A DNA stretch of 64,000 bases from Vibrio sp. 10N.286.49.B1 (GTDB taxonomy: Bacteria > Pseudomonadota > Gammaproteobacteria > Enterobacterales > Vibrionaceae): NCBI RefSeq assembly GCF_002873335.1, contig NZ_MCUW01000009.1:3307-67306 (forward strand), read 5' to 3'. The position numbers and the translations under genes are program-made. The notes beneath the pieces are model-generated. The model was not told the origin of the DNA. It worked only from the letters and a program-made list of their open reading frames with translations, and did no database searches. Positions 1 through 64,000 of this stretch are shown in pieces. Each line of letters starts with the position of its first letter. The first letter of the stretch is position 1.

Positions 1-1792
1 TATTCGCGGCCTCTTCATCGAGATTAACCCCAGAAATAGACGCAACACGGCTTTGTGCCGCTTCATGCTCAAGCTCTGCCACCTCCTGCAGTCGCGTCGC
101 CGTTGACGCTTTTAAGCCAACGTCAGTATTGAGATTGTGATAAACATCAATAATGGTCGATTCGTTACCATTCATGGTCTTATTACGCTGAATATCGAAC
201 ATTTTACGTAAGTTACCATTGTCCCCTTCAGAAGGAGTGAGGTTAGCCGTAAACTTATCATTAGGCATAGCGCCAGCCGTTAATCGAAACTCAGTGCCCA
301 ACACAGAAACCGGCTCGGAAGGCGGGTAAGGTTGTGGCGCTAATAATAGGTTCCCTTTTGGATCTGTTACGGCAAACTCTTGGCCAGATGGCGAAACGTG
401 TACCTCAAATTCACGGAGTTGGCCTACAGCCAGCATCGTAAATTTAGCGGTACCTTGTGCTTCGGTTGTCGATGCCTCAAAACTGTGTGCTGCTATCGTT
501 TTAGGATCGCTAGTGGCCATCTGAATATCGGCAGCGCCAGTGCGAGTTGGCCTAATCAATAGCTTTTCCCCCGCCGCCGGAGGATTTCGAATATCGATAA
601 TCATGCCATCGATATAGAAAGCTCGGCCGTCAATATTCAGCTCAGCGTTAATCGTGTCACCATCGGGTTTGGTCACGGTATAATTGGAGCCATTGTATTT
701 TAGGGCGTATTCTCCGCCCTTTAATGCACTGGTGTTCTCGATGTATACCGCCACTTCAGCATTTGACTGCGGCGTTCTTACCACGCGAGATAAGGCAATC
801 GCCTCGCTATTGGTATCAATGAACATATCAGCACCAACTTGACCATTAAGATCAAGCCCCTGATTTTGTAGCTTATTAACCTCAAAGCTAAATGCCGTGG
901 CCACGCGCCCTAGTTCATCCATAATGTAGGGTATTTCTTGGTCACGAAGCTCAAACATCGCTTCAATCTTGCCGCCAATATCGGTAGAAGTAATGGGTTT
1001 TATCCCCTTACCTTCCACCATGGCCAATCGGCGTTGGTGGACATCGGGATCGCCATCAACCATCTTTAACTGACTAGACTCCGTACCTGATACAAGAGTA
1101 TGTCCGCTACCAATATGAACATTAAACCCTTCGGCATTTTTTCGTGGTGTAACAGTGACCTTGGTGTATTCCGACAACTCTTTTACAAGATTCTCGTGTG
1201 TATCCATCAAGTCGTTATGCGGGCCTGGTGTTTTCATCATTAATCGATGAATATCACGGATTTCTACCGCAATTTGATTGACACGCTCGACGCCCATTTC
1301 CAGTTTTTTATTTGCCGTATCAGCTTGCTGACGCACCGTTTCATGGACGTTATTCAGTGTTTGTCTAATCTGATTGGCTTTCTCTAACACTACCTTTCGA
1401 GCACCCACATCATTGGGCGTATCGGCCAGTGTTTTCACTGAGCTAAACCAATCATTAAGGTTCTCAGGAATTTTCTTGGAGGCAACCGAAGACAACATCC
1501 CCGACATAAGATCGAGATTGCTTAGGTTTTCATTGCGATAGTTCACTTGTGTCGTTGCCACATTCAGCTCTTTAACGGCAAATTGATCCCATGAGCGGCG
1601 AACATTTTCCACATGCACACCCATTCCATAGGTTTGGCCACCAAATTGCCTAGGGCTATTGGTACCTTGAACCACAGACTGCCGACTATAACCTTCTGTA
1701 TTTGCATTAGAAATGTTATGACCGGTGGTGTTTAACTGTCTCTGAGCGGTCAGGACGCTTTGCGTACCTAAGTTCAGAAGATCTGACGCCAT
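1..1792 (-). CDS. flgK: Flagellar hook-filament junction protein FlgK (HAP1), C-terminus cut off by window edge
   Basis: FlgK joins the hook to the filament. The reading frame stays open from ATG at 1792 to the left edge (597 codons seen), so only the last part of the protein is missing. The N-terminus carries the rod/hook-family motif with ISNANTEGYSRQ near residue 27 and is followed by the long helical region and inserted domains usual for FlgK. It is separated from flgJ by a terminator and its own sigma54-like promoter, as expected for a flgKL unit; flgL would lie just outside the window. Confidence 0.95.
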   Translation of the reverse strand, partial: MASDLLNLGTQSVLTAQRQLNTTGHNISNANTEGYSRQSVVQGTNSPRQFGGQTYGMGVHVENVRRSWDQFAVKELNVATTQVNYRNENLSNLDLMSGMLSSVASKKIPENLNDWFSSVKTLADTPNDVGARKVVLEKANQIRQTLNNVHETVRQQADTANKKLEMGVERVNQIAVEIRDIHRLMMKTPGPHNDLMDTHENLVKELSEYTKVTVTPRKNAEGFNVHIGSGHTLVSGTESSQLKMVDGDPDVHQRRLAMVEGKGIKPITSTDIGGKIEAMFELRDQEIPYIMDELGRVATAFSFEVNKLQNQGLDLNGQVGADMFIDTNSEAIALSRVVRTPQSNAEVAVYIENTSALKGGEYALKYNGSNYTVTKPDGDTINAELNIDGRAFYIDGMIIDIRNPPAAGEKLLIRPTRTGAADIQMATSDPKTIAAHSFEASTTEAQGTAKFTMLAVGQLREFEVHVSPSGQEFAVTDPKGNLLLAPQPYPPSEPVSVLGTEFRLTAGAMPNDKFTANLTPSEGDNGNLRKMFDIQRNKTMNGNESTIIDVYHNLNTDVGLKASTATRLQEVAELEHEAAQSRVASISGVNLDEEAAN

Positions 1793-1857
1793 ATCGCCCC
1801 CAAAAACTTCAATTAGCGTAACTAAATCCGCAAGTTACGCTGCACTGAACAATAAAA

Positions 1858-1873
1858 TGCAATATGTATGCCG
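1858..1873 (-). promoter_or_regulatory. Candidate sigma54 (RpoN) promoter of flgK
   Basis: Read on the minus strand the bases are CGGCAT-ACATA-TTGCA, a good fit to TGGCAC-N5-TTGCW with the GG and GC at the required spacing. The predicted transcript would start near 1846, about 55 bases before the flgK ATG. Sigma54/FlrC control of flagellar class III genes is known in Vibrio; this particular site is inferred. Confidence 0.65.
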
Positions 1874-1957
1874 TAGTGATAACTCTAAGAAAAATTTCTC
1901 ATTATTTAACGACACTCAATCACCGCGCAACGACATTTAAAGGGCACTATAAATACT

Positions 1958-1984
1958 AAAATCCCAGCTCAAGGCCGGGATTTT
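1958..1984 (-). terminator. Hairpin terminator downstream of flgJ
   Basis: Inverted repeat AAAATCCC / GGGATTTT around an 11-base loop, 25 bases beyond the flgJ stop codon. It closes the flgF-J transcript before the flgK promoter. Confidence 0.7.
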
Positions 1985-2009
1985 ATGTTCTTTTAAATGC
2001 GTGATGCGG

Positions 2010-2951
2010 CTAACGAGTCGTCATATTGTCGATTTGTGCTTTGACTCTTAACACCTTGTCGGCGTAGCTAGGGTCGGTTGCATAACCAGCTTGATGAACG
2101 TCGCGAATGAACGACTCAGAACCACTGTCTCGCTTTAATGCCGATTGATAGCGTGGGTTATCATTAAGGAACTGAACGTAATCATTAAAGCTGTCTTCAT
2201 AAGAACGGTAGGAACGAAACGCCGCGCGTTCTTGAACGGGTACATTTTGATGATACTCAAGTGTTTGGGTGGAAACCTTGTCACCGTCCCAACTGCGATC
2301 AGCTTTAATATTGAATAAGTTGTTACTGCTGCCCTGACTATTACTCACCACTTTTTTACCCCAGCCGGTTTCTAATGCTGCTTGAGCAAGCAAAAGTGAC
2401 GGGTCAACACCTAACGACTTAGCGGCCCTATCAGCGTAGGGTTTCAGCGATTCTACGAATTTTTCTGGCGTGTTAAAGTCAACGGGCTGTGCTTGTTGAC
2501 GATTATTAAGCCCAAGTGTCGCAGCGGTTTCACGAGCCTTCGCCTCATCATATGGCATTTGCAACGTGCTATGAAATGCCTCATTGCGCATACGAATCTC
2601 GCCACCAGCAGACGCTTCATCTTCCGTGCTTTGTCCTGCACTAAGTTGAGCCACAATCATATCGGCGAGCCCCATGGATCCTGAAGAACTCAGTTCACTC
2701 GCCATCTGGTCATCCAGCATTTGACGATAGAACTGCTCATTCTGGCTGTTCATCATGTCCGATTCAAAATGGGTATTAGCATCTCGCATCGATTTCAACA
2801 TCATTGAGGTAAAAATCGACTCGAACTGGGTTGCCGCAGCACGTAACGCCGCTTTATCATCGCCTTTGTCACCGCTCGTAGCTTGTTGACGAAGCTTATC
2901 TAGGCTGCTGATATCATGGATAAAACCGACATCATTAGGGTTTTTAATCAT
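2010..2951 (-). CDS. flgJ: Peptidoglycan hydrolase and rod-capping protein FlgJ
   Basis: FlgJ caps the growing flagellar rod in the periplasm and cuts peptidoglycan so the rod can pass. At 313 aa it is the two-domain form: an N-terminal rod-scaffold domain (about residues 35-105) and a C-terminal glucosaminidase-type domain (about 155-310) with the catalytic Glu194 in AALETGWGKK. It follows flgI by 14 bases and is the last gene of the rod/ring transcript. Family and length match the gamma-proteobacterial protein well. Confidence 0.95.
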   Translation of the reverse strand: MIKNPNDVGFIHDISSLDKLRQQATSGDKGDDKAALRAAATQFESIFTSMMLKSMRDANTHFESDMMNSQNEQFYRQMLDDQMASELSSSGSMGLADMIVAQLSAGQSTEDEASAGGEIRMRNEAFHSTLQMPYDEAKARETAATLGLNNRQQAQPVDFNTPEKFVESLKPYADRAAKSLGVDPSLLLAQAALETGWGKKVVSNSQGSSNNLFNIKADRSWDGDKVSTQTLEYHQNVPVQERAAFRSYRSYEDSFNDYVQFLNDNPRYQSALKRDSGSESFIRDVHQAGYATDPSYADKVLRVKAQIDNMTTR

Positions 2952-2965
2952 TAATGAGTTCCCAA

Positions 2966-4057
2966 TTAAATCACGATGAGCTGGCCTTCGATGGCTCCAG
3001 CTTGTTTTAGTGCTTGTAGTATTGCCATCAGATCAGACGGCGCGGCGCCAACCTCATTAACCGCTCTAACAAGATCATCCAGTGTCAGACCCGGCTCAAA
3101 CTTAAACATTTTGCCATCGCCTTCTGTCACCTGAATATCCGAGTTTGGTACCACGACCGTTTCACCACCGGAGAATGCTCCAGGCTGGCTCACTCGCAAG
3201 TTTTCTTTTATCGCGACGGTCATACCACCGTGAGTTATTGCTGCCGCTTTCAAGCGAACATGCTTACCAACCACAATCGTACCCGTACGAGAGTTGACGA
3301 TAATCTTAGCGCCGCCGTCAGCAGTATCAAATTCAACGTTTTCTACCGCCGATAAGAAGGCAACGCGCTGGCTTAGGTCACGCGGAGCTCTTACTCGTAC
3401 TGATGTGGAATCCATTGGGCTGGCCATTTGCGGACCAAGAAAATTATTGATCGCATTCGACATGTTTTGCGCGGTAGTAAAATCAGACTCAAGTAGATTA
3501 AAGGTAATGTAATCCCCTCGCGAGAATGGGCTTGGGATTTCACGCTCGACACTCGCACCACTTGAGATCATACCAACTACGGGGTTGTTGCCAACAATCT
3601 TAGAGCCATCAAGGCCTTCTGCACTGAAACCACTCACGACTAGGTTACCTTGTGCTACCGCGTATACTTCACCATCAAGGCCTTGCATAAAGGTTTGCAT
3701 CAAGGTCCCGCCACGCAGGCTTTTTGCCGCACCAATCGACGATACGGTGACGTCTACCCTTTGTCCCGGTTTTGAAAATGCAGGCAGCTCTGCTGTCACG
3801 ATGACCGCCGCGACATTTTTAAACTTAGGCTTGAAACCAATTGGCATTTGAATACCAAATCGCTCCAACATCGAACGGAAACTTTGCTCAGTAAAAGGTG
3901 TTTTTTCACCTGTGCCTGGTAAACCCGTGACAAGGCCATAACCCACCAGTTGGTTACTCCGCACCCCGGCAACTTCTGCCACATCTTTGATGCGTGCCGC
4001 TTGCACCGTTGCCGCGGCAAAACAGAGCCCTAAAAGTAAAAACGCAAACTTTTTCAT
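2966..4057 (-). CDS. flgI: Flagellar P-ring protein FlgI
   Basis: FlgI forms the periplasmic P ring, the bushing around the rod at the peptidoglycan layer. The 363-aa product begins with a clear Sec signal peptide (hydrophobic residues 4-19, cleavage after VQA) and then the conserved [20 protein letters not shown] segment of the family. Assembly needs the chaperone FlgA, present at 12.0 kb. It lies between flgH and flgJ in the usual order. Confidence 0.96.
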
Positions 4058-4078
4058 GATGTTACCCCAAATACAAAC

Positions 4079-4100
4079 AAACCCTCATAGGAGAGGGTTT
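4079..4100 (-). terminator. Small hairpin between flgH and flgI (possible attenuator)
   Basis: AAACCCTC / GAGGGTTT stem of 8 bp with a 6-base loop, followed on the transcribed strand by a T-rich run (TTTGTTTGTATTT). It sits in the 71-base flgH-flgI gap, so it may lower read-through into flgI and flgJ or protect the upstream mRNA end. Confidence 0.45.
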
Positions 4101-4128
4101 GCCGCTTTCGATTCGTTAAAAACCTATC

Positions 4129-4902
4129 CTATAGAGAGACATTAAAGAATCGTGCCAAGAATCCAGGTTCTTGCATATCTTGTTGTGTTCCGGTGCCAGA
4201 ATATTGAATTCGAGCATTAGAAATACGATTGGACGCAATGGTATTATCGAACTCAATATCGTCAGGGCGTATGGTGCCGCTCAAACGAATGTATTCATCG
4301 CCAGTATTCAACGTCAGCCATTTTTCACCGCGAATAATGAGGTTTCCATTGGCCAGCACTTCAATCACCTCTACGGTGATTGAACCCGACAAACTGTTAC
4401 TCTGGTTCGCAGACGCGTTACCTTTAAAGTTATTGTCGTTTTTCAGTTCATAGGAGAAGTCATAATCATTAATGGTCACTGGTCGACCGCCGACCGCCAA
4501 AGGATCCATTGACGAATCATTTTTCTTAGATAAATCTGCATCCGAGCTTTTCGCCGCTTTTGTTGCTTCGTCTAGAGTAACCGTAATAATATCGCCCAAG
4601 CCACGTGGCTTAGAATCATCATACCAATCTCGAGAATAGTCCGTATTGAACAGTGAACCGGTGGCGGCAGCGTAATGTTCTGGTTTGTTTTTTGGATGAA
4701 TTGGTGCCCATGCAGGGTCATCGGCAACAGGATCCGTTCTCCCTCTCAACGTATCAACAATTCCTGTAGACTGAGTACGGTCGCCTTCTACCGCATCCAC
4801 TGCTGTCGTACTATCGGCCACTTCGTCCACTGTTTCTTGCGGTCCAAACTGAGCACACCCCGACAGTATAGCTAGCAAGGAAATACAGATAAGTTTTTTC
4901 AT
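4129..4902 (-). CDS. flgH: Flagellar L-ring lipoprotein FlgH
   Basis: FlgH forms the outer-membrane L ring. The ATG at 4902 is chosen over a TTG at 4920 because it starts directly before the lipoprotein signal [16 protein letters not shown], with the acylated Cys in the lipobox LSGC, and has an AGGA ribosome site upstream. The 257-aa product has the conserved domain [21 protein letters not shown] and ends with the FLARFF segment of the family. There is an acidic linker after the lipobox. Confidence 0.95.
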
Positions 4903-5063
4903 GGGCTTGAATCCTATCAAGTAGCGAAATGTCTGTTGCTTGTTGTTTGTCTGTTTAATGGGACCTATCGATTTATCGAGGTCATTTAAACGACAGTAAT
5001 TAATTCAACGGCAATAATTAAGTGAACAACAACCGCTACATAATTGACAAATATAGAAATAAA

Positions 5064-5852
5064 TTACAGCTGTTGAGTCGCGAAACTCATCATTTTATCA
5101 ACGGAAGAGATAACTTTTGAGTTCATCTCATAAACGCGCTGAGCTTCAATCATGTTCACCAACTCTTCCGTGACGTTCACGTTCGAGCTTTCCAGCATAG
5201 ACTGACGAATCTGACCAAAGCCATCAAGACCTGGTACGCCTTCGTTAGGATCGCCACTGGCACCTGTTGGTAAGTAAAGGTTTTGTCCAATCGGCTCTAA
5301 GCCGCCTGGGTTAATAAAGTCGACAGTCGTAATGTTACCCACAACTTGGTTATCTTGTTGACCACGGACTCGAACCGACACCTCTCCATCCGTACCCACG
5401 GTGACTGAAATAGCATCCTCGGGAATGGCCACTTCTGGCTCTAGCGAATAGCCCGAGCCGGAGGTCACAATGATACCTTCATCGTTAAGGGTAAACTGGC
5501 CGTTACGGCTATATCCAATATTGCCGTCTGGCATCAAAACTTGGAAAAAACCATCGCCTTCAATCATCATATCCATACTGTTAGAGGTGGTTTGAGCATT
5601 ACCCGGTGTATGAATCTTTTGCGTTGCGACTACTTTAGAACCCGCGCCGAGCATAAGCCCAGATGGCAACTCCGTGTTTTGCGAAGACTGACCACCAGGT
5701 TGATTAATATTTTGATAAAACAGATCTTCAAATACCGCACGGCTTTTTTTATAGCCAACGGTTGAGGCATTCGCCAAGTTATTTGAAATCGTTGAGATAT
5801 TGGTTTGCTGAGCGTCTAAGCCCGTTTTACTTACCCATAGTGCCGGATGCAT
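5064..5852 (-). CDS. flgG: Distal rod protein FlgG
   Basis: FlgG builds the distal rod. The 262-aa protein has the N-terminal flagellar-rod motif ISNNLANASTVGYKKSRA, the extended FlgF/G-type core and the C-terminal helix NVTEELVNMIEAQRVYEMNSK that packs the coiled coil. It is 18 bases downstream of flgF. The length is that of the standard FlgG (about 260 aa). Confidence 0.97.
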   Translation of the reverse strand: MHPALWVSKTGLDAQQTNISTISNNLANASTVGYKKSRAVFEDLFYQNINQPGGQSSQNTELPSGLMLGAGSKVVATQKIHTPGNAQTTSNSMDMMIEGDGFFQVLMPDGNIGYSRNGQFTLNDEGIIVTSGSGYSLEPEVAIPEDAISVTVGTDGEVSVRVRGQQDNQVVGNITTVDFINPGGLEPIGQNLYLPTGASGDPNEGVPGLDGFGQIRQSMLESSNVNVTEELVNMIEAQRVYEMNSKVISSVDKMMSFATQQL

Positions 5853-5870
5853 CGTATTCCCCTAATCCTA

Positions 5871-6620
5871 TTAACCCATGCGAAGCAAGGAGTCAGACGC
5901 CTTGTCCATGTCTTCTGCCGATTTCATAAGCTTGACTTGCATTTCAAACTGACGCTGTAAGTCAATCAAACTGGTCATCTCTCCTACTGGATTAACGTTG
6001 CTGCCTTCTACAGCGCCCGTCATCAGTTGGACATTACCGTCTAGGCCATAACCTAGTTCAGGGTTCTTATTACGAAATAAGCCATTGGTATCTTTGAATA
6101 ACGAGCGATTGTCTGGATTGGTTAATTTAATGCGGTCGACAATTTCCATTTCATCGGCTGGCGCATCTTGCGGAATCACCGAGACGGTACCATCACGACC
6201 AATTTCTATCTTTTTAAGCGGAACGGGCACCGTAATCGGTGTACCACGCTCACCCAATACAAGATGACCATTGCTGTTACTCAATAAACCGTTTTGATCG
6301 ACTTGAAAGCTACCGTTACGAGTCAGGCCTTCTTTACCGGTTTTATCCATCACTGAGATCCAACCTTGCCCTTCGATGGTCACATCGAGATCACGACCCG
6401 TCGTCACTACGCTGCCTTGCTCGAAGTTATGACCTGGACGCTCAGTCATGCTGAACACACGAGTCGGCATTCCCTCACCATAGGCTTGCATCGAACGTGC
6501 TTGAGCGAGATCCGCTCGAAAGCCCGGCGTGCTGGCATTGGCTAGGTTGTTGGCTCTGAGTTGCAAAGCTTGCATATTTTGCTTTGCACCACTCATAGAT
6601 AGATATAGGGCACGATCCAT
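5871..6620 (-). CDS. flgF: Proximal rod protein FlgF
   Basis: FlgF is a component of the proximal rod. ATG at 6620 is preferred over the in-frame TTG at 6632, because GGAG lies 6 bases before it and the protein then starts MDRALYLSMSGAKQ as in homologues. It has 249 aa with the LRANNLANASTPGFRADL rod motif and a C-terminal helix ending in DKASDSLLRMG. It is the first gene after the flgE terminator, so flgF-J may have a promoter of its own. Confidence 0.95.
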   Translation of the reverse strand: MDRALYLSMSGAKQNMQALQLRANNLANASTPGFRADLAQARSMQAYGEGMPTRVFSMTERPGHNFEQGSVVTTGRDLDVTIEGQGWISVMDKTGKEGLTRNGSFQVDQNGLLSNSNGHLVLGERGTPITVPVPLKKIEIGRDGTVSVIPQDAPADEMEIVDRIKLTNPDNRSLFKDTNGLFRNKNPELGYGLDGNVQLMTGAVEGSNVNPVGEMTSLIDLQRQFEMQVKLMKSAEDMDKASDSLLRMG

Positions 6621-6741
6621 TGATAGCTCCAATAATCAAAGTACAGAACATACATAGCAAAGTTTATGCCATAAAAATAATCGTTTTAAATACAGCAAGT
6701 TACATTGGAATTATGAAGATTATGAACAGAAAGGGTCTAGA

Positions 6742-6801
6742 GCGGCAAATGAAAAGTCAGCGTGTGGCAACACGAGGTGGCAAACTACGTCGTGTGGCAA
6801 C
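6742..6801. repeat. Cluster of four GYGGCAA repeats in the flgE-flgF gap
   Basis: GCGGCAA at 6742 and GTGGCAA at 6764, 6777 and 6794; two of the copies sit in a longer shared CGTGTGGCAAC (6761 and 6791). The repeats lie 120-180 bases upstream of flgF in a stretch with no gene. They could bind an activator of flgF-J transcription. No convincing sigma54 box was found beside them. Confidence 0.5.
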
Positions 6802-6873
6802 GGAGCGCTTAATAGTAGTGGGGTAAAAGACGCCAACAAACAGCCGTGAGCAAAATGTCGTGCTTAAATAATG

Positions 6874-6900
6874 AAAGTGCCAGTCAAATACTGGCACTTT
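6874..6900 (-). terminator. Terminator after flgE
   Basis: Perfect 11-bp stem AAAGTGCCAGT / ACTGGCACTTT with a 5-base loop, 11 bases after the flgE stop codon. The tail is only moderately T-rich, so termination may be partial. Confidence 0.7.
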
Positions 6901-6910
6901 ACATAAAAAC

Positions 6911-8215
6911 TTAACGAATTTGCAGGATGTTTTGTTGTAGCTGGTTATGCACATCCAGCGCACGAGAGTTTGCTTGGAAATTTCTTTGCGCAGAAATAAG
7001 ATCCACCAACTCTTGAGTCATATCGATGTTTGATTGCTCCAGCGTACCATTATTAATAGTACCAAATGAGCCTTTATTCGATTCACCCCAAATTTTAGCA
7101 CCAGACGCTGTGGTGGAATCCCATTGAGTACCGCCTTTCTTCTCAAGGCCTTGCTCATTGGCAACACGCACCATTGCTACACGACCGAGCGTGACATTCT
7201 CACCATTGGAGTAGGTACCAAGAACGTTACCTTTCTCGTCGTAGTCGACTTTGGTTAAGAATCCCGTTGTTGCGCCATCTTCATTAAACTTAGTTAATTC
7301 AAACGGAGCGGCATATTGTGTGGTGCTATCGAGCTTAAAAGACAACTGCTGTGTTGGATCTGCACCATTCATTTCAACCGCGTTAGGCCCTTCGCCAATA
7401 GCTTCTGTCACAATCTGCTGGCCATTATTCAGGCTCGCGAGTGTGCCATCGTTATTGAAACGTATGGTATGCCCAACATGACCACTTGGTGAAGCCGCGT
7501 CACCACCAGAGATGTTTATCGGTTTTTCACCCGCGCCATCACTCACCGTGTAGTAACTTTGCCATGTATTCGGCTGATTTTGATCCTTCACATAATAGGT
7601 CGTCATCTTATAAGACTGACCCATTGAATCATACATCGTTGAAGACGTAGAACGGTTGTAGGTTTCCGGATCAGAAAAGTCGAACAGCGCTGGATCTTTT
7701 AAGTCACCATTAGCGGGTAAGTTAGCACCAATTTCAATATTAGCCGTCTGTTTTGGCTTACCAAATTCTGGCGGCACATTGATTGGTTTAGGTTCGTAGG
7801 AAACCACTTCATCGGTATCTTTGTTAACTTCGTACCCTAACAAAAACTCATCGTTAGATGTCACCATGTAACTGTCTTTGTTTAGATGGAACGCACCATT
7901 ACGAGTGATTTCGTTTTGCTGCGGAACCAAACGTTCTTTAGATACTGCAAAAAAACCGGTCCCACTGATACGTAAATCCATTGGGTTATTTGTCGATACA
8001 CTCGAGCCTTCGTGAAATTGCTGAGCAATTTTACTTGGCTGAACACCACCACCTGGCGTGGTTTTAGAGTTGGTAAACAATGAGTTTGAATAGACATCAC
8101 CAAATTCAGCACGCGACTCTTTAAAGCCGAATGTGTTGGCGTTGGCAATGTTATTACTGGTCGTGTTTAAATCCAACTGAGCAGACGACAATCCACTCAA
8201 AGATACATATGACAT
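6911..8215 (-). CDS. flgE: Flagellar hook protein FlgE
   Basis: FlgE polymerises into the hook, the universal joint between rod and filament. The 434-aa protein opens with MSYVSLSGLSSAQLDLNTTS and has the family motif NNIANANTFGFKESRAEFGD; the C-terminus carries the conserved NIDMTQELVDLISAQRNFQ helix. The middle holds the variable surface domains, and the length is normal for Vibrio. It lies 26 bases after flgD and is the last gene of the flgBCDE group before a terminator. Confidence 0.97.
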   Translation of the reverse strand: MSYVSLSGLSSAQLDLNTTSNNIANANTFGFKESRAEFGDVYSNSLFTNSKTTPGGGVQPSKIAQQFHEGSSVSTNNPMDLRISGTGFFAVSKERLVPQQNEITRNGAFHLNKDSYMVTSNDEFLLGYEVNKDTDEVVSYEPKPINVPPEFGKPKQTANIEIGANLPANGDLKDPALFDFSDPETYNRSTSSTMYDSMGQSYKMTTYYVKDQNQPNTWQSYYTVSDGAGEKPINISGGDAASPSGHVGHTIRFNNDGTLASLNNGQQIVTEAIGEGPNAVEMNGADPTQQLSFKLDSTTQYAAPFELTKFNEDGATTGFLTKVDYDEKGNVLGTYSNGENVTLGRVAMVRVANEQGLEKKGGTQWDSTTASGAKIWGESNKGSFGTINNGTLEQSNIDMTQELVDLISAQRNFQANSRALDVHNQLQQNILQIR

Positions 8216-8241
8216 TCCTAATCTCCTAACCTAGCTAATTA

Positions 8242-8949
8242 TCACGCTTTGCCGACTTCCAATACTTCTGCAAGTCGAACTGGGTTTTCAAAACCAGCGA
8301 GATTGAGTAGTACGTTTCCATCTCCCTTGCCTAAAAGCACGCTGTTGACGTTTGCATAACTAGAAACTTCAAGCTCTTTGCTTTCTCCATCTAACAAACC
8401 CGAAGCTCTCACCTTGTATTTGCCAGGCGGCATTGAATTACCGCTATCATCTTTTCCGTCCCATTCGACACGCGCATCACCGCCAGGTTTTGCGCCAGCA
8501 TTGAAGGTGCGAACCAGTTGACCCATTTCATTTTCTACACGCACAAAAACGTTTTCTAAAGACTGGGGCAGTTTGACCATTGCCGCCATGCTTTTATCCG
8601 CTTCTTTAACACCTGCAGCGCCTGGCACCAACACATCACGCCCCACTAATGAAGACGCTTGAAGTGCTTGGTTTGATGTCATTGATGAATTCAAACTCTC
8701 AAACTGAGAATTCATATTTCCAATACCATCTACCGTGGCAAATGATGCCATTTGGGCAATCATTTGATCATTACCCACGGGTTTAAACGGATCCTGTTGA
8801 GCCAACTGTTTGGTGAGCAAAGACAAGAAGTCTTCTTGTTTGAGGCTCTGCTGACCAGTGACTTCTTCAGGCTTATTTTGGTCCTGTAGCTTTTTCAGCT
8901 GATCAACGTAGGACAAACCGCTTTGACCAACATTGTTGATTCCGGCCAT
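8242..8949 (-). CDS. flgD: Hook-cap (scaffold) protein FlgD
   Basis: FlgD caps the growing hook and is shed when FlgK takes over. The 235-aa protein has the N-terminal FlgD domain with QEDFLSLLTKQLAQQDPFKP and a C-terminal Ig-like FlgD domain (VRVENEMGQLVRTF through PPGKYKVRASG). It is placed between flgC and flgE as in other gamma-proteobacteria. Confidence 0.96.
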   Translation of the reverse strand: MAGINNVGQSGLSYVDQLKKLQDQNKPEEVTGQQSLKQEDFLSLLTKQLAQQDPFKPVGNDQMIAQMASFATVDGIGNMNSQFESLNSSMTSNQALQASSLVGRDVLVPGAAGVKEADKSMAAMVKLPQSLENVFVRVENEMGQLVRTFNAGAKPGGDARVEWDGKDDSGNSMPPGKYKVRASGLLDGESKELEVSSYANVNSVLLGKGDGNVLLNLAGFENPVRLAEVLEVGKA

Positions 8950-8965
8950 TTGCTATCTCCTATCT

Positions 8966-9382
8966 CTATTGACCCATTTGCAGGGTACGTAACAACATCT
9001 GTTTACTCGCTTCCGCTACCTGGACGTTAGTCTGGTACGAACGAGACGCAGAAATCATGTTGGCCATCTCTTCCATTACATTGACGTTAGGCTTGTAGAT
9101 ATAGCCTTCATCATTCGCAAGTGGATGATCTGGGTTGTACACCGCATTTAAGGGTTTATCGCTCTCTACAATACCCATTACTTTGACTGGCACGGTATGA
9201 TCGCGGTTATAACGAGCCTTACTTAACTCAGCGCCAAAAACTGCATGGCGAGCCTTGTAAGTCTCTTTTGCCGAGCTGCTAACACTGTCGGCATTGGCAA
9301 GGTTACTTGAGGTCGTATTAAGACGAACAGACTCAGCGCTCATCGCTGATCCCGTTACGTTAAAAACATTAAATAAACTCAT
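8966..9382 (-). CDS. flgC: Proximal rod protein FlgC
   Basis: Rod component of 138 aa. The N-terminal segment LNTTSSNLANADSVSSSAKE is the rod-family motif and the C-terminal NVMEEMANMISASRSYQTNV is typical of FlgC. It starts 5 bases after flgB ends, so the two are probably translationally coupled. Confidence 0.97.
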   Translation of the reverse strand: MSLFNVFNVTGSAMSAESVRLNTTSSNLANADSVSSSAKETYKARHAVFGAELSKARYNRDHTVPVKVMGIVESDKPLNAVYNPDHPLANDEGYIYKPNVNVMEEMANMISASRSYQTNVQVAEASKQMLLRTLQMGQ

Positions 9383-9387
9383 CTTAC

Positions 9388-9783
9388 TTACTCCCCTTTG
9401 ATTGCCTTGGTCATATTTTTAAATTTGCTTCCTAAGAAATCGAGTGACGCTTGATGTCTTAGCTGGTTCTGCATGAACAAGTTTCGTTCTAGGTCCACGT
9501 CTACAGTATTGCCATCTCCGGTATCCGGCTGGTCGGGAATACGATAGAGCATTTCGCCAGTCACCGACGTGGAGGCAGATATATGCCGTCCATCCGTGCG
9601 ATCCAGTCCAATGCTTGCCCCTGAGGTTGCCGCTTTTAACGCACGATTGAAATCCATACCTTTCGCTTTGAAGCCGGGTGTATTGGCTTGCGCGATGTTG
9701 GTAGAGATGACTTCCGCATTCTTTTCGCGGACACCAACGGTGTGCTGATGAATACCGAGTGCATTGTTAAAAGAGATGGCCAT
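9388..9783 (-). CDS. flgB: Proximal rod protein FlgB
   Basis: First gene of the flgBCDE(FGHIJ) group. The 131-aa product has the FlgB N-terminus and the motif ISTNIAQANTPGFKAKGMDF, and ends with SLDFLGSKFKNMTKAIKGE. FlgB is the base of the rod where it meets the MS ring/export gate. A sigma54-type promoter lies 43 bases upstream of its ATG. Confidence 0.97.
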   Translation of the reverse strand: MAISFNNALGIHQHTVGVREKNAEVISTNIAQANTPGFKAKGMDFNRALKAATSGASIGLDRTDGRHISASTSVTGEMLYRIPDQPDTGDGNTVDVDLERNLFMQNQLRHQASLDFLGSKFKNMTKAIKGE

Positions 9784-9825
9784 TTAAACCTCATTGTTCA
9801 AAAATATGTGCCTGGTAAATATAAA

Positions 9826-9841
9826 AGCAATTTCCGAGCCA
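9826..9841 (-). promoter_or_regulatory. Candidate sigma54 promoter of the flgB operon
   Basis: On the minus strand TGGCTCG-GAAA-TTGCT, matching TGGCACG-N4-TTGCT at 10 of 12 fixed positions, including the essential GG and GC. Predicted start near 9815. Its placement just upstream of flgB fits the FlrC/sigma54 class III control known for Vibrio flagella. Confidence 0.75.
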
Positions 9842-9971
9842 AAATTTAAAGATCTATGAAGTTTTTAAATTTTGAAGAAACCTTGCCGCTGGCACGCTAA
9901 CGATTTAAGCAGCAAAATGTGCGCCACTGTTTTCTATCTACTGATTATTTCTATGTCGGTTTTTCAATACG

Positions 9972-10066
9972 CCGATACTCAGGGTATCGGTCGCAAAGCG
10001 ATCGATGGGTCGATTAGGAATGTCGTTTACATTCGATGGCCTTGCTAACTCGTCAAGTTTAGCAAG
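9972..10066. other. Array of five consecutive perfect hairpins between flgB and cheR; possible structured RNA
   Basis: Five short inverted repeats follow one another with almost no spacer: CCGATAC/GTATCGG (9972-9990), TCGC/GCGA (9991-10001), ATCGA/TCGAT (10001-10014), GAATGT/ACATTC (10018-10034) and CTTGCTAA/TTAGCAAG (10041-10066). No open frame covers them. The cheR terminator just to the right could also end a rightward transcript. An upstream control region for flgB or a small RNA gene are both possible; strand unknown. Confidence 0.45.
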
Positions 10067-10088
10067 AAACAAAGGCGGCGTAATAAGA

Positions 10089-10114
10089 AAAGCCTTGGAA
10101 GATACCAAGGCTTT
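10089..10114 (-). terminator. Terminator after cheR
   Basis: Perfect 10-bp stem AAAGCCTTGG / CCAAGGCTTT with a 6-base loop, 10 bases past the cheR stop. A-rich on one side and T-rich on the other, so it could work in both directions. Confidence 0.75.
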
Positions 10115-10123
10115 AAGGAGAGA

Positions 10124-10954
10124 TTAAGCTTTTAACTTATAAATAATACCAGGGTTGCAGCGCACCATGTCAAATTGGTCAGTGAGCCCCGTCAGAGACT
10201 CGGAGGCACCAAGCAATAAATAACCACCGGGGTTGAGGCTGCGCGCCATCTGATTGAGCACCTGTGATTTCATCTCGGGAGAGAAATAAATCAACACGTT
10301 GCGACAAAAAATAATATCAAACTTGCCCAGCAAGGCGTAAGAGTCCATTAGATTTTGAGGACGAAAATTAACCAGACGCTTCGCGTTGTCCTTAATCTTC
10401 ATCTTGCCATTACTGGTGCTTTCAAAAAAGACTCGACGACGTTCAGGCGATAAGCCTCTTCCAAGCGCTAAATTATCGTATTCACCCAGACGGCACGCAT
10501 CCAACATCGTGCTAGATATATCCGTTGCGGTGATTGATACGTTAGGCAACATGCCCGGCCTTTTCGCCTGAGTCTCCAGAACCGTCATTGCCATTGAATA
10601 GGGTTCCTGTCCCGAGGAACTCGCGGCTGACCATATTTTCAATGGTCGTTTTTTTGCCGCCATCTCTGGCAACAACTTATCCGATAACACGGTAAATGGG
10701 TAATTATCCCGAAACCATAACGTTTCGTTTGTCGTCATGGCATCCACAGCAGCAATGCGTAATTCGCGGTTGCGCCCAGATACCACGTCTCTCAACAACT
10801 GAGACAAAGAAGAAAGGCCGAACTTAGATACTAACGGGCTTAAACGACTTCGTACCAAATATTGTTTACTGTCTCCCAGTACGATACCGCACTGTGACTC
10901 TAAAAAGCGGCTAAAATCACGATACTCTTGATCGCTTATGGTTATCGCTGTCAT
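10124..10954 (-). CDS. cheR: Chemoreceptor glutamate methyltransferase CheR
   Basis: CheR transfers methyl groups from S-adenosylmethionine to glutamates of chemoreceptors for adaptation. The 276-aa protein has the N-terminal CheR helical domain (ISDQEYRDFSRFLESQCGI) and the SAM-binding fold with KIWSAASSSGQEPYSMAM and FDIIFCRNVLIYFSP. It is downstream of cheV in the same direction, an arrangement common in polar flagellar clusters of Vibrio and Pseudomonas. Confidence 0.95.
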   Translation of the reverse strand: MTAITISDQEYRDFSRFLESQCGIVLGDSKQYLVRSRLSPLVSKFGLSSLSQLLRDVVSGRNRELRIAAVDAMTTNETLWFRDNYPFTVLSDKLLPEMAAKKRPLKIWSAASSSGQEPYSMAMTVLETQAKRPGMLPNVSITATDISSTMLDACRLGEYDNLALGRGLSPERRRVFFESTSNGKMKIKDNAKRLVNFRPQNLMDSYALLGKFDIIFCRNVLIYFSPEMKSQVLNQMARSLNPGGYLLLGASESLTGLTDQFDMVRCNPGIIYKLKA

Positions 10955-11017
10955 TAACTACTCTATACTGCTTGAAAGCTTGCTTAACACAAGTTCTGTT
11001 AGTTTTATTATTTGCCG

Positions 11018-11953
11018 CTAACCTGAGGTAACCGCAGCTTTCACTGCACTTCCCAACTCTTCAGGGTTAAACTTAGCGATAAACTCATTAGCACCCACCC
11101 GTTCTACCATGGCTTGGTTAAATACGCCGCTGAGTGAGGTGTGCAAGATAATGTGTAGATCTTTCAGATCAGGGTGGCGTCGGACTTCCGCTGTTAAGGT
11201 ATAGCCGTCCATTTCTGGCATTTCAATATCCGAGATCAGCAGTGAAATCTGTTCGCGAATATCGCCTTCGCCCGCCATTTCGACCAGCTTGTTGTACGCA
11301 TCTTTGCCATCTTTGACCAAAATCGCCTCAAAGCCAATAGACTCGATAGCTCGTTGGACCTGTTTACGTGCCACCGCTGAATCGTCAGCAATCATAATGC
11401 GCTTAACAATTTGTCTTTTTTGTTGCTCCTCTACCTCTGCGATTTCTTTCGCGAGGTTGCCATCCATGGTCTCAACAACGGGAGAAATCTCTGCCAGTAT
11501 TTTCTCGACATCGATGATTTCAACGAGTTCATTGTCAATATTCGTTACTGCGGTCAAATAGTTGGCGCGCCCTGCGCCTTCTGGCGGCGGCAAAATTGAT
11601 TCCCAGTGCATATTGATAATACGCTCAACAGAACTAACCAAAAAGCCTTGAACACTGCGGTTGAATTCAGAGATCACCACAAAACTGTTCGCGACATCCG
11701 TTGTTGGACGGCCGCCAACTGCCAAGCTAAGGTCGATAACGGAAATTGTCTGCCCACGAATATGTGCCACCCCCTTGACCAAACGATGCAAATTTGGCAT
11801 CGCAGTGAGTCTTGGGCATTGCAGGACTTCTTTTACCTTAAAGACATTAATACCGTATCTTTGGCGTCCCATTAAACGAAATGTTAATAATTCGAGTCGG
11901 TTCTGACCCACTAGTTGCGTTCTCTGGTTCACCGAATCTAAGATACCGGTCAT
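11018..11953 (-). CDS. cheV: Chemotaxis coupling protein CheV (CheW-receiver fusion)
   Basis: The 311-aa protein joins a CheW-like scaffold domain (about residues 18-160, with GVAHIRGQTISVIDL) to a response-regulator receiver domain (about 185-308). The acidic pair is at 190-191 and the phospho-acceptor is Asp242 in LLISDIEMPEMDG. CheV couples receptors to CheA and takes part in adaptation. It lies upstream of cheR with a 63-base gap and diverges from flgA. Confidence 0.95.
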   Translation of the reverse strand: MTGILDSVNQRTQLVGQNRLELLTFRLMGRQRYGINVFKVKEVLQCPRLTAMPNLHRLVKGVAHIRGQTISVIDLSLAVGGRPTTDVANSFVVISEFNRSVQGFLVSSVERIINMHWESILPPPEGAGRANYLTAVTNIDNELVEIIDVEKILAEISPVVETMDGNLAKEIAEVEEQQKRQIVKRIMIADDSAVARKQVQRAIESIGFEAILVKDGKDAYNKLVEMAGEGDIREQISLLISDIEMPEMDGYTLTAEVRRHPDLKDLHIILHTSLSGVFNQAMVERVGANEFIAKFNPEELGSAVKAAVTSG

Positions 11954-12029
11954 AAGTTCATCTCCATCTCAAACTTTACGCGAAAAAAGTGATAGTCTAC
12001 TGCAGGCAACAAGGAACCTGAGAAACAGA

Positions 12030-12776
12030 ATGCTGTATTATAAGACATCTTTTTTGATTACATCCAGTGCCAATTTTAAGCGGTTGCTCAATGGGCTTTT
12101 ATTATTTATCGTCTGGCACACGTTTTTCTTTAGTGCATTAACGCACGCGGCGACCCCAGAGCAAATAGAAAACATCCAAAAGGCAGCCCAAGCTCATGTT
12201 TTGGATACCCTAGAGTCCCCAATCGGTGCAGAGCTCACGGCAACGGCAGGTCGCATTGACTCTCGCGTGCATGCTACCGATTGCATTGAGCCTTTACAGG
12301 CTTCATCATCGAATGCAAAAAATACTAGCAGCAATGTGACCGTTCTTGTGGAGTGCCCCAGCGATGGTTGGCGTTTATATGTCCCAGTCAGGCTGTCTAT
12401 TTCCCTGCCTCTCGTGACCGCTACACAACCATTGGCACGTGGCAGCATTGTGACACAAGGCGATGTTACAATGACGATGGTGGACCAGCGTCGCTTTCGC
12501 CGCCAAGGCTTCTCAAATTTTGAACACGTCATTGGATCAAAATTAAAAAAGAACGTCAGGCTTGGTGACGTCATTGAAAGGAATGACGTTTGTGTGGTTT
12601 GCCGAAATGAAAAGGTCGTAATTCGTGCAATAAAAAGCGGCATGACGATTTCAACCAAAGGCACTGCGCTTAGTGATGGTTCAAATGGTGACCAAGTTAG
12701 GGTGAAAAATGACAAGTCTCAGCGTATAATTGAAGGTATTGTCACTGGCGTTGCTGAAATTACAGTGAATTTTTAA
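12030..12776 (+). CDS. flgA: P-ring assembly chaperone FlgA
   Basis: FlgA is the periplasmic chaperone for P-ring (FlgI) assembly. The 248-aa product has a hydrophobic signal segment (about residues 18-40) ending in ALTHAA, and a C-terminal SAF domain with the conserved PLARGSIVTQGDVTM and VIRAIKSGMTISTKGTALSDG. The start at 12030 gives an unusually long polar N-region before the signal; a later start is possible. Divergent from cheV. Confidence 0.92.
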   Translation: MLYYKTSFLITSSANFKRLLNGLLLFIVWHTFFFSALTHAATPEQIENIQKAAQAHVLDTLESPIGAELTATAGRIDSRVHATDCIEPLQASSSNAKNTSSNVTVLVECPSDGWRLYVPVRLSISLPLVTATQPLARGSIVTQGDVTMTMVDQRRFRRQGFSNFEHVIGSKLKKNVRLGDVIERNDVCVVCRNEKVVIRAIKSGMTISTKGTALSDGSNGDQVRVKNDKSQRIIEGIVTGVAEITVNF

Positions 12777-12784
12777 TTTTTTAC

Positions 12785-12811
12785 TAAAGTATCCATGGTT
12801 CAGGTCGATAC
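12785..12811 (+). promoter_or_regulatory. Candidate sigma28 (FliA) promoter of flgMN
   Basis: TAAA at 12785, then exactly 15 bases, then GTCGATAC at 12804-12811, close to the flagellar sigma28 consensus TAAA-N15-GCCGATAA (two mismatches in the -10). Sigma28 transcription of flgM is the known feedback arrangement. It lies just after the flgA stop, so flgM can be read both from flgA and from this promoter. Confidence 0.65.
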
Positions 12812-12894
12812 TGACGGTATACAAGAAACTATTTATATAACGACGGCTTCATTAGAGTCATTATTTATAGATACTACGCAAAGAAGGCTAAACT

Positions 12895-13212
12895 ATGGCA
12901 GGCATTGATAACATTCGTTCAGGACAGACGCTAACGACAACCAGTCGCGCCCCTGCTCGTTCGGATACAAGCACGAGCAGCAGCTCCGCCCAAGTTAGTC
13001 AGTCATCAGCAAAACAAGATGCCGTGACATTGAGTCAGGGCGGCAAAGCGATTGGACAAATGCATCAACAAATGGCGTCACAGCCTAGTTTTGATACCGC
13101 CAAAGTAGCGGCAATTAAAGAAGCAATCGCAAACGGCTCTTATACCGTAGACCCGGAAAAACTTGCTGATAACATGATTAAATTTGAAGATGAACTCGGC
13201 GGATTAAAGTAA
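12895..13212 (+). CDS. flgM: Anti-sigma28 factor FlgM
   Basis: FlgM holds sigma28 (FliA) inactive until the hook is complete, then is exported through the flagellum. The 105-aa protein has the Ser/Thr-rich flexible N-terminus and the conserved C-terminal sigma-binding part (FDTAKVAAIKEAIANGSYTV then KLADNMIKFE). It starts MAGIDNIRSGQT and is followed by flgN. Confidence 0.95.
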   Translation: MAGIDNIRSGQTLTTTSRAPARSDTSTSSSSAQVSQSSAKQDAVTLSQGGKAIGQMHQQMASQPSFDTAKVAAIKEAIANGSYTVDPEKLADNMIKFEDELGGLK

Positions 13213-13263
13213 CGCATACCTACTATGAGTATGTGTTTAGCAGATTAAACTTAGGTGAATTGA

Positions 13264-13689
13264 ATGGCAGCCCTTGTTGATTTGGTTGATTATCAACTTA
13301 AAAATGCAAAAGCCCTGTCTCTTCTATTATCAGAAGAGACCAAAGCCATTACTGCGCGTGAATCCACTGATATAGAACGCCTCGCTAAAGAAAAAATGGC
13401 GTTAATCGGCCAACTGCAACAAACCGATCAGCGGCTGAGTCAGCATCAAGATGTCGCTCGACTCACCGACGAAAACTTATTGTCAAAGCAAGTGGATACG
13501 ATTAAATCTATTATCCTCGATTGCCAAAAGCGCAATGAGATCAATGGTCATAGTTTGCAGCGCGCTCAACTCAGCTTCAACAAACTCAATAACCTCATGC
13601 AACAAAGCCATGGGAAAATTGGGATGACTTACAATGCCGGGGGGCAGACCCATACGCTATCAACACTGGGTACTAACCTAAAAGCCTAA
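13264..13689 (+). CDS. flgN: FlgN, export chaperone for FlgK and FlgL
   Basis: Small helical chaperone of 141 aa that keeps the hook-filament junction proteins soluble for export. The sequence is almost wholly alpha-helical with heptad-like spacing, and the C-terminal LSFNKLNNLMQQSHGK then MTYNAGGQTH is typical of FlgN. It is 51 bases downstream of flgM, the usual pairing. Confidence 0.9.
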   Translation: MAALVDLVDYQLKNAKALSLLLSEETKAITARESTDIERLAKEKMALIGQLQQTDQRLSQHQDVARLTDENLLSKQVDTIKSIILDCQKRNEINGHSLQRAQLSFNKLNNLMQQSHGKIGMTYNAGGQTHTLSTLGTNLKA

Positions 13690-13790
13690 GTTTAGCGCTA
13701 GCCGAAGTTTCAACATTAGTCGATATCTCACACATCCACCCTGTCTTTAACACCGTTCATGCTCGTATCATTACCTCGCGTGCACAAAAA

Positions 13791-13811
13791 AAGCGACAAT
13801 TATTGCCGCTT
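13791..13811 (-). terminator. Terminator after flgP
   Basis: Stem AAGCGACAA / TTGCCGCTT (9 bp with one G-T pair, 3-base loop) followed on the minus strand by a run of seven T (13785-13791), a textbook rho-independent terminator for the flgOP transcript. Confidence 0.8.
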
Positions 13812-13883
13812 CTTATATTAAACGTCGATGAGCCAATAATTCACATCGTTCACTGAGAGTTATCGGCTCAAATACATCGCAAA

Positions 13884-14312
13884 TTAAAACAAAGTCTGAC
13901 GCTTCTTCTCTGGTACGCGGCGAATTTCACCGTAGTCACGAAGCCTATCCATTTTCTCAATATCGAGCAGCAACTCAGTGACGTAACTGTCACCTACTTT
14001 ATAGCTTCTGATGACTTCGGCTCCACGAATCACACCATCTACCGCGCCTGTCGTCGATTCAACGCCGAGCTTTTGGTCTTGTAAATCCGCCCTTGCAGAG
14101 ACACGAAGGCCATACACCTGTTCCGCCAGTTCTCGGTAAGCATCAATTTTAGAGGCTCGCATCGCCCGCACTTGCTTTTCTTCTTCACTACGACCCGATT
14201 GCTCACTGATGCTGGCATAACCCACCGCCGTCAGCGTATTTTGACTGCTCATTCCTACTGGAGCACAACCTACCATCACCATGGCCGCAAAAGCGACTAA
14301 CCACATTTTCAT
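13884..14312 (-). CDS. flgP: Flagellar outer-membrane lipoprotein FlgP
   Basis: In Vibrio FlgP is an outer-membrane lipoprotein needed for a stable sheathed flagellum (basal disk/outer ring). The 142-aa product starts with a lipoprotein signal MKMWLVAFAAMVMVGC and carries the LPP20-like domain seen in FlgP, with RAMRASKIDAYRELAEQVYG. It is 9 bases downstream of flgO. Confidence 0.9.
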   Translation of the reverse strand: MKMWLVAFAAMVMVGCAPVGMSSQNTLTAVGYASISEQSGRSEEEKQVRAMRASKIDAYRELAEQVYGLRVSARADLQDQKLGVESTTGAVDGVIRGAEVIRSYKVGDSYVTELLLDIEKMDRLRDYGEIRRVPEKKRQTLF

Positions 14313-14321
14313 GTTCTTTTC

Positions 14322-14957
14322 CTAAGGTCGTAGAATAATAGTGTGCGGAGATGTCATCATTGGATCAGAACGAATCAACACCCCATCTTCTGTGCGCATT
14401 TGATTCAAGGTATCCAAATCTCGACCAATACGATCGGCTGGTAAGAAGCCTTGTGCAGAAGCAACGACCACGCGTGATTGCATACCGACAACACGAGCAT
14501 TAATCAACACACCACCTTCTTGGCGCAGCATCGTCCCTGTCAGAACAAATTGAATTTGTTGTTCTTGAGCCAAATCTTTCCAATCTCGACTCAATGCAAA
14601 ATCACCTTGGCTCGTCACCTGGATCGAGCCCGTTGTTTTATAATCGACAACCTTAAACCCACGACGTTGCAACTGGTGAATAAACCCTTCAGATACCGAG
14701 TTCCCCAGCCAATTTGTCGACTCCAAACTCTGTAAGTCAACAAAGGAGGCAACAGCAATTGGCGTCCTTACGGATACGCTGGTATTCGACTCAACAAGAT
14801 CGTCGGTCAAGCCCTCTACAAAATAATCCATCGTGTGGCGTGGACTTTCCATCAGCATAAATTTGCTGCCGCTGTAGGTTTCTTTACCGTTATAGATTGG
14901 TGAGTAGGCACAAGAGGTCAGTGTTAACACCGATGCCATCAATAGCCATTTATTCAT
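14322..14957 (-). CDS. flgO: Flagellar outer-membrane protein FlgO
   Basis: FlgO acts with FlgP in outer-membrane flagellar ring assembly in Vibrio. ATG at 14957 is chosen over a TTG at 14972 because it begins the lipoprotein signal MNKWLLMASVLTLTSC directly and has GGAG upstream. The 211-aa product has the FlgO domain with TPIAVASFVDLQSLESTNWL and a C-terminal VLINARVVGMQSRVVVASAQ. Transcribed away from flgT from a candidate sigma54 promoter. Confidence 0.9.
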   Translation of the reverse strand: MNKWLLMASVLTLTSCAYSPIYNGKETYSGSKFMLMESPRHTMDYFVEGLTDDLVESNTSVSVRTPIAVASFVDLQSLESTNWLGNSVSEGFIHQLQRRGFKVVDYKTTGSIQVTSQGDFALSRDWKDLAQEQQIQFVLTGTMLRQEGGVLINARVVGMQSRVVVASAQGFLPADRIGRDLDTLNQMRTEDGVLIRSDPMMTSPHTIILRP

Positions 14958-15013
14958 TTTTCCACTCTCCAAAGTTGTGAATTGGGTAGATTAATTCCTT
15001 TGCCTGTAAAGGT

Positions 15014-15029
15014 TGGAACAATCTTTGCT
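15014..15029 (+). promoter_or_regulatory. Candidate sigma54 promoter of flgT
   Basis: TGGAACA-ATCT-TTGCT, a strong match to TGGCACG-N4-TTGCT. Predicted start near 15041, about 90 bases before the flgT ATG. It faces the flgO promoter at 15100-15115 and reads through it. Confidence 0.7.
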
Positions 15030-15099
15030 TTCTCATTGTTGTCGTTAACAAGAAAGTCCGCTCCAATATTCGCAGATTAACCTCTAGCAATAATCATCT

Positions 15100-15115
15100 A
15101 GCAAATATTGTTCCG
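15100..15115 (-). promoter_or_regulatory. Candidate sigma54 promoter of flgO
   Basis: On the minus strand CGGAACA-ATAT-TTGCT, nearly the same 16 bases as the flgT promoter (two differences). Predicted start near 15088, about 130 bases before the flgO ATG. Confidence 0.65.
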
Positions 15116-15131
15116 CATTTGGATTAGTCGT

Positions 15132-16268
15132 ATGAAAAAAACTTTTTGTTCTTTAGTTTCAAGTACATTACTCGTATTTAGCATGAGCAACGCCCATGCG
15201 GCGTGGTATGAAGTGACCGGCGTCTCTACGATTGTCTCCTCAGACAAAGCGGCAAGAATTTACGCCCTAGAAGACGCGGTATATAAAGCAGTGGATTTTT
15301 CAGGTGCCGATATTGGCGGGCTGTCCAAGCTTGCGCCACTGCTAGAGGACGATAAAGATCAATACCAGTTCATTGATTCTGAAGTTCGTCACATTATCAT
15401 TGACGACAAGTATGTAAGCGGCAACCAAATGGTGGTCAAAGCACGTATCGATATCTATCCATCGGCAAAGGCTTGCCATCAGAACCAATACAAAAAAACA
15501 TTTGGGGTGGCAATGTTTGACATTGTTGACCCACAACAGGCCGTCATGGGACAAATCTATAAATTGGGCGAAGACTACAGCTCAGTTGTAGAAAAACAGC
15601 TCGCGACACGCTCCTACAGTTTTGTGTCAGTGGGAACCACACGCTACGAGATTAACAAACGCCAACCAGAACGCATCAAGATGATCGCACAAGATTTGGG
15701 GGCACAATACCTAGTCACAGGTGAGATTAACGACCTTACTGCAACCATAACAACGGGAGGCTTATTAACAGACGACGTAACTAATCGTCAGTTTGCTATG
15801 GATCTTGCCATTTTTGATGGCAAAACTGGGCACGAGGTTTATCAACACTCTTATCGCGAAATCGCACAGTGGCCCTTTGCTAAAACCAGTAAAGTCGATA
15901 CAAAAAGTGCTCGTTTCTGGACGTCGACGTACGGTGAGATGATGCAGAGAGTGAGCCGAAACATCATGTTGGATTTCGAGTCAGAAGTGTCATGTAAGAT
16001 GACACTGCCTGAAGTCGTCGCAAGTTATGGCAATAAAATCACGCTTGATTTAGGCAGAGTTCACGGCGTACAAGCAGGCGACAAACTCACGCTATGGCAT
16101 ACCGGATCGTTCATCGACCAAAATGGATTGCCGCGCAATAAGGTATCACAAAGCGACATCACACTAACCGTCTCAAGGGTCTACGAACACGAAGCAGAAG
16201 CCACCGTTGACCAACCAAGCCTAGCCAACAGCATCCAGATGGGCGATGTGATGCACAAACAGAAATAA
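15132..16268 (+). CDS. flgT: Flagellar H-ring protein FlgT
   Basis: FlgT forms the H ring around the LP ring of Vibrio sodium-driven polar flagella and is needed for MotXY assembly. ATG at 15132 is preferred over a TTG at 15108 since it starts a clean signal peptide (MKKTFCSLVSSTLLVFSMSNAHA). The mature protein has the FlgT N domain (AWYEVTGVSTIVSSDKAARI), the middle domain with ATRSYSFVSVGTTRYEINKRQ and a C-terminal SH3-like part (LDLGRVHGVQAGDKLTLWH). 378 aa is normal for the family. Confidence 0.93.
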   Translation: MKKTFCSLVSSTLLVFSMSNAHAAWYEVTGVSTIVSSDKAARIYALEDAVYKAVDFSGADIGGLSKLAPLLEDDKDQYQFIDSEVRHIIIDDKYVSGNQMVVKARIDIYPSAKACHQNQYKKTFGVAMFDIVDPQQAVMGQIYKLGEDYSSVVEKQLATRSYSFVSVGTTRYEINKRQPERIKMIAQDLGAQYLVTGEINDLTATITTGGLLTDDVTNRQFAMDLAIFDGKTGHEVYQHSYREIAQWPFAKTSKVDTKSARFWTSTYGEMMQRVSRNIMLDFESEVSCKMTLPEVVASYGNKITLDLGRVHGVQAGDKLTLWHTGSFIDQNGLPRNKVSQSDITLTVSRVYEHEAEATVDQPSLANSIQMGDVMHKQK

Positions 16269-16407
16269 ATCTAGACCGTTAGGCTTAACTTATTCAAATA
16301 AATGAGTAATATAGGCCATAAGCTATCATTGCACTGCGAGATAGAGCAAAACGAGCTCTAAACGTTTACTACTAAATGTTGAGTGACTAGCTAACACTTA
16401 CAATATT

Positions 16408-16483
16408 GTCCCCTTAGTTCAGCTGGATAGAACAAGGACCTCCTAAGTCTTAGACACAGGTTCGAATCCTGTAGGGGACACCA
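16408..16483 (+). tRNA. tRNA-Arg (anticodon CCU)
   Basis: Full cloverleaf: acceptor GTCCCCT pairing with AGGGGAC, D arm, anticodon stem AGGAC/GTCTT around loop CTCCTAA (anticodon CCT in DNA), T stem ACAGG/CCTGT around TTCGAAT, and an encoded CCA end. Followed by a terminator. tRNA-Arg(CCU) genes are common integration sites, and related 3' ends recur at 24.15 and 26.7 kb. Confidence 0.96.
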
Positions 16484-16492
16484 TATTCAAGA

Positions 16493-16521
16493 AAGTCAGC
16501 CTTATACGCTGGCTTTTTTTT
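16493..16521 (+). terminator. Terminator after tRNA-Arg
   Basis: Stem AAGTCAGC / GCTGGCTT (one G-T pair) with a 7-base loop and a run of eight T. Confidence 0.85.
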
Positions 16522-16690
16522 CGCTTCAAGAAACTTGGTAGCCGCTATCTCTATTATGATCATCACTATATCTATCATGATCGCTGGCTAACTTGATGAG
16601 CAAAGTCTGGAAAACCCAGCGCTGCATCAGCTCATTAATAATTCCATCAAATTACTGTACAACTGCGTGGTACTTTATAGCGAATAGCGC

Positions 16691-17692
16691 TCAACCACAG
16701 GAACTTCTCACAACAAGCTTAGGTGGGAACACCACGCTTTTATGAGGTTGTTTATCTCCCCTCATACGAGATAAAATAATCTCCCCTGCAGTCCGGCCTA
16801 TTTCCCTTGCGGAAACAGAGATGGAAGTAAGGGCCGGGTTAGTATCTGCTGACTCTGCCACGTCATCAAAACCAACGACAGCGATGTCTTTACCAACCGT
16901 TTTACCAAGATCTTTAATCGCCCTCATTACACCAAAGGCGACAATATCTTGATAACCAATAATCGCAGTAATCTCAGGGTACTGAGCTAACAACTCTTTG
17001 GTCACTTTAGCCCCTTCAGAGCGTGATGCTGAGCAGCTGCGAATGTATCGTTCATTAAATGGTATCCCGTGTTCCATCAGCTTTGACATATAGCCACCAA
17101 GACGATGGGAACGAGTTTTTGAGATCTCTACCCCACCCACAAACGCGATATGCTTATGACCTTTCTTAATTAAGTGTTCTGTTGCCAGTTGTAAGCCCAT
17201 AAAATTATTGGTACCGACAAAATCAAACTGGTCCTCACCAATAGGTCTAACCGCCAAGACAATCGGAAACCCTCGGCTTTGAACTGTCTCTAAGAAATTA
17301 AGATTGGTTTCCATCGCAGGACACATGACGACTCCACCAGCATTTTGGCTTAGTAGAGAGTCGATGAACTTACTTTGCCGCTCGACGCTCTCTTCAGCAT
17401 TAGCAAGGAAAAGCAGCGAGTCTTGCTCTTCTAGATAATGACTTAACCCCGCGATCATTTCAGAGAAAAAAGGATTGGTAATATCCGGAGTCACTAACCC
17501 GACCAAGTTGCTTCGCTTGTGGCGTAAGTTAGCGGCGGCTTGATTATAAACATAACCTAGCTCTTTAACCGCCTCTAACACTCGTTCTCGCGTCAGCGCA
17601 GATATTCGCCCCTTGTTCGTCAATACCATGGATACGGTCGCGGTGGAGACGCCGCAATACTTAGCCACGTCCGCAATGGTTGCTTTAGCCAT
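16691..17692 (-). CDS. LacI/GalR-family transcriptional repressor
   Basis: The 333-aa protein has a LacI-type helix-turn-helix (residues 3-25, ATIADVAKYCGVSTATVSMVL) and a periplasmic-binding-protein-like sensor domain (about 60-330). ATG at 17692 is preferred to a TTG at 17704. It diverges from the mannose-type PTS operon across a region with two operator-like palindromes, so it probably represses that operon and itself until a sugar or sugar phosphate binds. The exact effector is not known. Confidence 0.92.
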   Translation of the reverse strand: MAKATIADVAKYCGVSTATVSMVLTNKGRISALTRERVLEAVKELGYVYNQAAANLRHKRSNLVGLVTPDITNPFFSEMIAGLSHYLEEQDSLLFLANAEESVERQSKFIDSLLSQNAGGVVMCPAMETNLNFLETVQSRGFPIVLAVRPIGEDQFDFVGTNNFMGLQLATEHLIKKGHKHIAFVGGVEISKTRSHRLGGYMSKLMEHGIPFNERYIRSCSASRSEGAKVTKELLAQYPEITAIIGYQDIVAFGVMRAIKDLGKTVGKDIAVVGFDDVAESADTNPALTSISVSAREIGRTAGEIILSRMRGDKQPHKSVVFPPKLVVRSSCG

Positions 17693-17754
17693 ATTGAGTT
17701 CCAATAAGTGAAATTAACATCAGTTATAGCGGGTTTCTTATCTGATTAAAACAA

Positions 17755-17770
17755 GGTTAATCGATTAACC
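17755..17770. promoter_or_regulatory. LacI-type operator O1
   Basis: Perfect 16-bp palindrome GGTTAATCGATTAACC with the central CG usual for LacI/GalR operators, about 65 bases upstream of the regulator's start. Confidence 0.7.
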
Positions 17771-17855
17771 TTATTAAGCTACATTTATCACCGTGATTAT
17801 GTGATTAACTACAAAATTGCCCTTTTAATTATAGGTTAACAGATGCTAAATGCGT

Positions 17856-17872
17856 GGTTAAACGCGTTAACC
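17856..17872. promoter_or_regulatory. LacI-type operator O2
   Basis: GGTTAAACGCGTTAACC, same GGTTAA/TTAACC arms as O1 with one extra central base, 101 bases from O1 and 63 bases before the PTS operon start. Single GATTAAC half-sites follow near 17884 and 17915. Spacing of the two sites would allow looping. Confidence 0.65.
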
Positions 17873-17934
17873 TGTTTGTTAGTTGATTAACTGAGTGATT
17901 AGACTGTAGTCAAATGATTAACTCAAGGTGATGT

Positions 17935-19695
17935 ATGAAGTACCTATCTGGTCAATCCAATTATGACAAGTTTCCCCATATAGAAGTCAACGGTTTTGAG
18001 AAAGAAGCGACGCGCGGATGGGACGATATCGTCAACAGAATTGAACAACGCATTCTGAACCAGGATAAACATATTTTGGTGATTGACACCTATCACGGCG
18101 TCAATCACAACGAACTGCTCGACCAACTTATTGCGCCACTTTCACCTGCTGTCGTGGTCTCGACAGACGATGCGAAATACTCTGAACAACATATCTTCTC
18201 CATGTTAGAACGCAATATTACCGAAGACCGCGTATTTGGTGTTATCGCACCACACAAGATGGACGAGTTTTTTGATAGCGAAAAGCTGTTGGATCTAAAA
18301 CAAACCGTCGCCGAGACTAACTCCGGTTTAATTGTTGTTGTTGGACATGGCGCACGATTGGTAGCAGAAGGGGATACTTTTATTTACGCCGATTTGGCTC
18401 GCTGGGAAATTCAGCAACGTTTCCGTCGAGGTGAACTCGGCAACTGGGGCGCAGAAAACTATGACGAGGATGTACTGCGTAAATACAAGCGTTCGTTCTT
18501 TATCGAATGGCGTGTCTTCGACCGCTATAAGACCAAACTATTGGCCGACGTTGACTTCCTATTGGATACCAATATAGGGCTTGATCCTAAGTTAATTTCC
18601 GGTGAGGCCTTCAATGAAGGCCTCAAACAAGCAACGACTCAACCGTTCAGATTAGTTCCGTTCTTTGACCCAGGAGTTTGGGGGGGACAGTGGATGAAAG
18701 AAGTCTGCGATCTCGAGCAAGATAAGCCGAATTATGCTTGGTGTTTTGACTGCGTTCCGGAAGAGAACAGCTTATTACTTAAATACGGTGACGTTATTGT
18801 AGAAATACCGTCTCAAGACTTGGTATTAACTCAACCTCGGGCACTATTAGGTGACAGCGTTCATGCTCGATTTGGAGCAGAATTCCCAATTCGATTCGAC
18901 TTCCTCGATACAATGGAAGGTCAACACTTGAGCTTGCAAGTGCATCCGCTAACTGAATACATTCAGAATGAGTTTGGTATGCATTATACCCAAGACGAAA
19001 GTTACTACATGTTAGATGTCGGTGAGAAAGCCAGTGTTTATCTTGGTACCAAGTCTGGTATTAACCCTGATGAAATGATGAATGACCTTTACGCAGCACA
19101 GCGAGGCGAGAAATCTTTTGACGATGAACGTTTTATTAATCAATTCCCTGCGAAAAAGCATGATCACTTCTTAATTCCAGCGGGCACTATCCACTGTTCG
19201 GGTTCTGACTCTATGGTACTTGAGATCAGTGCGACACCATATATTTTCACCTTCAAATTGTGGGATTGGGATCGTTTGGGGCTAGATGGTTTACCGCGTC
19301 CTGTTCACCTAGACCACGGTAAAGAAGTTATACAGTGGGAACGTAACACCGAATGGTGCGAAGAACACTTAGTCAACGCCATCACCCCGATTACTGAGGG
19401 CGATGGATGGAGAGAAGAGAAAACGGGATTGCACGAACGCGAATTTATTGAAACCCGACGTCACTGGTTCAACAAACCCGTTCTTCACAAAACTGAGGGG
19501 ACGGTCAATGTTCTGAACTTAGTCGAAGGTAAAGAGGCCATTATTTTGAGTCCAGACAATAAATTTGAGCCATTTGTTGTTCATTATGCCGAAACCTTCG
19601 TTATCCCAGCTCACGTAGACGCTTATGTCATCCAACCATACGGTGAAAGCGAAGGTAAAGAAATTGCCACTATTAAAGCGTTCGTAAGAGGTTAA
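17935..19695 (+). CDS. Class I mannose-6-phosphate isomerase with an extra N-terminal nucleoside-kinase-like domain
   Basis: The C-terminal part (from about residue 238, VPFFDPGVWGGQWM) is a type I phosphomannose isomerase: zinc/active-site residues Gln335 and His337 in SLQVHPLTEY, Glu355 in QDESYYM and His420 in IPAGTIHCSG. It interconverts mannose-6-P and fructose-6-P. Residues 25-235 form a separate alpha/beta domain that resembles a P-loop uridine-kinase fold, but the loop reads IDTYHGVNHNELL without a Walker A GK[ST]. At 586 aa it is about 200 aa longer than ordinary ManA. First gene of the PTS operon, 2 bases before the EIIA gene. Confidence 0.85.
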   Translation: MKYLSGQSNYDKFPHIEVNGFEKEATRGWDDIVNRIEQRILNQDKHILVIDTYHGVNHNELLDQLIAPLSPAVVVSTDDAKYSEQHIFSMLERNITEDRVFGVIAPHKMDEFFDSEKLLDLKQTVAETNSGLIVVVGHGARLVAEGDTFIYADLARWEIQQRFRRGELGNWGAENYDEDVLRKYKRSFFIEWRVFDRYKTKLLADVDFLLDTNIGLDPKLISGEAFNEGLKQATTQPFRLVPFFDPGVWGGQWMKEVCDLEQDKPNYAWCFDCVPEENSLLLKYGDVIVEIPSQDLVLTQPRALLGDSVHARFGAEFPIRFDFLDTMEGQHLSLQVHPLTEYIQNEFGMHYTQDESYYMLDVGEKASVYLGTKSGINPDEMMNDLYAAQRGEKSFDDERFINQFPAKKHDHFLIPAGTIHCSGSDSMVLEISATPYIFTFKLWDWDRLGLDGLPRPVHLDHGKEVIQWERNTEWCEEHLVNAITPITEGDGWREEKTGLHEREFIETRRHWFNKPVLHKTEGTVNVLNLVEGKEAIILSPDNKFEPFVVHYAETFVIPAHVDAYVIQPYGESEGKEIATIKAFVRG

Positions 19696-19697
19696 TC

Positions 19698-20126
19698 ATG
19701 CTCCATTTTTTCGTAGCCAGTCACGGTCCATTAGCCACTGCGCTTATCAGCAGTGCCAATATGGTATTTGGCGAACTTAGCAACACGACTGCGATCTGCC
19801 TCACTGAAGAGGGAGGTATCGAGCAATTTAAGCAAGATTTCCATAATGAAATCCATGCAATAGCACCTAATGTCGATGGCATTGTCGTGTTATGTGATTT
19901 GGAGTGCGGCACACCATACAACGTTGCCTGTACTTATGCGTTCAACCCAAACTTCAATCCAAACGTTGAAGTCGTAACTGGGGTGAATTTTCCGACACTT
20001 TTAATGACGGCAGACTTCGTTGAAGAAAACGACGCATCAATGGTTGCAGCAACCTTGCAACAAGAAGCGCTGAAAACGATTGTCGTAGCCAAACCAGTTG
20101 AACTGGTACAAGAAGATGATTTTTAA
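19698..20126 (+). CDS. Mannose-family PTS component EIIA
   Basis: The 142-aa protein is a mannose/sorbose-type EIIA; the phosphorylated His is His9 in HFFVASHGPLATAL. It takes phosphate from HPr and passes it to the EIIB made by the next gene. EIIA and EIIB are separate here, unlike E. coli ManX where they are fused. Cytoplasmic; the gene lies 11 bases before the EIIB gene. Confidence 0.92.
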   Translation: MLHFFVASHGPLATALISSANMVFGELSNTTAICLTEEGGIEQFKQDFHNEIHAIAPNVDGIVVLCDLECGTPYNVACTYAFNPNFNPNVEVVTGVNFPTLLMTADFVEENDASMVAATLQQEALKTIVVAKPVELVQEDDF

Positions 20127-20137
20127 GGAGAAAAACT

Positions 20138-20632
20138 ATGGCTATTTCATTTGTACGTATTGATGACCGCGTTATCCATGGGCAGCTAATGACTCGTTGG
20201 GCTAAAGAGTTACCTTGTGATGGCATCGTAGCGATTGATGATGCAGTAGCTGCTGATCCATTGTTATCACAAGTCATGAAAGGTGCCGTTACCGACGTTA
20301 AGGTTTGGCTATTTGATACCGCAACCGCGGTCAGCAAATTGCCAAAGGTTATTGCGAGCGATAAGAAATATTTCGTCATCGCAAAATCGCCAGTCACGCT
20401 ACGTAGAATTAGCGAAGCCGGTATCAGTCTTGAAAACCTCAATAACAAAATCAACGTAGGCCCGATGAGCGCTCGTGAAGGGACTACAACCATTGGTGGT
20501 AACCAATGCGTCAATCAAGAAGAAGTTTCTGCATTTAATTACCTCTCTGAAGACGGACACCAGATCGACTTTAGACTGGTACCTGATGCCAGTTCCTACA
20601 CCTGGCAAGATGCACTACAAAAGCTGAAATAA
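20138..20632 (+). CDS. Mannose-family PTS component EIIB
   Basis: The 164-aa product has the conserved start of mannose/sorbose EIIB, ISFVRIDDRVIHGQLMTRWA, with the active-site His14. It phosphorylates the incoming sugar during transport. A clear AAGGAG ribosome site lies before the ATG. Confidence 0.94.
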   Translation: MAISFVRIDDRVIHGQLMTRWAKELPCDGIVAIDDAVAADPLLSQVMKGAVTDVKVWLFDTATAVSKLPKVIASDKKYFVIAKSPVTLRRISEAGISLENLNNKINVGPMSAREGTTTIGGNQCVNQEEVSAFNYLSEDGHQIDFRLVPDASSYTWQDALQKLK

Positions 20633-20712
20633 CAATAAGACAACCTCCACTTTTGGCCTGCTAATAAACGTCAAAAGTGGAGTACTTAATACGTGAGCTA
20701 AAGGATGACATT

Positions 20713-21516
20713 ATGTTTATAGAAGCAGTATTTATCGGGATACTCTGCTATCTCGGTGCCCTTTCTACCCCCTGGTTACTTGGATTGACTGGCGGCTGGT
20801 ACACAATTACAAGGCCCTTAGTATCAGGCATGCTCGTCGGTATTATCTTGGGCGATATTCAAACAGGCATTATGGTTGGTGTCGCGGTGCAAGCCGTCTA
20901 CATCGCGATGGTTACGCCAGGTGGATCTATGCCAGCTGATCTTAACTTCGTTGCCTATCCTGCCGTTGCACTCGGTGTCATGTCTGGACAAGGTGTAGAA
21001 GTCGCGGTGGCTATTGCCGCCACTATCGGTATTGCCGGAACGATAATCTTCAACTTTATGATGGTCATCAACTCCTATTGGAACCACAAAGCAGACTTAG
21101 CCATTGAAGCCGGAAATGAAAACGGCGTATACATGAACTCAGCCATCTACCCTCAAGTCACTAACTTTTTGATGCGCTTTATTCCTACTTTCATTGCCGT
21201 TTACTTTGGTAACCAATACATCGAAGGGTTTATGGCTAGCCTTCCGGACTTGGTGATCAATACCATGACCGTTCTAGGTGGCATTTTACCTGCTGTCGGT
21301 ATCGCGATTCTTTTGAAGCAGATCATCAAAGAATCCACGATGCTTATCTATTTCTTAGTCGGTTTCGTTGGCATTGTCTTTCTAAACCTCAACATGGTGG
21401 GTTTGGTCATGATTGGCGCTCTATTTGCTCTACTTCATTACAACTACAAACCAGAGCCACAAACGGCTAATGCTGCACCAGTTCAACAGACTGATGATGA
21501 CGAGGATGAATTCTAA
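20713..21516 (+). CDS. Mannose-family PTS membrane component EIIC
   Basis: The 267-aa membrane protein has many hydrophobic spans and the family segments ALSTPWLLGLTGGWYTITRP and GVAVQAVYIAMVTPGGSMPA. ATG at 20713 follows AAGGATGACATT and is favoured over a GTG at 20677. Acidic C-terminal tail (DDDEDEF). Its stop overlaps the start of the EIID gene by one base, so the two are translationally coupled. Confidence 0.93.
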   Translation: MFIEAVFIGILCYLGALSTPWLLGLTGGWYTITRPLVSGMLVGIILGDIQTGIMVGVAVQAVYIAMVTPGGSMPADLNFVAYPAVALGVMSGQGVEVAVAIAATIGIAGTIIFNFMMVINSYWNHKADLAIEAGNENGVYMNSAIYPQVTNFLMRFIPTFIAVYFGNQYIEGFMASLPDLVINTMTVLGGILPAVGIAILLKQIIKESTMLIYFLVGFVGIVFLNLNMVGLVMIGALFALLHYNYKPEPQTANAAPVQQTDDDEDEF

Positions 21517-22364
21517 TGACTGCACAACACAGCAAAACGGGTACTGAGGTCGAACCCAAAGTCGCACTCGACAAAAAAGATCTAACGAAATGCTGGCGTG
21601 CATGGATGATGTACAACCTGTCATCTATGAGTTTCGAACGCTTGGAATCCTTTGGTTTTTGCTTAGGCATGATGCCTGCTTTAAAGAAGCTCTACCCGAA
21701 TCCTGATGATCGAAAAGAGGCGATGAAACGCCACGCTTCCTTCTACAACACTGAGCCACAGTTGGGCGCTATCATCAACGGTATGGCTGTGGGCATGGAG
21801 GAGAAAAAAGCCAACGGTGAACCCATTGACGGAGAAACCATTAACACATTAAAAGTCGGTTTGATGGGGCCCGTAGCGGGTATTGGGGATTCGATGATAC
21901 CGGGAATGTTGGTTCCAATTCTCTTGAGTATCGGTATGGCTCTCGCTGCTGGCGGTAGCATATTAGGCCCTATTTTCTACATTGTTGCCTTCAACTCTAT
22001 TGCCATCATCGGCTCTTACCAGCTATTTATGAAAGGCTACAAGATGGGCGCAGGCTCCGTCGAGATGCTCGTCAGCCATCGTTCAACGAAAATTCGCGAG
22101 GCTCTTTCGTTGCTAGGTGTGTTTGTCATGGGGGGAGTTGCAGCCAGTTATGTCAACCTCGGTACAGGGCTTGAGTTTGCGACCAAAGACGGCGTTGATA
22201 TCAATGTTCAGATGATGCTAGATGGTATTTTCCCTAAATTACTGCCACTGGTTGTTGTCCTTGGCACCTGGTTCGCTATGGCGAAGAAAGGTCTAAGCCC
22301 AGTGAAAGCGATGCTTTCTCTTGTTGTATTGTCATTTATCGGTGTGGCTATCGGCCTCTTCTAA
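21516..22364 (+). CDS. Mannose-family PTS membrane component EIID
   Basis: The 282-aa protein matches EIID: cytoplasmic N-terminal part with FGFCLGMMPALKKLYP and RHASFYNTEPQLGAIINGM, then MGPVAGIGDSMIPGMLVP and several membrane helices. EIIC and EIID together form the sugar channel. Substrate cannot be read from sequence; mannose, glucose or a related hexose fits the enzymes encoded alongside. Confidence 0.93.
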   Translation: MTAQHSKTGTEVEPKVALDKKDLTKCWRAWMMYNLSSMSFERLESFGFCLGMMPALKKLYPNPDDRKEAMKRHASFYNTEPQLGAIINGMAVGMEEKKANGEPIDGETINTLKVGLMGPVAGIGDSMIPGMLVPILLSIGMALAAGGSILGPIFYIVAFNSIAIIGSYQLFMKGYKMGAGSVEMLVSHRSTKIREALSLLGVFVMGGVAASYVNLGTGLEFATKDGVDINVQMMLDGIFPKLLPLVVVLGTWFAMAKKGLSPVKAMLSLVVLSFIGVAIGLF

Positions 22365-22415
22365 GTCATCAATATCTAGGGCACTCGTGGGGTGCCCTAC
22401 TTCTTGGAGTAAACT

Positions 22416-23528
22416 ATGGACTCCCTCGCCTTTCAAATCGCTCGCAGCCAACAGTGGCTTACAAAGTATGCTCTACCTCGATGGCAAAAAACACAATCCA
22501 GTCAAACGGGTATCTTTGCGGAGGGATTACTTTCCGACGGACAAGAATTTAGTCACGATTTATTTCGATTTCGCGTTCAGCCACGACAGGTTTATGTCTT
22601 TGCTCATGCGACCAAGTTAGGACTTATAGATGGCAAGGATCAGGTCAGTGCCGCCATAAAAAACGGCTTTTCACATTTTGGTTCCGAAACATCTGGTTAT
22701 CGATTTTCCATGTCCCGCAACAGTGAAATTAACTTGTATGAGCAAGCTTTCGCACTACTAGGGTTCGCGTGGCATTATCGGCTGACAGAAGATAAAAGTA
22801 CTTTGCTATCGATGGAAACCATCTACGAACATATATCGACTCACCTCTGGGACACAAAGCATGGGGGCTTCTTTCTCACTGAAGGTAACACCGCAAACAA
22901 AGGGCAAAACCCACACATGCACCTGTTCGAAGCACTAATGGTCAGCTACGAACACACCGACAATCCCATTTGGTTAGAACGAGCTACGCAAATCTATCAA
23001 CTCTTTAGCACTCAATTCCTTCAGAGCGATCATTTAGCCGAATTTTTTCAAGCGGACTTCTCGCTAACCCCGGGAATAGGGACTCATGTCGACCCCGGCC
23101 ATCATTACGAATGGATTTGGTTGCTCAACCATTATGAAAAGCTCACAGGCGTCAATGTAGAGCCATCGATACAAACCCTGTTTACCTTCGCCCAACTACA
23201 TGGTCACAATACCAATGGTCTCGTCAGAGACGAGATATACACAAGTGGTAGGCCTTTACGCTCCACGTCACGCCTTTGGTGCCAAACTGAATACTTGAAA
23301 GCCTGCATTACGCTTTGGGAACGAGACCCTACCGATGCGCATCGTTCAAATATCTGCCAAGCCGTAGAACACATCTTCATCCACTACTTAGACCCAGCCA
23401 TAAACGGATTATGGATTGACCAAGTAAATGAACTTGGGCATGCCTTAAACAAACACTCCCCAGCAAGCAGTTTTTATCACCTATTTTTAGCGTTCTCTGA
23501 GTTGCTCAGAATAGCCAGCAAGGATTAA
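22416..23528 (+). CDS. AGE-family sugar epimerase/isomerase
   Basis: The 370-aa protein is an (alpha/alpha)6-barrel of the N-acylglucosamine 2-epimerase family, which includes mannose isomerases (YihS-like) and cellobiose epimerases. Visible family features are RPRQVYVFAHATKLG-like QPRQVYVFAHATKLG near residue 48, the QNPHMHLFEALMVSYE-type segment and HVDPGHHYEWIWLLNHYE. A mannose-fructose isomerase role would suit the operon, but the substrate is inferred only. GGAG lies 6 bases before the ATG. Confidence 0.85.
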   Translation: MDSLAFQIARSQQWLTKYALPRWQKTQSSQTGIFAEGLLSDGQEFSHDLFRFRVQPRQVYVFAHATKLGLIDGKDQVSAAIKNGFSHFGSETSGYRFSMSRNSEINLYEQAFALLGFAWHYRLTEDKSTLLSMETIYEHISTHLWDTKHGGFFLTEGNTANKGQNPHMHLFEALMVSYEHTDNPIWLERATQIYQLFSTQFLQSDHLAEFFQADFSLTPGIGTHVDPGHHYEWIWLLNHYEKLTGVNVEPSIQTLFTFAQLHGHNTNGLVRDEIYTSGRPLRSTSRLWCQTEYLKACITLWERDPTDAHRSNICQAVEHIFIHYLDPAINGLWIDQVNELGHALNKHSPASSFYHLFLAFSELLRIASKD

Positions 23529-23532
23529 CAAC

Positions 23533-24093
23533 ATGCATCTATCTATTCCACCTACCATCAATTACCTCACTGGTAATATTGATGCTGACAACGTTATATC
23601 GAAACAGACAACACTTGGATCTCTTAAAGGCGTATTCGCTGACGAAGCACAACGTGCTAAAAGCGCACAGGACAGAGTCATTTACTATGTTGAGATGCTT
23701 CCAGCTCAACATGAAGAAGGAGAGCTCAACTTTGGCGTTTCACATATCGAGCCAGGGGTAGTTGGCGACGAATTTCACATGACCAGAGGGCATATTCACC
23801 AACGTAAAGAACAAGCTGAATTTTATTTTGGCTCACAAGGTGAAGGCTTGTTGCTCATGCAAACAGAACAAGGCGAAGTATTGATTGAAAAAGTATGTCC
23901 CGGAAGCGTTCATCATATACCGGGATTTGTCGCGCACCGATTGATTAATACAGGTAACTCGCGATTATCTGCCCTCGCCGTTTGGCCAGCTATTGCAGGA
24001 CATAATTATGATTTTCTAACCGATGTTGGATTTAAAGTTCGCGTACTTACATCATCAACAGGTTATAAAATTGCTTCTACAGACGACTGTTAA
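23533..24093 (+). CDS. Cupin-type phosphoglucose isomerase
   Basis: The 186-aa protein has the metal-binding cupin motif of archaeal-type glucose-6-phosphate isomerase: GDEFHMTRGHIHQRKEQAE followed by FYFGSQGEGLLLM, and the second cupin motif VHHIPGFVAHRLINTG. It interconverts glucose-6-P and fructose-6-P and is unrelated to the Pgi enzyme of E. coli. It is 4 bases after the AGE gene and ends the operon, giving a third isomerase next to the PTS. Confidence 0.88.
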   Translation: MHLSIPPTINYLTGNIDADNVISKQTTLGSLKGVFADEAQRAKSAQDRVIYYVEMLPAQHEEGELNFGVSHIEPGVVGDEFHMTRGHIHQRKEQAEFYFGSQGEGLLLMQTEQGEVLIEKVCPGSVHHIPGFVAHRLINTGNSRLSALAVWPAIAGHNYDFLTDVGFKVRVLTSSTGYKIASTDDC

Positions 24094-24146
24094 TTGCGAC
24101 ATCCTCACGATAGAGCAAAATTTCTGGCCCCCACAAGGGGCAGGTT

Positions 24147-24174
24147 ACAGGCTTAAATCCCGTCAGGAACGCTA
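24147..24174 (+). pseudogene. Decayed tRNA 3' end (T arm and acceptor remnant)
   Basis: ACAGG-CTTAAAT-CCCGT then CAGGAAC-GCTA has the layout and most bases of a tRNA T arm, acceptor 3' strand and CCA-like end; compare the intact tRNA-Arg at 16455-16483 and the remnant at 26.75 kb. The 5' half is not recognisable. It is followed by a hairpin, as are the other two copies. Either a worn attachment site or a degenerate tandem tRNA copy. Confidence 0.55.
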
Positions 24175-24185
24175 ATGTTTAAAGG

Positions 24186-24215
24186 GCTAGCAAGTTAGTC
24201 TCTGCTAGCTTTTTG
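24186..24215 (+). terminator. Terminator after PTS operon / tRNA remnant
   Basis: Stem GCTAGCA / TGCTAGC with a 10-base loop followed by a TTTTT run. Confidence 0.7.
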
Positions 24216-24728
24216 TTGTTTTTAACGTTCTATGTCACAAATATGTAGCAGTTAGAAATGTGACACTTAAACAAAGAAACGAGAGCACATCTAGTCTCAA
24301 CTTATAATATCTTCTCTATTGAGAATTACGTTTACAAGAGTAATTGCTCTCAACGCTTTTCGGCACGTAGCACGACCCTAGAATGCACCAGTATTCGGCT
24401 GACAACGCGCTGATGAAGGTCCCCTTTTTCAAGGGGATGACGGTTTTTAATTTGTAGGAGCAGTCATATACCAGGGGCTATTCTGAGTTGACAAAAACTG
24501 AACCCATAATGGTTCTAAACTAGCAGATCATTGATAATTATAAGTACGGAAGTCCAACCAGCTTCATTTAGTGCCCTATATTAATGGTGCAGTTCAAAAA
24601 ACACACGCAGATAACAACCTACTGTTGATGGATTCTGCTCGTTCGCGTCAACCTCCATTGCACCTAGCTGTAGCATAACGCCTTGCCGAAGAATTTTGTC
24701 TGTTTACTTTTCGACACCGATTTATTCC
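24216..24728. other. Non-coding stretch between the PTS operon and the diguanylate cyclase
   Basis: No convincing gene on either strand. The only structure seen is a small hairpin CCCCTT/AAGGGG at 24421-24436 with a T run a few bases further on. The rest looks like decayed sequence. Confidence 0.5.
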
Positions 24729-26402
24729 CTAGCTACTGATCACCCTATTTTTCCCCTGTTCTTTTGCTTGATAAAGGTTGCAATCGGCTCGTTTTAACAA
24801 ATGAGTTATATTTTCGCTCGATTGTATCTGACTGACACCTGCGCTGACGGTCACATGACCGGCATCTTCATACAACACCTCTTCAACCTGTTGCCGCAGT
24901 TTATTAGCTAAGTAATGTGCTTGGTTCAATTTGGTTCGAGGGCATAATATGAGGAACTCTTCGCCGCCCCAGCGACCGACAATATCTAAGCCTCGCACAC
25001 AAGCCTTTAGTCGGTCAGCGGTCGAACGAAGCACGATGTCGCCAGTATTATGACCGTAGGTATCATTAACCAATTTGAAAGCATCGATGTCGAGCATAAT
25101 GAGTGAAAATGGGTCCCCATATCGCTGGTAACGGTCGTGCTCTCGTTGAAGCTCAAGCTCCATTTTATGGCGATTAGACAAAGCAGTGAGTTGGTCTGTA
25201 TATGATAGCCTTTTTAATTCGTCATTTTTTTGTGCAAGTAGCATGTAGGCTTGATTAGTTTGGTCATTCAGGCGTTTAAGTTCTACTGATTGAGTATAAA
25301 ACTCTTGCGTTGTAAATTGCTCAACTTCTTGAGCAATACTCCCAATCTCATTATTTGGGTAACGATAAGAACTTCTGGACTCAGGACTCCCTTCTATTAT
25401 GTAGGTTAGCCGCTTTTGTAGTTCTATTAGAGGCAGAGAATAGCGTTTACTTAGTGCATTGCTTTGCAATAACCCGAGAATAATGGCAAACAATGCGACG
25501 ATCACACTATGTGTAACGACGTTACTAATAATCGGTTTTACTATTTCTAACCTATTGACTACCGTGATTAATTGCCAGCCTGTTTTATTCAGTGTACTTG
25601 TATAACCAACATTTGTTGCCTCACCAAATTTGTAGTCAAAGTAACCTTGATCGGGATTGTTATTTTTTCCCACGAGATCTGTGATATTCTTTGTTAACAT
25701 ATCAGAATCTGGATGAATGATGATTTCCCCATCACCTTTTATTACGAAACTATAAGCCGATTGATATGAGGTAGTTTGCTGTTTCAGTATGTTGACTATT
25801 TTGGCCACTGAACTATCAACTGACAACACACCAATAACCTTATCGTGCTCATCTTTGAATGCAACACTGGTTGCTATTAACCATTCGTTATCGCTTGCTT
25901 CTTGGTAAGGTAGACCTGTTGAAATATGTGGATAAGACACAACGGCTGCCGTATACCAAGGGCGCTTAGTTGGATCATAGTTTTCGGGGATTTCATAATC
26001 ATTAATGATCATAGTGCCATTCTCATAGCCAGAATAAATGTAACTTATACGTTCATTGGCGTTTGAAACATCGGCGTAAAACTTAAGTAAGTCTACTTTT
26101 TTTTCGGAATCGAGGTCGCCTGCAGAAGCAGCAGCTTCGGTTTGTCCTGCTACTAGTACAAAATTACTTATTTCTCGAAAGTGCCCATCTAGAAGATAAT
26201 TCAACGCTAGATTTCGTTGCTTTATAACCTCATATGCTTTGTTGACACGGATCTCATATAACGCGCTTGAGACAAAGGAGCCGATCACACCGATGAGCAA
26301 GAATGTCAGTAGCATACTGCTTTTGAATAGATCTTTACGTATAGTCGATTTGGCGGTCAATTTAAAAAATCCTAAAGCTCTTGTTTGATTGCACGTTTGC
26401 AA
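24729..26402 (-). CDS. Membrane diguanylate cyclase (dCache sensor + GGDEF)
   Basis: Makes cyclic di-GMP in response to a periplasmic signal. Transmembrane helix at about residues 30-50, a dCache-type sensor (with NYDPTKRPWYTAAVV and a second lobe), a second helix at about 303-323, then a C-terminal GGDEF domain with intact GGEEF at 479-483 and the inhibitory RxxD site (RGLD) five residues before it. No EAL domain. The annotated start is a TTG with a poor ribosome site; the true N-terminus is uncertain. Stands alone between two tRNA remnants. Confidence 0.88.
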   Translation of the reverse strand: MQTCNQTRALGFFKLTAKSTIRKDLFKSSMLLTFLLIGVIGSFVSSALYEIRVNKAYEVIKQRNLALNYLLDGHFREISNFVLVAGQTEAAASAGDLDSEKKVDLLKFYADVSNANERISYIYSGYENGTMIINDYEIPENYDPTKRPWYTAAVVSYPHISTGLPYQEASDNEWLIATSVAFKDEHDKVIGVLSVDSSVAKIVNILKQQTTSYQSAYSFVIKGDGEIIIHPDSDMLTKNITDLVGKNNNPDQGYFDYKFGEATNVGYTSTLNKTGWQLITVVNRLEIVKPIISNVVTHSVIVALFAIILGLLQSNALSKRYSLPLIELQKRLTYIIEGSPESRSSYRYPNNEIGSIAQEVEQFTTQEFYTQSVELKRLNDQTNQAYMLLAQKNDELKRLSYTDQLTALSNRHKMELELQREHDRYQRYGDPFSLIMLDIDAFKLVNDTYGHNTGDIVLRSTADRLKACVRGLDIVGRWGGEEFLILCPRTKLNQAHYLANKLRQQVEEVLYEDAGHVTVSAGVSQIQSSENITHLLKRADCNLYQAKEQGKNRVISS

Positions 26403-26712
26403 TTGTATCTTTTTTGAATATCCGTTTATTCAGTAAAAATACTGTTAACAACTTCATGATTTGATTTATGTAGTGTTGGAAAGATAGAAGTTCTAACGTA
26501 GAGGAAGCATTAAAATTGATGAAGTATATGTATCGACCGAAAAAACACTTCAGCACACGCTCCCTCTACATCGAGTTGCGTTCGTACGTGAAGGTTTAAT
26601 GATTAAAAACGACTATTGATAACGACCGGACGTAACAACCTCAATATTAAAACAAAACAATAACACTCATAGCAACTGACCACTCAATCACAGTATATCG
26701 GACCTCCATTCC
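26403..26712. other. Non-coding stretch upstream of the diguanylate cyclase
   Basis: Would contain the promoter of the leftward cyclase gene. Nothing else recognisable; short frames here have no family features. Confidence 0.45.
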
Positions 26713-26776
26713 GTTCACCGTTATAGTTCAGTTCGTTTTACACGCTCGACAGATTCGAATCCCGTCGGGAACACCA
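26713..26776 (+). pseudogene. Decayed, shortened tRNA
   Basis: The end, TTCGAAT-CCCGT-CGGGAAC-ACCA, is a near-perfect tRNA 3' end, and the next bases ATATT equal those after the intact tRNA-Arg at 16484. A partial acceptor strand (GTTCACC) and a D-arm piece (TAGTTCAG) lie upstream, but about 12 bases are missing between D and T arms and the T stem has mismatches, so it cannot fold as a working tRNA. Confidence 0.65.
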
Positions 26777-26781
26777 TATTA

Positions 26782-26817
26782 AAAATGCCGCAGCTAATTT
26801 ATTAGCTGCGGCATTTT
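26782..26817. terminator. Strong bidirectional hairpin terminator
   Basis: Perfect 16-bp stem AAAATGCCGCAGCTAA / TTAGCTGCGGCATTTT with a 4-base loop, directly after the tRNA remnant and facing the end of the leftward sugar operon. Confidence 0.85.
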
Positions 26818-26911
26818 AGTTCTAGTTCACAAATGACTAAAAGCCACAGTCTGTTCAACAACTTTTTGCCAGCCTCATCATTTTATAATGATTAATGATA
26901 GGGCACCTCTT

Positions 26912-26965
26912 CACAATTAACCAAGCACAATTAACCAAGCACCATTAACCAAACACCATTAACGG
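26912..26965. repeat. 14-bp tandem repeat, about 3.8 copies
   Basis: Two identical units CACAATTAACCAAG (26912, 26926), a variant CACCATTAACCAAA (26940) and a partial CACCATTAACGG (26954). It lies just downstream of the EIIA gene. The TTAACC core resembles the arms of the LacI operators at 17.8 kb but is repeated head-to-tail, not inverted. Confidence 0.8.
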
Positions 26966-26988
26966 CTTGATCTTAGCCTTAACTTTCT

Positions 26989-27609
26989 CTAAAGCAACAG
27001 GAACAAAAATACCGAGATTAGTAATCCGCCCCCTAAAAACACGGGATACGCGATACGGCTAATATCCTTAGCCATTTCAGGTGCTTCTTTCGATTGTGAA
27101 TCCGAAACTGACGATGCTTCACTTTCAATAACATCATCGCTTTGAGTACGGCCATCTTCCGCACCAAACAATTTTATGATGTGCTCGGTCGAGTTCGCTG
27201 CTAACAATTCGTCTCGGAAATCATCATCAACTAGTGACGACGTTAATGTAGTTAACACTTCGATGTGCGTTGATCCGGCCTCGGCTAGCGGAATCGCAAT
27301 CAAAAAAATCATCTTGACGGGTTCATCACCGTCAATGCCTTGCCACATTAACTCGTCTCGAACAAAAGCACAGGCGAAAGCGGGCTCAATTACGGCAGGA
27401 GACTTACCATGAGGTACCGCTAGGTATTCACCAAGTGCCGTCGGTCCCTCTTCTTCACGTAGCAGTACCGCGTCTAAAAACTGCTCTTTGTTACTTAATT
27501 TACCGGCTTGATCTATTTTGTCAGTGAGTGCATTAATGGCTGCGAATCGATCTTCAAATACAGCATCGAGCAGGATTAAACTTTCTGAAGTCAGGTCTGA
27601 TAATTTCAT
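26989..27609 (-). CDS. Fructose-type PTS EIIA with a C-terminal membrane tail
   Basis: Residues 1-150 are a fructose/mannitol-family EIIA domain; the phosphorylated His is His67 in LAVPHGKSPA. It would phosphorylate the EIIBC encoded at 32.1 kb. After the domain comes a polar, acidic/Ser-rich linker (about 152-183) and a single hydrophobic helix (IAYPVFLGGGLLISVFLFLLL) that ends the protein, an arrangement not usual for EIIA. 11 bases downstream of the GH13 gene, last in the operon. Confidence 0.88.
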   Translation of the reverse strand: MKLSDLTSESLILLDAVFEDRFAAINALTDKIDQAGKLSNKEQFLDAVLLREEEGPTALGEYLAVPHGKSPAVIEPAFACAFVRDELMWQGIDGDEPVKMIFLIAIPLAEAGSTHIEVLTTLTSSLVDDDFRDELLAANSTEHIIKLFGAEDGRTQSDDVIESEASSVSDSQSKEAPEMAKDISRIAYPVFLGGGLLISVFLFLLL

Positions 27610-27619
27610 TGCTAATTCC

Positions 27620-29314
27620 TTATTGCTGCTTTAACCAAACGAATTGGTATGGATTCAAAGTAACTGTGTTTCGTAACGACATATTAGTAATTAAGTCATA
27701 CTCACCATCTTTCAATTGTACGCCTTGGGGTTGGTCACTTAAATTGACGATACAACGAATGGAATCTGAGCCTTCTCCACGTTGAAGCGCAAAAATATGA
27801 CTCCCAAGCTCTAGTATTTTCTGAGACGATAAAGGAGAAAATGCTCGATGCTGCTGGCGTATAGTAAAGAGTTCAACTAATCGACGATATACTTGCTCTC
27901 TCAGCGAACCAGGCTCCATTAGCTGTACCTCTAGTTCATTTAAATCAAACTTCATTCGATTGATTCGGCGATTAATGCCTGATTCGTTCATACCTTCAAC
28001 GTCATTCTCACTACCCAAGAAGCTGTGATAATAAATAGCAGGAACACCAATGAACGATAATAATATTGATTGAGCGGCTATAAACTTATCAACCTTGCTT
28101 TCAATTGAATCGTCTGGCTCAGTAATGGCACTCAGATAGTTAATATTCAATTCATATGGAGACTGAGTACCGTCGCCATTATTCTTGTAATTTACACGCC
28201 CACCCTTTCGCTCAACTTGCTCACACATGAGTTGACGATCTTCGTTCGTCAAAATGCCTTCTGTTGGGCGTACCCCTATGCCATCATGGCTTGCGAGGAA
28301 GTTAAAGTACGTTGTCTTGCGTCCTTCTTTTAACGATGTCATGGCTTCTTCAGTTAGCCCTTTGGCCCACTCAGTCAATACCTTGCTATTGTTGCTCATA
28401 AAAGCATGCAGAGTTAAAGGGGGCAATGGGAACTGGTAGACCATATGCGCTTCGTTTCCTTGACCAAAATACGAAACATTCTCCTTGTGAGGTACATTCG
28501 TTTCCGTGATCAGTAATGCCCCCGGGATCGCTTCATCAAATATTATTCTCCACAATTGGATGATTTGGTGAACTTCAGGCAGATGTATACACGTACTATT
28601 AAGCACCTTCCAAATAAAGCCAATCGCATCCAAACGGATAGAACGCCCACCGTTTGCAGCGTACATCAGCAAAATATCGATACTTTCCAATAGCACGTTA
28701 GGGTTGTGGAAATTAATATCGATTTGGTCTTCCGAGAAGGTCGTCCAAATATGGGCCGTCTCACCCGAAGCCTTTTTAAACGGCGTAAGGAGCGGCAAAG
28801 CACGGGGACGCGTCACACTTGAATAATCTAGGTTTGGGTCCGACTCAACAAAATAATCTTGGTATTTTTCGTCGCCTGCTAAATACCCTTTAAACCAATC
28901 GCTACTTTTGGATATATGATTGATTACACAGTCATACATCAAATCAAAGTTTTCAGACAAGGCATTCAAATGCTGCCAGTCGCCTAGGTTTTCATCAATT
29001 TTCCGGTAATCAACGACACTAAAGCCATCATCAGACGTGTAGGGGAACATCGGTAAAATATGAATATTGCTGATTGAGCCTTTTACATATTTATCCGCAA
29101 ACGACTTCATACTGGTCAATGTACTTTCACCGGGTCTGCAGAAACTGTCACCATACGTGATGAGGTAAGAGGCAGTCTCATCAACCCACGTTGTGTATTG
29201 CGGTGCATGTAGCTTCCACTTCTCAATTAAGACTAAGATATCTTGCGTAATCGAATTAGCCTTATCTTCACCATAAATTTCAGTCACTTTATTGAAGATT
29301 TCTTTTTCAATCAT
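27620..29314 (-). CDS. GH13 sucrose-phosphorylase-family enzyme, probably glucosylglycerate phosphorylase
   Basis: A 564-aa GH13 protein with nucleophile Asp229 (GRSIRLDAIGFIWK), acid/base Glu271 (LLITETNVPH) and the transition-state Asp344 (FLASHDGIG). The QIDINFHNPNVL segment is typical of the sucrose phosphorylase subfamily, which includes glucosylglycerate phosphorylase (E. coli YcjM type) and sucrose-6-phosphate phosphorylase. Next to a mannosylglycerate-type system, glucosylglycerate is the likeliest substrate; this is inference. It overlaps the GH38 gene by 8 bases. Confidence 0.8.
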   Translation of the reverse strand: MIEKEIFNKVTEIYGEDKANSITQDILVLIEKWKLHAPQYTTWVDETASYLITYGDSFCRPGESTLTSMKSFADKYVKGSISNIHILPMFPYTSDDGFSVVDYRKIDENLGDWQHLNALSENFDLMYDCVINHISKSSDWFKGYLAGDEKYQDYFVESDPNLDYSSVTRPRALPLLTPFKKASGETAHIWTTFSEDQIDINFHNPNVLLESIDILLMYAANGGRSIRLDAIGFIWKVLNSTCIHLPEVHQIIQLWRIIFDEAIPGALLITETNVPHKENVSYFGQGNEAHMVYQFPLPPLTLHAFMSNNSKVLTEWAKGLTEEAMTSLKEGRKTTYFNFLASHDGIGVRPTEGILTNEDRQLMCEQVERKGGRVNYKNNGDGTQSPYELNINYLSAITEPDDSIESKVDKFIAAQSILLSFIGVPAIYYHSFLGSENDVEGMNESGINRRINRMKFDLNELEVQLMEPGSLREQVYRRLVELFTIRQQHRAFSPLSSQKILELGSHIFALQRGEGSDSIRCIVNLSDQPQGVQLKDGEYDLITNMSLRNTVTLNPYQFVWLKQQ

Positions 29315-31982
29315 GTCTTTGTCCTAATTGAGCAGCAGCAAACGTTACGCGTAAATCAATACTGTTGTTTGGTTTAACCGTCGGCCTTGGAGTATGACCA
29401 AAACTTGCAGAATCTGTGTATGTCTTTGGCTGTTCTCTATAATCAACTAGCTCAACTTGTTTAAACTGCGTAAACGCATTGAAATCAAGTTCTATCTCTG
29501 AGGGCGTTGGGTTAAACAACCGGACGATCACCGCATCTTTGTGGTAAAAAGAGTGCCCAATACTTGATAACACCAATGGCTGCTTGAGCGTAAGTAAGCT
29601 AAATGATGCTAAGCGTTCACGTGAATCGAACCGGACTTGGAAACGCTCTAATCGGTTTTCAAAGCTATTCAGTGTTTGCTTTTGGTAGCTAAATGGAGCA
29701 TCAAGGTATTCACACTCTAAACGACGAATCGTGCTGTGTTTCGCGTCTTTCGCTAACGCTAGAGCAAAGCTAAATTGCATCGATTTTTGCAGCTGTGCAT
29801 CTGGAGTGTTTACCACGGTGTTGTTAATGCCAGAAGCTCGCCCCGGTCGCCACGCTAAATCATCTTTACCCAGTACACCTGTAGATTTGAATAGAGTGAG
29901 CGCAACCTTGTCTGAGTGCTCGCCTTTGATGATTTGGAACTCTTTGAGACCACTGCCGTTAATCACTAACGCTTTGTTTTGCTCGGCCAACGCCACAGAA
30001 CCTTCCGTTGTTTCGATGTCAACGGGACATTCTCGGAACGTTTTCTCCCAGCCTTCAATTGATGGTTCGATTGGGCGCTCCATCAGTGCAAATGGTTGTG
30101 TGCTAATCGACGTATTGGATTGAATATCTGTATTAACCAACACTCGCACGCGGTGATCCTTCGCTTGATTCATCGTTTTGATGCACACTATAAGCTGCTC
30201 ACTGCCTTTGCTAAGCGTTAAGCCCACCTCAAACACAGCCTGATGATCATTCTGATTCGCAACGCGGGCATCAAGGTCAACTGGAATATCAAGTGTCGCA
30301 CGGACCATCATCACTTGCTCAGTCTCTCCGACTTGTGCCTCGATGAGCTCAATCGATTGGTTATACAAGGGGGTATCGCCTTGTAATGGAGAGAAGTCAT
30401 AAGAATCACCGTCATCCGCCTGCTCTTCAAATGTGAGAAGTTGAGGAATAATTCGATTCGTCTTTTTGTCGACCAATTGAAGCTGGCGCCCTTCACAAGT
30501 CAGTTTAAGAAAAGCGTTTTCAATGGACTTTTGTTCACGGACTTGAACTTGACGATTACTTGTATCGCTTGGCTGCACTTCAAATACCTGATAGCCCATC
30601 GCAGGTAAGCTAACAACGGAAATATTCAATTCAAAACGATAATATGGCGGAACGGAGACTTCTTTCTCGCCGTCTTTCGTTACTTCAATCACCTTGCCGC
30701 CATCTAAAGCTTCACACTTAAGTACTTCGACAGCATAGTATTCGTGACCATCGGTGATGGCGATGTTTTCATGTGAACTGAATACGACAGCCCTAACCAG
30801 ACCAGAGTATGGTTGCAGTCGCCCATTGAAAAGCATCAACTCACCGTCATTACAACTGCTCGCTATTTCTTTGATCACAAGGTTGTATAAACCGTGACAA
30901 ATTTCTTGAGCCTGCTTTAAGCGATGCATAATGTCAGTATTGGTCGCATCGCTATTACAACCGCCGATGCTATCATGGGCATGGCATTCAAGAATTTTTT
31001 TCCACGCGATATCAATCAGTTCAGTATGTACCGTAATGCCTTGCGCTTTAGCAATGGCAATTACCACTTCAAGCTTTTTAATTAAGAACTGTTCTATATC
31101 GAAATTAAGCTTTTTGATGTCATATCGAACTGAACCGATAGTTTTATGAATTCGTGCATAGCGTGGGGCTTTGAATTCGCCTTTATAAGTTTCAAAGCTC
31201 TCGCTATTATCACGTAGTACATCGATAAATGCTTCCATAGAAGAAATCGCATACACATCTTGATTTGGTGAGCGCTGCGTCGCAGTCTGCAGTGTTTTGG
31301 GAAGCTCAGGGTCAATATTTACCTGGTCACCACCCGAGGGAATAAGTACTTCGTTCAAGCCAGAAAGCGACTTAATTTTCTCAACCATAGGGAAGATTTT
31401 TTTATCTAAGTGCTCTGGAGTCGCGATCATATTTTTCGCAGCGCCATAACCATGCACAAGATTGTAGGCGTAAATTTCATCCCCACCAGCCGAACGCCAA
31501 TTGAAGTTCGAGCGCTTTACTTGTTGATCGTAATCAATCCCACGCCAAAAAATAATATTATCGATACCCATCCCTTTAAACAGAGTGGGCATTTGCGCGT
31601 TGTGACCAAACGTATCCGGTAAATACCCCACCTTCATGCTGTAACCCAAGCTTTCAGCAATGTGCATACCATATTTGAGGTTACGAATAATTGATTCACC
31701 CGCAACGTTGTAGGTATCGGTTTGAGTGTACCAAGGACCAATAAAAAGCTTTTTGTCAGACACTAGCTTCGCCAGACGATCACGCATGTGTGGAAGAACG
31801 CTGAGATAATCCTCAACAATAGATGATTGACCATCGAGGTGGTAGCAACTGTATTCTGGTTGATTTTCTAACGTTTCAATAACTTTCGTAAAGTTATACG
31901 TTGCTAAGACGTCACTGTCTTGTTGGGTAAAATACCACTCACGATCCCAGTGTGTATGTGGAACTACATGAATTTTAGCCAT
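29307..31982 (-). CDS. mngB: GH38 alpha-mannosidase, MngB-like (mannosylglycerate hydrolase)
   Basis: The 891-aa protein starts with the GH38 zinc motif HVVPHTHWDREWYFTQ, has YLPDTFGHNAQMP with the nucleophile Asp, and the C-terminal beta-sandwich domains of alpha-mannosidases. E. coli MngB (877 aa) cleaves 6-phospho-mannosylglycerate to mannose-6-P and glycerate. The neighbouring fructose-type PTS genes match the mng locus, so the same role is inferred. The mannose-6-P could feed the isomerase at 17.9 kb. Middle of the leftward operon. Confidence 0.85.
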   Translation of the reverse strand: MAKIHVVPHTHWDREWYFTQQDSDVLATYNFTKVIETLENQPEYSCYHLDGQSSIVEDYLSVLPHMRDRLAKLVSDKKLFIGPWYTQTDTYNVAGESIIRNLKYGMHIAESLGYSMKVGYLPDTFGHNAQMPTLFKGMGIDNIIFWRGIDYDQQVKRSNFNWRSAGGDEIYAYNLVHGYGAAKNMIATPEHLDKKIFPMVEKIKSLSGLNEVLIPSGGDQVNIDPELPKTLQTATQRSPNQDVYAISSMEAFIDVLRDNSESFETYKGEFKAPRYARIHKTIGSVRYDIKKLNFDIEQFLIKKLEVVIAIAKAQGITVHTELIDIAWKKILECHAHDSIGGCNSDATNTDIMHRLKQAQEICHGLYNLVIKEIASSCNDGELMLFNGRLQPYSGLVRAVVFSSHENIAITDGHEYYAVEVLKCEALDGGKVIEVTKDGEKEVSVPPYYRFELNISVVSLPAMGYQVFEVQPSDTSNRQVQVREQKSIENAFLKLTCEGRQLQLVDKKTNRIIPQLLTFEEQADDGDSYDFSPLQGDTPLYNQSIELIEAQVGETEQVMMVRATLDIPVDLDARVANQNDHQAVFEVGLTLSKGSEQLIVCIKTMNQAKDHRVRVLVNTDIQSNTSISTQPFALMERPIEPSIEGWEKTFRECPVDIETTEGSVALAEQNKALVINGSGLKEFQIIKGEHSDKVALTLFKSTGVLGKDDLAWRPGRASGINNTVVNTPDAQLQKSMQFSFALALAKDAKHSTIRRLECEYLDAPFSYQKQTLNSFENRLERFQVRFDSRERLASFSLLTLKQPLVLSSIGHSFYHKDAVIVRLFNPTPSEIELDFNAFTQFKQVELVDYREQPKTYTDSASFGHTPRPTVKPNNSIDLRVTFAAAQLGQRHD

Positions 31983-32012
31983 TGATTTATCTCTATTTTT
32001 CTTAATTTAGAA

Positions 32013-32040
32013 TGAAAGAGGCGCGTTAATGCCTCTTTCA
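32013..32040 (-). terminator. Hairpin between EIIBC gene and mngB (possible attenuator)
   Basis: Stem TGAAAGAGGC / GCCTCTTTCA (10 bp, 8-base loop) in the 84-base gap. It has no good T run, so partial termination or mRNA-end protection, lowering the enzyme genes relative to the transporter, is more likely than a full stop. Confidence 0.5.
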
Positions 32041-32066
32041 TTAATTTTTTAATAAAAGGGGCCCGC

Positions 32067-33470
32067 TTAGGCGTTATTTGGTTGCGGTTTTGTACATAGC
32101 AATAATGCTGCGGCAATAAAGCTTGAACCAACGATTACCGATATGGTGTAGCTGATTGGGTCTGATGATAAGAACCACCCCCATACTGCAGGCAGTGGCA
32201 AGCTTTGATATACGTTAAGAACAACAGCCAATTGAGTTCCGATAATTGAACCAAGAATCATAATTGGGATCATCTTAGGGTTCTTAAGAATGAACGGAAT
32301 GGCCCCTTCTGAAATACCAATCATGCCTAACATGAGAGATGTCTTACCCACTGTTTGTTCTTCTGGCGTGAAGACGCGTTTGCGAAACTTGCCATCTAGC
32401 ATAGCCGCTAGGCCAACACCGATAGGTGGGATGACGATACCCAATTCACGAGCAACTAAGTCAAAACCTTCACTCATGCCATTAAGGCCAAGTGCCACCG
32501 AACCTGCGGCCTTGTTGATCGGACCACCCAAATCAAACGCTGTACCTGCCGCAATAACCATTGAGTAGATACCACGGCCTGCATCCCCTGCTTCGGTGAA
32601 TAATTTAATCATCGCTAGATTTAAGGCACCAAAGAATGGGTTGATCGCATACTCCATCGTAAACACCATAACGACACCTGTTACTGCGGGGATCAGCAAC
32701 ATCGTTTTAAGTGTCGTTAGATCGGTTCTGACCTTAATGACATCGTTTAGATAACGGACTAAGTAACCAACGATAAAGCCAATAGCAATTGCACCAAAGA
32801 AGCCTGATGGCGCCCACCCTTCCAAATCGAAGAACCGTTTATAGGGTTCATCTGTCATTAATCCACCAATAAAGGCTGGAATAAGAGCAGGTTTGCCCGC
32901 AATAGAATACGCTAAATATGCGGCGAAAATGGGGTACATAAACTTGATGGTCATAAACCCAAGCTTATCTAGCGTTTGAAAAGGAGTACCTGAAATATCA
33001 ATGAACTCGCCAGTGATCTTCGCAATGGCCATCAATAAACCACCAAGCACTACGACAGGCAGCATGTAGCTGATACCTGTCATGATATGGCCTATCGCAA
33101 CTTGATAAGCAGAACGCTTTTCATCATGTACTTCCGCATCTGCCTCCGACTTTTCTTTGCCACGAAGGAACACTGTCGGCAAGATGTCGTCGACACGTTT
33201 AATCAGCTCTTGAGTACGAATTTTTAGAGGGTTTGCGTTATCAAAGCGTTCCATATCCATAATGGGCACATCGACGGCCAATACGACACCATCAGCTGTC
33301 GCAATATCGTGGGCTGTTAGTTTGTTCTTAACACCATCACTACCTTGGGTTTCAACCTTAACTTCATAACCTTGCTTTTCAGCCCAGCTTTGAATTTTCT
33401 TAGCAGCCATGAACGTGTGTGCAATGCCAGTAGGGCAGGCGGTCACTGCAACCAGTTTTTTCTTACTCAT
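32067..33470 (-). CDS. Fructose-family PTS EIIBC, MngA-like without its EIIA domain
   Basis: A 467-aa protein with an EIIB domain (residues 1-100, phospho-Cys12 in VTACPTGIAHTFMAA) and an EIIC membrane domain (about 120-460) containing the GGPINKAAGSVALGL and ISEGAIPFILKNP signatures. E. coli MngA is a single EIIABC chain of about 658 aa; here EIIA is a separate gene at the far end of the operon. It probably imports and phosphorylates mannosylglycerate or a similar glycoside. First gene of the leftward operon. Confidence 0.88.
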   Translation of the reverse strand: MSKKKLVAVTACPTGIAHTFMAAKKIQSWAEKQGYEVKVETQGSDGVKNKLTAHDIATADGVVLAVDVPIMDMERFDNANPLKIRTQELIKRVDDILPTVFLRGKEKSEADAEVHDEKRSAYQVAIGHIMTGISYMLPVVVLGGLLMAIAKITGEFIDISGTPFQTLDKLGFMTIKFMYPIFAAYLAYSIAGKPALIPAFIGGLMTDEPYKRFFDLEGWAPSGFFGAIAIGFIVGYLVRYLNDVIKVRTDLTTLKTMLLIPAVTGVVMVFTMEYAINPFFGALNLAMIKLFTEAGDAGRGIYSMVIAAGTAFDLGGPINKAAGSVALGLNGMSEGFDLVARELGIVIPPIGVGLAAMLDGKFRKRVFTPEEQTVGKTSLMLGMIGISEGAIPFILKNPKMIPIMILGSIIGTQLAVVLNVYQSLPLPAVWGWFLSSDPISYTISVIVGSSFIAAALLLCTKPQPNNA

Positions 33471-33552
33471 GGTTTAGTACCTTATTATTATCGACTGCGG
33501 CTAGTATATGAAGCATGAATATTTCCTGACACAGTTTCGTCGTACAACTTCC

Positions 33553-33623
33553 GTATCATGATACATCTGTGATTGAAGTCATGGTAATTTGCCTGATTTT
33601 CGCGCGTAATATTGATAATCAAT
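33553..33623. promoter_or_regulatory. Divergent control region with palindromes and a CRP-like site
   Basis: Between the EIIBC gene and the RpiR-type regulator: perfect palindrome GTATCATGATAC (33553-33564), a CRP-like TGTGA-N6-TCATG (33568-33583) and ATTGATAATCAAT (33611-33623). CRP control of PTS operons is usual; the palindromes are candidate regulator sites. Confidence 0.45.
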
Positions 33624-33642
33624 TCAATAATAGCTGAGAGCA

Positions 33643-34287
33643 ATGAACACATTTCAAGGTATAGAACGCGCTATTTACGAATATTTAATCGGTCACGCCA
33701 GTGAGTTGCATGATATTTCCGCCAAGACCATTGCCAATAAAGCCTTAACGACAACGACATCGGTAAACCGAGTGTGTAAAAAGATGGGCTATTCAAGTTA
33801 CACCGAGCTACGCTACAAACTAGCAAATGAACTAAATCATCAAGCTACTGCTCCATCAACGGAGGCAAACGCACATCAAATAATTAGTGTAGCGAATACC
33901 TTAAAATCATCGCCTGTGGTGTATCTATATTCTCGTGGAGCTTCCATCGTTAGCGTGAACTATCTATCTCGATTCTTGTCTCTCGCGAATTTGCCTCATT
34001 TGGTTATCACTGATATTCATCAACTGACACGAGCTGAACTCGGTACCCTACTTCTCATTAGTAAATCCGGAGAGACCAACGCTGTTATAGAAATGGCAAA
34101 CAACACCAAACGCAAAGGACTAAAGGTATTAGGGATCAGTCATAAAGGCTCAACGCTCGATCAAGTTTGCCATCTAAATGTCGACTTAGAAGAGCAAGTA
34201 GATGGCATTTCTTTATACGGAAGGGAATCTCAGATTCATACGCTACAAATCATCGATCAAATCGGAAAAGAGCTATTGGCCTTTTAA
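33643..34287 (+). CDS. RpiR-family transcriptional regulator (HTH + SIS)
   Basis: 214 aa: an N-terminal helix-turn-helix domain (residues 1-75, with SAKTIANKALTTTTSVNRVC) and a C-terminal sugar-isomerase (SIS) domain (about 90-205, with LLLISKSGETNAVIEMA). RpiR-type regulators bind phosphosugars through SIS. It diverges from the mannosylglycerate-type operon and is its likely local regulator. Shorter than the 280 aa typical of the family. Confidence 0.88.
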   Translation: MNTFQGIERAIYEYLIGHASELHDISAKTIANKALTTTTSVNRVCKKMGYSSYTELRYKLANELNHQATAPSTEANAHQIISVANTLKSSPVVYLYSRGASIVSVNYLSRFLSLANLPHLVITDIHQLTRAELGTLLLISKSGETNAVIEMANNTKRKGLKVLGISHKGSTLDQVCHLNVDLEEQVDGISLYGRESQIHTLQIIDQIGKELLAF

Positions 34288-34488
34288 TCGATATATGAAA
34301 AAACAGCCTTTCTTAGTGTTTTTGGATAACGAGTGTAAGTGAGTTCAGCAACAGCACATCTCTGGACATTGTGGTATCAGTGGATGAGTAAAATCAATAA
34401 ACGATAACTTGTTGGAAGTATCCTATGTTTTGATCGGGAATAGGCCACGTGTAACTTGATTTATATAGATTTTCACTCTGTCTATTGG

Positions 34489-35673
34489 CTAATATCCAAA
34501 ATCAATAATTGAAAGTTGCATTGGGTAACTGTCCTTCACTGGCTTCGCTGTTGTCATTCCAGTGGAGAAATCATCTTCAAGTTGCAGGCTATCGATAAAC
34601 TGCTGACGGTCGACCTGCCCTCGATAAGAAAACTGATTCAGTACATAAGGAACGGCATTGGAACCTGCTGGTAAGGGGCCTTGCATAAGATGGAAATGCA
34701 GATGAGGTGCTGAGGTATTTCCCGAATTACCCAGCTGAGCAATAGTGTCTCCCGACTGAATTCTGTCACCTTTTTTAACTAAGATAGAGCCGCTCTTTAG
34801 GTGGCCATACATGCCATAAAAACCATTGTCGAACAAAATTACGATAGCATTACCATCAACTGTTTCTAAGGAAATTGACCGAGGGTCAGGTATTGTCCCG
34901 GGTAATTGGTCTGGCAACCCATCAATGACCTTAATCACTTTACCCGCCCCCATTGCAATAACATTTGCACCGTAACTAAACCAATTCGTCAGCTTGTCTG
35001 GCGAGCCTGTGAACAAGTGCCCATTATCATCCAGCTGCATCCAGTCTATCGCATAGCGCTGAGAGTTAACCAACTCACCATTGATCGTCGCCACCGAAAA
35101 CCGGTGTGGGAAGCCCACTTGGCAGCAGCTATTAATCGCCACCCAGCGGTCCCCTTCAACAGGGCGTTCCATTACAGGGGGTAAGGTGCCACTAATAGGA
35201 TGCTGGGCCGCCAAATACTCCAAAGGGACCGCCTTTTTGCTTCCTGGATTATCAGCGCCTAATACGGTAATACGATGCACTACCTTTTTAGGAATATCGC
35301 TACGCTCCGAAAAAGTGAGCTCCACGGCCAGCAGGCGACCGCCATTTCTTTCTATATTGGTAGTGTTTACAGGGCGAGTGCCAAGCTGTGCAAGTTGCTC
35401 AATGAGTTTTTTTTCATCGAAAGAAATCAATACGTTCTTGTGATCATCCGCATCTAATACCTCCAGTGACAAAAGTTTTGCGTCGATACTCCTTGCGGCG
35501 TTAGTGATCTCTAACTCGTAAGTGACATTAAACTTCCCATTGGTTCCTAAAACCGGGACACTCATCGAGGTCAATGGGCGTACAAGCACCGACGTATACA
35601 CTTCTTGGTATGGCTGCGCATGTGATACTGAGCTAGCAATACTGGCGATCAATAGGAACACAACATATTTCAT
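34489..35673 (-). CDS. Secreted M23 (LytM) metallopeptidase
   Basis: Predicted cell-wall-type endopeptidase of 394 aa. ATG at 35673 follows AAGGA-N6 and begins the signal peptide MKYVVFLLIASIASSVSHA; an upstream in-frame ATG at 35688 lacks these features. The zinc motif is intact: His and Asp in GFPHRF...YAIDW, and HLHFH in SAPHLHFHLMQG. The first 170 residues form an extra beta-rich domain. No neighbour in an operon; substrate unknown (peptidoglycan or secreted protein). Confidence 0.85.
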   Translation of the reverse strand: MKYVVFLLIASIASSVSHAQPYQEVYTSVLVRPLTSMSVPVLGTNGKFNVTYELEITNAARSIDAKLLSLEVLDADDHKNVLISFDEKKLIEQLAQLGTRPVNTTNIERNGGRLLAVELTFSERSDIPKKVVHRITVLGADNPGSKKAVPLEYLAAQHPISGTLPPVMERPVEGDRWVAINSCCQVGFPHRFSVATINGELVNSQRYAIDWMQLDDNGHLFTGSPDKLTNWFSYGANVIAMGAGKVIKVIDGLPDQLPGTIPDPRSISLETVDGNAIVILFDNGFYGMYGHLKSGSILVKKGDRIQSGDTIAQLGNSGNTSAPHLHFHLMQGPLPAGSNAVPYVLNQFSYRGQVDRQQFIDSLQLEDDFSTGMTTAKPVKDSYPMQLSIIDFGY

Positions 35674-36211
35674 AATGCATCCTTGCATGTTAAACAGAGA
35701 ACTTCACTGTCATAATTGCCTATGAAACAGAGTATAGTCATGCCATGAAAAACTGCGGATGTATCGGACGACTTAACCTTTCCTCATTACAAAATTTGGA
35801 AGCGACCCATTGTTTTCACTGACTGTTAAATGTCTTCTTAACAAGGTCGGTATCTCGACCAAACCTAGGCTTATAGCAACAAGCAAGTAGTACCTCTCAA
35901 TGTTAAGCATTTCACAATACCGAACGTTTCCATGAATCCGGCTTACTTAACAGCTCCAGCTCTATTTAAGACATCTAATATCTCAACGATTAAATTGATC
36001 AGCTGACCGGTTTTAACCGCTAATACTGACTCCCACCCATGATTTTTCATTACTTTAAGTAATGAATAGACCAAATATTTATCGTGATTCAAGTCACATT
36101 TTTCTATTGATAGAATAGCATCCAAACTCTACTATCTGCGCCTTAATCCCCCGCAGGGGCTTTTTTTACAAAAATTCAATCACGCACGACCCACAACGAG
36201 AACGAACAAAA
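35674..36211. other. Intergenic stretch before the EmrD-like gene
   Basis: AT-rich, no supported gene. A 60-codon leftward frame at 35943-36125 has no ribosome site or family features. The one clear element is the small hairpin at 36149-36167. Confidence 0.5.
36149..36167 (+). terminator. Short GC hairpin with T7 run (terminator or attenuator)
   Basis: CCCC-GCA-GGGG then C and seven T, 45 bases before the EmrD-like gene. No gene ends just upstream on this strand, so it may be a leader attenuator of the pump gene or the end of a small RNA. Confidence 0.5.
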
Positions 36212-37420
36212 ATGGCATCCAGATACTCATTAGCTAAACTGACCTTTCTTATCGCAATCCTAACGGCGGTTGGGCAGATGACACAAACAATGTATGTGCC
36301 ATCCATCGGGCAAATGGCGCAAGAGTTTCGAGTCAATCCCGCGATGCTACAAGCGGTGATGGCGTGCTACCTGATCCCATATGGTTTATCTCAATTTATC
36401 TATGGCCCGTTGTCCGACAAACTTGGGCGTAAACCGATAATTATTGCCGGGCTAGGGATCTACCTCGTCGGTGCTGTCATTAGTCTGTTTGCGCACTCAT
36501 TTGAGCTGTTTTTACTTGGTAGCTTTATTCAAGGGGCAGGGATTGGAAGTGGTGGTGCGATGTCTCGCACACTTTCTCGCGATTGCTTTTCAGGGGACGA
36601 GCTTCATAGAGCAAACAGCATTATTAGCATGTGCGTCATTTTCTCTCCGCTACTCGCACCTGTTTTAGGCGGCGTACTAACCGAGACTCTGGGTTGGCGG
36701 TCAAGCTACTTGTTCTTAACGTTGTTTGCTGTCGCGGTAGTGATCATCATGTCATCAAAACTTGCAGAAACATTGCCAATAGAGAGAAGAACTCAAGCCT
36801 CTGCCATGGACAATTATCGCTTTGTGCTTTCTGACAAACGCTTCCAAGGCTATGTTATTTGCTTGGTCGCCACCTTTGCCGGTGTGGCCGTATTTGAAGC
36901 CGCTGCTGGCGTGTTATTTGGTGGTGTGCTAAAGCTATCCGCATTTACGGTCAGCGTTTTATTTGTGTTACCTATCCCAGGTTATTTACTGGGTGCGGGG
37001 CTATCTTCATTCATCGCAAAGCGCTATAGCAAAGACTCTGCATTTAAATTCGGGCTGATCGCCATAATGATGGGTTCTTTTGTTGTCCTCATCCCTGGTT
37101 TACAAGGTGCAACAGACGCTTGGACATTGACCATTGGCTCGACCATTTATTTTCTTGGTGCGGGTGTACTCTTTCCTGCCGCCACAACGGGAGCACTAAC
37201 ACCATTTCCCAACCATGCCGGCACAGGAGGCGCAGTGCTTGGTGGCATGCAAAACCTTGGTGCAGGGCTCACCACCTTAGGCGCATCCGTCATACCGGCC
37301 ACCAGCCAATTACCGCTCGGGGTCATCATGCTGATGATGGCATTACTCGCAATGTGGGGGCTGCATATCGCGAAGCGAGACAATGGGCCGGACAACGCTG
37401 ACAATACTGTGATGATATGA
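36212..37420 (+). CDS. emrD: EmrD-like multidrug efflux transporter (MFS)
   Basis: A 402-aa, 12-helix major facilitator of the DHA1 (Bcr/EmrD) group. It shows GQMTQTMYVPSIGQMAQEF in helix 1, GPLSDKLGRKPI between helices 2 and 3, and GGAMSRTLSRDCFSGDELHRANS, all close to E. coli EmrD. It exports amphipathic compounds by proton antiport. Transcribed alone. Confidence 0.85.
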   Translation: MASRYSLAKLTFLIAILTAVGQMTQTMYVPSIGQMAQEFRVNPAMLQAVMACYLIPYGLSQFIYGPLSDKLGRKPIIIAGLGIYLVGAVISLFAHSFELFLLGSFIQGAGIGSGGAMSRTLSRDCFSGDELHRANSIISMCVIFSPLLAPVLGGVLTETLGWRSSYLFLTLFAVAVVIIMSSKLAETLPIERRTQASAMDNYRFVLSDKRFQGYVICLVATFAGVAVFEAAAGVLFGGVLKLSAFTVSVLFVLPIPGYLLGAGLSSFIAKRYSKDSAFKFGLIAIMMGSFVVLIPGLQGATDAWTLTIGSTIYFLGAGVLFPAATTGALTPFPNHAGTGGAVLGGMQNLGAGLTTLGASVIPATSQLPLGVIMLMMALLAMWGLHIAKRDNGPDNADNTVMI

Positions 37421-37471
37421 GGTCGATACACTAACGTCCATTATTCGAGGCTTCGAACTTCCAAATACTTG

Positions 37472-37516
37472 CCCTGTGGCCATCACTTTCTGACCTAAAA
37501 AGTGATGGCCACAGGG
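37472..37516. repeat. 18-bp perfect inverted repeat after emrD
   Basis: CCCTGTGGCCATCACTTT and its exact complement around a 9-base loop. Much longer than a usual terminator stem, with no T run on either side. It may still end transcription or be a mobile-repeat remnant. Confidence 0.75.
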
Positions 37517-37662
37517 TAAAAAAGTACAATAGGGTTGCCTTTCCAAGCCACGGCTCTATATGTAATGAATTGTATTAGTACGTTGGATAGCAAGATCACG
37601 CAACGTCCATAATAGGTTATTCGGTTACTCTGATAAGACAATATCAAAGAGCGAATGAAACG

Positions 37663-38856
37663 ATGCGAACACTATCTTTAGCCATATTGATATCGACCAT
37701 GACTCTAGCGGGCTGTAATAATATTAGCGGCCAAGCTTCCACTTCTTCTCTAGCCACGCCTATCACGCCATCTGTTGTCCATGGTGTCAACATAGAGGCC
37801 GTACCGGCGCAGTTTTCGGCTTACTCCAAGGCCGGCTATAACCGGTATGTCGCGGTAAAAGCGCCGAATGGCAAAGCGATTCATATTCTCATCATGGATC
37901 GCTTAACCGATTTTCAGATAGTCAAAGCTGTCAACGTGTTAAACCACTATCTAACCCCTGTCACCGGGACTCAATTTGGCAACGCCGAACAAAAACAGCG
38001 CATCGCCAATGCCATGGCTAACAACGGCGCTATCTTAAAGCTAATGAACTACCATGATGAGCCCCAATACAATGACGAGCTAGACGGACAGCCGTTATTC
38101 GAAGAGGAGATTCAAGTTGAAGGAGGGCCTTGGTACATCAATCAAGACTACGACCATCATCGTGACGCGTCATTCGAGGAAATTTTGCACCTAGTGCATG
38201 ATTACGGTATTGGCGTACTCAATGCGCCTAGCGCCGAGTTAACCGCCTTACCCAAGTTTCAAAAAGAACTCAATATCATTCAAAAACAAGCGCTCAATAG
38301 ATCATACCACCCACCAGCAGATATACTGAAAGAGTGGCAGCAAGAGATCAGCGTTGACCAAGAATACTTTGCCGCTGTCATCGACAGCTATTATGGCCTT
38401 TGGGACGCATTTGATGGCCGTGGCATGTGGGGACTCTATGATGTCAAAAATCGTCAAGACTTTACTCAATACGACCCTGCCACGCGGCATCTGACGGAAC
38501 AAATTTTCTCGCCCACACTCACCTATGATGCCTATATAGCGGATTCTTTTAAAGGCACGTTTAAATTAACCCTAGACCCTGAAACGCCGTACACCCATCA
38601 AGCCCAATACTTAACGAAAGTCACCCTGACAGGGACAAATAATAGTAACGTTGAACTCAATGAGTACAACAATACGGTAACAGGAAACGAAGGCATTAAT
38701 ACTGTGATTGTTCATGGCAATAAAGCGCAATACCAAATAGAAAGACTCGATAACTCTACGATTCAACTGATTGACTTGATCCGAAATAGAGACGGCAACA
38801 ACACGCTGTCCAATATAGAAAACATTCAGTTCGCCGATCAAACATTAGCGTTATGA
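37663..38856 (+). CDS. Lipoprotein of unknown function with possible metal site and RTX-like C-terminal tail
   Basis: The 397-aa protein starts with a lipoprotein signal (MRTLSLAILISTMTLAGC, Cys18). The middle has a His/Glu-rich patch, DYDHHRDASFEEILHLVHDYG (about residues 162-182), that recalls an HExxH metallopeptidase helix but has Glu in place of the first His. A later EYFAAVIDSYYGLW segment could supply another ligand. The last 20 residues, with GNNTLSNIENIQFADQT, match the end of RTX/serralysin-type secreted proteins. Not recognised as a named family; function unknown. Confidence 0.7.
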   Translation: MRTLSLAILISTMTLAGCNNISGQASTSSLATPITPSVVHGVNIEAVPAQFSAYSKAGYNRYVAVKAPNGKAIHILIMDRLTDFQIVKAVNVLNHYLTPVTGTQFGNAEQKQRIANAMANNGAILKLMNYHDEPQYNDELDGQPLFEEEIQVEGGPWYINQDYDHHRDASFEEILHLVHDYGIGVLNAPSAELTALPKFQKELNIIQKQALNRSYHPPADILKEWQQEISVDQEYFAAVIDSYYGLWDAFDGRGMWGLYDVKNRQDFTQYDPATRHLTEQIFSPTLTYDAYIADSFKGTFKLTLDPETPYTHQAQYLTKVTLTGTNNSNVELNEYNNTVTGNEGINTVIVHGNKAQYQIERLDNSTIQLIDLIRNRDGNNTLSNIENIQFADQTLAL

Positions 38857-39323
38857 CGTCGATATAAATGAATAATTCAACATAAGTATTATGAGTCAAC
38901 TCCCCCCTTTCATAAATTACGTTTTATGAAAGGGAGTACGATTACCTTAACTGACTGGGCTCGCCCTGCAACTCAACATTTGTCGATCATCTTTTACTTG
39001 TAATCACTTACCTGCAAATTGATACTCAACGGCTCAATCACAGTAAATATTATCCGCCCCCCCTATCACTCGGATTTGTTCATTACTCAATAAAACATAA
39101 CCAACTAAATATTAATACTTTTTAAACCACTCTCATTTCAATGTTCTTTTTCAATAGATTACTTTTCAATTATCGGAATTGAGACGTCAGTATTTAGCTG
39201 CTACGTTTCAATCACAATCACCATGGTGTTTTTGACACCCTGACCTATATTAAAAATAACTGTCCATTTGTCTTTTACTTACCACTCTCTCTTGTACATA
39301 AGTGGTTCTTAAGGAATTAAATT
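38857..39323. other. Intergenic stretch with a hairpin at 38905-38934
   Basis: Stem CCCTTTCATAAA / TTTATGAAAGGG (12 bp, 6-base loop) probably ends the lipoprotein transcript. The remaining 390 bases are AT-rich with no supported gene and would hold the promoter of the BOF gene. Confidence 0.55.
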
Positions 39324-39722
39324 ATGAAAAAGCTTACTTTTATTTTAATGGCATCAATAATCATTTCTGCACCTAGCTTTGCAAGTGAAAGCGCGATCAA
39401 TCAAGAGGCAATGGAGACCGCTACTGGCGGATTTCAAGGCCCTGTTGAAAATGACACATTGAGCACGGTGGACGAAGTCATGAACGCGGGTTGGTTAACG
39501 GATGGTAATAAGGTCACCCTGAATGGTCATATCATCAAATCTATGGGCAATGATATCTACATCTTTAAAGATCAAACCGGTGAAATGAGAGTCGAAATAG
39601 AATCTGATGAATGGCGTGGGCAGACGATTACGCCAAAGCATAAGGTTCAAGTCATTGGAGAGGTCGAAAAAAATAACAGTGATGTGGCCGTCGAAGTCGA
39701 CTCGATTTTAATCATGAAATAA
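39324..39722 (+). CDS. Periplasmic OB-fold (BOF, YgiW/YdeI) family protein
   Basis: 132 aa with a signal peptide (MKKLTFILMASIIISAPSFA) and the BOF domain: GFQGPV...STVDEVMNAGWLTDGNKVTLNG and YIFKDQTGEMRVEIESDEWRG. Members of the family are small periplasmic stress-tolerance proteins (E. coli YgiW/YdeI). AAGGAAT lies before the ATG. The DyP peroxidase gene follows by 80 bases and may share its transcript. Confidence 0.88.
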   Translation: MKKLTFILMASIIISAPSFASESAINQEAMETATGGFQGPVENDTLSTVDEVMNAGWLTDGNKVTLNGHIIKSMGNDIYIFKDQTGEMRVEIESDEWRGQTITPKHKVQVIGEVEKNNSDVAVEVDSILIMK

Positions 39723-39802
39723 CGCTAGCTGTCTTTACCGATTAAGCGATCTCAAACATTCCAGAGCACTAACCAATCAATAATTAAAGACTAGAAAGGT
39801 TT

Positions 39803-40747
39803 ATGATGACCAATAACATTGCACAAGTTTCACAACCAGGCGTTTTATCAGATCCGTCAACATTTGCAGAATACCTAACGTTTGTCCTTAAACAAGGCTC
39901 TACATCAGATGACATTTTAGAGGCTTTCTCTCAGATATCGGGAATAGAAAAGTCTATCTCTCAGAAAGACCCCAGCGCCGATCTGACGATTACCGTGGCT
40001 GTGTCAAAAAAAGCATGGCCCATGCTGTTTGTGGATAAACCGGCGCCGAAGCACCTATCCACCTTTCCGGATATGCAAGAAGACAACCGTCATTTTCCAA
40101 GTACCGAAGGTGACATCTTCTTTATTATCAAATCAGAACGCATGGATTTAAACTTCCAAGTGGCCAAATACCTTCTAAGTGCATTTAGAGAGTCCGCCGA
40201 TTTAGTAGAAGATATTCAAGGCTTTAAGTATTTAGATAATCGTGATCTTATTGATTTTGTGGACGGAACGGAAAACCCCAAACACCAAGCTCGCATTGAC
40301 GCCGTTTTAGTTAATGATGACGAAGACACTTATCGAGGTGGCAGTTATTTAACCATCCAACGTTATGTTGACAAAGAAAGAGAATGGCAACGCCAACCCA
40401 TTGAGTACCAGGAAAAAGTAATCGGTCGCACTAAGCTTGACAACATCGAGCTGAGCGATAAAGACAAGCCAGTCTGGGCACATAATAACAAGAGTAAAGT
40501 TATCATTGATGAGCAAGAAATAAAAATGCTGCGCCAAAACCGACCATTCGGGAATGCGTTAGAGCATGGCACCATGTTCGTGGGGTTTGCTGCTGATCCA
40601 AACGTGATTGAGACTTCGCTACGCCAAATGATTTACGCCGATGACAACGGCCACTATGACCGACTTTTGGATTTTGTTGACGCTAAATCAGGCTGCAACT
40701 ATTTTGTATTATCACAAACACTGCTGGATTCGTTTGATGATGAATAG
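39803..40747 (+). CDS. DyP-type heme peroxidase (YfeX-like class)
   Basis: The 314-aa protein has the DyP signature GxxDG in DLIDFVDGTENPKHQ with the catalytic Asp, a conserved Arg region TYRGGSYLTIQRYV, and the C-terminal GTMFVGFAADPNVIETSLRQM. No signal peptide, so cytoplasmic. DyP peroxidases use hydrogen peroxide to oxidise dyes and porphyrin-like compounds; the natural substrate is unknown. The start could be the second Met. Confidence 0.92.
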   Translation: MMTNNIAQVSQPGVLSDPSTFAEYLTFVLKQGSTSDDILEAFSQISGIEKSISQKDPSADLTITVAVSKKAWPMLFVDKPAPKHLSTFPDMQEDNRHFPSTEGDIFFIIKSERMDLNFQVAKYLLSAFRESADLVEDIQGFKYLDNRDLIDFVDGTENPKHQARIDAVLVNDDEDTYRGGSYLTIQRYVDKEREWQRQPIEYQEKVIGRTKLDNIELSDKDKPVWAHNNKSKVIIDEQEIKMLRQNRPFGNALEHGTMFVGFAADPNVIETSLRQMIYADDNGHYDRLLDFVDAKSGCNYFVLSQTLLDSFDDE

Positions 40748-40877
40748 GTGCGTGACCGCAGCCTAAGGCTCTGTTATTGAGGTTATATTAAAACGAACGT
40801 GTTCAAAATTGGTGTTGTATAACGGCGATAATTCAGTGATGCTAGTACACATATACTAACGTCACTGGATGATATCA

Positions 40878-42131
40878 TCACCACAAATTAAACCAATCTC
40901 GCCTCTTCAATCGAGCCGACTGACTTTGCTTCTTCCCATAACGCTGTCGCTGTAATCGCAATAAAATCTGTTTTTTTAATGCACTACTTGTCGATTCAAC
41001 TAAACAGTATTGCTGAGATTCATCTAACTGCCGCCGATATAAAACATTTTCAGCCATGACATCTTGTCTGAGTTTTATGGCCCGCCCATATTGCCACCAC
41101 AAAGGTAAGAGCCCCTCTTTTTTCGCATTCTGGTAACGATAAATTACCCTTCTCCCCAACACGAACAAAACTAAAAACGTGAAAACAAATAAAATAATCT
41201 GGGGAAAGTAAGCCTTAATAAAAGACAACAAAGTGTGCTCAACCGTTAGCCGCTTTCCGGATAAGGTATGCGGAGTCAACAGCTGTGTTTTTGGATTCCA
41301 TTGGTAGATAGTCATATCTGGAAGAGAAAACTCACCCGGTGCTTTAAATCGATAAGTGAGTTGCTGAGACTGATTTGCCCAATACTCTCCTCGATTACTG
41401 TCATCACTTCGAATGACAGGCCCTGGATAGAAAAAATACGACTCATTATCTGCATTTTCGAGATGGTTGAGATCGGGCATGAGCATTATCGACGCATCGC
41501 TTGCTCGCAGTGAGATAGTACGTTGGATAGCATCTCCCACCTCAAATACCTGTTCACTTTGCGATTCTCTCGTCGCCCTCGTCACCAGCCAATCTTGCTG
41601 AAATCGAACGTCTGGGCTCACTAACCAAGCGACGTCATCGACCATCATTACGGACGGTTTGTTTACTTTGAAGTGAAACGGTTGTGTTGCAAGGTAACCG
41701 GTTAGATCGCCACCTTCCGACTTTATGGTTAGTTCAGCCGTAATACTTGGAATAAAAACATCGCCCGTTTTCAGCGGGTACACTGCCACTTCCCAACGTT
41801 GTTTTACGTAGGTCTTTCCACCGAGGATCTGTGTCGAGTTATAAGCGAACTTTTGGTTTGAGACCACAAGGGCATTCGCAACCTCAAAGCGATGGATTAG
41901 CGTTCCCTTTGTGAACCAAGTATCTGTCATCACTTCTATATTGACGATCACCTGTTGATGCACAGCAATTAAGTTTTTGGGTTCCACCCAAGCTCGTATC
42001 GCAACCCGACTTTCGGCCTGATTTTGCGCTAAGTCATTGCCATTCGCCGAACAAGATAAAAGGGCTATCAATAATAAAAATAGTAACCAATACCCCCTCA
42101 AAAAAGACATGCCATCAGTGCGATAACTCAT
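40878..42131 (-). CDS. BatD-like membrane protein (end of MoxR/VWA operon)
   Basis: 417 aa. ATG at 42131 follows a strong GGAGG-N6 and overlaps the preceding VWA gene by 17 bases; the longer frame from 42191 is rejected. It has an N-terminal membrane/signal segment (WLLFLLLIALLSCSA), periplasmic beta-rich domains with VEPKNLIAVHQQVIVNIEV as in BatD (oxygen tolerance) proteins, a C-terminal transmembrane helix (FVFTFLVLFVLGRR) and a basic cytoplasmic tail. Role in the complex unknown. Confidence 0.75.
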   Translation of the reverse strand: MSYRTDGMSFLRGYWLLFLLLIALLSCSANGNDLAQNQAESRVAIRAWVEPKNLIAVHQQVIVNIEVMTDTWFTKGTLIHRFEVANALVVSNQKFAYNSTQILGGKTYVKQRWEVAVYPLKTGDVFIPSITAELTIKSEGGDLTGYLATQPFHFKVNKPSVMMVDDVAWLVSPDVRFQQDWLVTRATRESQSEQVFEVGDAIQRTISLRASDASIMLMPDLNHLENADNESYFFYPGPVIRSDDSNRGEYWANQSQQLTYRFKAPGEFSLPDMTIYQWNPKTQLLTPHTLSGKRLTVEHTLLSFIKAYFPQIILFVFTFLVLFVLGRRVIYRYQNAKKEGLLPLWWQYGRAIKLRQDVMAENVLYRRQLDESQQYCLVESTSSALKKQILLRLQRQRYGKKQSQSARLKRRDWFNLW

Positions 42132-43731
42132 GGTGAACCTCCGATTGCGTGGCAGTCCCAAGTTCAAGCTGTCGGTGAAATTTATAGGCAAGAAAAATAC
42201 CTAAATCACTGTTAACACGTTTCATCCAAATTGCATTCACTTCAGGGTTGTTGAGAATATCTTCTGCATCCAGAGTACTTTCAATCAATAAATCTTGGTT
42301 AATTTCTTGTGATACACCCTCTGAAGTTTCGGGTTGTTCACCAAGCTCATGGCTGCTTTGTTGCGCTCCGCTGTCGGATTGGCTAAGGGTAAATTCGTTG
42401 ATGTCTTTTATAATCTTGTCCAGTAATACTAGATTGGCTTTGGCGATATCACTATTAGGGTAATCGCGCACAATATCGCGGTAGTGATTTCTAGCCGCGA
42501 TATACTCGCGTTGATGAGCTAACGATGCCGCTGCACCGAGGTGGCCAGGCAGAGTGTCACTGCGCATATAATATTGTTGTGCTTTCTCATAGTCACCTAA
42601 ATGATAATAAGCGCTCGCTTTCCACTGCGTGTCTTCAAATACTTCAGCCGCAAGTTGATATTCTTCCTGATCAAAATAGCGTTGCCCTTGTTGATCTTTA
42701 GTGAACCATATATCTGACCAGGACATTATTTTCGCTGCCGCATTCGGCGAATAACTTAGACTACTAGACACCATTATTACTAGGCACCACTGCACAAGCC
42801 AACCACGTCGAAACCAAAATAGGAGGATCAATAACATCACCCACACAAGCGCATACCCTGAATCATTCCAGGGTTCACTAAAGCCCCCTGACGCTTCAAC
42901 ATTATTCGCAATGATGCCAAGGACTACCTTTATATCGTCATGATTCATCGTCAGCGAAACGTAATCGCCCCCACTGCCATCAGCAAGCGCCTGGAGAGTC
43001 TCCACTTCTAAAGGATAATCTGCTAACAAATTATCGGCCCCCATCCCCCACACCACAAGGTTGTGGCGCGTTGATGAAAAGTACTCAATATACGTATTTA
43101 AAGCGATTTGGTTAATACCATCCCCTACCCAAACCACCGTGCCACTTTTTAGGTCATCGCTGAGTAGCTCGTCCACAAGAGGCAGAGCATACTCGGCAAA
43201 CTTACCGTCTCTTGGCATAATTTCCGGTATCACCGCTGCCAACAATGGATTAAAAACATTCGTATCTTGGGTGAGAGGCATCGCCGTATGAGCGCTCCCA
43301 GAAAACACGATCAGCGCCGACTTACCTTTATTTCGCCGTGCCAATAAGTCTTGTATTTTTTGCTTGGCAATAAAAATTCGGCTTGGTGCCACGTCTTTTT
43401 GTTGCATAGTTTTGGATACATCAAGAACAATAATTAACGGTGCTTTATCCTCACCAAATGGTGAGGCCACCCGATACCAACTTGGGCCAGCTGCAACGAC
43501 AATCGCTATCCCCCCTATCACGCAAAGCAATTTTATTGGTAAGTGATTCCCCCAAGAATTAAAACCAACGGTCAACGCTTTGAATAAGTGTGGCGGCAAC
43601 TGCTTTAGCCAGCGACTCTTTATTTTCTCTTCGCGCCAGCGCCAACACAATAACATCAGAAACGGGAGGTACAGCCCTAGCCATTCTGGGCGTAGGAAAT
43701 GAAACTGATGAACAAACATTGAGAATGTCAT
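42115..43731 (-). CDS. VWA-domain and TPR membrane protein (BatB/BatC-like)
   Basis: 538 aa: two N-terminal transmembrane helices, a periplasm-facing von Willebrand A domain with a MIDAS-type LIIVLDVSKTMQQKD, another helix near 300, then TPR repeats (YYHLGDYEKAQQYYMRS, AARNHYRDIVRDYPNS) and an acidic Gln/Ser-rich region. Combines what are separate BatB and BatC proteins in other bacteria. The start overlaps the stop of the upstream VWA gene (ATGA), so they are coupled. Confidence 0.85.
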   Translation of the reverse strand: MTFSMFVHQFHFLRPEWLGLYLPFLMLLCWRWREEKIKSRWLKQLPPHLFKALTVGFNSWGNHLPIKLLCVIGGIAIVVAAGPSWYRVASPFGEDKAPLIIVLDVSKTMQQKDVAPSRIFIAKQKIQDLLARRNKGKSALIVFSGSAHTAMPLTQDTNVFNPLLAAVIPEIMPRDGKFAEYALPLVDELLSDDLKSGTVVWVGDGINQIALNTYIEYFSSTRHNLVVWGMGADNLLADYPLEVETLQALADGSGGDYVSLTMNHDDIKVVLGIIANNVEASGGFSEPWNDSGYALVWVMLLILLFWFRRGWLVQWCLVIMVSSSLSYSPNAAAKIMSWSDIWFTKDQQGQRYFDQEEYQLAAEVFEDTQWKASAYYHLGDYEKAQQYYMRSDTLPGHLGAAASLAHQREYIAARNHYRDIVRDYPNSDIAKANLVLLDKIIKDINEFTLSQSDSGAQQSSHELGEQPETSEGVSQEINQDLLIESTLDAEDILNNPEVNAIWMKRVNSDLGIFLAYKFHRQLELGTATQSEVHHELSH

Positions 43732-44744
43732 GTGTTATGTCCTCTCATTATGTTTTTGACTCTCGCTTGGCGGGAAATCCAAACATGGCCACACATAAAA
43801 AGAAGGTAATTTAAAAGAGCAATCAATACCGGAAGAAAGTGCAAACTGGATTTAGGCTGATAAGTGAAACTCTCAAACAATGTTGGTTCTAAAATCGATA
43901 TTTGTTCATAGACTTGTTGTAAGTCATCTGGAGACATAGCAAGAAAGGCCTGCCCTCCCGTCAAATCCGCAACCTGTTTAATCACATCCATATTTAGAGC
44001 TTGTTCACCCGCTGTATTTGGACTGCCCATCGCAACCATATGGATCCGAATATTGTGTGCGGCGGCAACCTTTGCGGCATCAACGGGTGGGACTAAACTG
44101 TCGGTGTCATTGCCATCGGTTAACATCACAATGACACGCTGTGTCGAAGACATTTTAGATCCTGACATGTAGGTTTTAATCGCCAATCCAATGGCGTCGC
44201 CAAGTCGAGTGCTTTCTCCAGCCATTGCGACTTCTGCTTGTTGTAGCAGTGACAGCCAAGCACCATGGTCCGCCGTAAAAGGGGCTTGTAAGTATGGTGC
44301 ATCACCGAATAAGATGAGCCCTAACCGATCACCTTCTCTTTGTTGACTGAATGTAGAAAGCACCTGCTTGGCCGCGGCAAGCCTAGAAAGACTTTGCCCA
44401 GTCGCGTCATTAAAATCCATCTCTGACATCGAGCCCGACAAGTCAACAATCACCATTAAATCTCGCCCTGTCAGCTCTCGAGTTTCCGGTTCGCTTAACC
44501 ACATGGGCTTTGCTGCGGCAGTCAATAACAAGCACCAGGTCAAGACCAATGAAACACGCTGCCAACGGCTCGACTTTAATTCTACGGCACCTGACTGAGC
44601 CGTAAGATTAAGCGCCTCTATCAAGGACAAAAAAAACGGCACTCTCAGCGCAAGCTGTTGAGTATAATGCCCTGGAGCCCAACGAAATATCATCAGGGGT
44701 AACGGCAAAAACAAGAAAACCCAACTGTATTGAAATTCAATCAT
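43728..44744 (-). CDS. VWA-domain membrane protein (BatA-like)
   Basis: 338 aa from ATG 44744, which clears the upstream stop; a longer TTG start at 44777 would overlap it. The layout is that of BatA: N-terminal helices, VWA domain with a complete MIDAS (LMVIVDLSGSMSEMDF, and VMLTDGNDTDS), C-terminal helix (LHFLPVLIALLNYLLFMCGHV). VWA/MoxR pairs act as chaperone-like systems for protein or metal-cofactor assembly. Confidence 0.87.
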   Translation of the reverse strand: MIEFQYSWVFLFLPLPLMIFRWAPGHYTQQLALRVPFFLSLIEALNLTAQSGAVELKSSRWQRVSLVLTWCLLLTAAAKPMWLSEPETRELTGRDLMVIVDLSGSMSEMDFNDATGQSLSRLAAAKQVLSTFSQQREGDRLGLILFGDAPYLQAPFTADHGAWLSLLQQAEVAMAGESTRLGDAIGLAIKTYMSGSKMSSTQRVIVMLTDGNDTDSLVPPVDAAKVAAAHNIRIHMVAMGSPNTAGEQALNMDVIKQVADLTGGQAFLAMSPDDLQQVYEQISILEPTLFESFTYQPKSSLHFLPVLIALLNYLLFMCGHVWISRQARVKNIMRGHNT

Positions 44745-44755
44745 CAGCACATATC

Positions 44756-45232
44756 CTAGTGGTGAGTTTTCAGCCAAAGATTGACCATTCTTTCTAGCTT
44801 TTCCAATTGCTTGTCCTGCCAGTCCGCCTGATTAATAGGTGTATACAACGACGCCTGCCACTGCTTTGCTAGTTCATTTGAGAAATCAACATTGCGTGAC
44901 GTCGATGACAAAAAGTCCAACCAATACTCCCCAGACAGTGACGCTACCTTTGAGTGTTGATATTTAAAACAAGCCGCTTGCTTAAGTAAGCTATTCAAGC
45001 CGAAGATGAATTTTTTAGGGTCATGCTTAGGGAGTTTGCCAACCGCTTTTATCGCGCGACGGCGATAACCATTGGCACGATAATGCTGCACACAACGAAA
45101 CCCGGCGATAGCAATGCTTAGTACTACAAGTAAGAATAGAATTTTACACCCCACCGTCTCAGGTAAAAAACTCACCTCTTCGGGTAAAGTGGGCTCCTTC
45201 AACCGCTCAAGTAAAATATTATTTCGAGACAC
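44756..45232 (-). CDS. DUF4381 membrane protein
   Basis: 158 aa with one transmembrane helix near residues 30-48 (ILFLLVVLSIAIAGFRCV) and a basic cytoplasmic part with YRRRAIKAVGKL and LLKQAACFKYQHSKVASLSGEYWLDFL. This matches the DUF4381 family regularly found between DUF58 and VWA genes in MoxR operons. It overlaps the DUF58 gene by 14 bases. Function unknown. Confidence 0.8.
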   Translation of the reverse strand: MSRNNILLERLKEPTLPEEVSFLPETVGCKILFLLVVLSIAIAGFRCVQHYRANGYRRRAIKAVGKLPKHDPKKFIFGLNSLLKQAACFKYQHSKVASLSGEYWLDFLSSTSRNVDFSNELAKQWQASLYTPINQADWQDKQLEKLERMVNLWLKTHH

Positions 45233-46151
45233 GACGGCCTCCGGATAGCTGAGTCGTCAACTGTTTTAAGTGTGAACCCGACGTGTCTAAAACAATACTT
45301 TGCGATTGTAAGCGCTGCTTAAGTTTAGCCTGAGATGATACTAGCCTGCGATTAAGGCCCTCCAATTGCGCATTGAAGTTTTCATCGACAGAGACTTGCT
45401 GATACCCGTCACTCAAATAGATCTGGTCAGTAAAATGGACAGGTTGTTCGAATGAATCTTGGATAGAGATAGCCGACACATCGTTATGACGTTGTAATAA
45501 CGATAAGAAACGAAGCGTTGTGTCATCCAAATCAGAAAAATCACTAATAAGAATGAGCGACGCCCCTTTTAGCCCCTGTTTATGCAGTGTATTCAGGGCG
45601 TCATTAAACGTACTGGCGGAATCCAATGTTGCCCCCTTGCCTTCTTGATTTAGCAATGACTGATTACAGTCAACAAGGGTTTTAAATATACGAGACAAAT
45701 GCGCGACACTATTTCTAGGCTTGAAACAAGCGCAACTCGAATCATTCAATATTACCGCTCCAATCCGGTCGCTATTTCGTATCGTTTGCCATGATAGGCA
45801 AGAAAAAACTTCCGCTGCGACGACGGATTTCATTGTATCTACCGTTGAAAAAAACATCGTCTTTCGCTGATCAACACATATCACGACAGGGCGTTCCTTC
45901 TCTTCGCTGAATAAACGAACATAAGGTACGCCGGTTCTTTGCGTAACCCTCCAGTCTAAACTGCGTATATCGTCCCCCAACTGATATTGGCGAAACTCAG
46001 AAAAGTCCAGCCCACGCCCTTTCTTACTTGAACGATATTTTCCGATTAGTTGATTGATTTTTCTTGAACGTGATGATGTCAGCTCAGCACGATGCCCATG
46101 CCTCATTGCCATTAACCGTTCGAACTGAACCGCAACTCTAGAATCAAACAT
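45219..46151 (-). CDS. DUF58 (VWA-like) protein
   Basis: 310 aa with the DUF58 core GRGLDFSEFRQYQLGDDIRS and LDWRVTQRTGVPYVRLFSEE. DUF58 proteins are VWA-related partners of MoxR ATPases. The position of the MIDAS motif reads VVICVDQRKTMFFS, with Arg in place of the usual Ser of DxSxS, so metal binding may be lost. 10 bases downstream of the MoxR gene. Cytoplasmic, no helix seen. Confidence 0.88.
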   Translation of the reverse strand: MFDSRVAVQFERLMAMRHGHRAELTSSRSRKINQLIGKYRSSKKGRGLDFSEFRQYQLGDDIRSLDWRVTQRTGVPYVRLFSEEKERPVVICVDQRKTMFFSTVDTMKSVVAAEVFSCLSWQTIRNSDRIGAVILNDSSCACFKPRNSVAHLSRIFKTLVDCNQSLLNQEGKGATLDSASTFNDALNTLHKQGLKGASLILISDFSDLDDTTLRFLSLLQRHNDVSAISIQDSFEQPVHFTDQIYLSDGYQQVSVDENFNAQLEGLNRRLVSSQAKLKQRLQSQSIVLDTSGSHLKQLTTQLSGGRRVSK

Positions 46152-46161
46152 ACTTCCGCCC

Positions 46162-47148
46162 CTATACTAAAGCGACATGACGTAGGATTTCGTCAACGAC
46201 TAAACTGGGCGTAACCCCGTCTGACATTGCTTCAAAGGTCAACGTAATTCGGTGCCCTAGTACCGCTTGAGCAATCGAGCGGACATCATCTGGTGTGACG
46301 TAATCACGCCCTTCTACGTGCGCATGGGCTCGACTACAACGATCCAGCGCGATAGAGGCTCGTGGGCTTGCACCTATTTCGATCCACTCGGCCAATTTTG
46401 ACTCCGAATAGCGCTTGGGCTCACGTGTAGCAATAATTAAGTCAACAATGTAGCGATCAATCGACTCCGAGACATAAGCATGCTTCACCATTTCACGTTC
46501 CTGAATAATGAAATCTTGGTTTTCAAACAATACCCGCTTTGAATCAAAGACCGTGTCATCAACAAGTCCCATATCTTCGTTTCTTATTAAGCGTACAATG
46601 GCTAACTCGGCTTCCGCTGATGGGTAATCGACATCAATCTTCATAACAAAACGATCCATCTGAGCTTCCGGCAGTGGATAGGTGCCTTCTTGTTCAACTG
46701 GATTTTGCGTGGCGAGCACCATAAAGGGACTCGGCAACGGCCTTGTTTCACCCGCTACGGTTACGGTTCCCTCTGCCATCCCTTCCAGTAGCGCAGCCTG
46801 AACTTTAGCTGGAGCTCGGTTAATTTCATCAGCGAGTACGATAGGGCTAAAGATAGGTCCGGGCTGGAACGTCAAACACCCTTGCTCATGATGGTAGAGC
46901 TGCGCTCCCGTGATATCAGATGGCAACAAGTCAGGTGTGAATTGTATTCGGCTAAACCCCAAATTCAGCGCTTCAGACAACGCTTTTACTGCCCGTGTTT
47001 TAGCGGTACCAGGAAGCCCTTCAAGTAGAATATGACCGCCTGTAAGTAGCGCAATAATCATCGATTTTGTGACATGACTTTGACCAACAATGGCGGCGTT
47101 AACTTCATTAATCAAAGAGACCAATGGAGAGTGGACAGCGTTATTCAT
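46162..47148 (-). CDS. MoxR-family AAA+ ATPase
   Basis: 328 aa with Walker A (LLEGLPGTAKTRAVKAL), Walker B (PIVLADEINRAPAKVQAALLE), sensor 1 (VLATQNPVEQEGTYPLPEAQ) and the C-terminal lid domain (GASPRASIALDRCSRAHAHV). MoxR ATPases work with VWA proteins to mature or activate other proteins. It is the energy-using member of the complex encoded by the genes around it. Confidence 0.95.
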   Translation of the reverse strand: MNNAVHSPLVSLINEVNAAIVGQSHVTKSMIIALLTGGHILLEGLPGTAKTRAVKALSEALNLGFSRIQFTPDLLPSDITGAQLYHHEQGCLTFQPGPIFSPIVLADEINRAPAKVQAALLEGMAEGTVTVAGETRPLPSPFMVLATQNPVEQEGTYPLPEAQMDRFVMKIDVDYPSAEAELAIVRLIRNEDMGLVDDTVFDSKRVLFENQDFIIQEREMVKHAYVSESIDRYIVDLIIATREPKRYSESKLAEWIEIGASPRASIALDRCSRAHAHVEGRDYVTPDDVRSIAQAVLGHRITLTFEAMSDGVTPSLVVDEILRHVALV

Positions 47149-47177
47149 GAGTAAACCTTGTTATAAAATTGGCGAGA

Positions 47178-48152
47178 CTAACGATATTTATCGATAAGCG
47201 CTGTCACTGCCTCTTCTGGTGCAAATTGGCGCAATTTTTCCAAGCACGATATCGCACTCATCTGACTGGATAGTCGAGCCTCACATTGAGAAAACAGATA
47301 CTGAGGATTGCCAGTGGATGCATAAGCTTGGGTAAACAAAGTCCATGCTTCTTGAGGTTCCTGATCTAATATCATCAAACCCAACATATAACTGTATGTC
47401 GCACTGTTGGGCTCAAGTCGATACGCTTGCTGCATGTGCTGAAATGATAGCGATACCTGTTCATTGCGCCAGTAGGAGAGCGATAAGCTGTAGTGCAGCA
47501 TGGCATTGTCATTGTCGGTGACGAGCGCTTGATTGAGCGCCTGAATCGCACGCACCTCTTGATGTTGGTCACTATAAAGCTCAGCAAGAGCGATAGTGAC
47601 ATCAAGGTCATTTGGCTTGGTTTGCCACAAATTTAGCACGTGCTCTGCTTCAGTATATCGTTGACACCACCTAAGTAATTGAGCCTTTTCCAACGCGCCT
47701 TCCTGTGTGGCAGGTAATGCTGCAATATAATGCTGTAACTTAGCGTCTAATTTATTTTGATAGCGAACTGGCAACGACGGCCATAATGGAACAAGTGCAC
47801 GAATCGCCGCTTGTTGAATACGAGGTTGAGAATCTTCGAGTAACGGCTCAACCACATCCCACTTCGCTCGTCCTTGCCAACGTTTAGCGGCCTGAATACT
47901 CGACATTCGCATTTCTATACTCGGAGATCGTGATGCTCTGCCAATTGCGATAAGCGCGTTGGGACCTGAAAAATACCCCAATTGCTGCGTCGCGGCGGTA
48001 CGTTGCTCTAGCGGCAAGTCCTGGTTTTGCGACATTTCGGCGAGTTGGGCTTCAGATGCCATCGTAGTCAATAGCTCTGCCAAACTGAAACTGCTATGAA
48101 AGACAAAGCAACTGAGCATTAACCACCTCAACACTCGTATTTGAGCCCTCAT
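47178..48152 (-). CDS. Exported HEAT/TPR repeat protein
   Basis: 324 aa with a Sec signal peptide (about residues 8-26), HEAT-like helices (IGRASRSPSIEMRMSSIQAA, VEPLLEDSQPRIQQAAIRAL) and then TPR repeats (ALAELYSDQHQEVRAIQALN, SLSYWRNEQVSLSFQHMQQA). Probably a periplasmic protein-protein adaptor for the MoxR/VWA system. Overlaps the end of the upstream gene by one base. No named family recognised. Confidence 0.75.
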   Translation of the reverse strand: MRAQIRVLRWLMLSCFVFHSSFSLAELLTTMASEAQLAEMSQNQDLPLEQRTAATQQLGYFSGPNALIAIGRASRSPSIEMRMSSIQAAKRWQGRAKWDVVEPLLEDSQPRIQQAAIRALVPLWPSLPVRYQNKLDAKLQHYIAALPATQEGALEKAQLLRWCQRYTEAEHVLNLWQTKPNDLDVTIALAELYSDQHQEVRAIQALNQALVTDNDNAMLHYSLSLSYWRNEQVSLSFQHMQQAYRLEPNSATYSYMLGLMILDQEPQEAWTLFTQAYASTGNPQYLFSQCEARLSSQMSAISCLEKLRQFAPEEAVTALIDKYR

Positions 48153-48679
48153 TACGCCTCCTCATCCCGGAGGTTTTGGTGCATGGCTTCTGCTTCAATC
48201 ATCAACGAATGAAGAAAATAAACATCATCCGTTTTAGGGAAATCATGCATTACTAGCCATTCATTCACTGCATTCAAGGTATCATCAAACAATATATCTG
48301 CATCGGGGCCCGCCTCTAAGTAAGCTAGTAACTGCAAAGAAGATACAAGTTCTGGATAGGCGACTTCTGGCATCAGTAATGAGGTCATATGGCGATGATA
48401 TACTTGCTTCAATACATCGTGATTCGCCTTAGCCGATTTATACTTCCTTTGTTTATTCTCGTAGCTATCAGTGCAGTCAGGATGTGTAGGCTTTTGCTGA
48501 CAAAAATTAAACTGCGTGGCAAATGACGTATAACGAACACTTTTGGTTTCAAAGGCCAAGTCAATCATGCTGTTGACCTGCTTTTCGGGAAAAAGAACAT
48601 CCACATCGGCAGCAGCCAAAGGTAAGGCATAAAATAACAAAAAAAACAGTGTGAACATTGTTGTCTTTATCGAGCTCAT
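48152..48679 (-). CDS. Exported protein of unknown function
   Basis: 175 aa with a signal peptide (FTLFFLLFYALPLAAA). Two Cys (CQQKPTHPDC) could form a disulfide. The rest is helical with no motif recognised. It sits between the sulfatase maturase (12 bases upstream) and the HEAT/TPR gene, so it belongs to the same transcript; function unknown. Confidence 0.7.
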   Translation of the reverse strand: MSSIKTTMFTLFFLLFYALPLAAADVDVLFPEKQVNSMIDLAFETKSVRYTSFATQFNFCQQKPTHPDCTDSYENKQRKYKSAKANHDVLKQVYHRHMTSLLMPEVAYPELVSSLQLLAYLEAGPDADILFDDTLNAVNEWLVMHDFPKTDDVYFLHSLMIEAEAMHQNLRDEEA

Positions 48680-48691
48680 ATTGTCACCCTC

Positions 48692-49996
48692 TTACTTAAG
48701 TTTGATGTTCATCGCCGCAGGGTGGAACCCTTTATGGACTGGATAACCCATAGTGGCAACGACCATTGATATATATGGATCGATATGTTTGAAAAACTGT
48801 TTCCAACCCGCACACAGATAGTTCAGACCTACTTCGCCATCGAGTGTTTTTATGAAACGATTTTTCGGACATTCCCCGTAGCACGCAAATTGATAGTTGC
48901 ATGTTCTGCATTGCTTGGGTAAAGCGCCTTCCTTGGCTTTCCCAAACTCTTCTTGCCCTTTAGAAAACTGTAAACTCTCTAAAGCAGTGTCATGAATGTT
49001 ACCCAATTTGTACTCTGGATAGACGTAGTGATCGCAAGCAAAGACATCACCATTGTGTTCTATTGCCAACCCCTTGCCACACATTGGTGCTAACGTACAA
49101 AGTGGATTAATCCTGCCCATCCAAGTTTCAACACATGCTTCAAAATAAGGGACATTCACCTTGCCAATATCATTAGATAGCCACTCATCAAAAATGGTGC
49201 ATAGAAATTGCCCCCATTGGCTTGGTGATACACACCATGCCTCCACGATCGAGTTAGGATGACTCGGTTCTGTTTCTGGCATTCCTTGGAATAACACATC
49301 TTGAGCCGACCAATGCTGTGGCGCGGTATCTCTAAATGATTTCGGCTCAACAATAGGGATAAACTGCAATTGCGGTGAACGGATTTCATCACGTAGGAAC
49401 CGGTACACCTCAAGAGGATTCGCACCAACTAGGTTGTTCACGCAAGTCAATGTCGCGAAATTTATCTGGTATTTATGAAGAATTTCGACGCCTTTCATTG
49501 TTTTCTTAAATGTGCCACGACCTGATCGATTCGTTCGGTACGTATTGTGGATCATTTCAGGACCATCAATACTCAATCCAACCATGAAATCATTCTTACT
49601 TAAAAACTTACCCCATTCATCATTAAGTAAGGTGCCGTTAGTTTGCAGATTATTTTCAATGCTTACCCCTTTAGGGCAGTATTTTTTTTGTAATCGAACG
49701 ACATCACGGAAAAAGTTAACGCCTAATAGCGTCGGCTCACCGCCTTGCCAATGGAACACTATTTCCGGATAGTTTTGCTGCTCTATATACGACTGAATGT
49801 ATGTTTCCAGCATGTCTTCTGTCATTTGAGAGCCACAACCTTTATCGTGTCCCAACAAGGTCTCTTTACTTAAGTAATAACAGTAAGTGCAATCAATATT
49901 ACAGGCTGAACCAATCGGCTTAGTCATGATATTCATTCGTTGTACTGGAGATTTTTTAGGTAAATCAATATCAAGCTGTGGCGTGTAATTGGACAT
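48692..49996 (-). CDS. Anaerobic sulfatase-maturating enzyme (radical SAM, anSME)
   Basis: 434 aa. The radical SAM cluster is C32-x3-C36-x2-C39 in SACNIDCTYCYYLSKE. The C-terminal SPASM part carries the extra Cys (CTLAPMCGKG, VFACDHY, CRTCNYQFACYGECPKNRF) for two auxiliary Fe-S clusters. Such enzymes convert the active-site Cys or Ser of sulfatases to formylglycine without oxygen. The target is presumably the arylsulfatase encoded just upstream. It heads the long leftward operon and has an operator-like repeat about 120 bases upstream. Confidence 0.93.
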   Translation of the reverse strand: MSNYTPQLDIDLPKKSPVQRMNIMTKPIGSACNIDCTYCYYLSKETLLGHDKGCGSQMTEDMLETYIQSYIEQQNYPEIVFHWQGGEPTLLGVNFFRDVVRLQKKYCPKGVSIENNLQTNGTLLNDEWGKFLSKNDFMVGLSIDGPEMIHNTYRTNRSGRGTFKKTMKGVEILHKYQINFATLTCVNNLVGANPLEVYRFLRDEIRSPQLQFIPIVEPKSFRDTAPQHWSAQDVLFQGMPETEPSHPNSIVEAWCVSPSQWGQFLCTIFDEWLSNDIGKVNVPYFEACVETWMGRINPLCTLAPMCGKGLAIEHNGDVFACDHYVYPEYKLGNIHDTALESLQFSKGQEEFGKAKEGALPKQCRTCNYQFACYGECPKNRFIKTLDGEVGLNYLCAGWKQFFKHIDPYISMVVATMGYPVHKGFHPAAMNIKLK

Positions 49997-50115
49997 ATCG
50001 AAGCCTCATGATGGGTCCACTATCAATGTGGGTGGTGCTTCCTGTAACGTGCAGTGATAAATAAAAGTGTCGTAAGAGTCATGATTATTATCAATTTTCT
50101 CCTGCTATGCGTAAC

Positions 50116-50129
50116 CAGTATTTATACTG
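50116..50129. promoter_or_regulatory. Operator-like inverted repeat upstream of the maturase operon
   Basis: CAGTA-TTTA-TACTG, preceded by GTAAC and followed by CTTT. Same half-sites and spacer as the repeats at 51898, 53096, 57719 and 57768. Lies between the sulfatase terminator and the maturase start. Confidence 0.6.
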
Positions 50130-50199
50130 CTTTAGCGTTAAGAATAACGTTGCTCATTCCATCTTAGTGTTTACATTTCCCATCGCACAAATAGCACAA

Positions 50200-50221
50200 A
50201 GCCCAGCATTTATGCTGGGCT
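50200..50221 (-). terminator. Terminator after the sulfatase gene
   Basis: Stem AGCCCAGCAT / ATGCTGGGCT with a 2-4 base loop, T-rich on the minus side. Separates the sulfatase from the maturase operon. Confidence 0.75.
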
Positions 50222-50246
50222 AAATCTTAGTGCTTTTTCATGACTT

Positions 50247-51824
50247 TTATTGGTATTGAGCACGTTGCCAGATATTCATTTTCTCTACGATTTGATCGAT
50301 AGAAAAGGAACCTGGAACCTGACGAGGAGGAAACTCTTGGAATGTTTGCAAGAACTGAGCGGTTGAGGCTGCGCCAAGGTACATGTACGGTAAATGTTCA
50401 ATATACCATTTTGTATAACGGCCTTCATGGTCGGCGTTTTCATACGGGTCTTGACGTAAGTTGTACATCTTGGGCGCACGAAGCTCTTCAAATGAGCAAT
50501 TCCATGTTTCTAAGCCATGACAGTTATTTACGCTGAACATAATCTTATAATCACCCACACGAACCGCTGACACATCACCGGCATCCGTGGCATAGATATA
50601 AGACTGACGTGGCCAAGATGCGAGATTGTAGTGGGTTGTCGCTTTACCCGTTTTAAGCGCTGGTAACAGGTTATAGCCATCTAGATGAACTTTGTACTGT
50701 TTGCCGTTTAATTTCTTACCCTTTTTCAGGTCCGCCACAATGGTGGTATCGCCAGTTGCAGCAAGGAATGTTGGTGCCCAGTCGTTATGTGCAGCCATTT
50801 CATTAGCAATTGACCCTGCTGGGATTTTACCCGGCCAGCGCATCATCGCAGGCACACGATGTCCACCTTCCCAAGAAGAGTTTTTCTCACCGCGGAAGCG
50901 AACGGTACCGCCGTCAGGCCAAGATAACTTTTCCGCGCCATTATCGGTCGAATAACTGACGATTGTATTATCAGCGATCTTCAGCTCATCGAGTTTATCT
51001 AGAAGTTGACCGACATGATTATCATGTTCAACCAAACCATCACCGTAGATCCCACCACGCTTAGATAAACCTTTAGACTCCTCCTTTAGGTGAGTCCAAA
51101 CATGCATACGAGTAGCATTAAACCAGATAAAAAATGGCTTCTCTTCCTTGTGCGCTCGATCAATAAAATCTAACGCGGCAGTTAAGAATTCTTCATCAAC
51201 GGTTTCCATGCGCTTTTTCGTCAGTGAACCCGTATCTTCAATTTTGCCGTCTGCGAAAGAGTGGATAACCCCACGAGGGCCAAATTTTTTCTGGAACCAA
51301 GGCATGGATGGGTAATCTGCGTGCTCAGGTTCTTCTTCTGCGTTTAAGTGATAAAGATTTCCAAAAAACTCATCAAAGCCATGCTCTGTAGGTAGTTGCT
51401 CATCAAGGTCACCTAAATGATTTTTACCAAATTGCCCGGTCATATAACCTTTGTCTTTTAGCATAACAGCAATCGTTGGATCTTCGGCTTTCATACCTTG
51501 TTTAGCACCAGGCATGCCTACTTTTGTTAACCCTGTACGAATAGGGTGTTGCCCTGTGATAAATGCCGCTCGTCCTGCTGTACAAGAATTTTCACCATAA
51601 AAATCCGTGAATAAAACACCTTCATTAGCAATTCGGTCAATGTTTGGTGTCCAGTGCCCTGCTTGTCCTTTAGTGTAAGCACTTAAGTTATCCATTCCGA
51701 TGTCATCTCCCCAAATTGCAAGAATATTCGGACGAGAGGTATCGGTAGTCGCATAACTGGCCATTGCGGTCGTCGCTAAAGCGGCACCTACAACCAATTG
51801 TAAAAAGGTTTTTTTCTTGAACAT
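50247..51824 (-). CDS. Periplasmic arylsulfatase (Cys-type)
   Basis: 525 aa with a signal peptide (LQLVVGAALATTAMASYA), metal-binding Asp40 and Asp41 in LAIWGDDIGMDNLS, and the formylglycine site Cys81-Thr-Ala-Gly-Arg in FYGENSCTAGRAAF. Further features are KNHLGDLDEQLPTEHGFDEF and YSTDNGAEKLSWPDGGT. It hydrolyses sulfate esters in the periplasm once Cys81 is converted to formylglycine. The natural substrate is not readable from sequence. Transcribed alone and divergently from the LuxR-type gene. Confidence 0.93.
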   Translation of the reverse strand: MFKKKTFLQLVVGAALATTAMASYATTDTSRPNILAIWGDDIGMDNLSAYTKGQAGHWTPNIDRIANEGVLFTDFYGENSCTAGRAAFITGQHPIRTGLTKVGMPGAKQGMKAEDPTIAVMLKDKGYMTGQFGKNHLGDLDEQLPTEHGFDEFFGNLYHLNAEEEPEHADYPSMPWFQKKFGPRGVIHSFADGKIEDTGSLTKKRMETVDEEFLTAALDFIDRAHKEEKPFFIWFNATRMHVWTHLKEESKGLSKRGGIYGDGLVEHDNHVGQLLDKLDELKIADNTIVSYSTDNGAEKLSWPDGGTVRFRGEKNSSWEGGHRVPAMMRWPGKIPAGSIANEMAAHNDWAPTFLAATGDTTIVADLKKGKKLNGKQYKVHLDGYNLLPALKTGKATTHYNLASWPRQSYIYATDAGDVSAVRVGDYKIMFSVNNCHGLETWNCSFEELRAPKMYNLRQDPYENADHEGRYTKWYIEHLPYMYLGAASTAQFLQTFQEFPPRQVPGSFSIDQIVEKMNIWQRAQYQ

Positions 51825-52126
51825 GGGCTCAGACCTATCGGTTATTAATAGTAAAATTGTCGTGAGCTATTATTGGGAGTTTGGTTTTTCAGGTAACCAG
51901 TAGAATTACTGCTTAAATAAATCACCAGGTAAACTTTAGTCAATAGTGACGATAGCCTCATAAAACATTATTACGTATCAAGACAGCCCTCTCATCAAGT
52001 AGTTAGTATAGATAAAGTTGCCCCGACATTATCGTCATAACGGTTATTCATCTATACTTGGTCATGATATAAACTAGCCAAAATATAATTACTTATGCTC
52101 ACATCAAAGAAAAAAGGTTACGCTCG
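51825..52126. other. Divergent promoter region between sulfatase and LuxR-type regulator
   Basis: Non-coding, AT-rich. Holds the operator-like repeat at 51898-51911. No other palindrome of note. Confidence 0.5.
51898..51911. promoter_or_regulatory. Operator-like inverted repeat upstream of the sulfatase
   Basis: CAGTA-GAAT-TACTG, about 75-87 bases before the sulfatase ATG. It shares even its flanks (GTAAC before, CTT after) with the site upstream of the maturase. Confidence 0.6.
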
Positions 52127-52915
52127 ATGATAGACACTAAGCCTGATAATTTTGAATCTCTTCTCATGGCACAATCCAATGCTTTAACATCCTGTCAGCC
52201 TAAGAATTTTGATGAAACCTTTATTATTTTGGCACAACAAGCATTGGATTGGTTTAAATTGGATCGATTAACCTTGTTCCCAAATTCGATGATTTTACTC
52301 AATGATGGGAAAACTATTTCAGTATCAAGAGCAACAATCCCAGACCTAAACAAGCAGCGCTTTTTGAAAGGCAATTACAAAGACTATTTAAAAATATTAA
52401 GAGTTAAATTATCTTGGCAGGTATTTGATAGCGATGCCCTCAAGCATCATAAACTCGACCCAATGAAAGAATTATATCAAGAAGGCGTACGCTGGCATGG
52501 GGTCATTCGTTTAGAACTCTTTGGGCAAACTTGGGGCGCGCTCGCCTTCTCTCGATTTAGCTTAGACGAAACCGAACTCACTGAGCAAGACATGAAGCGA
52601 ATTAAGCTCTTATGTGACATGTGGCTTTGCTTTTGGCAACACTCGACAATGACTCGCAATTTAAGCCTAGATGATCAAGTCAACATCGACGAAAGTGAAA
52701 AGTTACTGCTGCTTAGCAAAAAACAATGTTCTGTTTTAACACTCTTAGCTCAAGGTTACACCGCTAAACAATGTGCTGAAAAGCTGTTTTTGAGCCCTCG
52801 AACAATTGAATCCCATAAATATCGAATGCTCGATTTATTGGAACTAGAAAACCACACCGAGCTCGTTCAGTTTTCACTGCGAAATGGCTTGGGCATTGAA
52901 TCGAATGACAGCTAA
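52127..52915 (+). CDS. LuxR-type transcriptional regulator
   Basis: 262 aa with a C-terminal LuxR helix-turn-helix (about residues 193-255: LLLSKKQCSVLTLLAQGYTA, EKLFLSPRTIESHKYRMLDLL). The N-terminal 180 residues look like a GAF-type sensor (LDWFKLDRLTLFP, WGALAFSRFSLDE) and lack a phospho-acceptor receiver domain. Divergent from the sulfatase and upstream of the HlyD/FadL operon; the likely local regulator of genes carrying the shared inverted repeat. Effector unknown. Confidence 0.88.
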   Translation: MIDTKPDNFESLLMAQSNALTSCQPKNFDETFIILAQQALDWFKLDRLTLFPNSMILLNDGKTISVSRATIPDLNKQRFLKGNYKDYLKILRVKLSWQVFDSDALKHHKLDPMKELYQEGVRWHGVIRLELFGQTWGALAFSRFSLDETELTEQDMKRIKLLCDMWLCFWQHSTMTRNLSLDDQVNIDESEKLLLLSKKQCSVLTLLAQGYTAKQCAEKLFLSPRTIESHKYRMLDLLELENHTELVQFSLRNGLGIESNDS

Positions 52916-52992
52916 TATTATCTAGTAGCTAACCTATTTTCATGATTTGTACACATAATCAGTAGCAATAACTCATTCAGACTACGACTCGA

Positions 52993-53033
52993 TTTTTATA
53001 CCGAATCAGTACTTTCCTTATTCGGTATAAAAA
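52993..53033. terminator. Terminator after the LuxR-type gene
   Basis: Perfect 14-bp stem TTTTTATACCGAAT / ATTCGGTATAAAAA with a 13-base loop, T and A runs on the two ends so it can act both ways. Confidence 0.8.
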
Positions 53034-53095
53034 CACACCGCCCTCTTTTCATAAATTAACCTGACTCAATGTTTTGGCCTATTCATATTCCATAT

Positions 53096-53109
53096 CCGTA
53101 ATTTTACTG
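53096..53109. promoter_or_regulatory. Operator-like inverted repeat upstream of the DUF3302-like/HlyD/FadL operon
   Basis: CCGTA-ATTT-TACTG followed by CTTC; one mismatch from the CAGTA-N4-TACTG form. About 95-108 bases before the first gene. Confidence 0.5.
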
Positions 53110-53203
53110 CTTCATCTTCCCTATATCCTCCTTACCATCCTCCCCATGCCATGACGCATTTATGGCGTACCTCTTTTTCGTTCACTCACTTTTAGGAACA
53201 CTT

Positions 53204-53536
53204 ATGAGCTTGGTAAGTATGCCTTTCGTTGCAACTGGTTTTGACACTGGCTTGCACATCGTTGCCGGTGTCGTCTTAATAGGCACTATCGTCGGGGCTC
53301 TCTATGCATTTTGGAAGTTCCACGAATTACCCATTCACCATGCAGACAAAATGAAACATGGCCAAATGGCTTTGGTCACAACCCTCACTTGGATTGGTTT
53401 CATCTGGCACTGGGTTTGGGTGCTAGCCGTAATCATTGCATTTGTGGATTCAGAGCAGACCATTCGTCGTACCCGAAAAATTTGGAATGACACCACTCCC
53501 AGCGCAGTAATTAAAGAAGGCGAACAATCATGTTAG
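53204..53536 (+). CDS. Small inner-membrane protein, DUF3302-like (YiaW/YibI type)
   Basis: 110 aa from ATG 53204, which follows AGGA-N7; an upstream ATG at 53162 has no ribosome site. Two or three transmembrane helices and a HELPIHHADKMKHG segment similar to the HDIPYxxAKKRNHP of YiaW. In E. coli such proteins are paired with a HlyD-type partner, as here (7-base overlap). The family assignment is by resemblance. Confidence 0.65.
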   Translation: MSLVSMPFVATGFDTGLHIVAGVVLIGTIVGALYAFWKFHELPIHHADKMKHGQMALVTTLTWIGFIWHWVWVLAVIIAFVDSEQTIRRTRKIWNDTTPSAVIKEGEQSC

Positions 53537-54753
53537 AAGGACTAGCGGTATGGGCGCTATTTATTTACCTACTAAGGCTGGTGGGGATTCCTTGGACAAA
53601 ACCATTTAAACTCTTTGCCTACGGCGGAGGAAGCGCGTGGTTACTATTTGTTTGGGTGGGACTCATTACGTGGGCACCAATGGACTTATCTGGTGGCTCG
53701 GTTGTTCAATCACCACACATCCAATTGCGACCGGGCTCAACACGAATTACCGGCTCTATTGATAAGCTTCACATTTCACCAAACCAAGAGTTAAAACAAG
53801 GTCAACTTGTTTACGAAATCAATAATGAACCTTATAAAATAGCGGTTGGGAAATCACAAGCTTTGCTAGCAGTGGCTGAGATGTCCTACCGTTCCGCAGT
53901 ACAAGATGCCAATATCGCCGATACCAATTACCAAGTTTCTCTGGAAGATATTGATATAATTGCGAATCAAATATCAGCGGCTCGACAAGATCTTGAACTA
54001 AAAGAAAGAACATTGCAGCGCTTTGTTAAACAGAATACTAAAGTAAAAAACACCGTCGCTGAAAGTAATCTTGATCAACAAAAAACCGTCATTGCCATGA
54101 CAAAAAATCAAATTGAAATTCTTAAATCTCAACATGATAAAGCACTGATCAACGAACAGAAAAGCAAAAATCTACTCGCAAAATCCCAGCTCACCATAAA
54201 AAGTAAGCAGGCAGATATCGCCAGTAAACAGTCTCAATTAAATCAAGCCATGTGGGACTTATCTCAGACAAAGGTTTATGCACCTGTTGATGGATACGTC
54301 ACCAATTTCATTGCTCGAGAGGGGCAGTTTATTGGCGCAACGCCAAGACTAAAAATGTACAGCAATGAAAAATTCGTGTTGATGCGAATTAATCATCAGG
54401 CATTTAGGAATATTCGTGTAGGTCAAGAAGCTGAATTTGCCTCTGCGATTTATCCTGGCAAGGTTTTCTCTGCTGTGGTTGAGGGAATTGTTGAAGCCAC
54501 GGGGGAATCCCAAGGTTCACTCGTTGCCCGTGAAACCAATGTTCGCGCTACTACTGGCAAAAATGTTCAGAATAAACATCACTTTGTTCGCTTGAGTATT
54601 CACGAGCCAGCAGGCTATGACATTCCAGTTGGCGCTGTTGGTCTAGCCTGGGTAAATGCAGAAAAACCTATCCCTTTTCTGAATTTCCTCAACGTTATTC
54701 GCGGCATCATTATTCGAATGAAAGCTCAGATCTACTACATCTACAGCATGTAA
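53530..54753 (+). CDS. HlyD/EmrA-type membrane fusion protein
   Basis: 407 aa: two N-terminal membrane helices, then a biotinyl-lipoyl/barrel-sandwich hybrid (ITGSIDKLHISPNQELKQGQ), a long coiled-coil hairpin (about residues 110-240, rich in Gln/Lys/Asn), the second lipoyl half (LSQTKVYAPVDGYVTNFIAR) and a beta-barrel. No ABC or RND pump gene is next to it; it may work with the small membrane protein, as YiaV/YibH with YiaW/YibI. Confidence 0.85.
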   Translation: MLEGLAVWALFIYLLRLVGIPWTKPFKLFAYGGGSAWLLFVWVGLITWAPMDLSGGSVVQSPHIQLRPGSTRITGSIDKLHISPNQELKQGQLVYEINNEPYKIAVGKSQALLAVAEMSYRSAVQDANIADTNYQVSLEDIDIIANQISAARQDLELKERTLQRFVKQNTKVKNTVAESNLDQQKTVIAMTKNQIEILKSQHDKALINEQKSKNLLAKSQLTIKSKQADIASKQSQLNQAMWDLSQTKVYAPVDGYVTNFIAREGQFIGATPRLKMYSNEKFVLMRINHQAFRNIRVGQEAEFASAIYPGKVFSAVVEGIVEATGESQGSLVARETNVRATTGKNVQNKHHFVRLSIHEPAGYDIPVGAVGLAWVNAEKPIPFLNFLNVIRGIIIRMKAQIYYIYSM

Positions 54754-54899
54754 TTGACGCTACTCCAGTAACGAAAGGGGTCTAATGCGACCTCTTTCTT
54801 TCACTTTATTTTCTTGGTTCCGTGGATATTGAACCTAGACGCTTTGCGGCCTCACTACAACTAACACGAACCTACGCGCTAAAAATAAGTCTATTTATT

Positions 54900-56072
54900 A
54901 TGAAAAAAACGCTCATCGCTTCACTCATCATTACTAGCCAAGTCCACGCAAGCGGATTACTACTTCAAGAGGCCGTCACTGCTAATGCCGGAACCGCTGG
55001 CGCTGGAGATGGTGTCTATACCCAAACAGCGAGTGCTAGCTGGACTAATCCAGCAACAATGACACACATGGGCGAGCAACTCACAACAGTAAACGCTCTC
55101 ATATTGGATCTCAAACTCGACTACGATGACCACAGTACGGTGCCTCAAAACGGTCAAGCAAAAACAACCATGCCATCTATCGGTATATTCCATGTTCGTC
55201 AACTCACTGACGAGATTCACCTAGGCATGAACTTTGGCGTAGTGGGGGGATCTTCTATTGAATATGGTACTGATTGGGCCGGGGCTCCATACCTTAATAA
55301 AGCTTTTATGACTGGGATTCAAATTAACCCTAATCTTAGCTATAAAATTAATGACCATGTTTCATTAGGACTCGGCGCACAAATTAACTATGGTTTACTT
55401 GAGGTATCAACTTCATCCGTACAAAGTAACCTCGATACAGATTGGGCTTATGGCTTTAACTTGGGCGCAATGTACCACCAAGACAATTGGGCTTTAGGTG
55501 TCAGCTATCGTTCAAAAATCAAGCATGAGTTTTCTGTAGAAGCAAGTCTGATGACCGCACCTTATAGCCTCCCTCTGAACACTGAACTTTTGATCCCAAC
55601 CATTGTTGATATAAGTGGTGCTTATGATCTTAATTCACAGCTAACGTTATTGAGCTCTGTCCAACTTCACCAATGGAGTGACTTTGATAAAACACCCATT
55701 TACACCGATATCGGTACAACAAACATCGAACGTAACTGGGATGACGTATGGAAGTTTGCCATAGGAGCGGACTATCAACTAACTAGTACATGGGCACTCA
55801 AGGTTGGTTTTTCTTACGAGACTTCTCCTCAGGATAACCCTTCTTTGCAATGGGTCGATTTGCCTGTTGGTGAACAGTATCGATACTCGGTTGGGGCAAG
55901 TACAGATTGGAACTCGACCAAGGTTGATATATTCTACGAATTTGCCGACTTAGGTACCATGCCAATTACTCGACAAGTGGGTCCAAATCCTGGCCCAATT
56001 GACGGGCTTCCCGACCTAAATGGCGAGTTCTCAGGCCGTATTCATTTCGTAGGTATGAACTTTAGCTTTTAA
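54900..56072 (+). CDS. FadL-family outer-membrane transporter
   Basis: 390 aa. ATG at 54900 starts the signal peptide MKKTLIASLIITSQVHASG, after which the FadL hatch sequence follows (LLLQEAVTANAGTAGAGDGV, ASASWTNPATM). The C-terminus ends in Phe (GMNFSF) as in outer-membrane barrels, with alternating strands throughout. FadL proteins pass hydrophobic molecules across the outer membrane; the location beside the sulfatase suggests an apolar sulfate ester or its product. 146 bases after the HlyD gene. Confidence 0.88.
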   Translation: MKKTLIASLIITSQVHASGLLLQEAVTANAGTAGAGDGVYTQTASASWTNPATMTHMGEQLTTVNALILDLKLDYDDHSTVPQNGQAKTTMPSIGIFHVRQLTDEIHLGMNFGVVGGSSIEYGTDWAGAPYLNKAFMTGIQINPNLSYKINDHVSLGLGAQINYGLLEVSTSSVQSNLDTDWAYGFNLGAMYHQDNWALGVSYRSKIKHEFSVEASLMTAPYSLPLNTELLIPTIVDISGAYDLNSQLTLLSSVQLHQWSDFDKTPIYTDIGTTNIERNWDDVWKFAIGADYQLTSTWALKVGFSYETSPQDNPSLQWVDLPVGEQYRYSVGASTDWNSTKVDIFYEFADLGTMPITRQVGPNPGPIDGLPDLNGEFSGRIHFVGMNFSF

Positions 56073-56584
56073 AGCCTCTTATTTATTAGGCAGGACAATG
56101 ACCTAAATTGTCCTGCCTAATCACCACATAAATCATCACTCGTCTCATCACTCGTCTCATCACCAAGAATAACATTCACTATAATCTTGCTCGCTTTATC
56201 TGCACGTCTTCCACTTTCATGCCCTGAAAAACACGACAAAAACCAATATTGTTAGTCGCATAATCTTGAGGCCTGCTACCTTAAGGTTAACTCACCGCTT
56301 GCACCCACTTACTCGTAATCATATGTTCAATAATAGTAGCGTTGAACCTACCTTATATTCATAACAACCAAAAACATACTCCACACCGCTCAAGATAATC
56401 GATGAAATATACAGGCTAAAAATAAAATCCTGTATTAGAAACTGAGTACTGTTATTCAATAATATCAGCTTCCAAAGGAACCTTTTTAGCTGTACATTAT
56501 TTAAAGACAAAAAAAAGCCAGTAGCGTTAACTACTGGCAAAGGGTCGACAAAAATGTTTTAGCAGTGGGGTTGTTTCAACTAAA
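56073..56584. other. Intergenic stretch with hairpin (56086-56120) and a short 12-bp tandem repeat (56134-56163)
   Basis: A 14-bp stem TTAGGCAGGACAAT / ATTGTCCTGCCTAA lies right after fadL and probably ends its transcript. CATCACTCGTCT occurs twice in tandem at 56134, then CATCAC. The remainder is AT-rich without a supported gene. Confidence 0.6.
56508..56538 (-). terminator. Terminator of the porin gene
   Basis: Stem GCCAGTAG / CTACTGGC with a 6-base loop and a run of eight T on the minus strand, about 50 bases past the porin stop. Confidence 0.85.
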
Positions 56585-57634
56585 TTATAAGTTTACATTC
56601 GCGCGTAAAAACAACTTGTCATCATCTTCAGATGCTACTTTATAATCAGTCACTAATTCTAGATGCTCATTTAAACGGTAAGACGCACCAATTGTGTACC
56701 AGTCGTCTGAATCAAAAGTGTTGCCTTTGTTCGACGTTCTGTCCCAATTGTATTCCTCTAGATTATAGGTTGCGGAAATTGAAAGGTTCATTGTCGCTTG
56801 ATAAGCTGCGCCCAATGCATAACCTTTTGTTTCTTCGTTGTTTACATTCATTGTTTCAACATCGCCAAAATCATATTTAGCGGCGAAGTTGAATTTATCT
56901 AGTACTGCAACAGCGCCGATTGTGTAGACTTTTTCTGAGCGGTTTTGGGCATCGGTTGAATACTCACCCTTCGCGATGTCTACATACGTACCACCAATGA
57001 CAACAGCCCCAAGCGTTGCTGAGCCGCCAACAGCCCATGCATCATTGGTGTGTTCCCATGCGGCACCAACATCGAAGTTTTCACCAAAATAATGATGGTT
57101 AAGTTGCTCATCGGTACAAGCGGCTTCATCCGCTTCTGCGCCTAGGCCATGCTCTTTCGATATATCACCAAAGCCTAAGTACACATCAGCAATACCGCAT
57201 TGCTTACCAAACGTAGTCTTACCTGCGACCGTATTCACACCAAATGTAAAACGGTCCACGTAATTAATTGGGTCTATACGTGTATCATAACCATTCCATT
57301 CATAACGAGCTTCACCACCAATCAAGAGTGAAAAACTATCTGTCACAGCATAGTCTAAATCCGCACCCACTTTAAACATATACGTATGAGCAAAGTTACT
57401 ATCATTCTGGTCATCAAATAATACGTTACCGCCTAGCTCTGCACCAGAATATGCGACACCAGTCAGCTTATCATTTTCAATAAAATCATATAAATTGTTA
57501 GGCTTATCTGCCGTCGAGGACAATTCTGAAATATTTTCTGCAGACGACTGTTCTGATGACGTAATGACAGCATTTGATTCAGCTAAAGCTGGAGCCGCTA
57601 ATATGATGGCAATGGCGTATGCAAGTTTTTTCAT
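56585..57634 (-). CDS. Outer-membrane porin-like protein
   Basis: 349 aa from ATG 57634 (GGGA 7 bases upstream; the TTG at 57646 is rejected). Signal peptide MKKLAYAIAIILAAPALA, then about 50 polar residues, then a beta-barrel of alternating residues with aromatic strand ends (GGEARYEWNGYDTRIDP, GVNTVAGKTTFGKQ). It resembles trimeric gram-negative porins (OmpC/chitoporin-like fold). Two operator-like repeats shared with the sulfatase genes lie upstream. Confidence 0.82.
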   Translation of the reverse strand: MKKLAYAIAIILAAPALAESNAVITSSEQSSAENISELSSTADKPNNLYDFIENDKLTGVAYSGAELGGNVLFDDQNDSNFAHTYMFKVGADLDYAVTDSFSLLIGGEARYEWNGYDTRIDPINYVDRFTFGVNTVAGKTTFGKQCGIADVYLGFGDISKEHGLGAEADEAACTDEQLNHHYFGENFDVGAAWEHTNDAWAVGGSATLGAVVIGGTYVDIAKGEYSTDAQNRSEKVYTIGAVAVLDKFNFAAKYDFGDVETMNVNNEETKGYALGAAYQATMNLSISATYNLEEYNWDRTSNKGNTFDSDDWYTIGASYRLNEHLELVTDYKVASEDDDKLFLRANVNL

Positions 57635-57718
57635 TTTATATCCCAATATTATCGAATTTTGATTAGTACGTTTTGTACTTCCGACATGGATATTGAGATA
57701 GTTTATACTTTCATAATA

Positions 57719-57732
57719 CGGTAATTATACTG
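57719..57732. promoter_or_regulatory. Operator-like inverted repeat, porin proximal copy
   Basis: CGGTA-ATTA-TACTG followed by C, about 85-98 bases before the porin ATG; one mismatch from CAGTA-N4-TACTG. Confidence 0.5.
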
Positions 57733-57767
57733 CTCCACATTAGGATGTGAAGTCGTGATTGGCAATG

Positions 57768-57781
57768 CAGTATATATACTG
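57768..57781. promoter_or_regulatory. Operator-like inverted repeat, porin distal copy
   Basis: CAGTA-TATA-TACTG, the centre of an 18-bp perfect palindrome (57766-57783, TGCAGTATATATACTGCA). 49 bases from the proximal copy, close to an integral number of helix turns. Confidence 0.6.
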
Positions 57782-57858
57782 CAGTGAGACACTATATTGA
57801 TTAAATAGTCATATTTACACCACAATAAAACATTCAATCCTTCACTGTATACGAGGCG

Positions 57859-59163
57859 TTACTTACTCATAAACTGCGCCTGCAAAAACGGCAATAACAA
57901 CAACCCAATCACCGCCGAACATACCGAGATTGCGACAAAAAAGCCGGTCCATTGGTAGTGCTCTTGAATCACCGCCAATGGATAGCCCGATAAGGCCGCC
58001 CCCATATAGGCAAACAAACCAACAAAGCCCGTTGCCGCGCCCACTGAGTCTTTATGTGAGCACTCTGCTGCGGCCATTCCAATCAACATTTGAGGACCAA
58101 AAACAAAGAATCCGATGGCAAAAAAACCCGCCGATTGGAAGACAAAGTTCGTCAATGGCATCAGCCACAGCGCCGCAACCGACAAAAATATGCCCATCGC
58201 AAATATCAGGTTCATTGGGCCTCGATTACCACCAAACAGTTTATCCGAGCCCCACCCCGCAACAAGCGACCCCACAAAGCCGCCTATTTCAAAAAAAGAC
58301 ACCGAGGCATTGGCACTAATTAAACTGTAATGATGCTGCTCTGTCAGATATAGATTGCCCCAATCATTGATGGCCGTGCGGACGATATAGACCAATACAT
58401 AACTGAACGCGAGCAACCAGATATACTTATTATTGAGCACATAGGACCACAATATCTCTTTCGGTTTTAGTCCTATACCGTCGTTCTCTTGCGCTAATTC
58501 CAGCTTGTCATCGCGCCATTGCCCTACCGTTGGTAGCCCCATTGTGGTTGGCTTATCTCTTAGCCGCCAACACAAAAATAGCCCAATTCCAACACTCATC
58601 ACCCCCGGCACAATAAACCCTTCTCGCCAGCTGTAGTGAAAGGTAAGGAACCCCACCAGCAAAGGGATCATCGCTCCACCGACATTATGTGCGGTGTTCC
58701 AAATTGACCAAAAAAAACCCCGCTCTGTGCGTGAATACCAGGTTGTCAGTAGCTTGGAGCAAGATGGCCACCCCCAGCCTTGGAACCAGGCATTTAGCAT
58801 CCACAATGTGGCAAGTACGAATAATGAGCTCGATAGACCAAATACAATATTGATGACACCACTGGCAATCAAGCCAATGCCCATAAAGTAACGAGGGTTA
58901 GCACGGTCTGAAATAATGCCAGATAGAAACTTAGAGAGACCATAGATCAGATAAAACAATGTCCCCATTAAGCCAATATCCCCCTTATCAAGACCGAGGT
59001 CGGCAATCAGCGCTGGAGCGGTGTAATTAAAGGTCTTTCGAGTGAGATAAAAACCCGCATAACCCAAATACATACCCACCATAATATGAAGCCGCCAATA
59101 TCGATACTGGCCATCAACATTCTTTGTCTCATGTGAGCGTGAGGTTTGAGTATTCAAGGGCAT
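57859..59163 (-). CDS. uhpC: UhpC, hexose-phosphate sensor (MFS fold)
   Basis: 434 aa, a 12-helix organophosphate:phosphate antiporter-family protein. It has GMYLGYAGFYLTRKTFNYTA in helix 1 and SKFLSGIISDRANPRYFM, and lies after uhpAB as in E. coli, where UhpC senses external glucose-6-P and activates the kinase UhpB. Distinct from the transporter gene uhpT at 61.5 kb. Confidence 0.9.
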   Translation of the reverse strand: MPLNTQTSRSHETKNVDGQYRYWRLHIMVGMYLGYAGFYLTRKTFNYTAPALIADLGLDKGDIGLMGTLFYLIYGLSKFLSGIISDRANPRYFMGIGLIASGVINIVFGLSSSLFVLATLWMLNAWFQGWGWPSCSKLLTTWYSRTERGFFWSIWNTAHNVGGAMIPLLVGFLTFHYSWREGFIVPGVMSVGIGLFLCWRLRDKPTTMGLPTVGQWRDDKLELAQENDGIGLKPKEILWSYVLNNKYIWLLAFSYVLVYIVRTAINDWGNLYLTEQHHYSLISANASVSFFEIGGFVGSLVAGWGSDKLFGGNRGPMNLIFAMGIFLSVAALWLMPLTNFVFQSAGFFAIGFFVFGPQMLIGMAAAECSHKDSVGAATGFVGLFAYMGAALSGYPLAVIQEHYQWTGFFVAISVCSAVIGLLLLPFLQAQFMSK

Positions 59164-59172
59164 ATCTCTTGT

Positions 59173-60691
59173 TTAAACCAGCGGAAGTTTGGCATCTATG
59201 ACGGTGCCACGCTGTGTATCATGAACATCCATAGAGCTGCGAATAGTCAGTTGACCGCCCAAGGCCTGCACACGCTCTTGCATCCCTTTTAAACCGAACC
59301 CTTTTTGACACTCTTCAAGTCGAAAGCCCACGCCATCGTCGGTAATCATCAACCTTAGCGTAGTATCAATCGACAACGCGATATGAACCTGCGTCGCTTG
59401 CGCGTATTTTTGCGCATTATTCAACGCCTCCTGGCAAAGCCTAAACAAGGTCACCGCCATCGTATCAGAGAGCTCTGTCATAGCATTGTCGTCAACCTCA
59501 AACTCAACATGAACACCAAGTTGTTCAAACTCCATCTCACGGACCATTTGTTTGATGGCCGAGACAACATCAAGATCATCAAGGGTTTTGGGCCGCAGTC
59601 GTGTGAGCAGCCCTTTCGTTGTGTCATAAACGTTCAACGACAAGGACTCAATCGTATTGGCGCAACTCACGCTCAGCTCCGCACTGTTCACGCGTTTGAT
59701 GATGCTTGCTTGCGTTCGTATAGCGGTAATATTTTGTCCAATCTCATCATGTAACTCACGAGCAATATCCTTGCGAACAGACTCCTCAGCTTGAACCAGC
59801 TGCTTTGATAAGTTTTGATTGCGACTCAACTCTTGGCGCAACTTCTGGTTTAGGTCTCGCTGTTTTTGTACCGCGACCCCAAGTAAAATACCGGTGAGCG
59901 ATTGCGCACTGATCGACAATAAAAGATCCGTCACCTCTATCTGAGAGACACCACTTCTTGCAGCAATTAACACACTGCTATTTAGCAGTGTGCCTAACAA
60001 GGCCCCCTGCCAGCCGTAACGAAAAGCCAGCAATATAATAGGGATAGCTAAACAAAACGGGGCGAATCGGCGTAGCTCGTCAGGCAAACCAATCTGCAAC
60101 GATATGCTCGATATAAACAGTAAAGTAATAAGCACGATGGGCTTTATCTGAAACGTAATGGGCTGATGGATAAGATTCGACGTCAGCGGGCGCCAGGTGC
60201 TCTGGAACAGATAATTCCACACCAGATAACAAGTGGGCACCAACATCAAGCCGCCCGTCACCGTCACTAGTCCAACCAAACTTAGCGAGGCCGCATGCCC
60301 GCTCAGTGCCATCATATTGATGATTGCGGTACCGACAATCGCCATCGCTTGCACGGATAAACGCTGCCACTGTGGTCCCGTGTTATAACGCCTTGAAACC
60401 CATGCCACTGGAATACTGGCAATACTTGCCACCAACACGGCCGACCATTGCGGCTGTGCCAATAATACGGCTAGTGATATCGTTAATACCCATTCTGACG
60501 TGTAGATTGCAGGCCAGTACTTTTTTGCACAATGCAGGGTTACCCCTAACCGAAGCGCAAAAGGCAAAAGGCAAAAATAAAATGGCCATTTCGGCATCAT
60601 TCACAAAATAATATGAAATCACCCACAAGCAAAACCAACTGCATAACGTAATGAGCCATGCACTGATGCTGGCGACCAAATAGGTACGCAT
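59173..60691 (-). pseudogene. uhpB: uhpB, sensor histidine kinase, frameshifted in a 7-bp tandem repeat
   Basis: UhpB is the membrane kinase of the Uhp system. The true start is at 60691 ([23 protein letters not shown] overlapping the uhpA stop), but this frame leaves UhpB after residue 43 (MAILFLPFA). The rest, from LRLGVTLHCAKKYWP through the H-box (ARELHDEIGQNITAIRTQ) and ATPase domain, lies in another frame. The switch falls in a heptamer repeat (60557-60577, GCAAAAG twice then GCAAAAA); removing one 7-base unit joins both parts into one full-length UhpB. An internal ATG at 60600 could still give a 475-aa form lacking the first helix. Confidence 0.85.
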
Positions 60692-61302
60692 TAGATGGTA
60701 TCTTGGCGTTGAAACAGCTTGGCGAGTTCGACGTTGTTTTTCAGGGCAAGCTTATCGAGCGCATTCGCGCGGTGGACATGTACGGTTTTATGGCTAAGAC
60801 CTAATCGTAAACCGACAGACTTGACATCCAGGCCTGTGGCTAACAGCTCTGATACCTCGTATTCTCGCTTCGTTAGTTTGGCGATCGACTGCTGATACGG
60901 CCTTGGCGACGCCAGTTTAATCGCAATATCTGGCGTGAGATAACAACCGCCATTGGCACTGGTTTTTACCGCTTGAATCAATTCATCAGGGCTACATCGT
61001 TTTGTCAGATACCCTCGAGCACCCAACTCCAACGCTTTTTCAACCATAGCCGGTGAATCATGGACACTCAACATCACACACGCAGTGCCTTTCGGTATAG
61101 ATTCAAGTAGCACTAAACCGCTCTCATCTTGCATCGAGATATCCAAAATACAGACATCCACTTGGCAAGACGGCAGCCCTTGTTTCGCCTCAGCAACCGA
61201 CCCAAACTCACCCACGACCGTGATATCAGTTTCTAGATTCAACAACTGAGCAAAACCAGAACGAACAATGACGTGATCATCAACTAACGCAACGTGAATC
61301 AT
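60691..61302 (-). CDS. uhpA: UhpA, response regulator of hexose-phosphate uptake
   Basis: 203 aa: receiver domain with phospho-acceptor Asp54 ([14 protein letters not shown]) and a C-terminal LuxR-type helix-turn-helix ([37 protein letters not shown]). Activates uhpT in E. coli. Its stop codon overlaps the uhpB start (TAATG). Located 164 bases downstream of uhpT. Confidence 0.94.
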
Positions 61303-61466
61303 GACGAGATACCAAGCAGAAGGGAAAAATGGGGTAACTTAACGCTGCGACATTAAATAATCAAATAGCGATTCGTTCTAAAAAAGCGCTATCTATGACT
61401 CCGCTGACTCAGGCTCGCCAGCATGTGCACGATAGATAACGCCTTAAAGGAAACGAAGAGTACGTA

Positions 61467-62858
61467 TTACGCCTCTAGCTGCTTTAATTCTCTCTTCGCT
61501 TTACGAATTTTTTTCTCTTCAGCGACCGCAACAAATAGCAGTAATACTATGCAAATCGCCGCCGAGGTGTCGAGAGCGGCAAAGGTACCCTTCCAGCCTG
61601 TTAGACCAAAAATAGGGGTGCCATCAGCAATCATGCCCAAGCCCAGCTTGGCAAAGCTATCACCAATCAAGTAAGCAAATGTTCCTTTTACGCCATCGGC
61701 TACACTGATCGCTTTTTTCGGAACAAAACCAACTGCCGCTACGCCAATCAGCAACTGTGGACCAAAGACCAAGAAACCCAACACAAACAACGAGGCGAGG
61801 TACATAAATTCACTGGTCGCATGCTGGTAAAACTCTAGGCAAACAATAATCAAAGCAAGAGAGAAACACGCCACAATGGCTCGACGACCATTCGCCAAAT
61901 CCGATAAATACCCCCACATCAGCGTCCCAACAAGGGCACCAACTTCAAACAAGGTAAAACCAGATATTGCCGTTTCTTTCGACAGGCCCAACTCTTGGTA
62001 GGCATAAACGGTTGACCATTGGTCGATACCGATACGCACGATGTACAAAAAAATGTTGGCAAAACACAGCAACCAAATCACTTTATTCTTCAGAACGTAC
62101 TCGACGAAAATATCGCGCTTTGACATATGATTGTCTTCTGCCGCCATATCTTCTTCACTGATCGTTTCATCAAACAACTCTTCGACTTTACCCAAGCCAT
62201 AGGCTTCTGGTGAGTCATTACCATAGCGAAGACAAAAGAAACCAACGATAAGCGCAATAATTGATGGGAAAATAAACATGCCAATCACATGACCATCAAA
62301 CAGATAGTTTGCACCAAACAGTGCGACGCCCGCTGCGCCCGCACCGCCTACGTTATGCGACATATTCCAAAGCCCAAGGTACGAGCCACGCTTGTTACGC
62401 GGTGTCCACTTGGTAATGGTTGAATAACTAGAGGGACCACCGGTACTTTGGAAAAAACCGCTAAGCGCATAAAAGGCAATCATTAAAAATAAGCTGACGC
62501 TTCCGCCCCCCATACTAAAACTGAAACCAAGCATCGCTAATCCAGAAAGAATCAACATAAAGGGTAAGAACTGCTTGGTATTTTTGCCATCGGCGTAGTA
62601 AGACACGACCGTTTTACCAATACCGTAGGTGATGGAGAACCCTAAGCCAATTAAACCAAGTTCCGTCATTGATAGCCCGTAAGTTGAGATCATATCGTTT
62701 TGCGCGATATTGAAGTTTTTACGGATCAAATACATGGTCATGTAACCAATAAAGACCACAAGGTAGGATTGTAAGAAGGGCTTAAACCACAGCTTACGTC
62801 GCTCTTCGACGGGAAGGTCCAGCGTCGGTTTACGTACTTGCTCTAGAAATTTCAACAT
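61467..62858 (-). CDS. uhpT: UhpT, hexose-phosphate:phosphate antiporter
   Basis: 463 aa, 12 helices. [20 protein letters not shown] and [19 protein letters not shown] are the UhpT/GlpT signature with the substrate-binding Arg in helix 1. It imports glucose-6-P and similar compounds, and in many bacteria also fosfomycin. Unlike E. coli, where uhpT lies after uhpABC, it is placed upstream of uhpA here. Confidence 0.94.
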
Positions 62859-63020
62859 GGTGAATCCTTAGGCTCTAACTGAATATGCTCTCCTATCAAT
62901 TAAGGAAAGCACCGAATCGTGGTGCACTACCCTCTCGGACAAATCCTGCGTGGCGGTATCTTTAATCCTCCGCAGCGGTATCTGTAGGCGTTTGTTTTAT
63001 TCGTGAGGGGTTGTGTTCAT

Positions 63021-63132
63021 GGGCTAGAGTCTAAAAAAACCAAGGCGCACTGGCTTGAGAGCACATCCTAAGATCCCTAGGAAAAATTCCTACATTGGTG
63101 TGTTCTATCAATAAACCGTGAGGCGTATCACA
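63021..63132 (-). promoter_or_regulatory. Predicted uhpT promoter with CRP and UhpA sites
   Basis: CRP-like CGTGA-GGCGTA-TCACA at 63117-63132, a 15-bp inverted repeat TAGGAA-AAA-TTCCTA at 63078-63092, and a -10-like TAGACT at 63028-63033 (minus). If transcription starts near 63021, the CRP centre is at about -103.5 and the repeat at about -64, the positions known for CRP and UhpA at E. coli uhpT. The 160-base leader contains two direct GCGGTATCT repeats (62953, 62975) 22 bases apart. Confidence 0.6.
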
Positions 63133-63211
63133 ATGTCACAGAACGCCTTCTCGCTCGCATCTCCCAGTCACTTAGGGTTATAATGCGCCCGCTTTCATCT
63201 GGGACATGACT

Positions 63212-63946
63212 ATGATTTCAAAAAACCAATTAAAATTACTTCGCGCGTTAGGCCAAAAAAAACAGCGTAAAGCCCACGGCTTATTCTTAGTCGAGGGTGA
63301 AAAAAACGTGTTGGAGCTCATTGGCACGTCCCTCGCGGTCAAACAAGTCTTTGCCACCCACGAGTTTTTGAGCAGTAATCAAGCCTCTTTGCAGGGTTTT
63401 GAGTGTATCGAGGCTTCGTTAGATGAGTTGACTAAAGCAAGTAGCTTAGTCAGTAACAATGCCGCTGTGGCGATTGTTGAGATCCCACAAATGGCGATAC
63501 CACAAGCTCAAGGATTGATGATCGCCCTAGATGGCGTTTCCGACCCTGGCAACCTTGGGACTATCATTCGCGTTGCCGATTGGTACGGCATTAAGCACAT
63601 TGTGGCAAGCACCGATTGCGCTGACCCTTATAACCCGAAAACCATTCGAGCGACCATGGGTAGCTTTGGTCGTGTTCAGGTGAGCCTTCTCGATCTCCCT
63701 TCGTACCTAGCACAAGCAAATATCCCGGTTTATGGTGCCTTCCTTGAAGGTGAAAGTGTCCATAGCACGACCTTCTCTTCGCAAGGCATTTTGCTGATGG
63801 GCAGTGAATCTCACGGCGTTCGTGAGGAAGCCGCAAAGTATGTGACGGATAAAATCACGATTCCTGCCTTTGGCGGCGCAGAGTCATTAAATGTGGCCAT
63901 GGCGACAGGTATTATTCTCGATAACCTACGTAGACAGCATCACTAG
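63212..63946 (+). CDS. SpoU/TrmH-family RNA 2'-O-methyltransferase
   Basis: 244 aa from ATG 63212, which has GGGA 7 bases upstream (the ATG at 63206 has no room for a ribosome site). N-terminal substrate-binding domain (KAHGLFLVEGEKNVLEL) and the SPOUT knot motifs ALDGVSDPGNLGTIIRVADW, ILLMGSESHGVREE and IPAFGGAESLNVAMATGIIL. It methylates ribosomal RNA ribose; the exact nucleotide is not known from sequence. Its stop codon abuts a tandem repeat. Confidence 0.9.
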   Translation: MISKNQLKLLRALGQKKQRKAHGLFLVEGEKNVLELIGTSLAVKQVFATHEFLSSNQASLQGFECIEASLDELTKASSLVSNNAAVAIVEIPQMAIPQAQGLMIALDGVSDPGNLGTIIRVADWYGIKHIVASTDCADPYNPKTIRATMGSFGRVQVSLLDLPSYLAQANIPVYGAFLEGESVHSTTFSSQGILLMGSESHGVREEAAKYVTDKITIPAFGGAESLNVAMATGIILDNLRRQHH

Positions 63947-63980
63947 TCTTTGGTCTTTGGTCTTTGGTCTTTGGTCTTTA
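63946..63980. repeat. Heptamer tandem repeat (GTCTTTG), four exact copies plus one variant
   Basis: GTCTTTG at 63946, 63953, 63960 and 63967, then GTCTTTA at 63974. The first G is the last base of the methyltransferase stop codon TAG, so copy-number change would not alter that protein but would shift the distance to what lies downstream. Confidence 0.9.
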
Positions 63981-64000
63981 AACAATAAAAAAACGCCATC

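Follow-up and report, generated by a model that had tools for sequence, protein, structure and literature searches.

The closest described counterparts of the regulator treated here are other proteins with a GerE-type helix-turn-helix (HTH) domain. LuxR of Aliivibrio fischeri combines such an HTH with a palindromic site, the lux box, whose center lies near -42.5 (PMC7585371). In a 64,000-nucleotide stretch of the genome of Vibrio sp. 10N.286.49.B1, hereafter the window, a 262-aa LuxR-type protein (52127..52915, plus strand) carries an HTH of the same kind, PF00196, at residues 196-249 (E 1.3e-14; 54 bits against a cut-off of 23.5), and its putative site is likewise a palindrome centered near -42.5. 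Unlike LuxR, however, the protein has no Pfam match to an autoinducer-binding domain (E<=1), nor does that domain appear in its homologs (n=45) as far as the 25 families with the most matches, out of 44, show, and the site reads CAGTA-N4-TACTG. No autoinducer synthase was found among the scanned neighbor genes. NarL/FixJ-type response regulators, e.g. EvgA, UhpA and NarL, share the HTH family, and the top PDB profile matches of the window regulator are to the HTH part of EvgA chains. Several public records name a response regulator, but Pfam identified no receiver domain (PF00072) in the protein, whereas the UhpA of the window does match. Records of the family as a whole often read just "response regulator" or "LuxR C-terminal-related".

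On the enzyme side, the closest solved relative by sequence of the window's sulfatase is the fucoidan sulfatase PsFucS1 (7AJ0, S1_13; 179 bits over residues 26-477), the two being distant relatives. PsFucS1 has been tied to fucoidan oligosaccharides (PMC8484680). The carrageenan regulon of Zobellia (PMC5698469) is also a regulon for marine sulfated compounds; here, in contrast, no polysaccharide-cleaving family was identified in the 40 Pfam-scanned proteins. A search of the partly available literature found nothing on the regulon proposed below.

PF00196 was present in all 45 homologs of the window regulator, and the HTH motif S-x-RT-x-ESHKY is almost invariant down to about 40% identity. The N-terminal ~190 aa of the window protein matched no family. 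A weak GAF match in the N-terminal part (best E 0.0057) was found in three of the 45, the window protein not being among these. Homologs accompanied by sites occur in five genera, namely Vibrio, Aliivibrio, Moritella, Thalassotalea and, weakly, Ferrimonas, and the genome itself holds a paralog at a second locus (contig C20). When site labels were placed on the long-branched regulator tree they clustered weakly, with 8 label changes where shuffled labels averaged 10.2, at least three labels (L062, L170, L177) being wrong because short ORFs overlay the sites in question; no conclusion was based on this tree.

An earlier note on this DNA had described an inverted repeat, C[ACG]GTA-N4-TACTG, at 50116, 51898, 53096, 57719 and 57768. 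A pattern scan with CVGTA-N4-TACTG recovered all five, each with the constant four-base spacer and each followed on the plus strand by the C that had been called usual, and placed them upstream of transcription units as claimed. The scan gave 10 strand-matches in the window, against a mean of 0.17 in shuffled sequence and with none of 100 shuffles reaching 10. A sixth exact palindrome, absent from the note, lies at 26431-26444.

The sulfatase gene (50247..51824, minus strand; PF00884) encodes a 525-aa protein of the S1 type. S1 sulfatases are activated to formylglycine at a (C/S)-x-(P/A)-x-R motif, and the translation contains a fitting CTAGR. Its predicted operator CAGTAATTCTACTG (51898..51911, minus) has the highest matrix score of the window (31.9) and is followed by a -10-like AATAAT (51869..51874, minus). 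The neighboring gene on the same strand encodes the anaerobic sulfatase maturase (anSME, radical SAM/SPASM; 48692..49996, minus), which at 477.8 bits is well above the curated TIGR03942 cut-off of 349.45. It opens a run of genes that continues to 40878 and, being closely spaced on one strand, probably forms an operon. According to profile matches, the remainder of this probable operon (40878..48679, minus) encodes a family-less 175-aa protein, a TPR protein, a MoxR ATPase, DUF58 and DUF4381 proteins, two VWA proteins and a BatD-like protein. The predicted operator of this anSME-MoxR-Bat unit, CAGTATAAATACTG (50116..50129, minus; score 28.3), stands 23 bp before a -10-like GATAAT (50087..50092, minus).

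Downstream of the regulator gene, the predicted operator CCGTAATTTTACTG (53096..53109, plus; score 26.7) and a -10-like TACCAT (53133..53138, plus) precede genes for a DUF3302 protein (53204..53536, plus; a weak PF11742 match of 21.3 bits, under the 32-bit cut-off), an HlyD/EmrA-type membrane-fusion protein recognized by a profile match (53530..54753, plus) and a FadL/TodX-type outer-membrane protein (54822..56072, plus; PF03349). For DUF3302, the ATG at 53204 following TTTTAGGAAC appears a likelier start than the listed 53162, since relatives have TTTTAGGAAGCTTTATG. The porin gene (Porin_4; 56585..57634, minus; PF13609) has two predicted operators, a promoter-proximal one, CAGTATAATTACCG (57719..57732, minus; score 21.9), with a -10-like CAATAT (57690..57695, minus), and a distal one 49 bp further upstream (57768..57781, minus; score 17.7). 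The additional site, CAGTATTTTTACTG (26431..26444, minus), ranks second in the window with a score of 29.6 and stands 23 bp before a -10-like TACAAT (26402..26407, minus), upstream of a gene for a dCache-GGDEF diguanylate cyclase (24729..26402, minus; PF00990, PF02743) whose start codon probably lies some 40-90 bp into the ORF as listed.

The spacing to the -10-like hexamer is a general property of these sites. In 57 non-redundant promoters the hexamer begins at offset 23 past the site (A24 89%, A27 74%, T28 79%), while the -35 position reads roughly ATTACC, with no TTGACA-like box. Together, these two features put the center of the site near -42.5, which is where a class II activator of the LuxR type would sit. 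The sequence thus has the class II layout, i.e. an operator over -35, a constant -10 spacing and a weak or absent -35. Promoters so arranged usually depend on an activator. A -10 score of at least 3 of 4 was found on 135 of 233 gene-facing sides, against 26 of 145 other sides and 12 of 147 scored sides of coding matches, related loci being included unthinned in these counts.

It would be extremely improbable, in our estimation, that the palindromes are chance occurrences, copies of a dispersed repeat or RNA hairpins of the terminator kind. AT-rich intergenic DNA often contains palindromes, and three of four stretches gave a fold with a hairpin at a site (z -1.66, -3.07 and -1.83); the chance expectation, however, was the 0.17 given above, and a matrix of site plus -10, evaluated by leaving out one cluster at a time, reached a score of 15 in 31 of 33 clusters and in none of 40 control stretches. 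The hairpin reading was rejected, as the 53096 stretch showed no fold and the sites are upstream of the -10, and would therefore remain outside the transcripts of these promoters.

The same layout bears on the direction of control. A LuxR-type protein that mainly represses from these sites, by obstructing RNA polymerase, would be at home in the harveyi clade, where a site lies 33-34 bp ahead of the regulator's start codon with -10-like bases adjoining, an arrangement suited to autorepression. At the target genes, in contrast, the site occupies the place of the -35, at constant distance from the -10 and with ATTACC-like rather than TTGACA-like bases, and we regard predominant repression as improbable. 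As to the regulator gene in general, a site was found upstream in 57 of 91 cases; most of the 40 among those listed are without the -10 spacing, so that autoactivation is not supported.

For the comparison with relatives, 131 loci with a long regulator match were thinned to 90, the HTH-only loci L190-L211, out of 79 loci, being unused. Among all 5-mer palindromes with spacers of 0-12 in the intergenic DNA of the 90 loci, CAGTA-N4-TACTG ranked first, occurring in 20 of 33 clusters. The spacer is specific, with 61 sites for N4 and 0-8 for each of the 12 other lengths. Exact sites were intergenic in 61 of 64 cases, the coding remainder being slightly overstated by short-ORF calling, while intergenic DNA makes up 14% of the bases. 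The sites recur in regulator-bearing loci upstream of the same genes, and they do so despite differing gene orders: at 25/25 sulfatase, 17/19 anSME (both exceptions in Moritella), 12/12 DUF3302 and 7/7 porin orthologs. Paralogous sulfatases had an upstream site in 0/11 cases, and in 0/34 in another count. A search of 26 other genomes (E<=1e-40) yielded no ortholog of the dCache-GGDEF cyclase. The regulator occurred with no site within about 10 kb in 11 loci of one splendidus/lentus clade (L139) and in L129; conversely, genome G130 has an intact site yet a sulfatase-adjacent regulator interrupted by stop codons. Computation shows the sites and their conservation, as well as the constant distance to the -10 and the co-occurrence with the regulator. 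Because the same spacing and the same genes are found in many regulator-bearing marine bacteria, the palindrome is very probably the binding site of the neighboring LuxR-type protein, as predicted from sequence.

That a different protein binds the motif seems quite improbable. The candidates are a GntR-type regulator, whose genes adjoin sites in L053, L135, L173 and kin, and the UhpA encoded next to the porin in the window, which has the same type of HTH as the LuxR-type regulator. When genomes were sampled by sulfatase ortholog rather than by regulator, however, an intact LuxR-type gene was present in 20 of 22, against 4 of 22 with a relative of the GntR protein of the genome itself (E<=1e-20). 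Two other GntR queries, searched in the 90 loci, matched in 7 and 6. Of the 90 loci, 2 contained a UhpA relative, the window being one of these, and uhpT has no motif match with up to one mismatch within 300 bp upstream. Both candidates were rejected on these results.

The distribution over the genome depends on whether the promoter layout is considered. Randomness across the genome, which the earlier note had named as refuting its proposal, does describe the bare motif (42 strand-matches against 62 for a reversed control pattern, hence no enrichment), with 21 of its 33 distinct places being coding, but not the motif with promoter spacing. Intergenic sites fitting the layout were found around the LuxR gene, at 26431 and beside the regulator paralog on C20. 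The suggested regulon is therefore more than a local one, since the latter two places fit as well. What distinguishes the window sites is their intergenic location, a -10-like hexamer at fixed spacing and conservation in relatives. A genus-wide association with the regulator, 10.4 versus 6.3 sites per genome, was obtained from 194 of 296 rows (the other 102 being left out), minus 5 genomes whose matches were fragmentary or HTH-only; it is confounded by kinship, as sister genomes have matches in common. For instance, G138 has the regulator and 11 site sequences, nine of which also occur in G161, a genome that yielded no regulator. Genome- and genus-wide counts of the bare motif were consequently rejected as proof.

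We thus consider it highly likely that CAGTA-N4-TACTG is the operator of a GerE family in Vibrio, Aliivibrio, Moritella, Ferrimonas and Thalassotalea, of which the product of 52127-52915 would be the local member. Acting in the class II manner, a dimer of it would probably bind the palindrome near -42.5 at sigma-70 promoters with a -10 but lacking a TTGACA-like -35, and activate them by recruiting RNA polymerase. This would turn on the sulfatase, the radical-SAM maturase with MoxR-Bat, the DUF3302-HlyD-FadL operon, the porin and the diguanylate cyclase. The inducer may be a sulfate ester or a product thereof, possibly sensed by an N-terminal, perhaps GAF-like, domain. Binding by this regulator, activation and the inducer are what we infer; of the earlier proposal that the LuxR-type regulator acts on these units via the repeat, the action is well supported by comparison and the binding itself is predicted. 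The regulator family thereby gains a predicted operator, promoter layout and target list, and the regulator, inducer and sulfatase substrate become directly testable. The MoxR-Bat module and the sulfatase would come under common predicted control, with a suggested link to c-di-GMP. More tentatively, and with considerable doubt, this could be an unnamed family of LuxR-type activators, its N-terminal sensor perhaps GAF-like, governing a marine sulfate-ester regulon that joins sulfatase, maturase/MoxR-Bat, outer-membrane pores and c-di-GMP synthesis; the cell might then couple the desulfation of a compound that is surface-bound or belongs to a host to its own attachment state.

The scope of the regulon may also be wider than a single sulfated substrate, because sites in relatives are followed by genes for e.g. 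DUF3187, DUF2860 and OmpA-type proteins, short-chain dehydrogenases, GntR regulators and GGDEF proteins. Co-regulation as such is compatible with the idea of the earlier note that all these products would work together on one sulfated substrate.

All five occurrences of CVGTA-N4-TACTG that the earlier note had reported upstream of transcription units are present in the window (0.17 expected), and a sixth, absent from that note, lies at 26431-26444. The site at 50116 precedes the anaerobic sulfatase maturase (anSME) gene (48692-49996), the first of a run reaching down to 40878 that also contains TPR, MoxR, DUF58, DUF4381, VWA and BatD-like genes, while those at 51898, at 53096 and at 57719 and 57768 precede the sulfatase (50247-51824), the DUF3302/HlyD/FadL genes (53162-56072) and the porin (56585-57634), respectively. 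The LuxR-type regulator predicted to act on these sites is encoded at 52127-52915 (plus strand). Beyond the porin, uhpC, a MASE1 histidine kinase in the place of uhpB, uhpA and uhpT follow on the minus strand. For the DUF3302 gene (53162-53536), the true start is more likely the ATG at 53204, after TTTTAGGAAC.

Of 296 Vibrionaceae genomes, 62 matched the regulator at E<=1e-10, in some cases through the HTH or fragments only. By sampling 80 stretches and 79 loci from named genomes, chosen regulator-first, we obtained 90 distinct loci, which fall into 33 clusters when grouped at 80% identity. When every 5-mer palindrome with spacers of 0-12 was ranked in their intergenic DNA, CAGTA-N4-TACTG headed the list with 61 sites in 20 of the 33 clusters, followed by the overlapping AGTAA-N2-TTACT (14 clusters). 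Intergenic DNA makes up 14% of the bases of these loci and holds 61 of 64 exact and 128 of 199 one-mismatch sites. The genus-wide site count is confounded as an association with the regulator. Only the HTH domain could be assigned in the regulator, with GAF weakly hinted at; across the homologues S-x-RT-x-ESHKY shows almost no variation, which suits a conserved operator.

With at most one mismatch and within 300 bp, a site was found upstream of 25/25 sulfatase, 17/19 anSME, 12/12 DUF3302, 7/7 porin and 9/18 FadL orthologues. Each of the nine site-less FadL genes follows DUF3302-HlyD in the same orientation, so a single operon promoter would serve them. Paralogous sulfatases had no such site, either in the same loci (0/11) or in L216-L231 (0/34), i.e. 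15 loci from genomes without a detected regulator and one from the strain's own genome. The site before the sulfatase is kept in Moritella and in an uncultured Thalassotalea with a 38% identical regulator. Judged by sequence, the closest sulfatase of solved structure is a fucoidan enzyme, and a distant one.

In 57 non-redundant promoters, the consensus at positions 23-28 downstream of the site is xAxAAT (A24 89%, A26 67%, A27 74%, T28 79%), while bases 0-5, the expected -35 place, approximate ATTACC, the palindrome's outer arm, and not TTGACA. By our arithmetic, taking the hexamer as -12 to -7, the site would be centred at -42.5, the position given for the lux box (PMC7585371). A -10-like score of at least 3 was seen on 135/233 gene-facing, 26/145 other and 12/147 coding sides. 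A site-plus-(-10) matrix, trained with the own genome left out, placed 51898, 26431, 50116, 53096 and 57719 highest in the window, in that order (scores 31.9 to 21.9); the best place other than the six sites scored 6.2, and 60 Markov-shuffle maxima averaged 9.4 (largest 21.0). In held-out tests 31 of 33 clusters were recovered at score 15 and 27 at score 20, with 0/40 controls positive (control stretches being shorter overall).

Count alone does not make the motif special in the own genome, since it has 42 strand-matches vs 62 for the reversed pattern. Its 33 distinct places (34 rows, one a duplicate) comprise 21 coding and 12 intergenic ones, each inspected. Among the intergenic ones, a -10-like hexamer 23 bp towards a gene, matching at 3 or 4 of 4 scored bases, accompanies only the six window sites and one site on contig C20; two coding places (L010 and L015) also score 3. 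The C20 site pair (48535, 48577) adjoins a second regulator copy (57% identity), and this locus (L053 8259-13725) additionally encodes a GntR protein, a glycine-zipper protein and a paralogous sulfatase at 54% identity.

When genomes were instead selected by a sulfatase orthologue of at least 76% identity, 20 of 22 had an intact regulator. In G130 a regulator with stop codons adjoins the sulfatase and the site is intact; in G084 (L212; genome 87% complete) regulator fragments lie beside a 77% sulfatase and the operator is a 3-mismatch remnant only. No site occurs within about 10 kb of the regulator in the 11 splendidus/lentus-clade loci of cluster L139 (L139, L141, L144, L060, L061, L065, L067, L068, L073, L074 and L085), where TTGACA or a near form is found in the printed stretches ahead of the regulator; the L129 regulator locus likewise lacks a site. 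Harveyi-clade regulators (L172, L175, L176, L177, L178) carry GAGTA-N4-TACTG 33-34 bp ahead of the start codon of the regulator gene itself, an arrangement that looks like autorepression.

In a second branch of the regulator family, the site precedes a 346-aa protein without Pfam match in 23 of 28 loci, all with AACAAT starting 23 bp after it. The 28 best matches to this protein among the 296 genomes all fall in regulator-bearing ones. Upstream of more distant copies, no site with at most one mismatch was found (0/20), and two of these stretches have CNGTAAATGTACCG, with 2 mismatches.

The sharing of one gene run by a MoxR/Bat-type module and the sulfatase maturase (40878-49996) recurs in many relatives; our literature search found no paper treating MoxR, sulfatase and BatA together. 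The 26431-26444 site, with TACAAT starting 23 bp after it, lies ahead of a dCache-GGDEF gene (24729-26402), and GGDEF genes of other types are likewise downstream of sites in loci L152 and L148.
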